Shown here piece after piece: positions 1-64,000 of a DNA stretch of 64,000 nt (positions within the stretch are counted from its first letter, which is position 1; each line of letters starts with the position of its first letter). The DNA lies in contig OZ014425.1 in assembly GCA_963965975.1 (NCBI GenBank), positions 1,439,501-1,503,500 of the forward strand, read 5' to 3'. Source of the stretch: Xestospongia bergquistia (lineage: Eukaryota > Porifera > Demospongiae > Haplosclerida > Petrosiidae). Below the pieces are notes generated by a model. It did not search any database and had not been told where the DNA came from. It worked only from the letters and a program-made list of their open reading frames with translations. The position numbers and the translations under genes are program-made.

Positions 1-302
1 ACAAAGGAGAGTGTGTAGAACAAAAACTATAGAAGAGGTGGAGTCAACAAACTGACATACCATCTGCTGTGGAAGATACATTAATTGAGATAATATTTAT
101 CTACTGTATATTAGTAAATGTTTATTGCCAAGAGTTTAAATTTGTTGATTTGGCAACAGTTCCCATCAAACTATCAAGTTATCACTAATTCCTGTTATCA
201 CAGATAAAGATATGAATGTCGGACAAATATAAAATAGTCCCTCAGCAGCAAATTACAATTGTGATTTAATTGTGTAATATTTAATTTAATTATCAAACTC
301 AC

Positions 303-992
303 TTATTGCTAAATGAGCTGCTAAGGCTGCCTTACTGATAGTCAATGACCATATATGGATACTATGAGCATGTCTAACATTTAATACTCCTTGAAGATCT
401 TTCTCAACTGCTTCAGTGTCAATATGGCGGGGAGCACCTGAGAAATACAAAGGAAAAAGGAATACATGAATTAATACTATATGTTACATTGACAATAGTA
501 TTAGTATAGTACGGTTAGTACCTTCCATGAGGACAAGCATAGCATCTCTTAAAACATTAAGTGTTGAAATGATCACCAAAATAGAGAACAGGAAAGTACA
601 TATTGGATCAACTATGTGTAGATTGGGCTAATATGAGAGAGAGAGAATAAACACTGCACTATATAAGTTTTAATAATTACCCAAAATTTAATGATATATC
701 CAGCAATGACCACACCTATACTCTGTATTAGATCACCAATCACATGTATAAATGCTGCACGTACATTGATACTGTGACCCTCTTTTTTGTTGTTCCTCTG
801 TCTCTTTCTAATATTACCTTCTTCTTCTCCTTCACCATCATGATCATGACGTCTACCAGTTAATTTATGCCACCAACTTTTATGATTATAGCTGTGTTGA
901 TCAGAATTATGACTATGTCTGTGACTATGTCCATGTCCATGACCGTGACCATGATGATCATGCTGATGTAGTACCATACACATACTATATAG

Positions 993-1028
<36 letters not shown>

Positions 1029-2855
1029 TCAATGCTGATGGTTTCATGTGATTAAAGTATCTATATACAACAACAAAGAAAGGTGCTCCTTCACTAACCA
1101 TAAATATCAAATGATTATTTATTTAAACTCTAATTTCTCATGCATAGTCTCAGGAGACTAATTGTTTTTAATATTACATTCAGTATTTTAATTGAAAATA
1201 ACACAATCTAATCGAATCAACATCACCAATAAATAATGTCATGATATACAAAATATATTCTTCATCATATGAGCCAAAACCAGTTGTAAACATATTAAAA
1301 TAATGTATCATTTATACTTATTAGTTAAAACACTCTTCTCAACTTACAAGACATTAACAAATACTCCTACACAAGCTGTTATCAACATAATATCAGCATT
1401 GATCTTATTGTCATAGTGTAGTATCCTCAATATTGCCTCATAGACTAGTACACCTGTTATTAACCATATAATTAATACTGATATAACAGCTCCCATGACC
1501 TCTGTAGGGGAAAATGAAAAAGAATAAATGAAGAAGGTGGAAAATCAATTGAAAAGATGAAAGACGTGAGTCAAAGGAGATAAATAAATGGAGTCATCAC
1601 AGAGGTACTGACCTGCTCTATGCCATCCAAATGACATTTGTTTTGATGGAGGATGAGTGGCCATCCAAATTGAGAACAAACTAATTAAAAAACTAGCAAA
1701 ATCAGAGAGCATGTGTGCAGCATCTGTCATAATAGCAAGACTATGAGAAAAATATCCACCTACAAGAGATAAAGATCTTTTTGATAAGTCTATGTGATAG
1801 TACGATGACAACTTAATAGCAGATGTGGACTAACAAAACAAAAATACAACTCTAATAAGTATATTTAGTGACTCCTACATTCAGTACTGTAAAAATAATG
1901 AATATACTATGCAGTACATCATTCCTGTAAATTCTATACAAAATCCTTATCATGGATGCCATCTAGAAATCTTCCAGCTGTAAGCTGTAAACATACAAAC
2001 TATAAACATGTATTTGTTCAGTGAAACATCCCCAAATCACTCCAAAACATGGTGCCTAATAAGCAGGAGACCAGGACCTGCAATGATATTCATGACTCTG
2101 ATTACAATACCTCTTTATCATGACAGCATGATATGGCAAATTTGAAAAAGTGTCAAATAAAGAGATTATCCAATTTTTTTCCTGATATACAGTAGTACCA
2201 GAGTGACACAAACAACTCGAGATGTATATGAAAGGCAATGTTACAGCTGAACTCACGTTAGCAAGCAAGGACATACACTATTATTTCATATCAATTGGAT
2301 TATGTACGCATACTTACCTACAACTTCTCCAGTCATGAACAACAGTGCTATGACACAAGCAATTATTAGTTTTATTTGAGCTTTACGACTTGTTGGATTT
2401 TTTTGTTTCACATGACATTCACATCGTATGGATGCATTAAGAGGTAGATCACCATTAACAAATATATTAGGAGATCTAATTAATGGCTCAGTTTCATCAG
2501 ATATTGACTCTGTTGGTGAACTAGGTATGGGAGACATTGACCCATATTGGCGTAAACCACCAGATTGTTCCTCACTGTTTCTCTCTGGAGAGAGAAGGGG
2601 TGTGGTTGGTGGCTGAGGACGTATGAATCGGTTTAAAGATGGAACCCTGGAATTTTTACAGCGTGTACATTGGCTACAGATGCAGTCTTGAGGGCAAATG
2701 CAGGTGACATTAATGACAGAAGAAGCATTGATGGGTGTATTGTTTGATAGAAGGAGAAAATCCTCGTCTGCTTCTGCTGTGGGTGTCATTGTGGTTGAAG
2801 TAATTAAAAATTCTCGATCTATTTCCTCATCTGATGAAGTAAATTGAGTAGCCAT
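303..2855 (-). CDS. Zinc transporter, SLC30/ZnT (ZnT2/3/4/8-like), 3' end outside window
   Basis: This is a cation diffusion facilitator that moves zinc from cytosol into vesicles or out of the cell in exchange for protons. Six exons join in frame: 2318-2855, 1613-1759, 1348-1501, 681-984, 522-627 and 303-437. The N-terminal cytosolic region has a CxCxxDCxCxxC-type cysteine cluster that could bind metal. TM1 ends exon 1. Exon 2 holds the TM2 metal site ([10 protein letters not shown]). Exon 4 opens with the cytosolic His-rich loop ([14 protein letters not shown]) and then TM5 with [12 protein letters not shown], so both zinc-site H/D pairs are present. Exon 5 has [10 protein letters not shown] and [11 protein letters not shown], and exon 6 starts the C-terminal domain. 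The last exon should lie left of base 1; I see no convincing candidate in 1-302. The CDS would be about 520 residues. The cysteine-rich leader is longer than in most family members. Confidence 0.93.
994..1026. repeat. (GA)n simple repeat in ZnT intron
   Basis: About 16 GA units lie just upstream, in the minus-strand sense, of the exon carrying the His-rich loop. In that sense the tract is (CT)n, so it extends the polypyrimidine stretch before the splice acceptor. The same dinucleotide recurs in many introns of the window. Confidence 0.9.
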
Positions 2856-3224
2856 ATTGCCTCTATACCTGGATGAACCTCAGTGCCAACATTTATATAA
2901 GTGATAAGAAGAAGACAAACCTCAAAGAGAGAGAGAGAAGGGAGAGAGAGCTCACTAGTTATCGAGAAGAGCAACTCAGCAAAGGTGAAATAAAAAGGTA
3001 ACTGGAACCAACACATCATTCACTAGGGAAGTGTCGTGTGAACTCAGACCCACACGACACATAATTTAACGGAAACGATTGCTTATTATTATAAATAAAC
3101 TTATAATTATTCTAGACTAAATCGAAAAGTTAATAGTTACATGTGATGATAAATAAAGAATTACTTATCAAAGTTTTCATGTCCCTCTGGAACGAGATTA
3201 CTATATTTAAAAGAGACATGATAG

Positions 3225-6200
3225 TTAGTTGAATAGTTTATTTAAATCTTCTTCATGTAATGATAGCACAAGGAGAAGAATGAACGAAATCAAAAATCCT
3301 ATCAAAATGAGAAAAAAGTGCACCAATTTATCACAGCAGCTGTTAACATGAACAGATTGGGTTGACTCTTCAGTTGAATGATCTTTGTGATGTGAGTGAA
3401 TGGTCTCGTTCTGTAACTCAGGAAGCTATTAACAAACAAAATTACAGTACACACAATATTGGCTAAAAATGTATACACATATTATTAACTCATCATAGAA
3501 ATTATGGAGGATTTTATCTGTTAAATATGATAACTTATAAAAAAAACAATTACTACCTTGCAATATATCTAAATCCTAGTACAATAGAGTGACATAAAAA
3601 GTTTATGGAGGGTCTGCCAATAGCCTTGTACCCAGGCGTTTGAACACCTGGATACAAGGCTAGGTTTGTCTATTCCATTTTTACCTACTAGATATATGTT
3701 ATCACCTACTTAGTAGATCACAGTACAGGAATACCTACTACTTAAATATACACCAAATGATTCTAACTGTAAGTATCTTACTTTCATTCTTAAAATTAGT
3801 TTCAACAGCATCAAAAAAATAAATTAATAGTAAGCAAAAACATATACCGTAGATCGGGAAACTTTCGCATTACAAAAGTTTCATGTAAAAAATTTACGTG
3901 TTAAAAAAAAATTTCAAACATAAGAGGCGTGTAACGAAATTTATTAACCCTATTTATTTCAATGTGTATAATAATGTTTGTGTAATTTATTTTTGTACAT
4001 TGTCCAATGTTCGAATTTTTTTAACAAGGAAACTTTCCCGATCTATGGTAATTTATGCTTTTAGTAGGCAACACTGGAGTAGGCATTAACACAATAAGTA
4101 AATCAGGTCATTACCATAAAAAATTTCCCTAATCATACAGTGTGTCCATAACAGTTTTAGCAGAAAAAAAGTCAAATTCATAAGAAAAGTTTCATTCAAA
4201 ATTTCAGACACTATAATTGTACAGAATGAACACAGTCTGATACTTACTAGGTCAGCTAAAGCAATATAAAGAAATGATCCAGCTGCTATTGCCAGTAACC
4301 ACTCTTTTGCAACATGACTATTAGTACTGACAGCCACTCCAATAAAGAATCCTAAAATAGCCATCAGAGATGACAAGAAATTGAAGAGAAGTGCTGTACA
4401 CCAGTACATCCCAGAATTAACTAGTATACCAAAATCAGCTAAGAAAAACAGACAAAATTATTCAGTATAAGATGAAGAACTAGGTAGATAAATAAATAAA
4501 ATGACAGATGAATTAAGACAATACATTTATAGTTAGATGAATGGATGTGTGTACAATGTACATGTACCTAGTTCATGTGGTATTTCATGTAGTATTATAG
4601 CAAATGCAGTGCTCATTCCTAAAGTTAGACTCTGAGATATTGATGCTCCTAATGTGATACCATCGGCAAAATTATGCAGCAGATCTCCAGCCAATATGAT
4701 CCAGGCCAATGGTCTTACTTTCTTTAATGAAAACACCTTCTGACAAAAGGTATCTTCATAAGTACGATGTCGAATGAGAACATTTGTTTCATTCTGTTGA
4801 CAAATAAAATGCTAAACAAAAATAAAGGCACTAAAGTTTAAAGCCTTTACTGGTATAATTGTAAAAATTAAGACTCTGGGAGATAGAACACTTTTGCTAT
4901 GCACATATATTGTTGAGCCAATAGCCATAATGGGTGTAGTGGGATCAAGCTTTTATGCATGCAGAGGTCTACACTGTACTGCAGAGGTTTGGTGCTTTAA
5001 AACATACAGTTTAGAGTTAAAACTGTTCTCTCTGGGTCATCCCTCCACACACAGACAAACTTAAGTACTGTAACTACAGAGCCAGTGAGGGTTAAATATT
5101 ACACACAATTTACCATTTTGTCCATTGTAGAAGTGGAATGCTCAGAAGTTTTAGTCTAAATGGATAAAAATGGATAGTACATTAACTGAATTATATCAGA
5201 TTACCTTCACATCTGTAGTGTGGATCAGACAATGTAGAATTCGCTCAAATAAATAAAATGCAAGTATTCCACTTATCACAGCACAAGATTTCCAAATTTG
5301 ATTCCGTTTGTCGATAGCAGTATATATATGCTCATAATCAATATGAAATATCTAGCAGCACGAGAGAAAGAGAGAGAGAGAGAGAGTTTGTGTGTGCATG
5401 TATGTGTGTGTGAAGACTTACTGTAGGGAAAAGTTCAAACAGGGCATCACACAATAGCGCTGAGGCTCCCATAGCAATCAACAATGTCATCACATGTTTG
5501 TAAATTTTCTGACCGATACAAGAATTGCTATTAATAAATGGTACAATAAATATACCAAGGAGAGAGAGTCCTGAGACCATCATTACCATAATAAAACCAT
5601 AACCATAAGCTGTTAAAAAGAATTAAAAGATATTAAGAAATCTATTATGTAAATTATTATATGTTTTTGAGTCTACAATATATTTCAATGATTTTAGTGA
5701 TTACAGTTATAATAACAAGTTATTATAAACTAAATGGGCATAACTCAGAAATTAGTTACTAAAATTAGCAGACAAAATTAGATATTGAGGTTTAAGATAA
5801 TAATACTTGTTATATCAATCCTAGCTGATATAATCAATGGCTTTAAAATCTAACATTACTTAAAGTTGGGTTACTAACAATTCCTTTCATTGATGTGAAA
5901 TATTTTGTTACCTTGAGATGTACTAACTGATGTGTTGTCATTTATGTTGGATGTATTAGTTGAATTAGTAGAATTAAGACATTTGGGTGTGGTAAGTTGG
6001 AGTAACAGGATGACACTACTACACACCTGATAGACAACATTACACGATGTACATACAGCTGTCTTACTAGAATCTAAATAGATTGATGAATACCAATAAA
6101 ATAAATCATAGATACTTAGTCTGTGATTTATATATTACACACACAATACATATATGTGTGTGTGAGTGTGTGTGTAATATAAAAGAATTATTATTGTTCT

Positions 6201-6884
6201 TGAAAAAAGATTGACATATTTGATTTTAGCTTAAATCAGAAGATAAACTATTGCTATAACATCCTCTTTGATTCAACCTTCACAATCTTTAAACACTCAA
6301 GGTATGCCTCCCTCAGAGATTAAGTACAATAACTGCACTGTCACTGTAACTCTTCATTACTTATGACTTCCTCTTTTTGTCAACCTCATCTTTCTTATAA
6401 CATTATTTTTTTTTGCCTACATTCCTACATCACCTCACCTCAGTGGTCATTCATGTCTAATGAACAAGATCAATAATCTCCTATAGTTATCTCTTTGCTA
6501 ATTGGTTAATAATCTTAACTAAAATGTTGTCAATCATAAGTAGGACACACACACATACATATATAAGCTTATATAAATAATACAGCTTACTACTGGTATC
6601 TCTATACCATTCTTCATCTCTACACTGAGTACCCGAGGGGTCTAATAAATGGACGTCTGATGCAGCAACATCAAGTTCTCTGATGAAATCATCTTGTCCT
6701 GGACAATTCTTGAAAGTTAATTTGAGTTATAAATTATTATACACAGAAAATTTGTTAAGAAGAAAAATATATAAATAGACAATAGATCTATTGTTCAACT
6801 AACTTCTTCTACAATAGTTTGTTCTGTAGAACAGAAGATGCCAAAAACAATAATGATAACTATCGCAAGCGTGTCTCCAGCCAT
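3225..6884 (-). CDS. ZIP zinc transporter, LIV-1 subfamily (SLC39)
   Basis: This is a zinc (possibly also iron or manganese) importer of plasma or organelle membrane. The start at 6884 gives a signal peptide (MAGDTLAIVIIIVFGIF). Exons at 6591-6708 and 5912-6073 encode a cysteine-containing extracellular N-terminus. TM segments begin at 5422-5609. The exon around 4567-4740 has the metal-site helix LHNFADGITLGAS and the second motif HEIPHE, which marks the LIV-1 family. The next exon continues ADFGILVNSGMYW, so the usual HELGD reads HELAD. The last exon, about 3225-3427, codes a His-containing loop and the final TM, ending EEDLNKLFN. The gene lies 370 bp upstream of the ZnT gene on the same strand, pairing a zinc importer with an exporter. 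Small middle exons (about 4740-5155) are placed only roughly. Confidence 0.92.
3621..3662. repeat. Imperfect hairpin in ZIP intron
   Basis: Arms 3621-3638 and 3645-3662 are reverse complements over 18 bases with two mismatches, around a six-base loop. It sits in the last ZIP intron close to the MITE-like element at 3845. It could be a fold-back element remnant. Confidence 0.6.
3845..4050. mobile_element. MITE-like element with terminal inverted repeats, in ZIP intron
   Basis: The left end (taccgtagatcgggaaact, 3845-3863) is matched in inverse by the right end (aaactttcccgatctatggta, near 4030-4050) with only a few mismatches. The interior is about 160 bp, AT-rich, with no convincing coding potential. 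The ends are flanked by TA-containing sequence, as expected for Tc1/mariner-type MITEs. This is a non-autonomous element by size; the family is unknown. Confidence 0.7.
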
Positions 6885-6979
6885 CTTTAATTTTATCTTA
6901 ATAAAATAAACTAAGAGAACGCCTTATGGTTCGTTATGAATTATAATTATAATGTTTAATTAAATGGGTGGGTAAGACA

Positions 6980-8043
6980 TTAGTCATTAGTGTCATCTTC
7001 GTCTGGTTGGGGAAGATCAACACTCGCTACAGCTGATGCTAAAGCACTGCTATCTTCTTGTAATCTCTTACCTAAAATGGACAAACAAAATATCATGATT
7101 AATTAAAACATAAATTAAATATTAATTAAGCTCACGTATTAATTCAATAATTGCTTTTTGTGTTCTTCTTTCTAATATTTCTGACTTTTTTGAGATATCT
7201 CGTTTTAAGTCCCTAAATTAACTAATAAAATATCACAGCATTATTTTGTGATAGTCTTACCAGTCAGGTTTCTTTGGTGCAAGATTAGACAAGTTCTAAC
7301 GAATGATATATGAGTAAAATAAAGTCACATGACCATCACATGATACTGACCACTTCCTCCACATGTGCTTGTCCAGCAGCTTGTAATTGTTCCATAACAT
7401 GAGTTTCCACTAGGAGAGGAAGTTTGAAAAACTAATCAAGGTTGATCAAAAACATTTCAAATAGTGAGATACACAGCTATCCTATATGCAAAGCATGTTT
7501 TACTGAACAAGGTCAATTATTAGAACTAATGTGATACACAAGTTAACATCCAATACACACTCTAATAGTCAGAAACTGACATCAGTGTGGTCTCAGTGTC
7601 ACACCTTCTAATATTGATGTAGCATTATTACATTGGGAGTAGCTAACTACCAATCTGCCCCCCTTCTTTTCAATCAAACATTTTAGAATTAGATAAGATA
7701 TAAAAGTCAATTACCAGATTCCGGCTTTGTTCTATCTAGTTTTTTCTCTTTTAATTCTTCATTGTGAGGGTTATAATTTCGGAATTTTAGAACAGGCTTA
7801 CTGGAGAAAGAACAGAACATTTACTACTGTCTATTGCCTTCTGTTTATATTACTAATACCTGCTAACTTCATCTTCCTAATAAAAAAAAAATCCTTTAAT
7901 ATTTTATACTGCTATTCTATACATATTTGGATATTTAAGCAAATTGCCTTTTCTCTTTCTGATGCAGTCCTCTTGGCTTTCAATGCTTGTAGTCTTGCTT
8001 TTCTTTCTTCAGCTTTTTCTTGTGGTGTTTGCACATCGGCCAT
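6980..8043 (-). CDS. CCDC12: Spliceosome-associated protein CCDC12
   Basis: A small coiled-coil protein found in human activated and catalytic spliceosomes. The start at 8043 gives MADVQTPQEKAEERKARLQALKAKR. Later exons carry LKFRNYNP (near 7770), VMEQLQAAGQAHVEEV (near 7360-7412), NLAPKKPDW (near 7265-7300), LKRDISKKSEILERRTQKAI (near 7135-7215) and an acidic C-terminus ending PDEDDTND. The block order and the NLAPKKPDW-LKRD junction match the CCDC12 family closely. The gene is split into five or six short exons. It is head-to-head with the PTB adaptor gene, 295 bp apart. The exon at 7730-7850 is inferred from frame and homology. Confidence 0.88.
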
Positions 8044-8338
8044 CCTGAAGGATGCGCATTAATTGGAGTTTCGTTATCAACCACGCCTTCGTAATAGTAG
8101 GTGTGGTCTTGTTTATTTGGAAATCAGAGGGGTGTAGCTCACCTCATTAACTATTGGATGCCGTCAGCTACTGCAAGAGCTTGCTAACTCTTTGCGAAAT
8201 TAAGTAAGCTATCTGACTATTCAATAATTGAGCTATTGTAATAATTCTGATATGTTCTATTTTAATTTTAACATGGAATTACAATAGATAAATATTCCTG
8301 CTCTCATTTTTATTTCCAGATTAGACATAGACTACAAA
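8044..8338. promoter_or_regulatory. Shared intergenic region between CCDC12 and PTB adaptor genes
   Basis: These 295 bp separate two divergent start codons, so both promoters must lie here or the region acts as one bidirectional promoter. No TATA box could be assigned with confidence. Part near the plus-strand start may be 5' UTR with its own intron acceptor (ttttatttccag at about 8309-8320). Confidence 0.5.
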
Positions 8339-10239
8339 ATGGCCAAGAAGAGACAGATGGAAGTTGTCAGAGACACTTGGAAACCTCTCTTAGAATCAGA
8401 GACACTGCAAACACACTCAGTAGCCCCAGCTGGGAAAAAAAGTAATTCACATACAATATCATATTGCAAGCTTTTGGGTGGAGCTGACTGTAATAATGAT
8501 TTTTCTACAGAAAAATGGATTCACGAAAACAAGGAACTTTTATTTGGTAGTGTGACATATAAAGTAAAAGTGAGTTAGAAATGGCTATCAGACAACATAT
8601 TTCAAGTTTTTCCAGCATCTTGGAACAGTTGAAGTTGATAGCTGTGATGGTAAAGAAACAGTTCAGAAAGCTATTCATGATTTGAGGGTAAGTTCTGGTG
8701 CTCCTAGGTTGAAGTGTTGGGTCAGAGATCACACAGGGTTTAGAGTATACATAAGTGTCTGATTACTTACATTTCTGTATGCATTTCAGCAAAAGGGTAC
8801 CTCTAAGCTACCAGAAGTGGAAATTTCTATTTCAGTACGCTCTATCATTATTACTGAAGTGAAATCAAAAGTAACAATAGAATAAAAACAAGTTCTTAAC
8901 ATTGTTTGTATTATGCTATAGATGCATATTTGTAAACACAAATTACAGAAGATAGCCTACTGTTCAGATGATAAAGTCACTGGTGTTGGTGACAAAATTT
9001 TTGCATTTATTGTCAAGAAAAGTGAATCACTTTTTCAATGTTATTGTTTTGAGACTCAAAGTGTAAGTCATAATGAACTTATTAATTAATCATTCATTTA
9101 TTCACTCTGTCATTTCAGGCTCATAGAATCACTCTCACAGTTGGACAAGCTTTTCAACTTGCCTGGGAGAGATTCCAAGAGGCAAAAGGTGCTTCAGAAT
9201 CGTTTGTTGTTGAAATGAAAAGGGTAAGTTGGGATATGTAGTGGTACTTGTAAGCATTTATAAATTATTACTATTATGTAGATAAAAGCAAAGAGAGGAA
9301 AGGAAGATTTTGTAAAGAAACTAGCAGAGATCCACCAAAGTCCATCATTTGAAGAGGATGACGAGGATGATGTAGTACCAGAACTCAACCATCCTAGAAT
9401 GGGACGACGTTCTAGCATGGTATAGTTATGACATATGTAATATGATACACTATTATATTGTATACAGGGAAGGAATTTAACAGCATTAGATGAACATTGG
9501 CAACAACTGAACGATACTATGAGAATATTGAGAGATGACGATGCTCCTTTTCCACAACAAACAGAGTTAATTTCTGATTTTGACAAAGCATTTGCATCAA
9601 TTCAACAAGAAATTGAAGAATGGGTAAAAAATAATATGATAATCAGAAAAAATTGCAAATGTTTATAGAATACAGCAAAAAGTCCATTTCAAAGTAATTG
9701 GGATGTCGAAGATGCTCTTCAAGAATTAGACAGTGCACTCAATCCAGTAAGAATTAAGTGGAATGTAATAGTAGTATATAATATAGTATAGTATACAATA
9801 GTATATAATATAGTATAGTATACAATAGCATCTAATATAGTATAGTATACAATAGCATCTAATATAGTATAGTATACAATAGTATCTAATATAGTATAGT
9901 ATACATTAGTATATAATATAGTATAGTATACAATAGTATCTAATATAGTATAGTATACATTAGTATATAATATAGTATAGTATACAATAGTATCTAATAT
10001 AGTATAGTATACATTAGTATATAATATAGTATAGTATATAATAATATAATTATAGTAGTATGAAACTACTATCATATTCTGTGGTTACTGATGTAAAATA
10101 ATCCTGTACTAGTAGTACTATGTGGTCTATGATATTGATCGTCTTTCAACCACAGCTTGGCTCAAGTTCAAGTACACTGTTAACAGACTCTCAAACCACA
10201 CTCCCGCAACTGAGTTCTCCCGAAGTGACTGCTTTGTGA
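8339..10239 (+). CDS. PTB-domain adaptor, GULP1/CED-6-like
   Basis: A cytosolic adaptor whose PTB domain would bind NPxY-type tails of endocytic or engulfment receptors. Exon 1 starts MAKKRQMEVVRDTWKP. An intron at 8443-8510 joins AGKKKKWIHENKELL, similar to the WIHTPDALL segment before the GULP PTB domain. The PTB domain follows in several exons: VTYKVKHLGTVEVDS, ETVQKAIHDLR, LPEVEISISVRSIIITE, KLQKIAYCSDDK, KIFAFIVKK, and helix RITLTVGQAFQLAWERFQ. Downstream is an acidic and helical tail (PRMGRRSSMG; DEHWQQLNDTMRILRDD) ending with a Ser/Thr-rich segment and stop at 10237-10239. The closest alternative is LDLRAP1/ARH. The last intron holds a 27-bp minisatellite. Confidence 0.82.
9773..10046. 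repeat. 27-bp minisatellite in last intron of PTB adaptor gene
   Basis: About ten tandem copies of a 27-bp AT-rich unit (core atagtatagtatac) differ mainly at agtat/agcat and caat/catt positions. Because 27 is a multiple of three, the opposite strand reads as an open frame with nine-residue repeats; this is a by-product and not a gene. Confidence 0.92.
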
Positions 10240-10543
10240 TGTTCCACACTATCTACTGTCTATTTATTCTCTATGCTCATTATTAGTATGTAGTGCATTA
10301 AATGTTGTTATTGTTGTATTTCTAGAAATTGAACTAATTGAAATAATTTTGTATTATAATTATTATATTCTAATTTGTATAACTATTATTGTATTAGATC
10401 GTCATGGCAACATACATTTAATATTATTACAATAAAGAAGAGACACAAAACAACAAATTTTAAAAAGTTAAACAGTAAAATAGTGAGGATGTATGAAATT
10501 GAATTTACTGAAGGAAGTAAGAAGATAGTTGGGTATAACCCTA
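10240..10543. other. Intergenic region between convergent genes
   Basis: About 300 bp of AT-rich sequence between the stop of the PTB adaptor gene and the stop of the TGF-beta receptor gene. It should hold both 3' UTRs; aataaag at about 10432 could serve polyadenylation of the plus-strand transcript. No gene is seen. Confidence 0.5.
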
Positions 10544-13500
10544 TTAATTATTGTCACTATGGACACTATGATTATCATCAGCTGCTTGTCCTGTAGTTTT
10601 ATCGATATTTAGGTGTCTTAAGTCTCCAGACTCATCCTCATTCTGAGTTTGGGCATGTGGTATGGACACGAGGTTAGGATGAATAGAACTGTGTCTAGAG
10701 TTCAAATTAGCAACAGATGAAAATGGTTCTAGTTCATAACTGGCTTGTAAATCTTGAACTGATTGTATTAAATTGTTTGGTATATCTGCATTGCTAACAG
10801 TACCTACAGAATATCGTACAGCTGGAACTACTGGATGAGTGCTCGATGATCCAGAAAATGATGCACTCAATCGAACATTTTTATGCAAAGAAGATTGACT
10901 GATTTGACTCATTTCTGAATTAGGAGAAGCAAATTCACAGCATGCATCTTCCACAGGTGAGTTAGATTCAGATTTTAGTCTAGCCTTTGATCCTTCAAGA
11001 TTCTCTAGTCGAGAAATAATATTAGCAGCTGTGAGTCTCGCCTCAGAATCCTCGTCCCAACTCTCAGTCATAATATTAGCGATGACCCTCATATTCTAAA
11101 AAGATAATAATAATAATTTTAAAGTTTAATTAACTTAAGCCAGGGGCTTACCTTATGAGCATACCAGGATCCAGAGAGTGATGGGCGTTGCTTAGCAACT
11201 ACAACTATCTCTTTCATCTGATCCAAAGTTGGTCTCTCTCCAACCAAGTCAAAGAAAGGAGGTTGGTAAGGCTGAACAGGAGTTGCTAAACCAAACATAA
11301 CAATAGACCACATTAAGGTAGATTTTAAGTACTTATAAAAACATTGTATAGACATTATTAATGATTTTATTACCTTTGTCAAACTCACATCTCATACAAA
11401 TCTCCCAGAGTACAAGAGCCAGAGCATAAACATCAATCTGTTTAAATGACTCAATATCTCTAAGATTAAGACGAGCATCTAAAGCTTCAGGAGCCATATA
11501 ACGAAATGTTCCAACCTAGATTAAGACAACAACACCACCTAGTAAGTAATATCGTAATGTATGCATTGTAGACACCATTTAATATGATTGTATCTACTGT
11601 GTCATGTTCATTATCAATTAGTGTATTATAAACCAGATGACATTTAATTTATAGATTATAATAAACTAAATTACTTGAAGACAATAATAAAATTATGCAA
11701 TTCAATATGGAAATTTGTTAATTAAATTTATATTCATGTACTTAAATGAAAATAAATTAAATACATGACTACTTTTACTCAAATATTGTTAACAAAAAAG
11801 GAGAACCAGTCATTCCTAACTAATGAGGAAATAACGAGGTTATTACATATTAAATAGAATGGAATTAGTATCGAGTTGTACAAGGTGTTATATATTTAAC
11901 AACACTAATCATGTTGTTTACCTACAAAGGAAATACATGAATACACTACAATAATGTGTATGGATTAATTCATTTAGACAATTTGCCAAAATCTCTGGGC
12001 ATCTCTCTATATATAACAAGTTCACATACTGTGCCCACTTAATATATGAACACATTAATAGTTAATAGATCATGAATGTACCATATATAGTATTAGTACA
12101 AAGGAAATACATGAATACACTACAATAATGTGTATGGATTAATTCATTTAGACAATTTGCCAAAATCTCTGGGCATCTCTCTATATATAACAAGTTCACA
12201 TACTGTGCCCACTTAACATATGAACACATTAACAGTGTTAATTGTCTATAAGACAGCTAGATCATGAATGTACTATATATAGTATTAGTACAAAGGAAAC
12301 CATTATACATTATGTAATGTTACATGTGATCTTTATCCTTGATCTTTAATAGACATTACACATACTCACACACAAAGACTAAATACCTGTCCTGAATTAG
12401 CTAGCTGTCGATCGTCAGCTGCAGGATCTAGAATTAACGCCAGACCTAAATCTCCTAGGACGCATTGCCCAGTTTCGTGCTTCATGAGAATGTTTGCAGT
12501 TTTTACATCACGATGAACAACAGCGTATTTCTCAGCAATGAATCCCTCAGAATTGCAATAGGTGGTTGAATGAAGGTGCGCAAGTCCTGATGTCACAGTG
12601 TACATCATGTTCCAAGCTTGCTCCCACGTCAGTGAGTTATGTCGTAAGAACTGATGCAGAGAACCGAGATGATAATATTCTGTGATTGTGAAATATTGTA
12701 CATTGTACCCAGAACCTCTTATTTCACTTCCAATAAAACGAAGTATGTTCTCGTGAGGGGTAGAGTCCAAACTATGTATGTATTTTTCATTTTGCCATGA
12801 GAGTCGATGATGGGGGGTGAATATTTTTATAGCAACAGTCTCGTCGTTGTACAAGGCTTTCCATACTGATCCAAATTTCCCCCGTCCTATGGTTTGTAAA
12901 AGTTGGAAAGGGAGAGGAGGTTCTTCACTACGTTCAACCACTTCTATTATTGGTGGGGTGGCATGAAGATGTATCTGATGCGAATGACGCTTTCTTTTGA
13001 AGAAGTTTTTGCGAAAGTAACAAAATGAAATAACAACTAGAAGAGCTATTGCTAGAAATGATATCACAGCAAGAGCACTGATAACAACTATATAAAAGGA
13101 AATATATATATATATATATATATAATATATTAATGTGATCATTGATCACAATTCTTATGAATATAAAATAAAGTGGTTAGTTCATTAGATTTTCAGATGA
13201 TTTGATTTTCTTTTATTGGTAAATGTGGATTTTTTAATACAACTACTTACCAATAAGAGTGTCTGTCAATGTATGAGGACCACTTGTTGGTAAGATTGTA
13301 GGTGTAACTGAATGAACACCAACTGTTGATAGACTTGAGAGTGTTGGCAATATCAATGATGTTCTGTCATCACTTGTTATAGAACTTGATGTTGGTGACA
13401 GTGTTTCATCAACTGATGCAAAAGTAGTTGTTAATGATGGGATTTCATAGACTGATGCAAAAGTAGTTGTTAATGATGGGATTTCATAGACTGATGCAAA

Positions 13501-14067
13501 AGTAGTTGTTAATGATGGGATTTCATAGACTGATGCAAAAGTAGTTGTTGGTGATGGTGTTTCGTCAACTGATGTAGGACTAAATGGTGATGATGATGGT
13601 GTACCTGAATTTCTTTCAATTACCTTGAAAGTGATGTTAATTCTTTTCTGACAGTCATTTTCATAGCAAGAACAAAAGATACTGTGACCAACATCATCGA
13701 CAGATGTAACTTCAGAGTATAGATGAAGACAGTTAGGTGTGACAGGACGACCATTAAATACAATTGAACAATTTGTGTGTTTCTTACTAAATGAAAACTT
13801 TAAACCTCGATATATCCACAGTCCATTATTGTTATCTATGTCAGCTAACGCAACACAGTAGGCATTAGTAACATTTATATCCGTACACTCTGGTGTAATA
13901 GGAGGTTCACAGTACACGTTGTAGAGCCATTGATCAATTTGTGACAACGTACAATTTGGAGTTACATTTGCTGAACAATGTAAACATTTAGTAGCTGTAC
14001 AATTCTCTACACTACTCAGTACATACGGAGAAAAGAGAGCAATGCAAACGAAGAGAGAAGAAATCAT
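10544..14067 (-). CDS. TGF-beta type II-like receptor serine/threonine kinase
   Basis: Single-pass receptor kinase of about 781 residues. Exons: 13251-14067, 12387-13087, 11374-11515, 11152-11285, 10544-11095. Exon 1 gives a signal peptide ([19 protein letters not shown]), a cysteine-rich ectodomain ending in CSCYENDC, and a Ser/Thr-rich stalk with 13-residue repeats. Exon 2 has the TM helix and kinase N-lobe: [16 protein letters not shown] lysine, and catalytic HRDVKTAN. The Mg loop reads GDLGLAL, so DFG is DLG as in type I receptors. The following [32 protein letters not shown] and [13 protein letters not shown] are type II signatures, and no GS box is seen. Catalytic residues look intact. 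Neighbours at 16.9-19.0 kb are kinase-less copies of this ectodomain. Confidence 0.93.
11924..12300. repeat. Tandem duplication of about 174 bp in receptor intron
   Basis: The segment beginning acaaaggaaatacatgaata at 11924 recurs at 12098 with few changes through the following 130 or more bases. The motif tattagtacaaaggaaa appears once more at about 12285, so the array is two copies plus a fragment. It is recent, judging by near identity. Non-coding. Confidence 0.88.
13400..13560. repeat. 39-bp coding repeat in receptor stalk
   Basis: About four copies of a 39-bp unit lie in frame and encode the 13-residue repeat [13 protein letters not shown] in the Ser/Thr-rich stalk between ectodomain and membrane. 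The copies are almost identical at DNA level, so copy number probably varies between individuals. The threonines could carry O-glycans. Confidence 0.92.
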
Positions 14068-14128
14068 CCTTACAATGCAAGTAGGTTGGGCTTATCACGC
14101 CCACTTAAGATATACTTCCTATTAACAA

Positions 14129-14593
14129 TTACACAGAACTAATTTTGTTATTAATTAATTTTCTACGATATTCAGCTGTTTTTTTCATTGTTTCTTTAAA
14201 ACAGTGTCCACATAGAACGTGTAGTAGCTTAGGATTACCACATTGAGAACAAAATGTGTAATGATGAACTGGTTTTAGCCATTTATTAGTAAATCTCAAA
14301 CGTTTCTTTGAATGAGATGTTCGTTTCTTAGGTGCTGCCCATAAAATGTCCGAAAATAACTCCTGCAGTCTCTGGTCTTGTGCTTGGGTGGACAAGGATA
14401 TGTCTAAGAGGTCAAAAGCAGACAAGAACTGGGGACAGTCATGTGCTTGAACAATAAAGTCACTCGATGTAATCCCTTGAAATATTGACAGGGCTTGAAG
14501 AATACTTGGAGTGTATTTAAAGTTAGTACAAGAACGATTTTGAGTCCATGGTAGTGGCTTGAACAGACGATGCAGTTTCCAAACTCCAGACAT
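14129..14593 (-). CDS. MRPL32: Mitochondrial ribosomal protein bL32m
   Basis: Large-subunit mitochondrial ribosomal protein of 154 residues, single exon. Residues 1 to about 85 form a leader that would be processed in mitochondria. The mature part begins AAPKKRTSHSKKRLR, the conserved L32 start, followed by a zinc ribbon with two CxxC pairs: FCSQCG and VLCGHCF. The tail KETAEYRRKL also matches the family (KTAEYRRKL here). In bL32m the zinc site and leader processing by the m-AAA protease are known family traits. The start is 76 bp from the divergent SETD7 start, so the two share a promoter region. Confidence 0.88.
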   Translation of the reverse strand: MSGVWKLHRLFKPLPWTQNRSCTNFKYTPSILQALSIFQGITSSDFIVQAHDCPQFLSAFDLLDISLSTQAQDQRLQELFSDILWAAPKKRTSHSKKRLRFTNKWLKPVHHYTFCSQCGNPKLLHVLCGHCFKETMKKTAEYRRKLINNKISSV

Positions 14594-14668
14594 TTTACCA
14601 CGTGGGTTTCAGGTATTCCTTAAATATACGGAGAGACAGAAATAGGATACTGTTAACATGTGTAAAAT
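14594..14668. promoter_or_regulatory. Short head-to-head promoter of MRPL32 and SETD7
   Basis: Only 75 bp separate the two divergent start codons, so transcription starts of both genes lie here or inside the neighbour. A CACGTG E-box is present on the MRPL32 side (accacgtgg, near 14599). No TATA element is clear. Confidence 0.5.
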
Positions 14669-15760
14669 ATGTCAGATAGAAATGAGGATCAAGTGATATA
14701 TATTGGGAAAAGAAATGCTGAAGGTCACTCTCATGGGCGTGGCACATTAAAATGGACAGATTCTGAAGTACGGTTTGAAGGTCGTTTTAATGATGGAACA
14801 AAACATGGAAAAGGATGTTTTTATTTTCCAGACGGTAGCACATTATCTGGTAATTTTTCATATGATAACTTGGAAGGCTTAGGTGTGTACACTTACCCAG
14901 ATGGTAGTACATTAAAGGCACTTTATAAAATGGGTGAATTGAATGGGGAATTCATAGAGTACGACAAAAATGGTGAAATTAAGGTAAAGGGTAATCATAA
15001 GAATAACCAAAGATCAGGATTCTTACAAGTCTATGATAACTATGGAGGGCTTGTAATGGGAATGGTTGATACTGATGGATCACTAACTGGAAATAATGTA
15101 GCCTACATTTATCCTGATCACAAACATGCACTAGTTGGTGAGTTTGTAAATGGAATAATGACTAATGCCATCCCAGCTATTCTAATAACTCATATTGATG
15201 AAGTACCACCAAAATTTGAATTAGACGAAAAAATTTTTGGCAGTCTAAGTTTCGATGAGTCCACTTCCAATTGTATTAGTAAATATCCTTTAATACCAGA
15301 TGAATATGAACAGGCTAAAGTGTATGTTGCTACTTCCTCTATTAAAGGAATTGGGGAAGGTCTTTTTGCTAAAGAAGACTTACAGAAAGCAGAAGTAATC
15401 TCCTTTTATAATGGCATCCGTCTTACACACGAGGAAGTTGATGCAAGAACTTGGCAAGACAATAGCAATACTATAAGTTTGGATGAGCATACAGTTCTCG
15501 ATGTGCCCAGCAAATATGCTTCAGTGAATACTTATTGTGCATCTCTTGGTCATAAAGCTAATCATTCTGAGACTCCAAATTGTGAATATGCTGAGTTTTA
15601 TCATCCTCGATTTGGACTTATTAAATGTATAAAAACTCTTGAGGCTGTAGCAAAAGGAGCTGAATTAACATGTGATTATGGCTATAGCCATAAAGATCCA
15701 GGAACTGGAAAAGATGATTTACCTCAGTGGTTTCTTGTGAGGAATCTTAAAAATGTGTAA
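14669..15760 (+). CDS. SETD7: Histone/protein lysine methyltransferase SETD7
   Basis: Lysine monomethyltransferase using S-adenosylmethionine; known animal targets are histone H3K4 and many non-histone proteins. The protein has 363 residues, close to the usual 366, in a single exon. The N-terminal half carries MORN repeats (GRGTLKWTDSEVRFEGRF, GKGCFYFPDGS, GLGVYTYPDGS). The SET domain starts around residue 215: KGIGEGLFAKEDL, EVISFYNGIRLTH, the SAM/active-site motif LGHKANHSETPNCEY, HPRFGLIKCIKTL and the C-terminal ELTCDYGYSH. The NH and Y residues of the pseudoknot are intact, so activity is expected. Lack of introns is notable beside intron-rich neighbours. It sits between the full receptor and its kinase-less paralogues, on the opposite strand. 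Confidence 0.95.
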   Translation: MSDRNEDQVIYIGKRNAEGHSHGRGTLKWTDSEVRFEGRFNDGTKHGKGCFYFPDGSTLSGNFSYDNLEGLGVYTYPDGSTLKALYKMGELNGEFIEYDKNGEIKVKGNHKNNQRSGFLQVYDNYGGLVMGMVDTDGSLTGNNVAYIYPDHKHALVGEFVNGIMTNAIPAILITHIDEVPPKFELDEKIFGSLSFDESTSNCISKYPLIPDEYEQAKVYVATSSIKGIGEGLFAKEDLQKAEVISFYNGIRLTHEEVDARTWQDNSNTISLDEHTVLDVPSKYASVNTYCASLGHKANHSETPNCEYAEFYHPRFGLIKCIKTLEAVAKGAELTCDYGYSHKDPGTGKDDLPQWFLVRNLKNV

Positions 15761-16926
15761 ATTAACTATTGAATATAATCATAATGGTGAAATCATGCAC
15801 AGATCATTTTACTAGGAATTGAAGTTCTAGGAATGATTATCATTACCATACATTTTATACATAACTATCTGTGTATGTTTGATGTAATGCAACCAACTGG
15901 TTACATATTTATAATTGGTACATGACCATATATGTGAATTATTTATAGAAGACTAGTGGAATTGAGGGATGCACAGATGTGCCTAAAGATACTTTGAGCA
16001 TATACATTGTGTACACATGCTAAGGATAGTCAAGTTGAGTCCAATGTCATGAAAATACACATTGCATAAATTTGTCTCATTTTAATCTGGACCATGTCTT
16101 TGTTATCATATTAGTCAATCCCAGACCAAGTAAGCTTTAAGTAAGCAGTCAGATACAACTCAGTTAACTTAAATATCAATAATCCTTAAATATGCATCCT
16201 AACTTTATTCCATTACTATATTGCTGTCCACATACAGTAATATCAATATCAGTGAAATTAGTTATTTATAATTACATATTTTCCAATTGCACATGCTCAA
16301 GTTTACTTTATACTGATCATCAAAATATGTAGAATACTATAATGTTTTCTTATAGTATCATGCTATGCATGTACACTTATAAGGCAGTGTATTATTTCAA
16401 TAAGGACAATCAGATATATAATAGTTTCACCAATATTATAATGTGCAGACCAATATTGAGTTATATATTAATAAGCCTAAAGTATTGTGTGGTTCACTAC
16501 TTAAGACAAACTAATATGAAGCCAATTAGAATTTTTTGTAGTGTGTATTGGACAATAATTATACTATTATATTTATCTCATGCTTATGGCTTCAATCATG
16601 TTGAAGCCATAAGCATAAGATAGGTAATATTCCAAGCTAATCATCTGAATGCACGTAGTTATATATCAGCAAACAATAGTACAGTATCACCATATATGGA
16701 GACTAAATAATCTAACAATTAGTTTTTTTGTAAAATGGTATAATGATCAATGAAATCACTAATTTTTACAGCAATGATACAGCCAATTGATGGACTTAAT
16801 GTATGTTTTGTTTTGATTATGCATGGTGCTGACCAATCCACTGTGTATAATAACTTAAGAATGAAAGGAACATGGAAATGATCGCTAAAATAAATAATTA
16901 GAAAAAACACATAAAGACAAATATGA
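15761..16926. other. Intergenic region with a 20-bp hairpin
   Basis: AT-rich region between the SETD7 stop and the convergent stop of kinase-less receptor A; it should hold both 3' UTRs. The only clear structure is a strong hairpin with arms 16576-16595 and 16601-16620, 19 of 20 pairs, five-base loop. Short open frames here (16342-16623 plus, 16719-16910 minus) show no recognisable domain. Confidence 0.6.
16576..16620. repeat. Strong hairpin downstream of SETD7
   Basis: Two 20-base arms (16576-16595 and 16601-16620) pair with one mismatch around the loop tcatg. The arms contain atgcttatggcttcaa. The length is at the short end for a microRNA precursor and resembles a fold-back repeat; no flanking target duplication was seen. 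Confidence 0.7.
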
Positions 16927-18060
16927 TTAATAATTTGCTTGGAATTTAGTCATTTCAAGAGTTGAGAGAACAGCTTCTTGTTTTCTTTTTGAGAATTGTT
17001 TATAACAATAACCAAATAAGACAACAAATAAAAGAATTCCTGTTAGAAATACTGCAAATGCAAGGACACCCATAACAACTGTAAAAACAATAGAAGCAAT
17101 CTGTAAACTTTGTGATTAACCACAAGCATAATGATTTTGAAATTGAAATATCGAGATAGGTATAATACAGACATAATAAATTCATGACAAGAGGATAAAC
17201 AAATAAAATGCCTGGACCTCAGCCAAAAGTAAGCATCATATATGAATATAGACTATGCTTAAGTGAATAAAATATTTAAGCTATATTTTACTTATAAGAA
17301 CATAAAGTAAAGTACTGTACTTACTATTCAAAGGACCTTCCAATGAATTGGGATTATTACGTAGGATATTAGATGGTAAGTCATTGCCGTATATAGATGT
17401 ACTTATTGATACAATTGATAGAGGTGTTTGTGGTGATTGTGGTATCAGTGTACTATGGTCCGATGATGAACTAGTGGTTACTGATAGTGTCCTATCATCA
17501 TTAGCTGACATAGAACTAGTGGTTACTGATGGTGTCTTATCGTCATTAACTATTATTGAACTAGTTAGGGATATTAATGATGAACTAGATGCACTAGAAA
17601 TATTTCCTGTTACCATGAAAGTGATGTTGATTTTTTTCTGACAATCATCTTCATAGCAACGACAAATAACATCAAGACCAATGTTTTCAACAGATGTAAC
17701 TTCAGAGTAGAGATGAAGACAGTTAGGTATGACAGGATTACCATCAATGTTTGAACAATTTGTGTGTCGACTTAGAAATGAAAAATCAAGAGCTTGATAT
17801 TTCCACTGACCATTGTCGTTACGTCTGTCAACTAATACAAAACAGTATTTTCGATCAGTAACAACCCTTTCCACACAATTTGACGAATTTGATGGAGGTT
17901 CACAATACACGTTGTACAGCCATTGATTAATTTGTGACACAGTACAGTTTGGAGTTACACTTGGTAAACAACGTAGACATTTAGTAGCTGTACAATTCTC
18001 TATACTACTCAGTATACACGGAGAAAGGAGAACAACACACAAGATGACGAGAAGAAACAT
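16927..18060 (-). CDS. Kinase-less TGF-beta receptor paralogue A (predicted decoy)
   Basis: Predicted single-pass membrane protein of about 295 residues in two exons, 17325-18060 and 16927-17078. The signal peptide is MFLLVILCVVLLSPCILSS. The ectodomain is nearly collinear with that of the full receptor at 13-14 kb ([11 protein letters not shown] against [24 protein letters not shown] against [36 protein letters not shown]). A Ser/Thr-rich stalk follows. Exon 2 starts at tttttacag/ttgttatgg in the same phase 1 position as the full receptor's TM exon, gives TM IVMGVLAFAVFLTGILLF, and then ends after about 25 cytosolic residues (YKQFSKRKQEAVLSTLEMTK) at a TAA. No kinase exon lies downstream before SETD7. 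By architecture it resembles BAMBI-type pseudoreceptors that block signalling; that role is inference. Confidence 0.8.
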
Positions 18061-18128
18061 AATTTTGTGTAGGTTGGTGATTCTACTCCCACGTATTATA
18101 ATTATAAGCATAGAAGGAAAATAATTTA

Positions 18129-19009
18129 TCAAGTAATAGTATTGAGATTAATATCAAGAGAAAGAACATGATATTGTCTGATCTTTGATTTAAAACGGCA
18201 ACGACAGCCGAGAATTAACAGAACTGTAACACACACAACAATTAGCACTCCTAACAAGATCATAGTAATGATGTAAGCTATAATGAAAAGAAAAGGAATG
18301 TAATTAGGAAAAAGATTCAATTAGTAGTTATTATTATTATTATTATTCAGATGTGGTTATACTTACGAAGATTTCTGATTAATACAATATTGTTACCAAC
18401 GTGAGGGGTCTGTGTTATAAAAGTACTACTGGATATAATGACTGATGATAAATGATACATATTGACAGCTGGTGAAATGTAGAAAACTGAGGTAGATGGA
18501 CTTATTTGTGATACAAATACTTGACTTGTAGTTGAAATATTAATGTTCGAAGACTCTACTATCTTAACTGTAGCATTGATTCTCTTTTGACAGTCATCTT
18601 CATAACAAAAACATACAACATTCTGACCAATATCTTTTAATGTTGGAACTTCATAATAGAGGTGAAGACAATTTGGTAGGAGTTTGAAGGTGTCGTCTAT
18701 ATTGGAGCAATTTTGATATTGTTGAAATGAAAACTTTGAAGCCTGATATCTCCACCCTCCATTGTTATTGTCTCTGTCAATGAGCGCAACACAAAAGTGA
18801 TTAATACTAACATATTCTTCAGTGCAATTTGAAGGAGCTTTACAATACAAGTTATATAGATTAGAGGTCTCTAATGGCGAAATAGTACAATCTGGGACTT
18901 CATTATTTAAGCACACGATGCATTTATTGGCAGAACAGTTCTCAAATTTCCCCAGGGCAAAAGGAGAAAGAAGAACAACTTGAAAGACATACAGCACTAT
19001 TATAACCAT
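18129..19009 (-). CDS. Kinase-less TGF-beta receptor paralogue B (predicted decoy)
   Basis: Predicted membrane protein of about 263 residues in two exons, 18367-19009 and 18129-18277. The signal peptide is followed by the same ectodomain pattern but more diverged: ENCSANKCIVC, LYNLYCKAPSNC, NCLHLYYEVPTL, CFCYEDDCQKRINATVK. A Ser/Thr-rich stalk lacking the 13-residue repeats follows. The second exon is joined in phase 1 and encodes TM YIITMILLGVLIVVCVTVLL, a CRCRFKSK basic stop-transfer and a short tail (QYHVLSLDINLNTIT) with a TGA stop. Only 68 bp separate this stop from the start of paralogue A, so the pair is a tandem duplication. No kinase sequence is present. Confidence 0.82.
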
Positions 19010-19102
19010 CTTGTGCTGATAAGTGTGGGCGTGGTTACCACGCCTGTTATATTAATATATGACAACAATACTGTATTTTTTTATTATAATGTATAATACT
19101 GA

Positions 19103-19800
19103 TCAAGTCACTGGAGGAGAAGAAATTGATGAGAAATTGATTTCTAGCCATTTGTTAACTGTAGCTCTCAATTGATCAATGACACTCTTAGGATCATCAC
19201 TTGATACAATAGCACTACCAGATACAATCATATTGGCTCCAGCCTAGTTAATAACAGGATATAACATAATAAAATGATAATAACTATGTCTACATGTCAA
19301 ATAAATAGTTGTTATAAAACAAATGTTAGGAAATAAAGTAGGTCATTAGAGCACATGAAATATTAAAGGTACACTTTTCTAAATTAAAAACCAGTAGAGA
19401 GATTCAGACCTAGACCTGCATACTATGTAGGTATGGGGCTGAGACTAATTGTCTAAGTAGTTTTACCTTAGCAGCTTCTTCTATGGTATCTAAGCCCACA
19501 CCTCCATCAACTTCAATGTCCAGATTGAAGAACTTCTCTCTTAATAACTTCACCTTGTGAGATGATAACTTGTCATATGATATTATTATTATCTACCATA
19601 TACACTAACTTTGGGCATCATGTCTAACATGAACTTTTGTCCTCCGAAACCAGGTTCAACAGTCATAATAAGTACCATATCAACTCTCTCAACATATGGA
19701 AGTACAGCTTCCACTGGAGTTTTGGGCTTAATGGCAATACCAACCTATTAACAAAATATTTGACTGAATTCATTATACGTATGTGTATTGAGAACCATCT

Positions 19801-19868
<68 letters not shown>

Positions 19869-20540
19869 ACCTTCATTCCATTCTCTCTGATTTTTTTGAT
19901 CAAACTATCAGGATCATCTAGAAAAACAGAAAGGAAAATACAAATCTCAAAAAAAAGAAACAAGACATTTTTGTCATAACCTGTTGCTTCAAGATGAAAA
20001 GTATATTGGTTTGCTCCAGCCTCTGCCATGTCAGTTACCCACTAAATGATACACAATGATTAATTGGTTAAGTAGATAAATAGGTTCATAGAATATGACA
20101 AACTAGTCTAATGAACTAGCCTGTTAAAAGGAGGAGGGGCTAGCTTACTAATAACAAAAAAATTGAATAAAATACCTTTTCTGGTTCTGAAACCATCATA
20201 TGTAAATCTAAAGTAAACATTTCAAAATTTGTTATAAATACAATTATAAAGCACATACCAAAAAATGCTTTTGGTATCTTTTTACGAAGACATTTTACCA
20301 TTGGAGCACCAAATGTTAGGTTAGGAACAAAATGGCTGAAATAAAAAAAACAATGAATTTAATTAAGAACTTGAAGTAAACATTGTGTCAATAGTTCATC
20401 ACTAACCCATCCATTACATCTAGATGCAAATAGTCAGCACCACAATCTAAAAGGTTCTGTGACTCTGACGCCAAACACGACAAGTCAGCATTCAGAATAG
20501 AGGGACCAATCTTACAACAGCAACTGCAGACAGTACTCAT
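19103..20540 (-). CDS. RPE: Ribulose-phosphate 3-epimerase
   Basis: TIM-barrel enzyme of the non-oxidative pentose phosphate pathway, converting D-ribulose 5-phosphate and D-xylulose 5-phosphate. The start at 20540 gives [20 protein letters not shown]. Conserved elements in order: [10 protein letters not shown] (catalytic Asp and metal His), [65 protein letters not shown] with the second catalytic Asp, and [11 protein letters not shown] binding phosphate. The gene has seven or eight short exons; one intron contains a long CT tract. Length and motifs fit an active cytosolic enzyme. It starts head-to-tail about 230 bp from the end of the secreted-protein gene at 20771. Confidence 0.94.
19801..19869. 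repeat. (CT)n tract in RPE intron
   Basis: About 34 CT units with one interruption. Reading frames through it (LSLSLS or REREREs) are spurious. Confidence 0.95.
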
Positions 20541-20770
20541 CGTCTTGACAGGGCTACAATAAACCGTGGCTAGCTGAGTGGACCGCCCCTAAGCTTTATC
20601 GCTCTACGCGAGTAGCGTAATACATGATTGATAACAATTATAGCAATAAACTATTTATTATTTCAACAAATTTTAGCAATAAAACAATAATACAAGACAG
20701 AACCAAACATTAAAAGTACTGAAAATTTAAGATAGACAAATCGTATATATAATATGTACAATAATTATTG

Positions 20771-21292
20771 TCAGTGGTTAACTATTGTTATTGAAGGTGT
20801 CGTCATTTCTGTGTAGTAGCTTTTTACTTTATCGACAGCCCATGTCTCCTCATCTGAAAGCATGGTGTAAGTCTTACAACCACACGTCAAAGGTTCCTTA
20901 ATGAGCATTAGAATGTTAGTATAATCTTCTAAGGGGGTAGTGCTACTTCCATTGTAACAATTGGCAGTAACAAGTTTGTCTTGAGTAGTTAGAGCTTGAC
21001 AAGTTTCTACTTGATAAGTTGAAGCTCCAGCTTTTCCAAAATGGGGAGAGCCATATGGTTCATTATCAGCAGTACGACGAACTTGCATGCGAGACCTCAC
21101 AGTGCAACCACCACCATAGCAATCTTTTAAGCCAGTGAATTTGCAAATAAGATCAGTGTATGGCAAAACATACTGTGGAGGGTTTTCCCATTTTACAATT
21201 CTGGTAGGTTTTGAACGGACGCCACAATACGTTTGTACTGATAGCTGAACTTGAAATAAAAGAACGCTCAGCAATAGCAGTAATCGATGCAT
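20771..21292 (-). CDS. Secreted cysteine-rich protein, cystine-knot/IL-17-like spacing
   Basis: Single-exon protein of 173 residues with a clear signal peptide (MHRLLLLLSVLLFQVQLSVQ). The mature part has eight cysteines spaced C-x26-C-x7-C-x4-C-x(~33)-C-x13-C-x24-CxC. A CYGGGC motif followed by VRSR lies near residues 57-68 and the terminal CGC near 136. The head-to-head neighbour at 21430 shares a Cx2GxC cluster followed by RSR, and the closing CxC, so they look like paralogues. The last half (cysteine, then hydrophobic strand, then CxC) resembles the ends of IL-17 and CTCK-type cystine-knot cytokines. No family can be assigned firmly; identity as a ligand is inference. One N-glycosylation sequon (NGS) is present. 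Confidence 0.8.
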   Translation of the reverse strand: MHRLLLLLSVLLFQVQLSVQTYCGVRSKPTRIVKWENPPQYVLPYTDLICKFTGLKDCYGGGCTVRSRMQVRRTADNEPYGSPHFGKAGASTYQVETCQALTTQDKLVTANCYNGSSTTPLEDYTNILMLIKEPLTCGCKTYTMLSDEETWAVDKVKSYYTEMTTPSITIVNH

Positions 21293-21429
21293 TGTAAAAA
21301 AAATATGCGTGGCAACTGCTGCAGTTCGTATTTATGAAAAAATTACGAAGGGGATGATTACGTCATCTGCGCGCAGGCTAAAAAACGCGATCCGAGCCTG
21401 GGCACTGTTAGTCTGCAAATAGCAAAAAG
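21293..21429. promoter_or_regulatory. Bidirectional promoter with CRE/bZIP-like palindrome
   Basis: The 137 bp between two divergent secreted-protein genes are GC-richer than the surroundings, with CG dinucleotides (ctgcgcgcagg, aacgcgatccg). At 21353-21367 there is a palindromic gatga-ttacg-tcatc, containing a TTACGTCA CRE-like site. This suggests shared regulation by a bZIP factor; binding is inferred. Confidence 0.55.
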
Positions 21430-21864
21430 ATGCGCCGAACAATTTCTTCCAGCACACTCCTCTACCTCGCCATTCCTCTACTACTAACTTTTCTCATCCA
21501 AGTTCAAAGTGAATATTGTACTATTGTAGGAGAGAAAGATGTCCATGATGAACTAGACAGCACTAAATCAGAGTGCAATGGGGCAAAACTCACTATTACG
21601 CTGTTAAATGAGTATCGTGGATACTGTACTGAAGGGGCTTGCAAATGCAGAAGCCGCCATAAAGCTTACATGCATCCAGTTGCAGATCTTGCAGTGATGT
21701 CATGCATTGCTATACCTCTTAATATGGCATACGATGTTGTACGCCATAAAAATTATAATGCCAGCTGTGGGACAGGTTATGGAAAATGGGAAGTTGTGGA
21801 TTTTGAGTATGTCAATGCAACAAGATGCTCCTGCAAGAAACTATTTGATGATACTAAGGTTTAG
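21430..21864 (+). CDS. Secreted cysteine-rich protein, cystine-knot/IL-17-like spacing
   Basis: Single-exon protein of 144 residues. Residues 1-27 are a signal peptide (hydrophobic LLYLAIPLLLTFLIQVQS). Nine cysteines follow: one at SEYC, one at SEC, then CTEGACKC with RSR directly after it, then MSC, NASC and a final CSC near the C-terminus. The segment IPLNMAYDVVRHKNYNASC followed by a strand ending TRCSC resembles the end of IL-17 proteins (hydrophobic strand, basic pair, C, strand, CxC). Two NxS/T sequons (NAS, NAT) are present. No propeptide cleavage site is obvious. It is divergent from its paralogue at 20771-21292. Function is unknown; a cytokine-like ligand is a hypothesis. Confidence 0.8.
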   Translation: MRRTISSSTLLYLAIPLLLTFLIQVQSEYCTIVGEKDVHDELDSTKSECNGAKLTITLLNEYRGYCTEGACKCRSRHKAYMHPVADLAVMSCIAIPLNMAYDVVRHKNYNASCGTGYGKWEVVDFEYVNATRCSCKKLFDDTKV

Positions 21865-22208
21865 TTCTTCAATATTGCTAACAATATTATTACATACCAA
21901 CAGTGTAACTTTTGTACTATTTTATTTTGTTTTTTCAAACATTGTATAATATCGTTATATTATAATATGTATATTATAAATATAGCAACAGTGTCACTTC
22001 TGTTTTATTAATATTATTAATTGTTACAAAATCAGGAATTATTTCTGATAACAAAATCATGATATGATTTAAGGATTGTGTTAGTGATTCAACATTTACA
22101 AACACACACACAAAATTCCTACACTAAAAAATAGTTATAAAATCAAGGGATGCACACAAAAGTTGCTTTTATCGTAAAACTCCAGAAATATCAAAAATAA
22201 ATTCACCT

Positions 22209-22611
22209 TCAGCTTGCTTTGGTGAAGTTTTCAGGGAATAAACCTTTCTTTGTTGTGCCTTCAACAAAACCCATCTTCCAACCGTCCTCCTGCAATGGAA
22301 ACAAATGATCAGCTCTGCAAACAATAGAGTAATTGAGTTAATAATGCTATAATCAAAGCCCCTTACTTTCAAATTAATAATTAACTTGTCATTATAAAGT
22401 GACAGTTTAGTAAATTAATAACAGAAATAGACTTTCCCAAATATCTGATTGTAAAGTGTGTAAACAGACTAAGGGAATCTTACCTCATCATCAGAGTTAA
22501 TAAAGGGTATAACACAAATGATATCTCCCTTGTCAAAACTGAGTTCATCTTCATCTTCACCAATGTATGGATGAGTTGCTACAACCTGAGAGGGAAGGAG
22601 AGAGGGAGGGA

Positions 22612-22665
<54 letters not shown>

Positions 22666-23931
22666 TAGTTAATCTGGTGGATTTTACTTCACATATCATT
22701 CATTTATAACATTATGTCATTTGTTGACAATTTTGACGACGACGAGTCAAAAAAAGGATCATTGTTTCTATCGTCATGGTGATAATTTCATAAGTCATGC
22801 TTACACAACAGGATATGCACTACAGTACTATCATTGTCTGAACATGTAAGAATCTGGGTATGGCATACCGTGTATTACTTTATTCAAATATTTATTTTGT
22901 AAAATGCTTCATGAAAGGCAATTTGTGAAAACATTGTACTTCAAAAATTTAGCACTATATGGTATTTTCTATTTATTATTAACTCTTATAACATAATTAT
23001 TGTACCTTATATAAGACATTCATTGAACCAGCTTCTAAATCAGAGATAGGGTTTTCAGTAGTCTCAGCTTCTGTCACTTGAGCTGGTGGACTTTGGCTCT
23101 CATTTGGTTCTTCTCTATTGTTTTCCACTTCCTCCTTGTTTTCTACTTCATTCCTTTCCACTTTCTCTGTTACTTCTCTACTCTCCATTTCCTCTTTACT
23201 CTCTTTATCTGTTACTTCTTCAGATGTTTCTTTCTCTTCTGGTTGTTCAGGCAGGGTCTTTTCAGATACTTGCACAGGCTCCTCAGGAGACTCATCCTCT
23301 GGTTCTTTGGGGTCGGACGATATTGATGATGGTTTGGGAGGCGGTTGGTGTTGCTCTATAGGTGTGGAGGGTAGTGATCCATTTTCCAATTTGTCCAAAT
23401 TCTAAAATGTACATAACACAATGAATCAACTCTAGAAAAGAGTCATGAATACTATTGGTCAGTTCATGTTTGGTCTTTAATGATGCAGCAAATTTATTTT
23501 ATTCACAAATAAATATTTGTAAAATTAATAGAGTTATTGAGAACTAATATTCTTCTGATACATAAGAACTCAATGGACATGTATGGAACTTAATATGCAG
23601 TACGTTACCTCTTCATTTGTAAATGTGCTCTCCGAACGCAATGGTTTAGGAGGCTTACTATAGAGAAGAGAGTGACAAAAAAGGTAAAAAGTAGGAAACA
23701 TGACCAGTGATACAATACAATATTGATTCATTACTCTTATATCATTATCACACCTAATAATGGATATTATTAATTGAATTCCTAAGCAAGAAATTGTATA
23801 TTCATTGTTATAATGAAAACAGATCAACAATCCATAAATATTGACTGTTTACACGATATCAGAAATGGAAATACAATGTCAACATTATGTCATCATTACC
23901 TAGAAGGATGGGGTGTAGTTGGAGTTTCCTG

Positions 23932-23976
<45 letters not shown>

Positions 23977-26900
23977 AAAATAATGACAAGAAACAAACAC
24001 TTGGTAAAGAGATATAAAGATGAGAGAGATAATGAGAAAGCATCAAATAATTGATATTAATAAAGCTCATGTTTTAAATTACGAAATGATATTATCTCTT
24101 AATATTGTAACAAGAATATGATTGCAAAATCATCTTGATGGTACCATCATTTCTGTTAGAAACTGGATTATTGCTAAGTTTTAAGACTAGAGAAATGACA
24201 GAAGCTAATAAACAGCTCAAAAAGACATTTTCTTGAATTATAGAACTCAGGTCCAATCAGTCACTCCTAATTCAAAGCACTTGCAGTAATGATATTCATT
24301 GGTTACTATATGCACCGGCAATTACCATATGCAGTTTAATTTCATCACTGATCTCAAAACTTGTATACAACAATAAAAGGAAAATTGTGAAATGATTTAT
24401 ATAGATACCATATGGTCCAAAACAATCTAGGGACTACATGCCAGGCAATGAAGGCAAATATTTGATACAAATGATGCTGTGATGACAATATTTAGCTAAT
24501 TAATCAGATACACTTCCATAAACAATTAGTGGATACAAAACAAGTTTGTACAAAACAAATAATGAATACTATTATTAGTAAACTGGGAGCAAAGATCAAA
24601 CAGTTTTGATAAACAGATTTACAGCAGTCTTCCATCATTCACAGGTTAGTTTCACACATAAAATTGACTTGTAAATGTTGTACACAAGCAAAATTAATTC
24701 AGTAGGAATACCACTTAACTCTTTACCATTGTCCTCCCATTGTCTCCAGTCAACTATGAATTACAGTACAATAATAACCTTTGGCCTAACAGTTATAGAG
24801 TTCAAATCATTACTAGGAAGTTAAAATTTGTTTTAATCAAAGGAATACTCTTTTCGTCTCATTATCAGTAAGTTTTCCTTTTGAAATGGCAGTGTACTAA
24901 TTTATATAGAAGTGACTTAACAATTTCAAGGCATATCTTTATGTAATTAATTTACAAAACAATGACAAAGCAATAAATTTAGCTGAAATGGATTTGCAAG
25001 GTAATGTTTAAATTACAAATAATCAGACTTACAATAGAAAAAGATTCATGGTTACTTCCTTCATTGGTAAAAACTTATCCCCTCGTGACATAAGATCATA
25101 CAAATGGGACTTTTTTACATGTAGCATTTGATAAGTTGACAAGAACTGTCAGGGTGGTCTCTAACTTTATCGTTATTCACAGTTAATATTAAATGTTAAA
25201 GTATTAAATTCATCTATTGAGATCTTGTATAGATTTAATTGACAAGACGATACGTGAGAATCTGCTTGATAGGAATGTGCTCATAACAACAAGAAATGGG
25301 ATAGAGTAGAAGCCAATAAAGGAAATAAACTTGAAAATTCCATCCAATAGAAATGTACCACTGCCTGTATTAGGCAATATACTAACTGATGTATTTAATA
25401 TACTAACCAATGTACTAGGCAATATACTAACCAATGTACTAGGCAATATACTAACCAATGTATTTAATATACTAACCAATGTACTCCAATATACTGACCA
25501 ATGTATAAAACAATTGACTAACCAACCAACCAGTACTATACCAAATAGCTTAGTACATTAACAACCTATTAACAAAAACAGTTAGTTCATGTAAATAAAG
25601 TAATAAATATAATTTATTAACTATCCTACAAGAGTGGTCAACCTGATATATAATTATATTCATTATTTATATCGAAAAGATAAATTTGATTAGTGTCATG
25701 ATACATGAGAATAAATTCGATAAGTTCCCACAAAACAATAGAAAGATTATATAGCCAATGAGAAAAATAAATAGTATAATTATATTTATTTTCATAATTA
25801 TGTTAACTATTACTAAGCAATTTTACAACATAATATATTCTGTTAGGTTGGCAGTTTGATAGACTTTTACAAAGATGAGAAATTGAGAACATTATCAACC
25901 TAACTTAGATGTAACCTCTAGCTTGAATGCCTTTTACAAGAAGCTCTTCCTAGCTCTTTGCAGTTATTTCCAGCTTAGATTTGCTATTAAAATATTTTAT
26001 AACGTTACTGAATTTTTCTGTTCTAGTTAAAGAATGCTTACATGAGCATTTGTTAATGAGACTACATATGGCATTACATCATGGTGGAATGTGAAGAATA
26101 TATACAGTTTAGATAGGATTTCTATTTTCCTGAATAATTAACACTCTAGTTTATTAAGTAAAATTTGCAGACCTGCAAGATTTAATGACTGATGCAAACG
26201 ATTTCTCTTTAACATACTCCTAGCCTGAATTATAGCACAAAGTCAAATGTCAAACTCAACTTGAACCAAGTACATGTACATATATTAATTAATGTGTGTT
26301 TATAGCTATACCAACCTTTCCAGAGGGTGTTCTGGAGGGTGTAGAGTCACCTCCTGTATTTGTGTGGGAACAAGATGAGTTAATACATAGGAAACAGAAT
26401 TTATAAAGTGTAAATAACATTCATTGTCATTAAATAGCCCTTTAGCTGTACCACAAGGTCACACCAAATCTATCCCAATATTTAAGATGGGATTGTCAAT
26501 TTAACAAGACTATAAATTGAAAAAATCATCCTATAATTGTTTTAGAAGAATATTGACTTCACAGTGGAACACTAACTTGAACTATAAAGATTAGCAGCAG
26601 TGTCTATGGAAGACTAACATCTACAGAATGCTAGATATATAGATGAACAAGTTAATGAGAAGTTTCTAGCATTGTCAGTCACACTCATTGTCAAACCATT
26701 TATGGTTAGGGTTAATAAAATTCATTCGTTGCTATGTGAATTAAGGATGCAATTTAATTTCATTTGTCGCTCTCTAAATTTGTATACACCAATATATTAA
26801 AACAAACAATACAACCATAACCTTCTACATTTAATATATATATATATATAGATAGATAGATATAACATGTGGACCATAATGATTCTAGGACTGTCTGACA

Positions 26901-29900
26901 TGATGTGAAAAAGTAAAATAGCAAAATAAGAAAGTAAGTGGTTTGTATTTATTGCTATAAGCAACAGTTCTTCTGTAAACTTCTTACGTGTTACTCTAAT
27001 GTAAGGACCTCCTCACTACTCTATATTAGTATACTTTAATGCAATATGGATTACAAAAACTTTTATTATATTAATAACAGTTCTAAGGTCCATTGTAGTC
27101 AGGATTTTATAGTATAAGTTTTAATAACTGACCTTGAGCTGATGCAAAACTCTCCGATAAATTATCTCCCTCTTCCTCATTAGAGATTGAGCTACCATCT
27201 TCATCAGCTGGTGAGTTTTTAGCAGGACTAAGACTAAATAATATATACAAAAACTAAAATTAAATTCATAATAACAACTGTAATAACTAATGCCTACAAA
27301 CAATTCAGTTCTTACATAATGCCTGTATATCTCTGTATGGCTAGCAATAGGACCAGTACACCCTCAAATTTCATCATATAAGCTCCAACAAGTATGTTAC
27401 TATGGCTACAACCAGTAATGTAACGTACTCTCTAAATTACAACTATCTAACCATCATAATGTAGCATTATATTAACAGTTCAATACACCATCAAACTACT
27501 TATAAAATTGGACAACTTCATGATCAGTAAAGCATAAACTATACACTCTCAACAATATTTTGTAGTATGGGAGATATACTATGGACCATTAGTTCTGAAT
27601 AACATCTACTCTGTGTCATTTAAGGAAATTTACATTATACTCACTTGGACAGAGAACCATCTGAAATAGGAATACGCTCTTTCCGACTAGTATGAACTCC
27701 TGACTCAGCTTCTTCATGTAATTTATTCATAACTTCATAATATGATGTGTCCAACTAAAATACAATTTATAAACTGTCACAGTGGTTAGACTCCACCCAC
27801 CTTAAACATTTCTTCATGAAATTTTGCTCCTACTGATGCCATATTGCGAAAGAACGTTGCATAAAATTGAATACGACTAGAGAGAGGAAATAAGGAGATA
27901 ATAATGACATTCATAGTTCCACTAAACTTACAAACCCACTAGTTAAATACAAAAACCAGATTATAAAAACAAACTTGGTATTTTTAATGAACACTCTTCA
28001 GTATGGGTTAATTCTGACCTGAGTCCCCTTCAAAGGGGTCCAGATCAGACATGATGAGATAGGGATATGAACTTCCATGAATTAGTTCCACCCTAGGGGG
28101 TGTGGTTATGGCAATCATATCCTCATTGTCTGAACCAACAACCCATTAAGCAATGTGTATACTCAAGTTAACTATTAGCTAGTAATACTAATATTTACAT
28201 CAAATTCTAGAGCCAAAGACACAAATAGACACACACATACTCTGTGCTCATTAAAGTTGCACAAATTACATAACAAACGTGGAAGTTACTATAAGTATAT
28301 TAAAATCAATCTAAAATTGTCCATATATGGTAATACAAGGGTATAAAGATTACTGACCATTCAACCAACTTAAACTATATGCACACAACTCATTATATAA
28401 GGAATTATAAAGTAGACACTAATTGACTTCTACTACTACTCAACCTTATATGTCTATCAGGAACCCACAATGACAAAAAAACAAGATATGGATTCCTTTT
28501 ATTACTTACTACTAGCAAGAGAATATCTAAAATACTACAATAGTAACAAAAATATAGCAGCTGCAGGTTTCCAAAGCCCTTTTATAATTAACCCTTCCAA
28601 GCAGATTCTTATCTCACCTATCAAACAACAAGGGTAGTTCCTCATACAATACATCAGTCACTTCATCAAATGCTCTCTTCGCTTCATGATATACCTCTTC
28701 AGCTTGTTGAATTTTAACCTCTGTGACTTTCTTGCTCTGACGTGTGGCCTAATGATGGTTGTCATGGTAACCATATTATATGCTACACTAACCTCTAATT
28801 CTCTTTTTCGATAATCATAGTCCACAATTTTTCTTTCTCTCTTCTCAACTAATTTCTGACAAACAAGGGGAAAATGGTTTGAAAATTGACATATAGGCGT
28901 GGAGAAATGGATTACAAGGACAAGAGATGTGTGGATGAATGAGAGAAGAAGGATGGATTAATAGGTGGATAAGAATAATGGATTTTCAAACCTTAGTTTC
29001 AGGGAATTTTGCTACATACATCTGCAAAGGTTCTAATAATTCACTAGTAATTTTGCTCAAAATATCTTCCCAAAGAAGTGATTGTTGCTATTCAAAAATA
29101 AAAAAGAAAGTAAAGGGGTGTGGTTTACCTGTAAAATATCCTTCATTTCATTGTGTCCTTTCCAATCCGGTTCATAAAGTTCCATCCATAAGTCCATTAA
29201 TGATTTTGTTGATTGATTAAGACCTAATGAATAGGAAAAATTATATTTGATAATATTATATGGATATCATCATTGGATTGTTCAATAAGATTATAAGATA
29301 GATAAATCAAATTGCACTTTAGTAGAGAGATAAAAGGACAATCAATAAGAAAGACTCATTTAATTTCTTTTAACAACAATCTATTTCTCTGTTATTGTTC
29401 AAATCTATTAACAAATCCGCAGGATTCTGACCAATCAAATCACATCCAGTCCAATATTTCATGGCTGAATAGGTAGAGTCTAGTCAACCAATTACACTAA
29501 CCTTTAAGACTTTGTGAATATTTACTAAGTTCTTTCTGTAGTCGAGCAGCTGCCAGCTACACAGACTATAGATGGTATTTGCTATAATATTAGTACATTA
29601 CCTGTTGTTTGTTAAAATTGACTACAAACTCAGTATAATTATCATCGGTAGTTTTCTCAGCTTGTCCAACTTTTTGTAACATCTAAGATAATTAAAGTAA
29701 ACTATTAGTCTATTAGTGTTTGTTAATTTTGTTAATATTCTATAAACGTCTTTTTGTTATTATTACAGGGTTTCTCTCTTAGTTATGTCAACAAGAGAGC
29801 TAAATCTCCTTGTATCTCCATCACAAATACCATTAACAAATTCATATTATGAGATGTATTGTCTCTAAGTCCAATATTGCTAGGAAATATTGCATAATTA

Positions 29901-31328
29901 TAAATCAGCTTCATCTCCTTTACAAAATATTAGAACTGTCTAAAAGTGATTGGAGTTATCACACATTTAATATAACCAGTGAACATAATAATTGAACTTC
30001 TAGTGTATTCTATTTATAGCAACAATAATATTGAATTGGCAATGAGTTCTATTTAAGAGAAATGACTATATGAAAAATGTAAATGTTTTAATGAACACAA
30101 AGTGAGGAATGAAAAGTGTACAACATAGATTTAAAAAGGCTTTATAATAGGAAAATAAAGAGGTCAAAGGTCACAACTGCAATGAAGTGTTACATTTTAA
30201 GGAGGGGGAACCACATTTGTTAGAGACACTGTAGACACACTTTATTATGAGTCTAAGAGGAAAGTGACAACTAGCAATTATATAATCATCCTGTTTGCTG
30301 TGTTCACACACACACACAATTCTAATAGACAATATGTAGTATTGTATATAAACTATACAAATATATCTACAAGATGAGCATACATAAGTCCACTAAAATA
30401 ACTACACAAGTTTATTTAAAGCAATATCTATTAAAGAAAATTATATAACACTTCAAAATCAATGTCCTTTGTTGTGAAGGTAATTAGTACAAGCTCCTAG
30501 TATGTAAATAAATTAATTCAAATTTAATTAATTAACAACAAATATTGTAAATGATTATTTTTATTATTGATTAGTTGGCTCAGTATTACTAACTACCTCA
30601 TAGACAACGAAACCTAAGCCAGTGGATAGTAAACATCAACAGATAAAGGACGAACATGTTTGCCATCAATGACAATGTTACAATACAATGCAAAGTTTAT
30701 ATATTGTAATCATCTTGTATTATTAACACAACATCCCACATTGGTGCTTTGTATCGTCAAGGGAATGTATGGATGAATAGCAATATAAAAACATTGACTT
30801 TATACAGATAATGTGATAATAATTAATCATAGTTCTAATCTTAATAATCTCAATGACAAACAACAGTTTCAATATAATTTTAAAAAACACTTTAAAATAG
30901 GCAGGAATAAAATGGCTACAGTAACTAAACACTCATCATTGCAACATTTTAATCTTCAATGGGTGACAGTACAGCTGCAATAAGGAAGGCATTATATTGT
31001 TTAATACTGCCTTTCAAATGCAGCAGCTGGGTATTTCACTTGATTGTTGTTGAGATATCTTGTGATAAGATATAGTTTCTAGTACTTTAAAGAAACTAGT
31101 GATCTCATTACATATCAAATGACTTTCTCAATACATCAATATATAATAAATGGTACGTGCTTCACTGTAAACAATGAGATATGATAAGTATTCAATTGAT
31201 GATGTGTGACAGTTAGGGAAAATAAAGACTGATTGTACCTTTTGTTGCACTCTTCTAGCCTTTTTAGATGCAAAAGATAAAATTTTCTTGCCCTTTTCTC
31301 CTCCACCTCCTCCTCTCGCTTCAGCCAT
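22209..31328 (-). CDS. Amphiphysin/BIN1-family N-BAR and SH3 protein
   Basis: Membrane-bending protein that shapes endocytic necks and tubules. The start at 31328 gives [30 protein letters not shown], the N-terminal amphipathic helix. BAR exons between about 27660 and 29690 encode [81 protein letters not shown] and [12 protein letters not shown], all close to vertebrate BIN1/amphiphysin. The linker exons (27.2, 26.3, 23.9, 23.6 kb) are short and Ser/Pro-rich; one at 22997-23398 is Pro/Glu-rich. The last two exons give the SH3 domain: [43 protein letters not shown] and stop at 22209. Introns reach 2.5 kb, long for this window. It is head-to-head with the STRIP gene. Confidence 0.92.
22595..22662. 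repeat. (GA)n tract in BIN1 intron next to SH3 exon
   Basis: A GA/GGA-rich stretch at 22595-22620 passes into about 20 perfect GA units. It abuts the splice acceptor of the first SH3 exon on the minus strand, where it reads as a pyrimidine tract. Confidence 0.92.
23935..23971. repeat. (GA)n tract in BIN1 intron
   Basis: About 18 GA units next to a small Pro/Thr-coding linker exon (ETPTTPHPS, near 23900-23930). Confidence 0.92.
25370..25520. repeat. 24-bp minisatellite in BIN1 intron
   Basis: Roughly six variant copies of a 24-bp unit (core aatatactaaccaatgta). Because the period is a multiple of three, both strands give short repetitive open frames (NILTNVLG); these are not genes. Confidence 0.88.
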
Positions 31329-31476
31329 GATGCTTTGTGCCCTGTCAAAAAGGCTTGCTGATACAAAAGAAACGTTTGCGTATTATTAGAAGAAAGTAAA
31401 ATTAAAATTAATTCTCATGTGGATTCGTTTAATTAGAGTCAAGTTTAGTGTCTCAAAGTATATAGAGTAAAGAAAA
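31329..31476. promoter_or_regulatory. Head-to-head promoter region of BIN1-like and STRIP-like genes
   Basis: Only 148 bp separate the divergent start codons, so the region should drive both genes. It is AT-rich; no motif can be named with confidence. Confidence 0.5.
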
Positions 31477-34400
31477 ATGGACAGTATACCTACTGGTGGA
31501 GGAAGTTTGTCAAGACTAAGAGATGTCTTGAAAAGGTCAGACATTAAATGATAAATCTGTAATAAAGGGTAGAGTTATTTGATATGTGTTTAATAATGTA
31601 TCTATTTGCTATGTGTACTGTAAGGCCACACCTTTAGGATTTTACCCAAAAGCTATGCCCAATTAAAAGGTCTATTTCTTGCAGTATAGGGTATAGATAC
31701 ACCTTTCACAAATGTCAGTGGCTTGTGTGAATAAGAGATCAAGGGCTTTAATTGGAACAACATAAGATTACATAATAATTAGTAATATGTCATTTCCCAT
31801 AATGTCAAAATGTCTATCTATCAAAATGTCATCAAGTATGTGCTTAGTACATTTGTTTGTAAACTAAGATATATTGTAGTCTTGGCTGACCGACCTTGAT
31901 TCCTCAGTCAACTGAGTATAGCATATATCAACATCAATGTTCTAGAAAAGCTATGGCCTGGCTATATTGGATTCTGACAATGTTACTAATTCATAATAGT
32001 TATTACTCTTAAACAAAGTCTAACAATCTTTTTCCTATTACTTCATATGGTTTCTATTATAAGGAATTCAATAACCTATTAATAGACTCAGTCTACATAA
32101 TCCCTCCCTCTTTTACCTCGTGTATGATGTACATTAATTTTAAAAACAGTGCTGAATAATCAAGTCACAAAATTATTTTGATCATAATACCATTGACTTC
32201 CATTATGATATTCATTGACATTTTACGAGTTGACATTGAAAGCCTTCTCCATGTACCAGATTGTTACTATAAATAAAAACACACAACATTTGTAATGTAG
32301 TGTTACTATATTTAGCTATAGAGAACAGTGTAAAAACACAACATTACATAGTGTAGACAAAAATAGTTTCCATTAAACAGACAAACACTAAATCATCTTA
32401 TTCTTACAGACAGAGGCGAGATTCAGACCCATCCTTTGATGTTCCTGATCTTCATTTTGAGTACACAGACACAGATACCCTCTTCAATGAAATTGCAGAA
32501 TTATATTCGTACTCTGAAGTACCAGAGTTCCAAATTATCCGAAGTGTCTTTGAAAAAACTCTAACAAAATATTTCAAAACAGTCAGCTGGATAGATTTGA
32601 CTCGTGACCAACAAAGATCGTTTATTTACTATCTTTTAGAAAAGTGTGAAGTTGTGAGCTCTCAAGACCGACTGGATGCTGTTCGTTGTTTTCTCTACTT
32701 AGCACATGGTAATTATATGTATGGAATTGATGAAATAGACATTTTGCAATATTCTCGAGCGAATGTTTTTCTGATGATTGAGGCTGGTGTGTTCCCGGCA
32801 ATTGTTGAGCTTCTTGCTTTGGAGAAAGAAAAAGGCCGTGGTCAATACGATAGTAGCAAATCGAAGATAACAATTGCAGATAATGTGGTTCTGAGGACTT
32901 GTCTTAGCGTTATATATATTATGATTGAAGTTACTAGAAGAGAAGATCATTTTGATCTCTCGCCTGAAACAAAGCTACGAGAGTCATTTCTAGACGAGTT
33001 ACAAAAACCAGTTTATGGTGACGACAATTTGACAGCTTTCTTGTTTCATATGTTGCTTAATTTTTGTAACGGGAGTATGCCCCATTATCCGATACGTAAA
33101 ATACTTCTCCTTATTTGGAAGTCGATACTAGCTTCCCTCGGAGGAATTGAACAGCTAAATGATTTGAAAAGAGAAGCAAGAATTGAAGCCAAACTCAATC
33201 CCTTTTTTGTAGAAACCAAACCTGCTCGGCCACTTGTGTTACCTACTGCAGCTTTCGATCCTCGGGGTAATGCACCTATGCCTTCTCATGAAGTCTCTCA
33301 AATCCCAGGGTTATTGAGCAGACCAGTATCAATGATCAGTGAACCAGATACTCTAGTTGATTTCAGTAACCAGAAAGGGTTGGATTTCCGGCCCAAGGCT
33401 CGCAAAAAAGATATTGAAATGTTCATTGAGATGAGTCGATCAAAGTTTGGCTGTTATGAAGCACCTGGCACCGTGAGCGATCCTTTGATATCTGATGTAT
33501 CAGGGTTGCCTCCTCCTATTCAAGAAAGCATTAAAGTTTTACGAGAACATGTCTATATTCCACTGTCCGAGATCCAGATTGCAAAAGATGAAGAACTTGA
33601 AAAGCAATTTAAAGGTACCAATGAGCCTGTACCAACAAGAGATACTCCAACAGAAATTCTCTACAAATCTATCCTATCAAATCTCCCTCAGTACATGATA
33701 GCCATTTTGAAAGTCCTCCTTGCTGCTGCACCCACTTCCAGAACAAGGAGTGAATCTTTGAATATTTTTGTCGATGTTATCCCAGCTGATACTCCAGCAA
33801 ACATGATGGAATCAGCACAAAACACAATCGATATTAATCGACATAAAGAGATTATAGTCAAGGCTGTGTCAGCCACTTTGTTTTTGCTACTGAAACACTT
33901 TAAAATCAATCATATCTACCAATTTGAATACATCAGTCAACATTTAGTTTTTGCTAATTGTATACCTCTTATTCTCAAATTTTTCAATCAAAATGTTATG
34001 CAGTATGTTACAGCTCGTAACAACTTCCCTGCTCTTAATTTTCCCGGCTGTGTTTTGGTTCCACCCGAGGGTATAAGTCATTCTGTCGACATTGCAGACT
34101 CTATTCCTACAGATCCTGCTTACTGCTGGAGAAATCTCTTCTCTTGTATCAACTTAATACGTATTCTACAAAAACTTACAAAATGGAAACATTCTCGTAC
34201 TGTTATGTTAGTGGTCTTTCGCTCAGCCCCCATTTTAAAAAGAGCCTTAAAAGTGCGTCATCCCTTAATGCAGTTGTATGTATTAAAGCTATTGAAAGTC
34301 CAGACAAAGTACCTTGGACGAAATTGGCGCAAAAGTCACATGAAAATAATGTCTGCAATGTATAGACGTGTCCGTCATCATTTCCACGATGACTGGGCCT

Positions 34401-34714
34401 ATGGTAATGACCTTGATGCTAAGCCATGGGATTTCCAGACGGAGGAATATGCACTAAAGAACTGTGTCGAACATTTCAATGCATTTTACTATGAAAATGA
34501 AGGCATGCACAGTGTTAATCCATTTGGGGTTGAGCTCCAACCAATGGAGATTAATTACCTTAGTGTATTAGGGGAGCCTGTTGAGTTATGTCAGTCTTGG
34601 CAGGAGAATTATGAGCACTGGTTAGAAGTTGAAGTATTTCGACACCCAACTGACTGGGATCAAGTGTTAAAATCATCACAGAGTTATCTAGCTGTTAAAC
34701 CTATTGATTGTTAA
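31477..34714 (+). CDS. Striatin-interacting protein STRIP1/2 (FAM40) homologue
   Basis: Core subunit of the STRIPAK phosphatase-kinase complex, linking PP2A/striatin with GCK kinases in Hippo and cytoskeletal control. Two exons: 31477-31535 (MDSIPTGGGSLSRLRDVLKR) and 32410-34714, about 787 residues against about 830 in vertebrates. The N1221 domain starts after the junction: RDSDPSFDVPDLHFEYTDTD, ELYSYSEVPEF, ARAN-type segment LQYSRANVFLMIEAGVFPAIVELL. The C-terminal DUF3402 region includes RKKDIEMFIEMSRSKFGCY, VLREHVYIPLSEIQ, LKHFKINHIYQFEY and HHFHDDWAYGNDLDAKPWDFQ, which are family hallmarks. The large second exon is unusual beside finely split neighbours. Confidence 0.95.
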
Positions 34715-35875
34715 ATTTGTTTCTTGTCTATTAGTATATCGTACACTTTCATAAACAATTAATTGATCATAATTTAAATATGTTATTCAAGTTATTATCT
34801 AAACCTATCTATTGAGTGAATGGAGAATATTATAGTTTTTGGTGAGTACCAAAACTAGGTAGTGGTTTCTGAGTTATTAGTTTAAATATTGTTTTTTAAA
34901 GTTTATATTCCCCTCGTCAATTCATTGGAGACACCTCCCCAATTTTATGTAAGTATGTCTTCAACACAGTACATAACATCATCCTAACTTTGACATTTTC
35001 TGACTAAGAGGAGCATTAGTCGAACAAACAATAAAATTAGTATCTATTGTGTGTACTTCACCAGTTATGACATGTTTTATGGTTCAATAACTTGCTATTA
35101 TATTACATTAAAGTACTGAACCCTTATTACTTACTATTTCTAAGGAAACTTGAACCCATCAATTTTTACAGTTGCTTGATTACAGCAGCTGTTGTTAATA
35201 TGATTTATATCCTAATAATAATAGTTTATATTATATCATATAATTAATTGCATTTTTTAGCTATTTAGATGAGCCACAATCTATGTCATAAGTCACATCG
35301 CACTATTTACTACCAAGGACACTGATATAATATTATTACTACATATACATATATATGGCTTTATACTTTAGTGTATTATTTAACTCCTAACTGTACTATA
35401 CAGGAAACCTCAATTAGCTAGGGTAGTTCCCAAAGGTTCTCTGTCCTAGAATGGTTTAATGCTAATTGTCAAATTTAATAGATTTTTATGAAAAATGTGT
35501 ATGATAAATTATTCAACTACTTTGTAAAAAGGATTTAAAAGGATAAACAATTAATAATAAGTAATTGATCATGTTTATATAATTTTATGTAAATAACAAA
35601 ATACAAGACACAAAAAATGTGTATTTAATTATAATTAATATACTTAATAAGTTTTAACAACAACAAACTATTAATATAGAATAAAAACATCAAAACTATA
35701 TTATTAAAAGTACTTCTACAATCTGAGTGCAATAACAGCAGCTGCAATATATCTGTATTATGTATCGTCTGTAGAGATAGTTAATGTTAACTTGGGTAGA
35801 ACTGCAATAGTATGGTATATAAAATATGAGAGTGTGATTGTAAGACTGTCTAGTTTTAGATTAACGATACGCTTG
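34715..35875. other. Intergenic region between convergent STRIP and Pax genes
   Basis: About 1.16 kb of AT-rich sequence holding the two 3' UTRs. No repeat array, RNA gene or open frame with recognisable content is seen. Confidence 0.5.
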
Positions 35876-38529
35876 TTAGCACGTGTAAGCAGGGAATGTC
35901 TGTGACCATCCAGACGATGGAGGACTGGGATTAGAAGGGGGAGGAGTTAAAGAAGCACCTAAAGGAGAATAGAGGTTCAATATCATCACGGTGATAAACT
36001 GTTTGGTCATGCAAGTTGGACCATAAAACATGTATAGTTCACATATCTTACCATATGTTCCTGGGACAGGAGATGTACTGTCTGGGCGCATTGAATAAGA
36101 CGAGGAGTTAAGGGCAAGGCCATGATGATGATGAGTAGAAGGAGGTGGGTGTGGTAGGGAATTGAAGGTTTGGATTGTAACATTTGGTGTAATTACGCAA
36201 ACTGGGGAACCTCTTGACACAGCATGACCACTCTGAGAAAAGATGGAACCTAAAAAGTTGAACAATACTTATATAAACAATGGACAGATAAATGAATAGA
36301 TGGATAGACAGATGGATGGATAGATGCACTTACCTGTTGGAGGAAAAGTATAATTAATGTGTGACAAGTGGTCGGGTTGCTGGAGGGATAGGGGATGGTT
36401 GGGAACAGGCGTTGAAGAGGGCATGGCAGCTGAACTAGAGAAGGCTGATGAAAAATGACTTGGTGTCGTCGTGGCAACAGACCAACTAGAGGTGGCAGCA
36501 GCCAAAATTTGCCGACGTTCAGCAAACCATGCCTATAACAAAAAGAAGAGATATTTAAAATACTATCAGTAAAATCAACATAGTTTTAAATAGTATATAT
36601 GAGTAATTGGTAGCAGCTGACTTTACTTCAAAAGGAATCTAGGTACACTACCATAACATTAATGATCCTTCAAGGCAAAGCTACGAAATATAGACACCAC
36701 GTCAGAATGTCCTGAGTCACGGTTAGATAGCGCCTGGTATGTTTTGTTGTGTATAACTGCCTTCATTGAATTACTAAGAGTAGACAATCCACCTGCCTGA
36801 TGGATTGGTTAATGAACCGTAGAGGATTTTGCCTGGAATGGCAGTCAATGTCCTGTCAATGCCTCCACTCCTACACTGTTATACTCCAGCTCCCACTATC
36901 TCTTAACTATGCGCTCCATTTTAATACTATATGTGTGGTTTGAGTATAATGACACTACATACTAATGGGATGGTAGACGTCAATTTTTCCAAGAGGTAAA
37001 GCAAACAGAGTATTATTGACACTCTACGGTTCATGTATCTTTGAACAACAATTGATTAGTGCGTTATATTGTAACATCATGCATATTTTATTGCATTCTA
37101 AATAGCTTGCTAGTAATAAAGTCATTTAATGGTTAATACTCACGAACAAACAAATCTACAAGTTTATTTGCAATAATGGTAACACTAACAAGACATAACA
37201 AGCTGTCTCACTTTCAAAATGAAGGGCAAGTAAATCAATTCATTTGTATTCCATTTAAGACAAGTCTCTGTGTTCACATTTTTTCACAAGCAATTTTGCA
37301 TTTGCTTAAATACGCTAATGTGAAGTTAATATGAGATGCTTCATTCAATAAGTTTGACTAATGTTCTATTCTAAAGAATATAGCGCGAGTTTCCTAGAAA
37401 TATAGTACCTATCTTCTCAGTGTTAATATCTGTTGTCTTTAAAAATAAGGTTTGTGCAATTTAGGCTATGGTTTATCTTGTGGTGTGATAGTCAGTCTTG
37501 CATACTTTTATATTAAAAAACAACTATTAATTTATACATGTTTTTGAAGCTACTGGTAGTACGAGTAATACAATCTTCCGTTACTGAGTTATGCTACTCT
37601 TTCTTATCCTGATGATGGAATGCATAACACATTATCTCTCAATACATCACTAATGTTTGTGGTATATATATTGACAGATGGTTGCATTCAGTTGCTAAGC
37701 AGTTGCCCTGAGGAGGAGCCTAATTTCCGAGACAACCTGAGATTGATTAAACTGCTAAACGACCTGAAAATTTGCATCCTGTTGTCAGGGAGGTTGCTAG
37801 ACGACCTAATGTTTCTTCATCTGTGTACTGTATTTAAGTTTTAATTATTCCCTTGTAAAATATAGGACAAAACTCTACCACAACTACTACCTAGCTCTAA
37901 ATCTTGTAACGTTAGCTAATCCCCAACAAAAATTGGTCATGCAGAACGTGTCTAATTTGAGACAGCTGCACCATTAAGAAAAACATGACACCTAAAACAT
38001 TAAAGAATCAAGACATACAAGGTCAATTAAATGGACAAAAAGGGAGCAGCCTGCATCTTGGCCTGTAACGGGTCGTGCACTTTGGTGTTATGGAAAGACA
38101 ACTAATGGTACGTGACGATGAACATGAATGCTCTTGTACCCATAGTGTTTTTCTTCCTGTTGCTGTATTCTTATGGCCTTGCTTGTTATGGACGATTGAG
38201 CTCAAACTCATAAGTTATCAGATGTGTCAGCTGCTTTTCTTTTGCAGCTAACTTGTGCACCTACATAGTCTTCTATACATGTACAATTAAGAGCTTGTAA
38301 TTGTATTTTAATATCTTGGTTCAATGATCCAGACAAGCAATGGTCACTCCTCACACACACTTAAGTTAAACTTTATCATACCTCAATGGTAGCCTCTTGC
38401 ACCTCTAGTTGATGTGCTAAATCTTTGACTGTAGGTCGGTCTGGATAATGGCAGACAGCAAAAGACTGCTCAAGTTGAAGTTGATAGTTGTTTAAAAGAG
38501 GTGTCTCTGATTTGATCAAAGTATCTAAA

Positions 38530-38564
<35 letters not shown>

Positions 38565-41176
38565 AAGAGAGAGTCATATCAAGCGCACAATTTAAATGTT
38601 CCACAAGAAAGCATTTAAATACAAAGATGGAGCCTCGTGTATCAACTATTTTCAATAAACACAGGCTCACATGTTATTCTCTTGACATTACAATACAATC
38701 AAAACCCTTCATTAATTCACTATCAACACATTTTAAACCTGAATGGTTTCATGGTTTTATAATTGAATAGAGAGACATAATTGAGATAAAGATGCGTGGA
38801 TGACTGCCTTCTGAGACCATGTGATAAACAAACAGGAACATTATTACAACATTTCATGGCTAATTTATACTCTAAATATTTCATGCTTAATTTACGACAT
38901 GCATACGTGTGCTTTTCAATAGTAACAGAACTTAGCTTGGTGTGTGTGTGTGTGTGTTAACTCCTCCAGTTCTAATAATGTTATGAGAATCTGGAGTGAT
39001 AATTTTCCAACTGACTAAGGCTGAGGTATGTCGAGTTTATCCCACATCACGTACTAATGTTACGCTATGGACTATATAGTAAGTCACTTTGCCCTCACAA
39101 GGGCTATGATCACACACAATGCTTGTTATTGAACCGGAAGATTAGTGAATATTATGATATTAATAGAACAGGCAATGTATGACCAGTCCATCTGTTTGTC
39201 TATCAGTCTGTGTGAGGTATATAATCAATTTATCATCAAGGAAGCCATTCCTTTGGGTTTGTTATAATCGGACGTGCAGCAGTGATGATCTTTTTATGTA
39301 AATTTGATGTATTTGTCTCGTCACATACTCTTATCATGTTTTAAATACACTTGACAAAGCTTTGAACCATGAGTAAACATAACGATACATATAACCAATA
39401 TCATTATCGTGATAGACAGAGTGACATGCTCTATATAACTTGTTGTATGCTTCTCCTCTCAAACTTGTAGTGAATGTAAATTTGTGTATGTGTTCAAAGC
39501 ACGTTACTTGTATGGAATTACAATTTACACTCAATTGGATTACACATTACATATAGCTGAAGTTACATGGATGATTAACTTACCCTTGACTTCAATGTTG
39601 CTTATTGGCAATGTAGTAACACTGCTATTGCTTGGCCCAGGAGAGGATGAATTCGAGTGAGCAGATGGAGAGGTAGAGAATATAGGATGATGGGTGACTT
39701 CTTCTGGCTCCCCACGAGACATCATTGCAGCTTTGTCAATGTTGGACGAAGGCATATTAGGGGATGGATTATCAGGTATATCAACCGAGGCTGTTCTGGT
39801 ACATTGCAGCTGGTGATGATAGCTGGGACTAGGCTCCTAGACAAAGAAGGACATTGTAATTAATGGACCACAAATTACAATGACATCATTGACTAACCTG
39901 ACATTCAGCAATAGTTGATCCAGGAGTTATGGAAGGGATAACACCTGATGCTCCGAAAGAGTTGGCAGACGAAATAGGAGGTACTGTCGGATACACAAAG
40001 TACGTTTGTGGTTGGAAGGAAGATGTTGGTACACTAGCAGATTGTTGACTAGTTGTGGGAAAAACTGCAAAAAGTTTATTTGTTGGATCCAGAGGTAGAT
40101 TGTGTTCTAGGTGGTTCTGACCTGGATAGCAACTGCTCTCAGCTGATGGGAAAGTCTGGGAGCCACGAGAAGTACCAGAAAACCCAGTAAAGAAAGGTTG
40201 TTGGGGAAGGTTGTGTCCATAATGTGATGGTAGTAAGCCCACTCCTGGATTGCTATGAATGAATGTTTCAGGTGTACCTTGAAGAGTTTGCAAAATGGAA
40301 AAATGGCCAAGAGCAGCTTTTTCTTGAAAATGTTTTTGTCGTTGTTGAGCTCGTGTTCGAACGATACGATTTATAGAACTAACAGAAGGGACGTTAACTT
40401 TTGTGCACACACCTTCTGTTAAGAGACGATCTCTAATTTCCCATGCAAAAATGCTAGGATTTTCACGTTTATAGTCTTCAATCTTATTGACAACTTTAGG
40501 AGTTGCAACTTTTGGCTTGCTACCTCCAATAATTCCAGGCTTTACCGATCCAGTTTCGTAAAATCTATAATTACAGATTGATTTGTTAAATGATATTATA
40601 CAAATGATGTCATCGTACTAGTGCAGTGTGTCGCCATTTTGACACAATATTTACTCTTGTATTTTCACAAGAGCAAAGCTCTTGTTGCAAAAAAGCCTTC
40701 ATGAATATAATTATAAGAATATGAATATAATTAAAGATATCGTTAGCCTTCTGAGTTTACATTATACCATATCAATTAACAAGAAATGCTCATTTCTATG
40801 GGTTGCAAAACAATACATATTGACAAGAATAAAGCATTAAAATGTTTAAAATGTCTCTATTGTACAAAGAATATAATCTATGTACCAATAAAACTACGTA
40901 ATTACATGGGCCATCAAGTTATATTTGTAAATAAACTCAATCATAACAAGTTAAAAATTATCATTACAGCAATATTCTTGCTAAAGCTTACCTTCCTAGA
41001 ATTTTACTAACGCATCCATGTGATACTCGTAGTTGGCGACTGATGTCGCAAGGACGGACACCGTTTTGAGCCAATTCCACTATCTTTCTTCGTATCATAT
41101 CTGGCAATGGACGTCCGTTTACAAAGACTCCTCCAAGTTGATTCACTCCACCTTGACCAGCAGATCCTTTCGCCAT
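35876..41176 (-). CDS. Pax transcription factor, PaxB/Pax2/5/8-like, with degenerate homeodomain
   Basis: DNA-binding developmental regulator of about 570 residues. Exons (approximate): 40993-41176, 39898-40564, 39582-39836, 38402-38526, 36334-36533, 36051-36250, 35876-35959. Exon 1 starts [16 protein letters not shown] and has the PAI half of the paired domain ([42 protein letters not shown]). Exon 2 gives [18 protein letters not shown] and the RED half ([20 protein letters not shown]). [10 protein letters not shown] after it may be a relic octapeptide. Exon 4 and the start of exon 5 form a homeodomain-like fold: [42 protein letters not shown]. The basic N-terminal arm is missing and WFxNRR reads WFAERR, so invariant Asn51 is Glu. 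A Ser/Pro-rich tail follows. An upstream Met at 41227 is also in frame. Confidence 0.93.
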
Positions 41177-41990
41177 GATTGTCGTATTAGTCTTGAAAGT
41201 AATTGTTGCTTCAATAGAACTGTACATGTGGAGACGAAAATGTTACATTGAGTTGTAATGCTGCATAGAGCACTAGACTTAAGTCTACTTGTGGGAGTAC
41301 AAAACAAACAAGAAAAAACAAACTCTATAGTTGGAATCCTTTTGAAAGAGAAGCCCAGCTCTATAACTATTTCTTCCAAGCGTGTACGTAGTACATATAT
41401 ATATATATATAGATATATACTATATGGAATTGCGCAGTATGTTCAGTTGCAAATTAGGAGCTAGGATAATCCATTCTACTCACTTACTTGCAAGGTTGGC
41501 TGCACGTCACTGGAGATGCAAGAAGTTCGATCGAAGTCAGTCAAAATACAGCTCCTAAAATATGCTTGACTGCTCTCAAGGGACTGTGCAACAGCTCATA
41601 AAGCAGTAGTCAACCCACGTGTAATAGCGTACATAACTAATCTAACCACTATGGAATGTTAAATATTAATTTACTGCAGTACGTCCTCGCCCCATTACAG
41701 TAAAGAGTTAAAAATTGCCGCTGGTTTAACCACTGAAAAATATCGTACGTTAATTCACATTCTGAGTAGGCAAAGAAAGAAAAGAAAATCAATTAAAACA
41801 CAAAAACATCATACATTACAGATGAAACAAATAATGATATAAAATAGAAAATTCAATGAACGTAATGAAAGGTACAAAAAAAGATTGCAATATCTTATTC
41901 TATGGGTTTAACAACACATTTATTTAAACATAAAAGATAATTATGTAAATACTGATTGGTGAAGGAAAAAGGACAATTACTAATAACCCA
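41177..41990. other. Region between Pax 5' end and activin-receptor 3' end
   Basis: Holds the Pax promoter and 5' UTR on the minus strand (near 41180-41600) and the 3' UTR of the receptor gene is expected just left of its own stop, inside the next gene's side. A short (TA)n run is at 41397-41411. No gene is seen. Confidence 0.4.
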
Positions 41991-43538
41991 TCACAAAGAT
42001 GTCTCAGTCAAATTTTCATCAACTTGATGAGTACTGTTACTTGTTAGATTGTTCAGATTTTGTTCAGTAGAATTTTTTGGTCTTCTGTGACGTTCTAATG
42101 AGTTGTCAACACTTGTACTGTAAAAGGAAGGAGGTGTGGTGTAAAGTACATCCAAACTAGATAATTCTGTTGGACGATTAGAACGGTGTGGACTAAATTC
42201 CAAAGAATTGTTTAACGGATAAGGAAGGTCTTCCATATCAAGACCTGGTCGATGAGGTGAAGACGATACTGAAGGGGGGTATGGTGGTGGATAAGACCCC
42301 AGTGAAAAATTTGGCCCCCGGGGTTTGAGATCTGTGGGTGACATAGTTATACTTGGACTATAGCTGGATGTTGGCGTGGGAGGCAGGGGTGTATTAAAAG
42401 TTAGGGAGTCTGAATGTGGAAGAATGGTGCCAACACTTTGGTGAGTTCCCAGTGATAAAAACCCAGATTCCTTACTAGGACGATTTGTTAGGTTGGTAGG
42501 TGGGTCAACAAACCGATGGAATTGACCTAAACGGGCCTCAATAAGATGAGCAGTCGGTCGAGCTTCAGCATCTGGGTCCCAGCTCTCATTGATAGTATCA
42601 ACTACTATATCATAATCCTAGCAATATAGAAATCAATAAAATGATCATTATTACATCATAATATAACCTGTTATTATTAAGACTACACTTTACATCCTCT
42701 TTTTAGTATGCATAATACAGAACTCATTAGGATTTTATAAATAGCAGGTAGGGAACAGCTGCCTATTATATACTGTCAGCAATATTTTGCAACCATCTAT
42801 CACAATACATAATAATAGCACAAATGGTGACATAAGTGTTCCGAAAAGATTGTATAATATCTATTGGGAAATCTTAACAATGATCCTCTTGATAAGTTCC
42901 AAGATATACTTACTAGAATATAGTGTCGATTATGAGTTCTATCATAGCCACTTGGTATGAGAAACTAAGTAACTTCAGTTAGTTTAAACAATAATAATTA
43001 AAGTCAAAGTTTCAAGACATGGTAACTCATAAATTATAACAGCAATTACATCAAGTGAACAATTAATATTTTGTAAGCACTTTTTCTACTTAAAAAGTAT
43101 TAAAAAATTCTTCTATAAAATAGGCCAACAGTTCCATTTAAAAAGACAACACAGATACCACCTAACAGAACCACATTATTGACTGACTAACTACATGCTT
43201 AATGCAGCTGTCATATGATACAGTTACTAGCCATATCTACATTACCATTCTCAAGGAGGTGTTATATAATCATGTGATACCAGTCTGAAGGAACTCATTC
43301 GATACAGTTATTATGGTCATGTTTGCTAATGGTCCTATGTGGTTGTTATGTAATCTCCTTAAAATGTCAACAACAGTTACTATATAGAAGTGGAACCATA
43401 CCTGGTTTAGGAGAAACCCTTGAGGGATTGCAGGCCTCTTTCTTTCATCAGCTACTACTTGTTTCATCTCATCAATGGAAGGATTAGGTGAAACCATCCC
43501 ATCGAATGGCGGATAATACTCACTGACAGGACCTAGGG

Positions 43539-43585
<47 letters not shown>

Positions 43586-43592
43586 TAAAAAT

Positions 43593-43635
<43 letters not shown>

Positions 43636-43642
43636 TAAAAAT

Positions 43643-43716
<74 letters not shown>

Positions 43717-45329
43717 TATATACTGCCTTTAATAAAATCTGTCAATTCATTGTTTACAGCCTTCATGTTTGTCTCTGACACCATTTCTATGCCACTTAAT
43801 TTATTAAATACACCATGCAAAGTTTTGATAATTCACAGATATTTTAATTCCATGCCACATTAACCAGTAACAAAGGCCAAGGCAGTACCATAACATCAAC
43901 CCAGAAATTCAAATCAACAATGAGCATGAGTACTAGCATAGTATGCACGAGTGCATTTCATAACACATAACTTAGGCTTCTAAGAGCTTGGAGGCCGGAC
44001 TAAACATACTCCTTCTAAAGCCACAATGTTGTCTCTGCCACTTGGTAGCTCCAGCCACTTTCCCCTTTCTCTCTCTCTCCCACTATAAGAACCTACTGTC
44101 ATCTTTACCACACAGTTTATCTACCCAGCCATCTGTGACCTCCTTACACAAATGCACTCTATCTGTACATACTAACCACCTTTTCAAATATACATTAAAC
44201 TACTACACTTATTTTAAATCTATTAACCTCACAGATCCATTAATGATAAAAGGTACAATGAATGTCAAAGGAGTGAAAATGATTCATTGATTTCAAACTT
44301 TGATACCTCTTTATTGTGGCCAGAACAGACTGCATGAAAGGTGAAGCCAACTTTTAAACCGTTGCTATGGAAACTACAGTGTACTTGAGGAAGAGGGGGA
44401 GAGAGAGAGAGGGAGGGCCAATTTATTTAACAGCTGTTTGCTTGAATCATAGGGGCTTCAGTATGTGTGTATATGATAGGATAAAGGGTCCATTATCTCT
44501 ACTACTAGACTATTAGAAGTCTACTAAAACTATTAAAATATAAGAGCCATGAAAACAGAAAATAACTATCTCCTAAAAATGATACTATATTTATGGACAC
44601 TTCACTATTAAGAAATAGTTTTAATATATTATAAAGAAATAGTTTTAATATATTGTGGTAATACTTTATATTAAGGCACCTCTAAAATATGGTAAAGATA
44701 ATTTACAAGCATCAGAACGAATTAAAAAATGGTTATTTGCTTAGTATGAGGTTAGTGGTGGTGGTGTTATCTGTAATTAATAAAAATAAAACACAATATG
44801 TGCACAAAGCTGTGACCATGTTGTGAGTACATTCTTTACTAATTAATAGTATGAAGTTATGCAACACAAAGCTGATCAAAACAAATGTATATGTAATATT
44901 ATATATGTGTATGTATATGTGTGATAAAGGAATACTTGGTGACATATGTCTTGACTAATATGGTTCTGTTTTGTGTTTTTGGTTGAAGAGTTTGTGAGCA
45001 TTAGTCTGTGAGAGATAAACTAATAAAAATACTACATATCAAGTTATACAAGCAACTTATAACATATCCACGCTACACCATTTCTTCTAAACATTAAATA
45101 TAATTATATCATTTTATAAACAATGTCAGTGTAAAACACTTCAATTGCTAACACTTAAAATAATTATAAGATTATGTCATTATTTCATCATTTACTAACA
45201 TGATTTATGTTATGTGCAGGAACTTCAGGTCATAAAGTCATTTATAATTTAAAAAGTCAATTAATTACATTATATATAATTATAAATGAAGACTTAAAAT
45301 GCTCTTTACACCAGACATGTACTTTATCC

Positions 45330-45367
<38 letters not shown>

Positions 45368-46226
45368 TGCACCATATCCTTTCTAATAATAACAATTGTA
45401 TCTCTAATAAATTACATTATCAATCCTTCTTCCCCAAACTAGGAAACAATAATAACCAAATGCACAATAAAAATTTTATTGTCACCTGTAAACCTCAGAT
45501 TGACCTGGCATTTCCCAGACTATTATTTCCCAGGCTATTTCCTCAATCAATGGGTTGGTCTGGAGTGTAACTAATGGCACCATAATGATTATGAAGCATG
45601 CGATCTTAACCTTTGACTTCCTTATAAGGGAGTAAGGGGACACAAGTTCATACTTATGACAACTTTCTGAAAAGTACTTAATAACTACTTACAGTTTCAA
45701 TGACATCATTTAATAACCACTAGTACAAGTGTGTCACACAAAAAGAAAACATTTTTAAGAGATTAAGGCTGTAAACTGACCACACGAAACCTTAGTAACA
45801 TTCCCAGCACATGCAAGTTAGATTTGGTGTTATACTATTGGAGGTTAGTCAATAATGTGACCAAAAGCTTTTATTGGTGGTCTAGAAGCCTACAAATATA
45901 ATAGCATTGTCAATTAGAGTTGTTTATTTTCTATCAAATTTTAGATTACAAAGGCTTTAGCAGGCTTCATTTTTGCAATGACATGTGCCTTTTTTTGAAA
46001 TGAGAGTAAATATAGAATTTGAAACATCTATCATCTTATCTCTTGATCAAGGTGGAAAAATTATCTAATGAACTAATTATGTGACAAGAAAGGAATGTTC
46101 CAATTCTTAACAATCTCTCCTCCAAATTAACCAACAGCTGATGATACTTGATGGACCATGAAAGTCTAGATCTACTCCCCCTTTGACTCTAACTCCCACT
46201 ATGAGGAAATTACATGCACATGCGCA

Positions 46227-46266
<40 letters not shown>

Positions 46267-49200
46267 ATCGTGCATTTAAGAGTTCTCTGAACCTCTCATA
46301 CATAAAAGTATATTTAGCAAATGAAGTCCTTAATATCAAAGTCATTATTGTTTTCGAACAAAAAAAACTAAGAAAAGTGGCAAAGAAAATTATTGAGTCC
46401 TTAAATAAAAATATTTCTCATATCTGATAATTACTATAGTTACATTGATACACTTACTACATATAAGATATTATAGAAAATATCTGTTCAATACAAATGC
46501 TAGACCTTTTTATATTATAATGATTTAATAAATCAAAGTTGTCTACTAAAAATGTGTCATCAACCATTAAAGCAAGGCTACCATCTTATAAACAAAAGGT
46601 TCCTACTTGCAACCACGACAGGGTATGTAAGTCTCCTAGGTTCAATTCCCAGCTAAACCAGTTTTTTTCCTCTGATTTTATGCTTCAATACCAAAATACA
46701 CTAATGGTTATCTTGAAATTTGGATGTAAAACTTACACAAGTCTAAGGAGACTTATGACAGAATCCAATTGTCTAAATATTGTATTAACTACAACTATAT
46801 TTACTCAAGTGAGTCATTATTTAATCCACTTAAATGTCTCATTGACTGAATCCAATGAAGTGCAGGAACTAGGTATATCACGTACATACTCAGAGAAGAC
46901 CTTGATAGATGGGACCCACTCATCAGCCATATGTTTATGAGTACAATGAGACTAAACCAAGAGGAAGTCAGCCTTGTGTAATGACAGGATCAAAAATAGA
47001 TTATAGATTATGGTCACTCAAGTAAATCATTATATAAGTACTTAATGCCTCACTGTCTGAATACCTAACATACATATGTGCTCTACAGGAACTAAGGTGT
47101 ACCACATACACTCTCAAAGGAGATTTTCCCACAGTTATGATATCACAAGGAATCCATTCATGTAACATATGTTTTATGAGTACACAGAGACTACACCAAG
47201 GTTTGTGTGTGATGATTACAAGATAAGGAGAGTTGTCATAGTGCCATGGTGGTAAGATCTGGTGTCTTCAAATTTCAAATACAAAGGTCACCACAATCTT
47301 TGCAAACTACCACTATAGGATAGCCACTACAAAAATTTAGAGACAATCTTAGCAACTACAGATGTCTCAAGTCAAACTTTATAAGGTTTCCCATTTGAAG
47401 ATAAACAACCAATAACATTTAGAAATAATTTGAAGTGTTTTGCAAATGCATACCTTGCTGTTGCCATATTAGGAATAAATGAGTTATTCTAAAAATAACT
47501 TATACAAATTAAATCATTAAAACAATTACTATAAATAGAACAGTGTTCAAACTAGTTTACTGTCTCTTCATACAAACCCACCCACCCACTCTAATTACCT
47601 TTTATAGCTACTCTTGAGTCAAACCTCAAACTCAATTACTTGTACATATAATTACCCTCCAACTTTACCAAGACTTTTCCAAAGAATTGATGAGGGAGGA
47701 GCTAGACTTATTGCTAACGAAACAAAAAACACCAAATCATTTCCCAAAGGTAATTCAAAGGACAAGATATATTATCGGACTAAACCAACAACATTGTATA
47801 TAGTTGTCTAAAGTCTTAATCTTTTTTATCTGGATCAATACCTCCTTATAAGGCAAGCTACAAAGCTAATTCAAAATTAATTGAATTCCTCACATTCTTG
47901 TGGTTCTTTGGGTAGTACTTGTAAGTGGTACTGACCATCCTGTACACAACTACACAACAAATCATACCAGTATACAGAACCAGTTTCAGTAGCAAATTAT
48001 ACCACTTACTGCAAACATCTAAGTATGATTTTATTAATAATGTATGATCTCTTAGTATACTAATAATTTCCTGAGCACAAACCACAAACGTTTGTATATC
48101 CAAAGGCTCAAAACAATTTGGTCATTGTTTGATAAACCACGACACTTAACAGATACTTCTCTTATGAGGTATCCACAAAGCACCTTTAAAGTGTGTAGAT
48201 TACTTTAATGACTTGATACAAAATGGATACTTTTTATATTTCTTTAAATATAATAACATTACAAGTATTGTGATTGACATCAGCATGAACATGGTAACCT
48301 ACACCCTAATTTATCAGTATAGGAGTGTCAATGACAATTGTCACATGATCAAATCAACACAACCACTCCCATCTGTATAGGAGTGTCAATGATAATGATC
48401 ACATGATCGAATCAACACAACCACTCCCATCTGTATAGGAGCGTCAATGATAATGATCACATGATCGAATCAACACAACCACTCCCATCTGTTTAGGAGT
48501 GTCAACAATACAATAAGCATGTTTATACTAACAGTTCCAAAGTCCCTATTACTCCTACAAACCTCTCCTCCTTAATTGCTCAACCACAAAACAAATGTAC
48601 CTCATCATCAATTAAAAAGGGGAAAACCTCATCTTAAATTCTTTCTGAAGTCTTCTGTGTACTCAGAAGAAAAGATTAGTAATTATGGCATTACTAGTGT
48701 GTGGTCAGGTGATCTAATATAATCTTATAATTTGTGTATTCATTGTAATGGTTAGACAATAAAATACCAATTAGTCATATAATCTAATAAACAGATTGTG
48801 TCGGTGAGTCTCAGGGAGTGGTCATTAACAAACATTTCACTGTCTCCTGTAATTATTCCTTTTTTTCTTCCTTTTTATTTAATTTTGTTTTTTATTTAAA
48901 AATCTGTATGTTAGGTAACCTTCGTATTCATGACCACCTGTAACCTACTCTGTTTTCATATATTTTTTACACTCCTATTATTGACCAGTGGTTTGTGTAA
49001 TGTCAAATATGATGACAATATGATAATGGAGCCGTGTCATCAACAAACATGGGCATTGACTCACAGCTCTGTAAGTCATATTGAAGCTCTTTGTAAAGTT
49101 TTTAAGATGTTCTGTACTGATTCATTGTTGCGGGATGTTTTATTTGTTTATAAACATTTTTGTAGCAACTGCAGAATGCACATGACATCATGTAACATTG

Positions 49201-52200
49201 GAATACAAAAAAATGTTATCCACTTTATGACATTTTTTATTGCACCAATTACCTATGAAGATAACACTAAAACTTGGGAATAATTAAATCAGTGTTGCAA
49301 AGGCTATTGAATAGTACGAATTGTTTTGTTTGTAGCATTTTCTTAGCCTGAGTTAAACACTAGAGTCAAGGATTAAACTCAAACTGAACAGAGTAACACT
49401 TTGTTTTAACAATGTAGATCACAAAGATGATCACAATGAATGGTTGTTATATGGTAAGTGTAAGTACTTACTGTTTAGTATTTCACAACGAGACGCAATC
49501 TCCCACAAGATCAAACCAAATGCATAGACATCAATACGAAGGAAAGACTCTTGATAAAAACTGATAGCTCCCTCTAAAACTTCTGGTGCCATATACCGAC
49601 TTGTACCAACCTATAATATATAGGAGACAACAGTATATCACAGTGCAACAAATATAATAATATATTAGATTATTATAAAACTTGGCACAAACTACTCTAA
49701 TGTTGAAAGTTGAAGAGTTTAAAATAACAAAAGCTAAGAAGAAATTTCGTAAGTTATAGAAAACCAAGACTTTAGTCAATCACATCTAAGTTGTGGCAAT
49801 TTGCAGAAACATAAATTTAAAAACATTGTTTGATAATCATGCTGGCTTATTAACATATTTTTTCCTTGGCTATGATAGTATATTAGAATAAAATGATACA
49901 CATTGATTGACTCTATAAATTCTGAGTACTTAACTCATAAAGAATTATTAAATCACAAATAATAAATTTTCTTCAATCAAATTTACCTGGCCTTGTGCTT
50001 CAATGGGTTGTTCCCCCGGACTGAACTTAATGGCTAGGCCAAAATCACTAATACAGCAATTCAAATCAGCTTTTACAAGAATGTTTTTACTCTTTAAATC
50101 ACGATGAGCTATAGCTGGTTTACACATGATACCATTACGAGGAAAATCTGAATGAAGGTGGGCCAAACCACTGGCTGCTGACTCAGCAAAACTACAGAAT
50201 TGTTTCAGTGTCACAGTGTGTGTTTGTAGGTAGTCATATAATGATCCATGGGGATGGTATTCAAAGATAAGCCAATAAGTATCCATTCCTTCATGAATAC
50301 GCTGATCATGATTGATAAAACGCAAAATATTAGGATGACGAAGGTGTTCTGTAGAGTAAATGTCTTTCTCTTGACTCCAGCTCTCACGAGCTTGTAGTGT
50401 GTTGTTAAAAATTTTAATAGCAACTTCCTCCATTAGTTGAGCATGATAAACACGCGCAAATCGCCCTTGACCAATGATTTTGTGAAGGTGGGGCTCCATA
50501 GAGAGAACAGGTGACTCTGGTTTGTCCTGTACAAGGCCAACATTCCTTCTTCTGTCTGAGATACTTTTCTTCATTGAAAAATGAACTATCACAAGACAAA
50601 CAATGATGCTAATGCATAGGAACACACCCACTCCGGTAAGCACACCAAATATGGTTATATAGACGTCAGTAAGTGATGCTGAAGAGAACAAAATGAATTT
50701 TACTTATTTTATCTGCTACTTAACCCTGTAATATAGTTAATTATTTCATTTTCATAGGGGGAAGGAACTACTTGACCCTGTAATATAGTTAATTATTTCA
50801 TTTTCATAGGGGGAAGGAACTACTTGACCCTGTAATATAGTTAATTATTTCATTCACATAGGGGGAAGGAACTACTTGACCCTGTAATATAGTTAATTAT
50901 TTCATTCACATAGGGGGAAGGAACTACTTAACCCTGTAATATAGTTAATTATTTCATTTTCATAGGGGGAAGGAACTACTTAACCCTGTAATATAGTTAA
51001 TTATTTCATTCACATAGGGGGAAGGAACTACTTGACCCTGTAATATAGTTAATTATTTCATTCACATAGGGGGAAGGAACTACTTGACCCTGTAATATAG
51101 TTAATTATTTCATTCACATAGGGGGAAGGAACTACTTGACCCTGTAATATAGTTAATTATTTCATTCACATAGGGGGAAGGAACTACTTGACCCTGTAAT
51201 ATAGTTAATTATATCATTCACATAGGGGGAAGGAACTACATTCACATAGGGGGAAGGAACTACTTGACCCTGTAATATAGTTAATTATTTCATTCACATA
51301 GGGGGAAGGAACTACTTGACCCTGTAATATAGTTAATTATTTCATTCACATAGGGGGAAGGAACTACTTGACCCTGTAATATAGTTAATTATTTCATTCA
51401 CATAGGGGGAAGGAACTACTTGACCCTGTAATATAGTTAATTATTTCATTCACATAGGGGGAAGGAACTACTTGACCCTGTAATATAGTTAATTATTTCA
51501 TTCACATAGGGGGAAGGAACTACTTAACCCTGTAATATAGTTAATTATTTCATTCACATAGGGGGAAGGAACTACTTAACCCTGTAATATAGTTAATTAT
51601 TTCATTCACATAGGGGGAAGGAACTACTTAACCCTGTAATATAGTTAATTATTTCATTTTCATAGGGGGAAGGAACTACTTAACCCTGTAATATAGTTAA
51701 TTATTTCATTTTCATAGGGGGAAGGAACTACTTGACCCTGTAATATAGTTAATTATTTCATTCACATAGGGGGAAGGAACTACTTAACCCTGTAATATAG
51801 TTAATTATTTCATTTTCATAGGGGGAAGGAACTACTTGACCCTGTAATATAGTTAATTATTTCATTCACATAGGGGGAAGGAACTATTTAACCCTGTAAT
51901 ATAATTAGTTTACTTAATATAATTAATTAATATAATAATAGTTAATTAATTACTTACTAGTACTACTGATTGAATTGGCTGTAGGAGTTGGACTAACAGA
52001 CCCAATTACAGACGAGTAAAAAGAGGATGTGCTCACTAGCTTGACTTCAGTAGAGGACACAGTTGGAATAACTGGAGATATTGGCGGAAAGATTATACGA
52101 CTTTCAAGGTTACAAATATCACTCTGACAACAGCATTGGTAATGAATATCATCAATTAGTTTCAAAGTACAATTGGTATTTCTACATCCACCCAGGCCTC

Positions 52201-55200
52201 CTGTATACGCAGAAAATATGTAAATACAACATATGTACATATTATATAGATACATTGGGTATTAATACATTATTTATTACTATAGTATCATCATAATACA
52301 ACATATAGTATATCGAGGCTCAAAGTATTGTATGAACTCTTCATTTTAAAATAATTATGACATCATTGTTGTGATATGCTTTCTAGAATTTTATACTATT
52401 AACAAGAATTATAAATCTTCTAATTTTAATAACAGTCCAATATACTTAGAAAATCAATTTATAATATTGTTTATGGTACTCTCTAGTTAAAAGGTCTGGT
52501 GGGCGCGACAAACTTTTGAAAACTCCTTAAACTTCCCGTAAAATGTTACTCTCAAAAATAAAATACAATGTGAAAAGAAGTGTATTTATGTTACCTCCAA
52601 GACAGCCCATAAGTTGAGGAACAAATACTCCATTCTCAATAACATATACTGCAGTGCAAAAATGTTTTGAGTGATCGTCTTTGAGATCTGGTGGAACAAC
52701 CTGAAATAGAAGAGTTATTATTGTTAACATACAGATATACAAATGAATGGTATAGATGGAATATGGATGACAGATAGCAGGAACACTCCTGCAGATAACA
52801 ACAGAGGTGAGAGAAGTAATCTACTGACATTAGCACAATGTACAGTGTCATAATTATCACATTCAGATCTGTTATAACTATTACAGCTATAACTCATACA
52901 GCTGAGCCCATCATCACCTGGAAAAGAGAGAGAGAGAGACAGACAGAGAGAGAGACAGAGACAGACAGAGACAGAGAGACAGACAGACAGATACAGACAG
53001 AGAGAGAAGGGTATAATAAGTACAATAACTTCACATGCTATACAAAATTTTAAAATATACATTATGTATTTCCATTACTAAGAAAGTAATAAATTCTAAA
53101 TCTCCTACTTAAACCTTTCACTTACTAATACAAGTCTTTGTTGCAGGGTCCATAACATATCCTGGATTACAGTCACATTGGTAACCACCTACTGTGTTAA
53201 TACAGACTTGTTGACATCCACCATTGTTGATCAAACATTCGTTGATATCTAGAAAAGAAATATGTTCATATTAGAATTATATAATATTAACATGAGTCTA
53301 TAAGAATCAGAGAACGGGTCTCAGTCTCAGTAAATGAATTTATATGTATTGAAATATATACTCAATACAACAGTTGTGTGCTGTCTATCAAGCTAGACCC
53401 TCCTCTTTACTGATGAGCAAGAAAGGTCTAGCAAAGGTCACAATAGAACAGCTATTAATTACAGAAAGGAAATACAAAGAAGTCATATCATCAAACAGTT
53501 TTGTTGACTTTGTAAAGTAAGATATTAAAGAACTTACAACAGTCTACTTGCTGCCACTCACACATAAATTACTGACCAGATTTGGATAGCGAAATCTGAT
53601 TGGTCAACTATCAATTGTGACTTTTGCTAGACCCTTCTTTCTCATCTTCAAAGAGGAGGGTCTATCTTGATAGACTATAGTGCCCTTATACAGTGTGAGC
53701 AGCTGTAATAATTTTAAAAATGCTACCATATGTTATTTAAGCATGAAATTTTTAGACATTTATTGTAGTTAGAAGTGTGTGCAAAAAGTAGTGATAATTG
53801 GAGACATGAGTACAGTAGTTAATACTCCTTATTTGGTAGTGTGCTAACTATGTCAGATGCTGTACCACCAATATAAAGTCAAACAAAGAATCCTAATTTC
53901 ACATTATATGATAGATACAATTATTTGCATGCCTATGCATGCATAATGGAATACTCCATTAATATAATACATTCATTCACTTACCAACACATTGAGTCTC
54001 ATTGGCAAGTGCAAATCCATTGTCACACAAACACGAGGCAGCATTATTAACAATCAAACAAGAATGATTACAGCCTTTACGCTCACATACCTCCAAACCT
54101 AGAATATATAATTTAAAAAATGACAAATATATTTCAATAATCATCGTAAAAATAATAACATGTATTGGAGTCTGAAAAACTTTTTCCATTCTCCTAATTG
54201 GAGTGGTTTCCCATACAGTCCATCAGCCATTGGCAAACACTTTCTAACAATAATATGTTCACATTTCTTAGTAGAGAGGAATACACTAAATAGACTGATA
54301 TAGTCTTTGTGGAAGTTACAGTACTATAATTATTATATTCCACTATTATATACTAGTTATTGTCAATAACAAGTGTTAATATAAGTAATAGTTGTTTTGT
54401 CTGTTCAAGTTAGTAGAATTAATATGTTATGTAGATTATGAGTGTTATGTCAAAAAAAGAATATTTGTGTTGAAAAACTTGAGCTACGGAATAAAACCAA
54501 AAATAAACCTTTATCTGATACATTGGTAACTAAAATATGTTCATTTTAAGTTTGCAGCTGGAAGTCAGTGATTCTTTATTCACATCAATTTATATCGAAT
54601 ACTGTCAATAATAATACTTAGAAAATTCCACATGAATATCTATCAGAAAATTCACAAGAGTTAGAGGAGTCCAATAATAGCAAATTAACTTTGTAATAAG
54701 CAGTATACTAAAGTTAGTGTTTAAAAATCTATCTGCAGAGTCAAATGAAGTGGAATTTAATAGACTTGGTTTAAATTAATAGAGACATCGTTGTCAATGG
54801 TTTCTTGCGTTACTAGAAATAGTGGTAATTAATGTATTCTGACTTCCATCACTGCAAGTTATATAGTTCCAAGTATATCAATCATAGGGGATCATACATT
54901 TACTGAAAACAGTATTTATTTTAAAACAACTACATTACATTGTACTGACTCATCAGACGTTCACTCACCATAGGTAGACACTTCTGTAGGATGTGTAAAA
55001 GTTACATTTTGGTTACATAAACTGTTACCACAGCAACAATAATAGATATCATTTACATCTGCAACCAAAGGATTATCAATATGACAGCTGGTCAATTCAG
55101 TACAATTTTCTCCATGAATTTGAGTATACATACAGCCTTTGGTTTTAAGCTCCAATTTACGTGTCTTGGAGTTAATTTCATAAACTGATTGACAGGAATG

Positions 55201-56206
55201 ATCTTCAATTTTAGAATTGGCACCTGGAGGGGTTGTTGAACAGACTTCGTAGCCATGGTAACATAAATCTTGATTCCGTGAACAATTGTAAAACTCACAG
55301 ATAAGTTGATCTATATGATACAGCTAGATATAAATTTATAGTCCTAACGGTATTATGACAGCTGTATGAGGTCTATGTTGGTTTTTAAGACTGATCTCAT
55401 ATAAACCCTTTCAAGTAAGCTATGTCACTTACAAAATCACATTGTTAACGTAAATTGTAATCTGAGCAATCTTTGTAAACATAGTAAAGTAAATTCATAG
55501 TTCTTATTTAAATAATATTAATATAACACAATCTGATCCTGACATTATGTGACCTTTGTACTATTGATTGTTGACACATATCCAATTAAACAGCACTTAT
55601 ATACAGATGCCTTGCACAAACTTCTAAAACAACATGTTCCAAGCATATGCTGTAAGCCTTCACATAAGTTCACATGTAAATCACATGCACAGATTATTAT
55701 GGGTGGAGTTATGGGAGGAGTTTAAGTTTATTGCACAACTATTTAAAATTAGGATATGATATCATTATACAGAGACTGGAGCAAAATTACTAACTGAATT
55801 GAATCAATTAGCACTTTAATTAAAGGGACTCACCACTATCAGGAACAGGGACACTTGGAAGACTTGGACTAATACCATGAATGGGATCAATATGATCTGT
55901 CTCTCTGGCCACACGATTACAAAAATCTTCAGTACAACAACAATACATTAGACCAGAACTATGTGGAGCAAGAGGTGCTAAATTACACTTTGTATTATTA
56001 CAGTATGGTGATTTAGTACAACTAAGATCAACAGTTTGATTTACACCATCACGTAAATGTCTTATAGCATGGCAAGCCTCAGAACCAGTCGGACAGAGTT
56101 GAATGCAAACATCAACATTTCCTGGGCAGATAGTGGAGAAACATCGGAGACTGTTGGAGAGAGGAACAATAACTAACAGAAGAATCGAGATTGACAACAT
56201 TTTCAA
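41991..56206 (-). CDS. Activin type II receptor-like kinase with three three-finger domains and two EGF domains
   Basis: Predicted receptor of roughly 1000 residues over about 14 kb. Exon 55834-56206: signal peptide, three-finger module 1 ([10 protein letters not shown] to [10 protein letters not shown]). Exon about 54970-55314: module 2 ([15 protein letters not shown] to [11 protein letters not shown]). Exon about 53986-54100: EGF ([21 protein letters not shown]). Exon about 53129-53249: calcium-binding EGF ([25 protein letters not shown]). Exons about 52835-52917, 52586-52700 and 51958-52204: module 3 ([39 protein letters not shown]), then a Ser/Thr stalk. The TM/kinase exon is about 49987-50687 with [14 protein letters not shown] and SDFGLAI intact. 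C-lobe exons lie at about 49485-49612, 43403-43532 and 41991-42618 ([13 protein letters not shown]), with a Ser/Pro-rich tail. Ectodomain junctions are almost all phase 1, so modules join in frame. Type II by [27 protein letters not shown] and [10 protein letters not shown]. Confidence 0.85.
43545..43714. repeat. Long (GA)n tract in kinase intron
   Basis: About 170 bp of GA repeat with internal duplicated interruptions (gataaaaatagaaa occurs twice). It lies at the start of the 5.9-kb intron, directly beside the exon at 43403-43532, and forms its pyrimidine tract on the coding strand. Confidence 0.95.
45334..45366. repeat. (AAT)n microsatellite
   Basis: Eleven perfect AAT/ATA units in the large receptor intron. 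Confidence 0.95.
46226..46262. repeat. (CA)n microsatellite
   Basis: About 18 CA units in the large receptor intron. Confidence 0.95.
46609..47260. repeat. Diverged direct duplication with possible tRNA-derived SINE remnants
   Basis: Blocks at about 46795-46960 and 47015-47210 share a series of matching words in order (actcaag...tcattat, cttaa/tcttaatg..ctcattg/ctgtctgaat, gaactagg/gaactaag, catatgttta/catatgtttta, gagactaaaccaag/gagactacaccaag), so they are old copies of one element. A GGTTCAATTCC word at about 46639 fits a pol III B box, and atggtggtaaga with ttcaaatttc at about 47246-47277 is tRNA-like. Element family unknown. Confidence 0.5.
48318..48506. repeat. 58-bp tandem repeat in receptor intron
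   Basis: Three nearly identical 58-bp units (starting tataggagtgtcaatga and ending ccactcccatctg) plus a partial fourth. Non-coding. Confidence 0.93.
48930..49283 (+). CDS. Possible nested small secreted protein, antisense to receptor intron
   Basis: A 117-residue open frame on the strand opposite the receptor. Residues 1-24 read as a signal peptide (hydrophobic [19 protein letters not shown]). The mature part has several cysteines ([30 protein letters not shown]). It ends with TAA at 49281-49283. No homologue is recognised. It lies fully inside the 5.9-kb kinase intron, without a clear promoter. A chance open frame is possible; the signal peptide plus paired cysteines make it worth listing. 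Confidence 0.35.
   Translation: MTTCNLLCFHIFFTLLLLTSGLCNVKYDDNMIMEPCHQQTWALTHSSVSHIEALCKVFKMFCTDSLLRDVLFVYKHFCSNCRMHMTSCNIGIQKNVIHFMTFFIAPITYEDNTKTWE
50722..51900. repeat. 52-bp minisatellite, about 22 copies, in receptor intron
   Basis: Tandem array of a 52-bp unit (accctgtaatatagttaatt, then atttcattcacataggggga, then aggaactacttg). Copies differ at two main sites (cattttcata or cattcacata; cttgaccc or cttaaccc), and one truncated unit lies at about 51230. The array fills most of the intron between the stalk exon and the TM/kinase exon. Near identity shows recent expansion or homogenisation. Confidence 0.97.
52925..53006. repeat. GA/CAGA-rich simple repeat
   Basis: Imperfect agagac/agacag repeat directly beside the acceptor of the first exon of three-finger module 3. 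Confidence 0.9.
53381..53676. mobile_element. Fold-back/MITE-like element between the EGF exons
   Basis: Arm 53381-53446 (ctgtctatcaagctagaccc...) and arm 53613-53676 (...gggtctatcttgatagacta) are reverse complements over about 64 bases with roughly ten differences. The spacer is about 165 bp without coding potential. Size and long inverted ends fit a non-autonomous fold-back transposon; ends and target duplication are not clear. Confidence 0.75.
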
Positions 56207-58138
56207 TGATGATATAGTCGGCAGTTAAAGTTTAACAAGTCAGCAGTGATCTAATAGAGACAAAGAATAATGTTAATAATGACTACAATAACTATAGTGA
56301 TATATTTGGGAGTGTATTTATAAAAATAGGATACCACAGATTACACACAACTTTAGCACTAGAAGAGCCAGTGAGACTGAATCATATCAGATGCATATTC
56401 ATTGATATAACAAATACTTATTCCCAAAGGTAAGTAACAAGGTTTACCAAAGCACAGAATGGCTTCCTGTGTAATTCTTTGATTTAGGTCCAGCTGATGT
56501 AAGAGAGACCAGAACAATCAGACAATGGTAGCTGGGGAATTAAAACTATTCCTTTGAATTACTTTATCCAGGAATGGCAATTCAACACTCTTACTCTATC
56601 TACAACAGTTAACAATATAATATAATAATTGAACATCTGTCATTAAAGGAAGTTATTTCAGTCTAAATAAATATGAATTATAAATGAAGTGCTATTTCAC
56701 AGCCAAAATCATAGTCATAACGTTTGACTAACGCCTAGCAATAAAAACTCTCTCTCACACAACACACACACACACACACGCAGAGCTAATAAGCAAATGC
56801 ATGGTATTTGCACAAGTTTTAATTATCCAGCAGCTGTCTTATATAAATTGTAATTAGCAGCAATAAACAGTAAGTAAATTCTTTAACACAGTAACAGTTG
56901 GCAGGTACAATTAATAGACTGTCTGTTTTCCACATTAGTTAATATAAAATAATACTTGTTTGCTAAAATGAACAATTGAAAAACATTAATGATATAGCTG
57001 TTTAGTAGACATAACCTTGTCTAACAAAGTAAATGAAGTGAAGGATCATCATACTGAAATGAACTGAGACACCACCTGTTAAGGTTAGCTCATAATTAAT
57101 AAGGGTCCTACCCATTAACTGGAGATGAGTCAGCACATGGGTAAACATGGCAGATAACTTTTTAATGTAATAGCTGTGACAGATTGTAACAGGCGCATGA
57201 ACAATTAAAACAACATTAGATATAAACAAAACTAAGCCAGTCTAGCATTAATCCAAAGCAGCAGGAATGATTATGTAATTGAAATGTATAATTTGTATAG
57301 AATTCATGTGGTTTGGTGTTTTAAAAGGGAAATCACGAAAGAAATATCAAAAAGGAAGATATTCTGATTTATCTTGAAAGACTTGACCATTTGTAGCTTA
57401 AAATGTAAGTATGTATCAAGTTCATACTCTCTAACTAGACATCTTTTAAAAGTCAATATCATGCATACAAGATATCATTATGATTTTACACAAGTATAAT
57501 ACATATATATATTATACTTGTGTAAAATGAGAATGACTGTTAATTAGAATAATATCTGGGTTTTATTTTTGTAATTAATACTTACTTTTTGATACTATCT
57601 TATTAAATGACGGAGAACAATGAGTTAAAACGTTTCTACATATCACAGAGACAAAGAGTGAATGACAAGTATGAACATAACAGACTATAAATCATCATTA
57701 TTATTACTATTACTATCATCATTATAATTATGTCATCACATTTGTTACGCCAACTATTTTGAATAAAAATAAATTGAGAATACAACATGCCTCTTTAATA
57801 AGATACAATATGGCTTTGATTTATAACACTAGACGTATCTCACGTGTTATAAGGAGCAGGCGAACAAATCAATTACTCTCATAACCAAATGATTAGAAAC
57901 AAAGATATCTTACAGGATTACGACAATCTCGACTTTCTGCTTCTTAACAACATAGACGATACCACCACAGACAAATTTTCTGACGGAACGTGACGAAGAG
58001 AGGCGGAGCTCACGAACGGAACCCAAAATTAATTTGACTTTTATTAATTGCAAAAAGTAATTATTTTTGATAAAATGAATTATAATATATGGACAATAAA
58101 CACTAAGGGACTATGCAAACAAATTATAAAAGTTCTCT
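56207..58138. other. Upstream region of activin receptor-like gene with candidate noncoding exon and palindrome
   Basis: About 1.9 kb without a coding gene. A GC-richer block at about 57917-58020 ends, on the minus strand, in a good donor (cct/gtaagat), so it may be a 5' noncoding exon of the receptor gene. A perfect hairpin has arms 57483-57501 and 57510-57528. The rest is AT-rich with a short (CA)n run near 56762-56779. Confidence 0.45.
57483..57528. repeat. Perfect 19-bp hairpin
   Basis: Arms attttacacaagtataata (57483-57501) and its exact reverse complement (57510-57528) flank eight bases of catatata. It may be an AT-rich cruciform-forming palindrome or the remnant of a small fold-back element. 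Confidence 0.85.
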
Positions 58139-59452
<1,314 letters not shown>

Positions 59453-59539
59453 TGTGGATCTTTCTTAATAGGAGTGTAAGCCACCAGATCTAGCTCTATC
59501 TATTGCGCATGCGCACAACAACACGTGAAGAGGTCGAAA
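59453..59539. promoter_or_regulatory. NACA/AGPS bidirectional promoter with NRF1 palindrome and E-box
   Basis: Only 87 bp lie between the two divergent coding starts. The perfect palindrome tgcgcatgcgca at 59504-59515 matches the NRF1 consensus, common in TATA-less housekeeping promoters. A CACGTG E-box follows at 59522-59527. Factor binding is inferred from motif match. Confidence 0.65.
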
Positions 59540-62890
<3,351 letters not shown>

Positions 62891-63281
62891 TGATGGATTC
62901 TCTTGTATTGCATTCAATGATGATAGTAATTTATATTTCACATTTAATTTTTATACGTTTTTAGGAATTATTATAATTATAAATTAACCGTTGTATGTGT
63001 GATTATAATGTTTATTTTTCTGTCTGGTATGTGAAATGTTTTCATCATTTTGTTGTAGAATGTATTGTTCATTATGGAATATTACTAATTTGATCCACAG
63101 TTTTCACTTTCATTACTGGATTTGTTACTGTCTCAAATTTTACATTTATTTTATTTTGTTAATAAAAATGACACTGTTAGCACACCTATAATTAATGTCC
63201 AATTGACAATTAAGTACTATTGTTATCAAATTAACTCAATTCCTCTTCATTGCTGTAAAATAAATCATAACGGTTATGACA
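62891..63281. other. Intergenic region between convergent AGPS and PH-domain genes
   Basis: About 390 bp, AT-rich; should contain both 3' UTRs. Short plus-strand open frames here show no domain. Confidence 0.5.
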
Positions 63282-64000
63282 TCATAATTTGTTGCTCACA
63301 TCTTCCACTACATTTTCTACAACTTCATCCACTACATCTGCTACCACAGAAATTGGAGTAAATTTGAAAACAGTTTTTGCTGTTATGCATGCAATTTTTG
63401 CTGATTTGATTGCAATTTTCCTTTTATTGATACCTTCAGGATCTTCTACATCTTTAGTTGGATCAGTAATAGGGACACCATGCTATACGAATAAATACTA
63501 AAGCATTAGTTTGGTACTGTAAACTTACTTCATCTATGATCTTCTGTATTGTTGCATTCCATTTGCTGCAATAGTAAAGTTTAAGTTAGTAACGATATTG
63601 TATTGATAACACTTTGAATTCAAGCTTGTAGATTTAAATATAAAGCACTTTATATATCCTAACTTACGCAACTTCTGCAACATCTTCACCAGCTAAGTAA
63701 AATGTACGAGTTGTTGTAGCCACACCAAAGCACAAAATGTCAATCCTTTTAGGCCAAGTGACATTAGACGAGCAGTCTTCTTTCTCCCTTACTCCTATAC
63801 CTTTAGTTAAGTCAATCTCTCCACTTGGTTTTTTGCTTTTTTCATTTTCATAATAAGTCAGAGTTGTACCACTGAGTATAAAGTACCTTTTCTTGAAAGA
63901 TGCATTTTTTATTCCTTTAATTTTCTTTAAAAGCAACCAAAATAAAGTTATAATAATTTTACCTTTTTTGTCCAGATATCCACAATATTGTATGTCTTGT
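63282..64000 (-). CDS. PH-domain protein, 5' part outside window
   Basis: Four C-terminal exons of a protein with a pleckstrin homology domain, which would bind phosphoinositides or protein partners at membranes. From 64000 to about 63959 the sequence reads QYCGYLDKK; the exon about 63666-63922 continues KIKGIKNASFKKRYFILSGT, TLTYYENEKSKKPSGEIDL and FYLAGEDVAEVA; the exon near 63532-63567 gives the C-terminal helix KWNATIQKIIDE with its conserved Trp. The last exon (63282 to about 63497) is a Lys/Val-rich tail ending VVEDVSNKL. The PH fold is complete from strand 1 to the helix. The family beyond the PH domain cannot be told because the N-terminal part is cut off. Confidence 0.8.

What the first reader, a model, noticed from the sequence alone, without database searches (positions are those of the whole stretch)
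41991..56206. Activin type II receptor with EGF modules inserted between three-finger domains
Known TGF-beta family receptors carry one short three-finger ectodomain. Here the exons read signal peptide, two three-finger modules, EGF, calcium-binding EGF, third three-finger module, Ser/Thr stalk, TM, intact type II kinase. Nearly all ectodomain junctions are phase 1, which supports one gene built by exon shuffling. Three potential ligand modules plus EGF spacers suggest multivalent or adhesive ligand capture.
Basis: partly seen in the sequence, partly recalled or inferred. Interest (0 to 1): 0.88.

Follow-up and report, generated by a model that had tools for sequence, protein, structure and literature searches.

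The report
Sponge activin receptor with five modules
This gene, probably from a sponge, encodes a growth-factor receptor whose outer part has three ligand-binding-type domains with two EGF spacers between them instead of the usual single domain, and the same layout occurs in several other proteins, one of them from a named freshwater sponge.

Summary
Eleven exons on the minus strand (56200..41991) join through ten GT-AG introns into 990 aa: signal peptide, TF1, TF2, EGF, calcium-binding EGF, TF3, Ser/Thr stalk, TM, intact ActRII-like kinase. Six other proteins have the same order, three on 3.3-3.9 kb contigs too short for such introns, one a named Ephydatia fluviatilis entry: one gene, not two. 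Profiles of each TF module hit solved ActRIIA/B ectodomains first (E 7e-10 to 1e-4); Pfam's Activin_recp misses them.

The premise that such receptors carry one module is outdated: multi-module vertebrate receptors are published, and that paper credits sponge ectodomain duplication to a 1999 study (PMC13187141). I found no paper describing the EGF pair.

Less expected: the genome holds two paralogs with the same ectodomain but a broken kinase signature (Lys to Ala, DFG to NFN/NFS), open, with dN/dS below 1: candidate decoys.

Best mechanism (inferred): TF3 signals; TF1-TF2 on an EGF rod tune ligand access.

The parts
55834..56200 (-). Exon 1: start codon, signal peptide, three-finger module TF1 (12 Cys), short linker
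   Evidence: the TF1 profile of 7 proteins hits ActRIIB ectodomain first, E=1e-7
54969..55310 (-). Exon 2: three-finger module TF2 (12 Cys)
53985..54098 (-). Exon 3: EGF module 1
   Evidence: cEGF above cut-off, best stretch 258-278
53126..53248 (-). Exon 4: calcium-binding EGF module 2 (DINEC...[12 protein letters not shown])
   Evidence: EGF_CA 32.8 bits, cut-off 27; full cbEGF pattern present
52829..52917 (-). Exon 5: first part of three-finger module TF3
   Evidence: junction with exon 4 matches P0104
52595..52700 (-). Exon 6: middle of TF3
51958..52200 (-). Exon 7: end of TF3 (CCCQSDICN) and Ser/Thr-rich stalk
   Evidence: TF3 profile E=7.4e-10 to ActRIIA
49987..50678 (-). Exon 8: transmembrane segment and kinase N-lobe to activation segment ([23 protein letters not shown])
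   Evidence: (ActRIIA/B kinases best, E about 1e-81)
49472..49610 (-). Exon 9: kinase ([14 protein letters not shown]...)
43402..43532 (-). Exon 10: kinase
41991..42617 (-). Exon 11: end of kinase, tail, C-terminal ETSL (PDZ-ligand-like), stop TGA
41919..41924 (-). AATAAA, 66 nt after the stop (possible polyadenylation signal)
50716..51907 (.). 52-bp minisatellite inside intron 7 (about 23 units; not coding)

Best explanation
One gene encodes a type II (activin class) TGF-beta-family receptor kinase with an ectodomain of five modules. Shown: the gene structure, the ActRII class of the modules, intact kinase motifs, and the same layout in other proteins. Inferred: it acts like any type II receptor, with a constitutively active kinase that phosphorylates a type I partner brought in by a dimeric ligand (the same genome has at least two type I genes with a GS box). 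The membrane-proximal TF3, closest to ActRII by profile score, is probably the signalling ligand-binding module. TF1-TF2 sit at the outer end of a short EGF-cbEGF rod, probably stiffened by calcium, and modulate ligand access, either pre-capturing or holding back ligand. The conserved C-terminal [ST]-x-hydrophobic ending probably docks a PDZ protein.
For: Splice-consistent model. Same order in 6 other proteins. TF profiles to ActRII structures. TF2 fold. Kinase best matched by ActRIIA/B with motifs kept. Two genes with a GS box in the same genome. Full cbEGF pattern in 6 of 9 proteins of this layout, the window protein included, with one residue between the last Cys of EGF1 and DINEC. Published triple-module fish BMPR2a: only the inner module binds activin A; outer and middle ones repress (PMC13187141 section 7).
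Against: No transcript of this species was available. The hot-spot Trp of ActRII (W78 of ACVR2B) is missing at the aligned position in all 27 modules of the nine five-module proteins and in the 5 other sponge or unnamed modules examined, so bilaterian-type ligand contact is not shown for any module. TF3 is no better conserved among the six relatives than TF1 or TF2 (26-44% against 27-42% and 29-48% identity to the window protein), which does not single it out. Three of nine proteins lack the full cbEGF pattern. The full-length model of P0104 is weak (pLDDT 58.8, pTM 0.39) and says nothing about module arrangement.
Confidence: 0.55

Rival explanations
1. Avidity receptor: all three TF modules bind ligand and the EGF rod spaces them so that one chain holds several ligand faces or several ligands.
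For: All three window modules keep the 12-Cys scaffold also seen in 3 of the 4 bilaterian ActRII modules examined, and all three persist in seven proteins. In PMC13187141 recently duplicated modules go with enhanced ligand binding, and a synthetic two-module human TGFBR2 binds more TGF-beta1, though with limited SMAD activation (abstract and discussion).
Against: The modules are strongly diverged: TF1 groups apart from TF2 and TF3 (98/98, bootstrap not settled). In PMC13187141 fast-evolving outer modules go with inhibition. Hot-spot Trp absent.
Confidence: 0.25
2. The EGF pair is a built-in brake: it folds onto a TF module in cis, as DLK1 EGF5 covers the ligand site of ACVR2B in trans, and ligand must displace it.
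For: Crystal structure of DLK1 EGF5-6 on ACVR2B, with competition for the ligand site (PMC12216052, abstract and passages). Here an EGF pair lies directly between TF2 and TF3.
Against: The DLK1 interface centres on W78 and F101 of ACVR2B; W78 is missing in every sponge module examined. No model of such an interaction was made.
Confidence: 0.1
3. The EGF pair is an adhesive or matrix tether that localises the receptor.
For: cbEGF pairs are common in matrix proteins (recalled); fibrillins and latent TGF-beta binding proteins fill many rows.
Against: Those rows only reflect the EGF family. Two EGFs are few for a tether. No binding assay.
Confidence: 0.1
4. Two adjacent genes, or a separate short isoform starting in intron 4 with its own signal peptide, so that TF3-TM-kinase also exists as a classical single-module receptor.
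For: Reading intron 4 through into exon 5 gives an in-frame ATG and a hydrophobic run in the window gene; C1 and C9 also have an in-frame ATG there.
Against: Six relatives carry the whole order in one protein. Exon 5 has an acceptor in phase. The hydrophobic run in the window is largely a pyrimidine-tract low-complexity repeat. My split: two separate genes about 0.02, an extra isoform about 0.1.
Confidence: 0.1

Closest known systems
Ephydatia fluviatilis receptor protein serine/threonine kinase (P0153, UniRef entry beginning Q9UA; that it stems from Suga et al. 1999 is my recollection)
   Same: Same order: signal peptide, TF1, TF2, EGF, cbEGF-like, TF3, TM, type II kinase, ETTV end
   Different: Kinase 47% and TF modules 29-33% identical; its TF3 has 10 Cys instead of 12; its second EGF lacks the full cbEGF pattern
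Unnamed proteins P0104, P0105, P0001, P0107, P0109
   Same: Same order; kinase 51-71% identical
   Different: Species unknown to these tools; P0105 lacks its N-terminal end; its EGF hit stays just below the Pfam cut-off
Dysidea avara activin receptor type-2B-like isoform X2 (P0106)
   Same: Sponge type II kinase, ETTL end, more than one TF module
   Different: Two TF modules and no EGF in this isoform
Vertebrate ACVR1, BMPR2 and TGFBR2 with two or three ligand-binding domains (PMC13187141)
   Same: Tandem ligand-binding modules before one TM and kinase
   Different: Independent duplications; no EGF modules mentioned in the parts I read
Bilaterian ActRIIA/ActRIIB
   Same: Kinase class, TF fold, C-terminal PDZ-ligand-like ends such as ESSL/ESSI
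   Different: One TF module; hot-spot Trp present in 4 of 4 examined

Membership tests
TGF-beta-family type II receptor (activin class) | Receptor Ser/Thr kinase closest to ActRIIA/B with intact catalytic motifs | tested here: met
   Best PDB hits 3q4t ActRIIA 1.2e-81 and 2qlu ActRIIB 1.3e-81, next TGFBR1 7e-69; [18 protein letters not shown] present
TGF-beta-family type II receptor (activin class) | No GS box in the juxtamembrane segment | tested here: met
   By eye: none in the window protein; present in the C13 pair as SGSGSGLP
TGF-beta-family type II receptor (activin class) | Three-finger ectodomain of the ActRII class | tested here: met
   Profiles of TF1, TF2, TF3: ActRII ectodomains first; TF2 model. 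Against: Pfam Activin_recp not passed by the window protein or its modules, nor by any of 7 relatives
TGF-beta-family type II receptor (activin class) | Binds a TGF-beta-family ligand and phosphorylates a type I receptor | not testable with these tools
   Needs binding and kinase assays
Bilaterian ActRII ligand-binding mode | Hydrophobic hot spot around W78 and F101 (ACVR2B numbering, PMC12216052 passages) | tested here: not met
   Trp absent at the aligned position in all three window modules and in 32 of 32 sponge or unnamed modules; present in 4 of 4 bilaterian modules
Five-module type II receptors (type example P0153) | Order TF-TF-EGF-cbEGF-TF-TM-kinase | tested here: met
Five-module type II receptors (type example P0153) | Single origin (kinase tree) | tested here: inconclusive
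   The nine fall on one side of one branch, but support is only 61/71
Multi-ligand-domain TGF-beta receptors (PMC13187141) | More than one ligand-binding domain on one receptor chain | tested here: met
   More than one module of that fold class; ligand binding by each not testable
Kinase-dead decoy receptor (considered for the window gene) | Kinase absent or inactivated | tested here: not met
   Window kinase motifs intact; the two paralogs C1 and C9 do lack several

The most novel reading that the evidence does not exclude
This animal runs a receptor-decoy system built on one unusual ectodomain: an active five-module type II receptor plus two siblings (C1, C9) with the same five modules but a kinase lacking the beta3 lysine, the catalytic-loop lysine and the DFG aspartate, which hold ligand and type I partners without signalling. 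The EGF pair serves as a cis regulator of the ActRII-type modules, an old parallel to DLK1 acting on ACVR2B in trans.
Probability: 0.12. Interest if true: 0.75.

Novelty: new member of a known kind. Interest (0 to 1): 0.45.

Why it matters
TGF-beta receptors are usually drawn as one small ligand domain on a kinase from sponges to mammals. This family shows a five-module type II receptor kept across several proteins, and domain annotation overlooks it because Pfam's Activin_recp finds no module in any of the eight proteins scanned. It is an old, probably independent case for the 2026 proposal that extra ligand domains tune signalling. If confirmed, the two siblings with broken kinase signatures would make pseudokinase decoys of type II receptors testable in an early-branching animal.

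Tried and rejected

Papers on TGF-beta receptors with EGF modules in sponges: searches (7 papers; 5; 1; 1) returned none describing it; I opened passages of three of them (PMC6040629, PMC5684314, PMC8235796) and judged the rest by title or abstract. Searches (0 papers; 4; 8) were aimed at Suga 1999 and domain duplication; 44 brought PMC13187141. For pseudokinase type II receptors in sponges held 82 papers; only 10 were listed, none relevant by title, so that search is weak. Suga 1999 is not held, so I could not see whether it describes the EGF modules.

Of the 120 listed rows (2389 found, proteins under 545 aa excluded by the length filter) I fetched 10 sequences and had one (P0001); P0120 was fetched and not used further. 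Single-module relatives are therefore under-sampled.

Full report
Gene model. On the minus strand eleven exons from 56200 to 41991 join through ten GT-AG introns in a single open frame of 990 codons. I chose the boundaries by hand; the donors of exons 5 and 6 are weaker than the others. The order is signal peptide and TF1 (exon 1), TF2 (exon 2), EGF (exon 3), calcium-binding EGF (exon 4), TF3 (exons 5-7), Ser/Thr stalk (exon 7), TM and kinase (exons 8-11), and a tail ending ETSL. Phases are 1,1,1,1,0,1,1 for the ectodomain junctions and 0,1,0 for the rest. An AATAAA lies 66 nt after the stop. A 52-bp minisatellite lies in intron 7 and GA-rich runs in introns 4 and 9.

Is it one gene? Six other proteins show the same order: P0104, P0105, P0001, P0107, P0109 and P0153. 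They are 906-974 aa long; P0105 lacks its N-terminal end. P0104, P0105 and P0001 lie on contigs of at most 3.3, 3.9 and 3.5 kb, while the window gene needs 14.2 kb with introns, so I infer spliced RNA for these; P0107 and P0109 lie on 6.2 kb contigs, and for P0153 no contig is given. In one search these are the 6 of 120 listed rows with both kinase and EGF domains; 2389 proteins were found but only 120 shown, and a length filter removed proteins under 545 aa. Junction residues agree closely between the window model and P0104. P0153 is a named Ephydatia fluviatilis entry, so a receptor of this layout is already in public databases. P0106 of Dysidea avara (isoform X2) has two TF modules and no EGF; P0161 (Corticium), P0191 and P0111 have one.

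Against the reading. Reading through intron 4 into exon 5 gives an in-frame ATG and a hydrophobic run in the window gene, and an in-frame ATG before exon 5 in both paralogs. A short isoform with TF3 alone is thus possible. The ActRII hot-spot Trp (W78, PMC12216052 passages) is absent in 32 of 32 sponge or unnamed modules and present in 4 of 4 bilaterian ones, so I cannot claim that any module binds ligand in the known way. The nine five-module kinases form one group in the tree, with weak support (61/71). Halisarca dujardinii receptors are described as containing 'the extracellular receptor domain', with no multiplicity noted in the passages I saw (PMC8235796), so the layout may not hold across all demosponges.

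Paralogs in the same genome. The genome holding the window (146.5 Mb, 21 contigs) has two further genes of the same layout: C1 (882 aa) and C9 (1101 aa), rebuilt by hand from loci L018-L021. Both are open throughout, all 11 introns are GT-AG, and the phases equal those of the window gene plus one extra phase-2 intron in TF2. Their kinases have VSIAVY in place of VAIKIF (beta3 Lys to Ala), HRDIN in place of HRDLK, NFN or NFS in place of DFG, and have lost the first Gly of the glycine loop; the HRD Asp is kept. They are 73% identical to each other over 864 codons, with dN/dS 0.44 overall, 0.34 in the ectodomain and 0.51 in the kinase region. This argues for constraint, but a pairwise average cannot exclude recent relaxation. 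I read them as candidate pseudokinase decoys. In the kinase tree they group with the window gene and P0104 (93/100, not starred). A divergent pair on C13 has a GS box and, among the frames I listed, one ectodomain module each: type I receptors.

Mechanism. Type II kinases are constitutively active and phosphorylate type I partners (established knowledge; also stated in PMC8235796). In the fish BMPR2a with three modules only the inner one binds activin A, and the outer two repress (PMC13187141 section 7). In other vertebrates extra modules go with enhanced ligand binding (PMC13187141 abstract and discussion). By analogy TF3, next to the membrane and best matched to ActRII, is the likely signalling module, although it is not better conserved than TF1 or TF2. 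EGF1 and cbEGF are joined by one residue before DINEC, and the full calcium-binding pattern is present in 6 of 9 proteins (WIN, C1, C9, P0001, P0107, P0109; not P0104, P0105, P0153), which suggests a stiff spacer. DLK1 EGF5 covers the ligand site of ACVR2B (PMC12216052), so a cis EGF brake is conceivable but lacks the Trp that DLK1 uses. The C-terminus fits [ST]-x-hydrophobic in all nine five-module proteins; 52 of the 119 proteins P0104-P0222 end so. PDZ binding itself is recalled knowledge of ActRII.

Prior art. PMC13187141 (abstract, outline, sections 7 and 10 and passages seen) reports 12 independent duplications in vertebrates and states that ectodomain duplications in sponges and oysters had been described, citing Suga 1999 and Herpin 2005. 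Suga 1999 could not be read. PMC8235796 and PMC5684314 (passages seen) list sponge type II receptors and mention no EGF modules in them there; the one passage of PMC6040629 concerns choanoflagellates. Searches for the EGF combination in sponges returned no paper describing it.

Species. Not told. By kinase the best named relative is Dysidea avara (4.7e-88), then a starfish (1.2e-83); Ephydatia follows at 1.1e-76. Dysidea at the top and the layout shared with Ephydatia make a sponge likely.

Verdict. A real, well-formed gene and a member of a conserved family with published kin in kind. The siblings with broken kinase signatures and the missed Pfam annotation are the parts worth following.

Noticed in passing
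L018-L019 (G000:C1:6781699-6791923 +) and L020-L021 (G000:C9:2375293-2366332 -): Two open paralogs with the same five-module ectodomain and kinases that lost the beta3 Lys, catalytic-loop Lys and DFG Asp/Gly; candidate pseudokinase decoy receptors.
   Followed up: yes
L021 (C9 paralog, last exon): The C9 tail carries 11 copies, counted by eye, of a 24-residue acidic repeat (like EEEINTRESEIQRHAIGLEENEAQ), of which C1 has about one; both tails keep a PDZ-ligand-like end.
   Followed up: no
window 10544-19051 (-): Tandem array of three related signal-peptide plus Cys-rich ectodomain exons (copies 2 and 3 are 60% and 48% identical to copy 1). Copy 1 continues into TM and a receptor-type kinase; copies 2 and 3, by eye, splice to a TM exon that soon ends in a stop, so they look like kinase-less membrane receptors. 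Their profile hit no PDB chain.
   Followed up: partly
L022-L023 (G000:C13:5660721-5664487): Two TGF-beta receptor-like genes with GS box (SGSGSGLP) in head-to-head orientation, ectodomain exons about 0.6 kb apart, kinase exons about 2.5 kb apart.
   Followed up: partly
G000:C13:5733397-5733495 +: A 33-residue kinase match at 61% identity inside a 286-residue frame; possibly another receptor gene.
   Followed up: no
window 39886-41186 (-): Frames that look like paired-box (Pax) exons, recognised by eye without a search, directly downstream of the receptor's 3' end on the same strand.
   Followed up: no
window 50716-51907: 52-bp minisatellite of about 23 near-identical units inside intron 7.
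   Followed up: partly
window 52829-53125 (-): Intron 4 read through into exon 5 gives an in-frame ATG and hydrophobic run that could serve as an alternative signal peptide; C1 and C9 also have an in-frame ATG there.
   Followed up: partly
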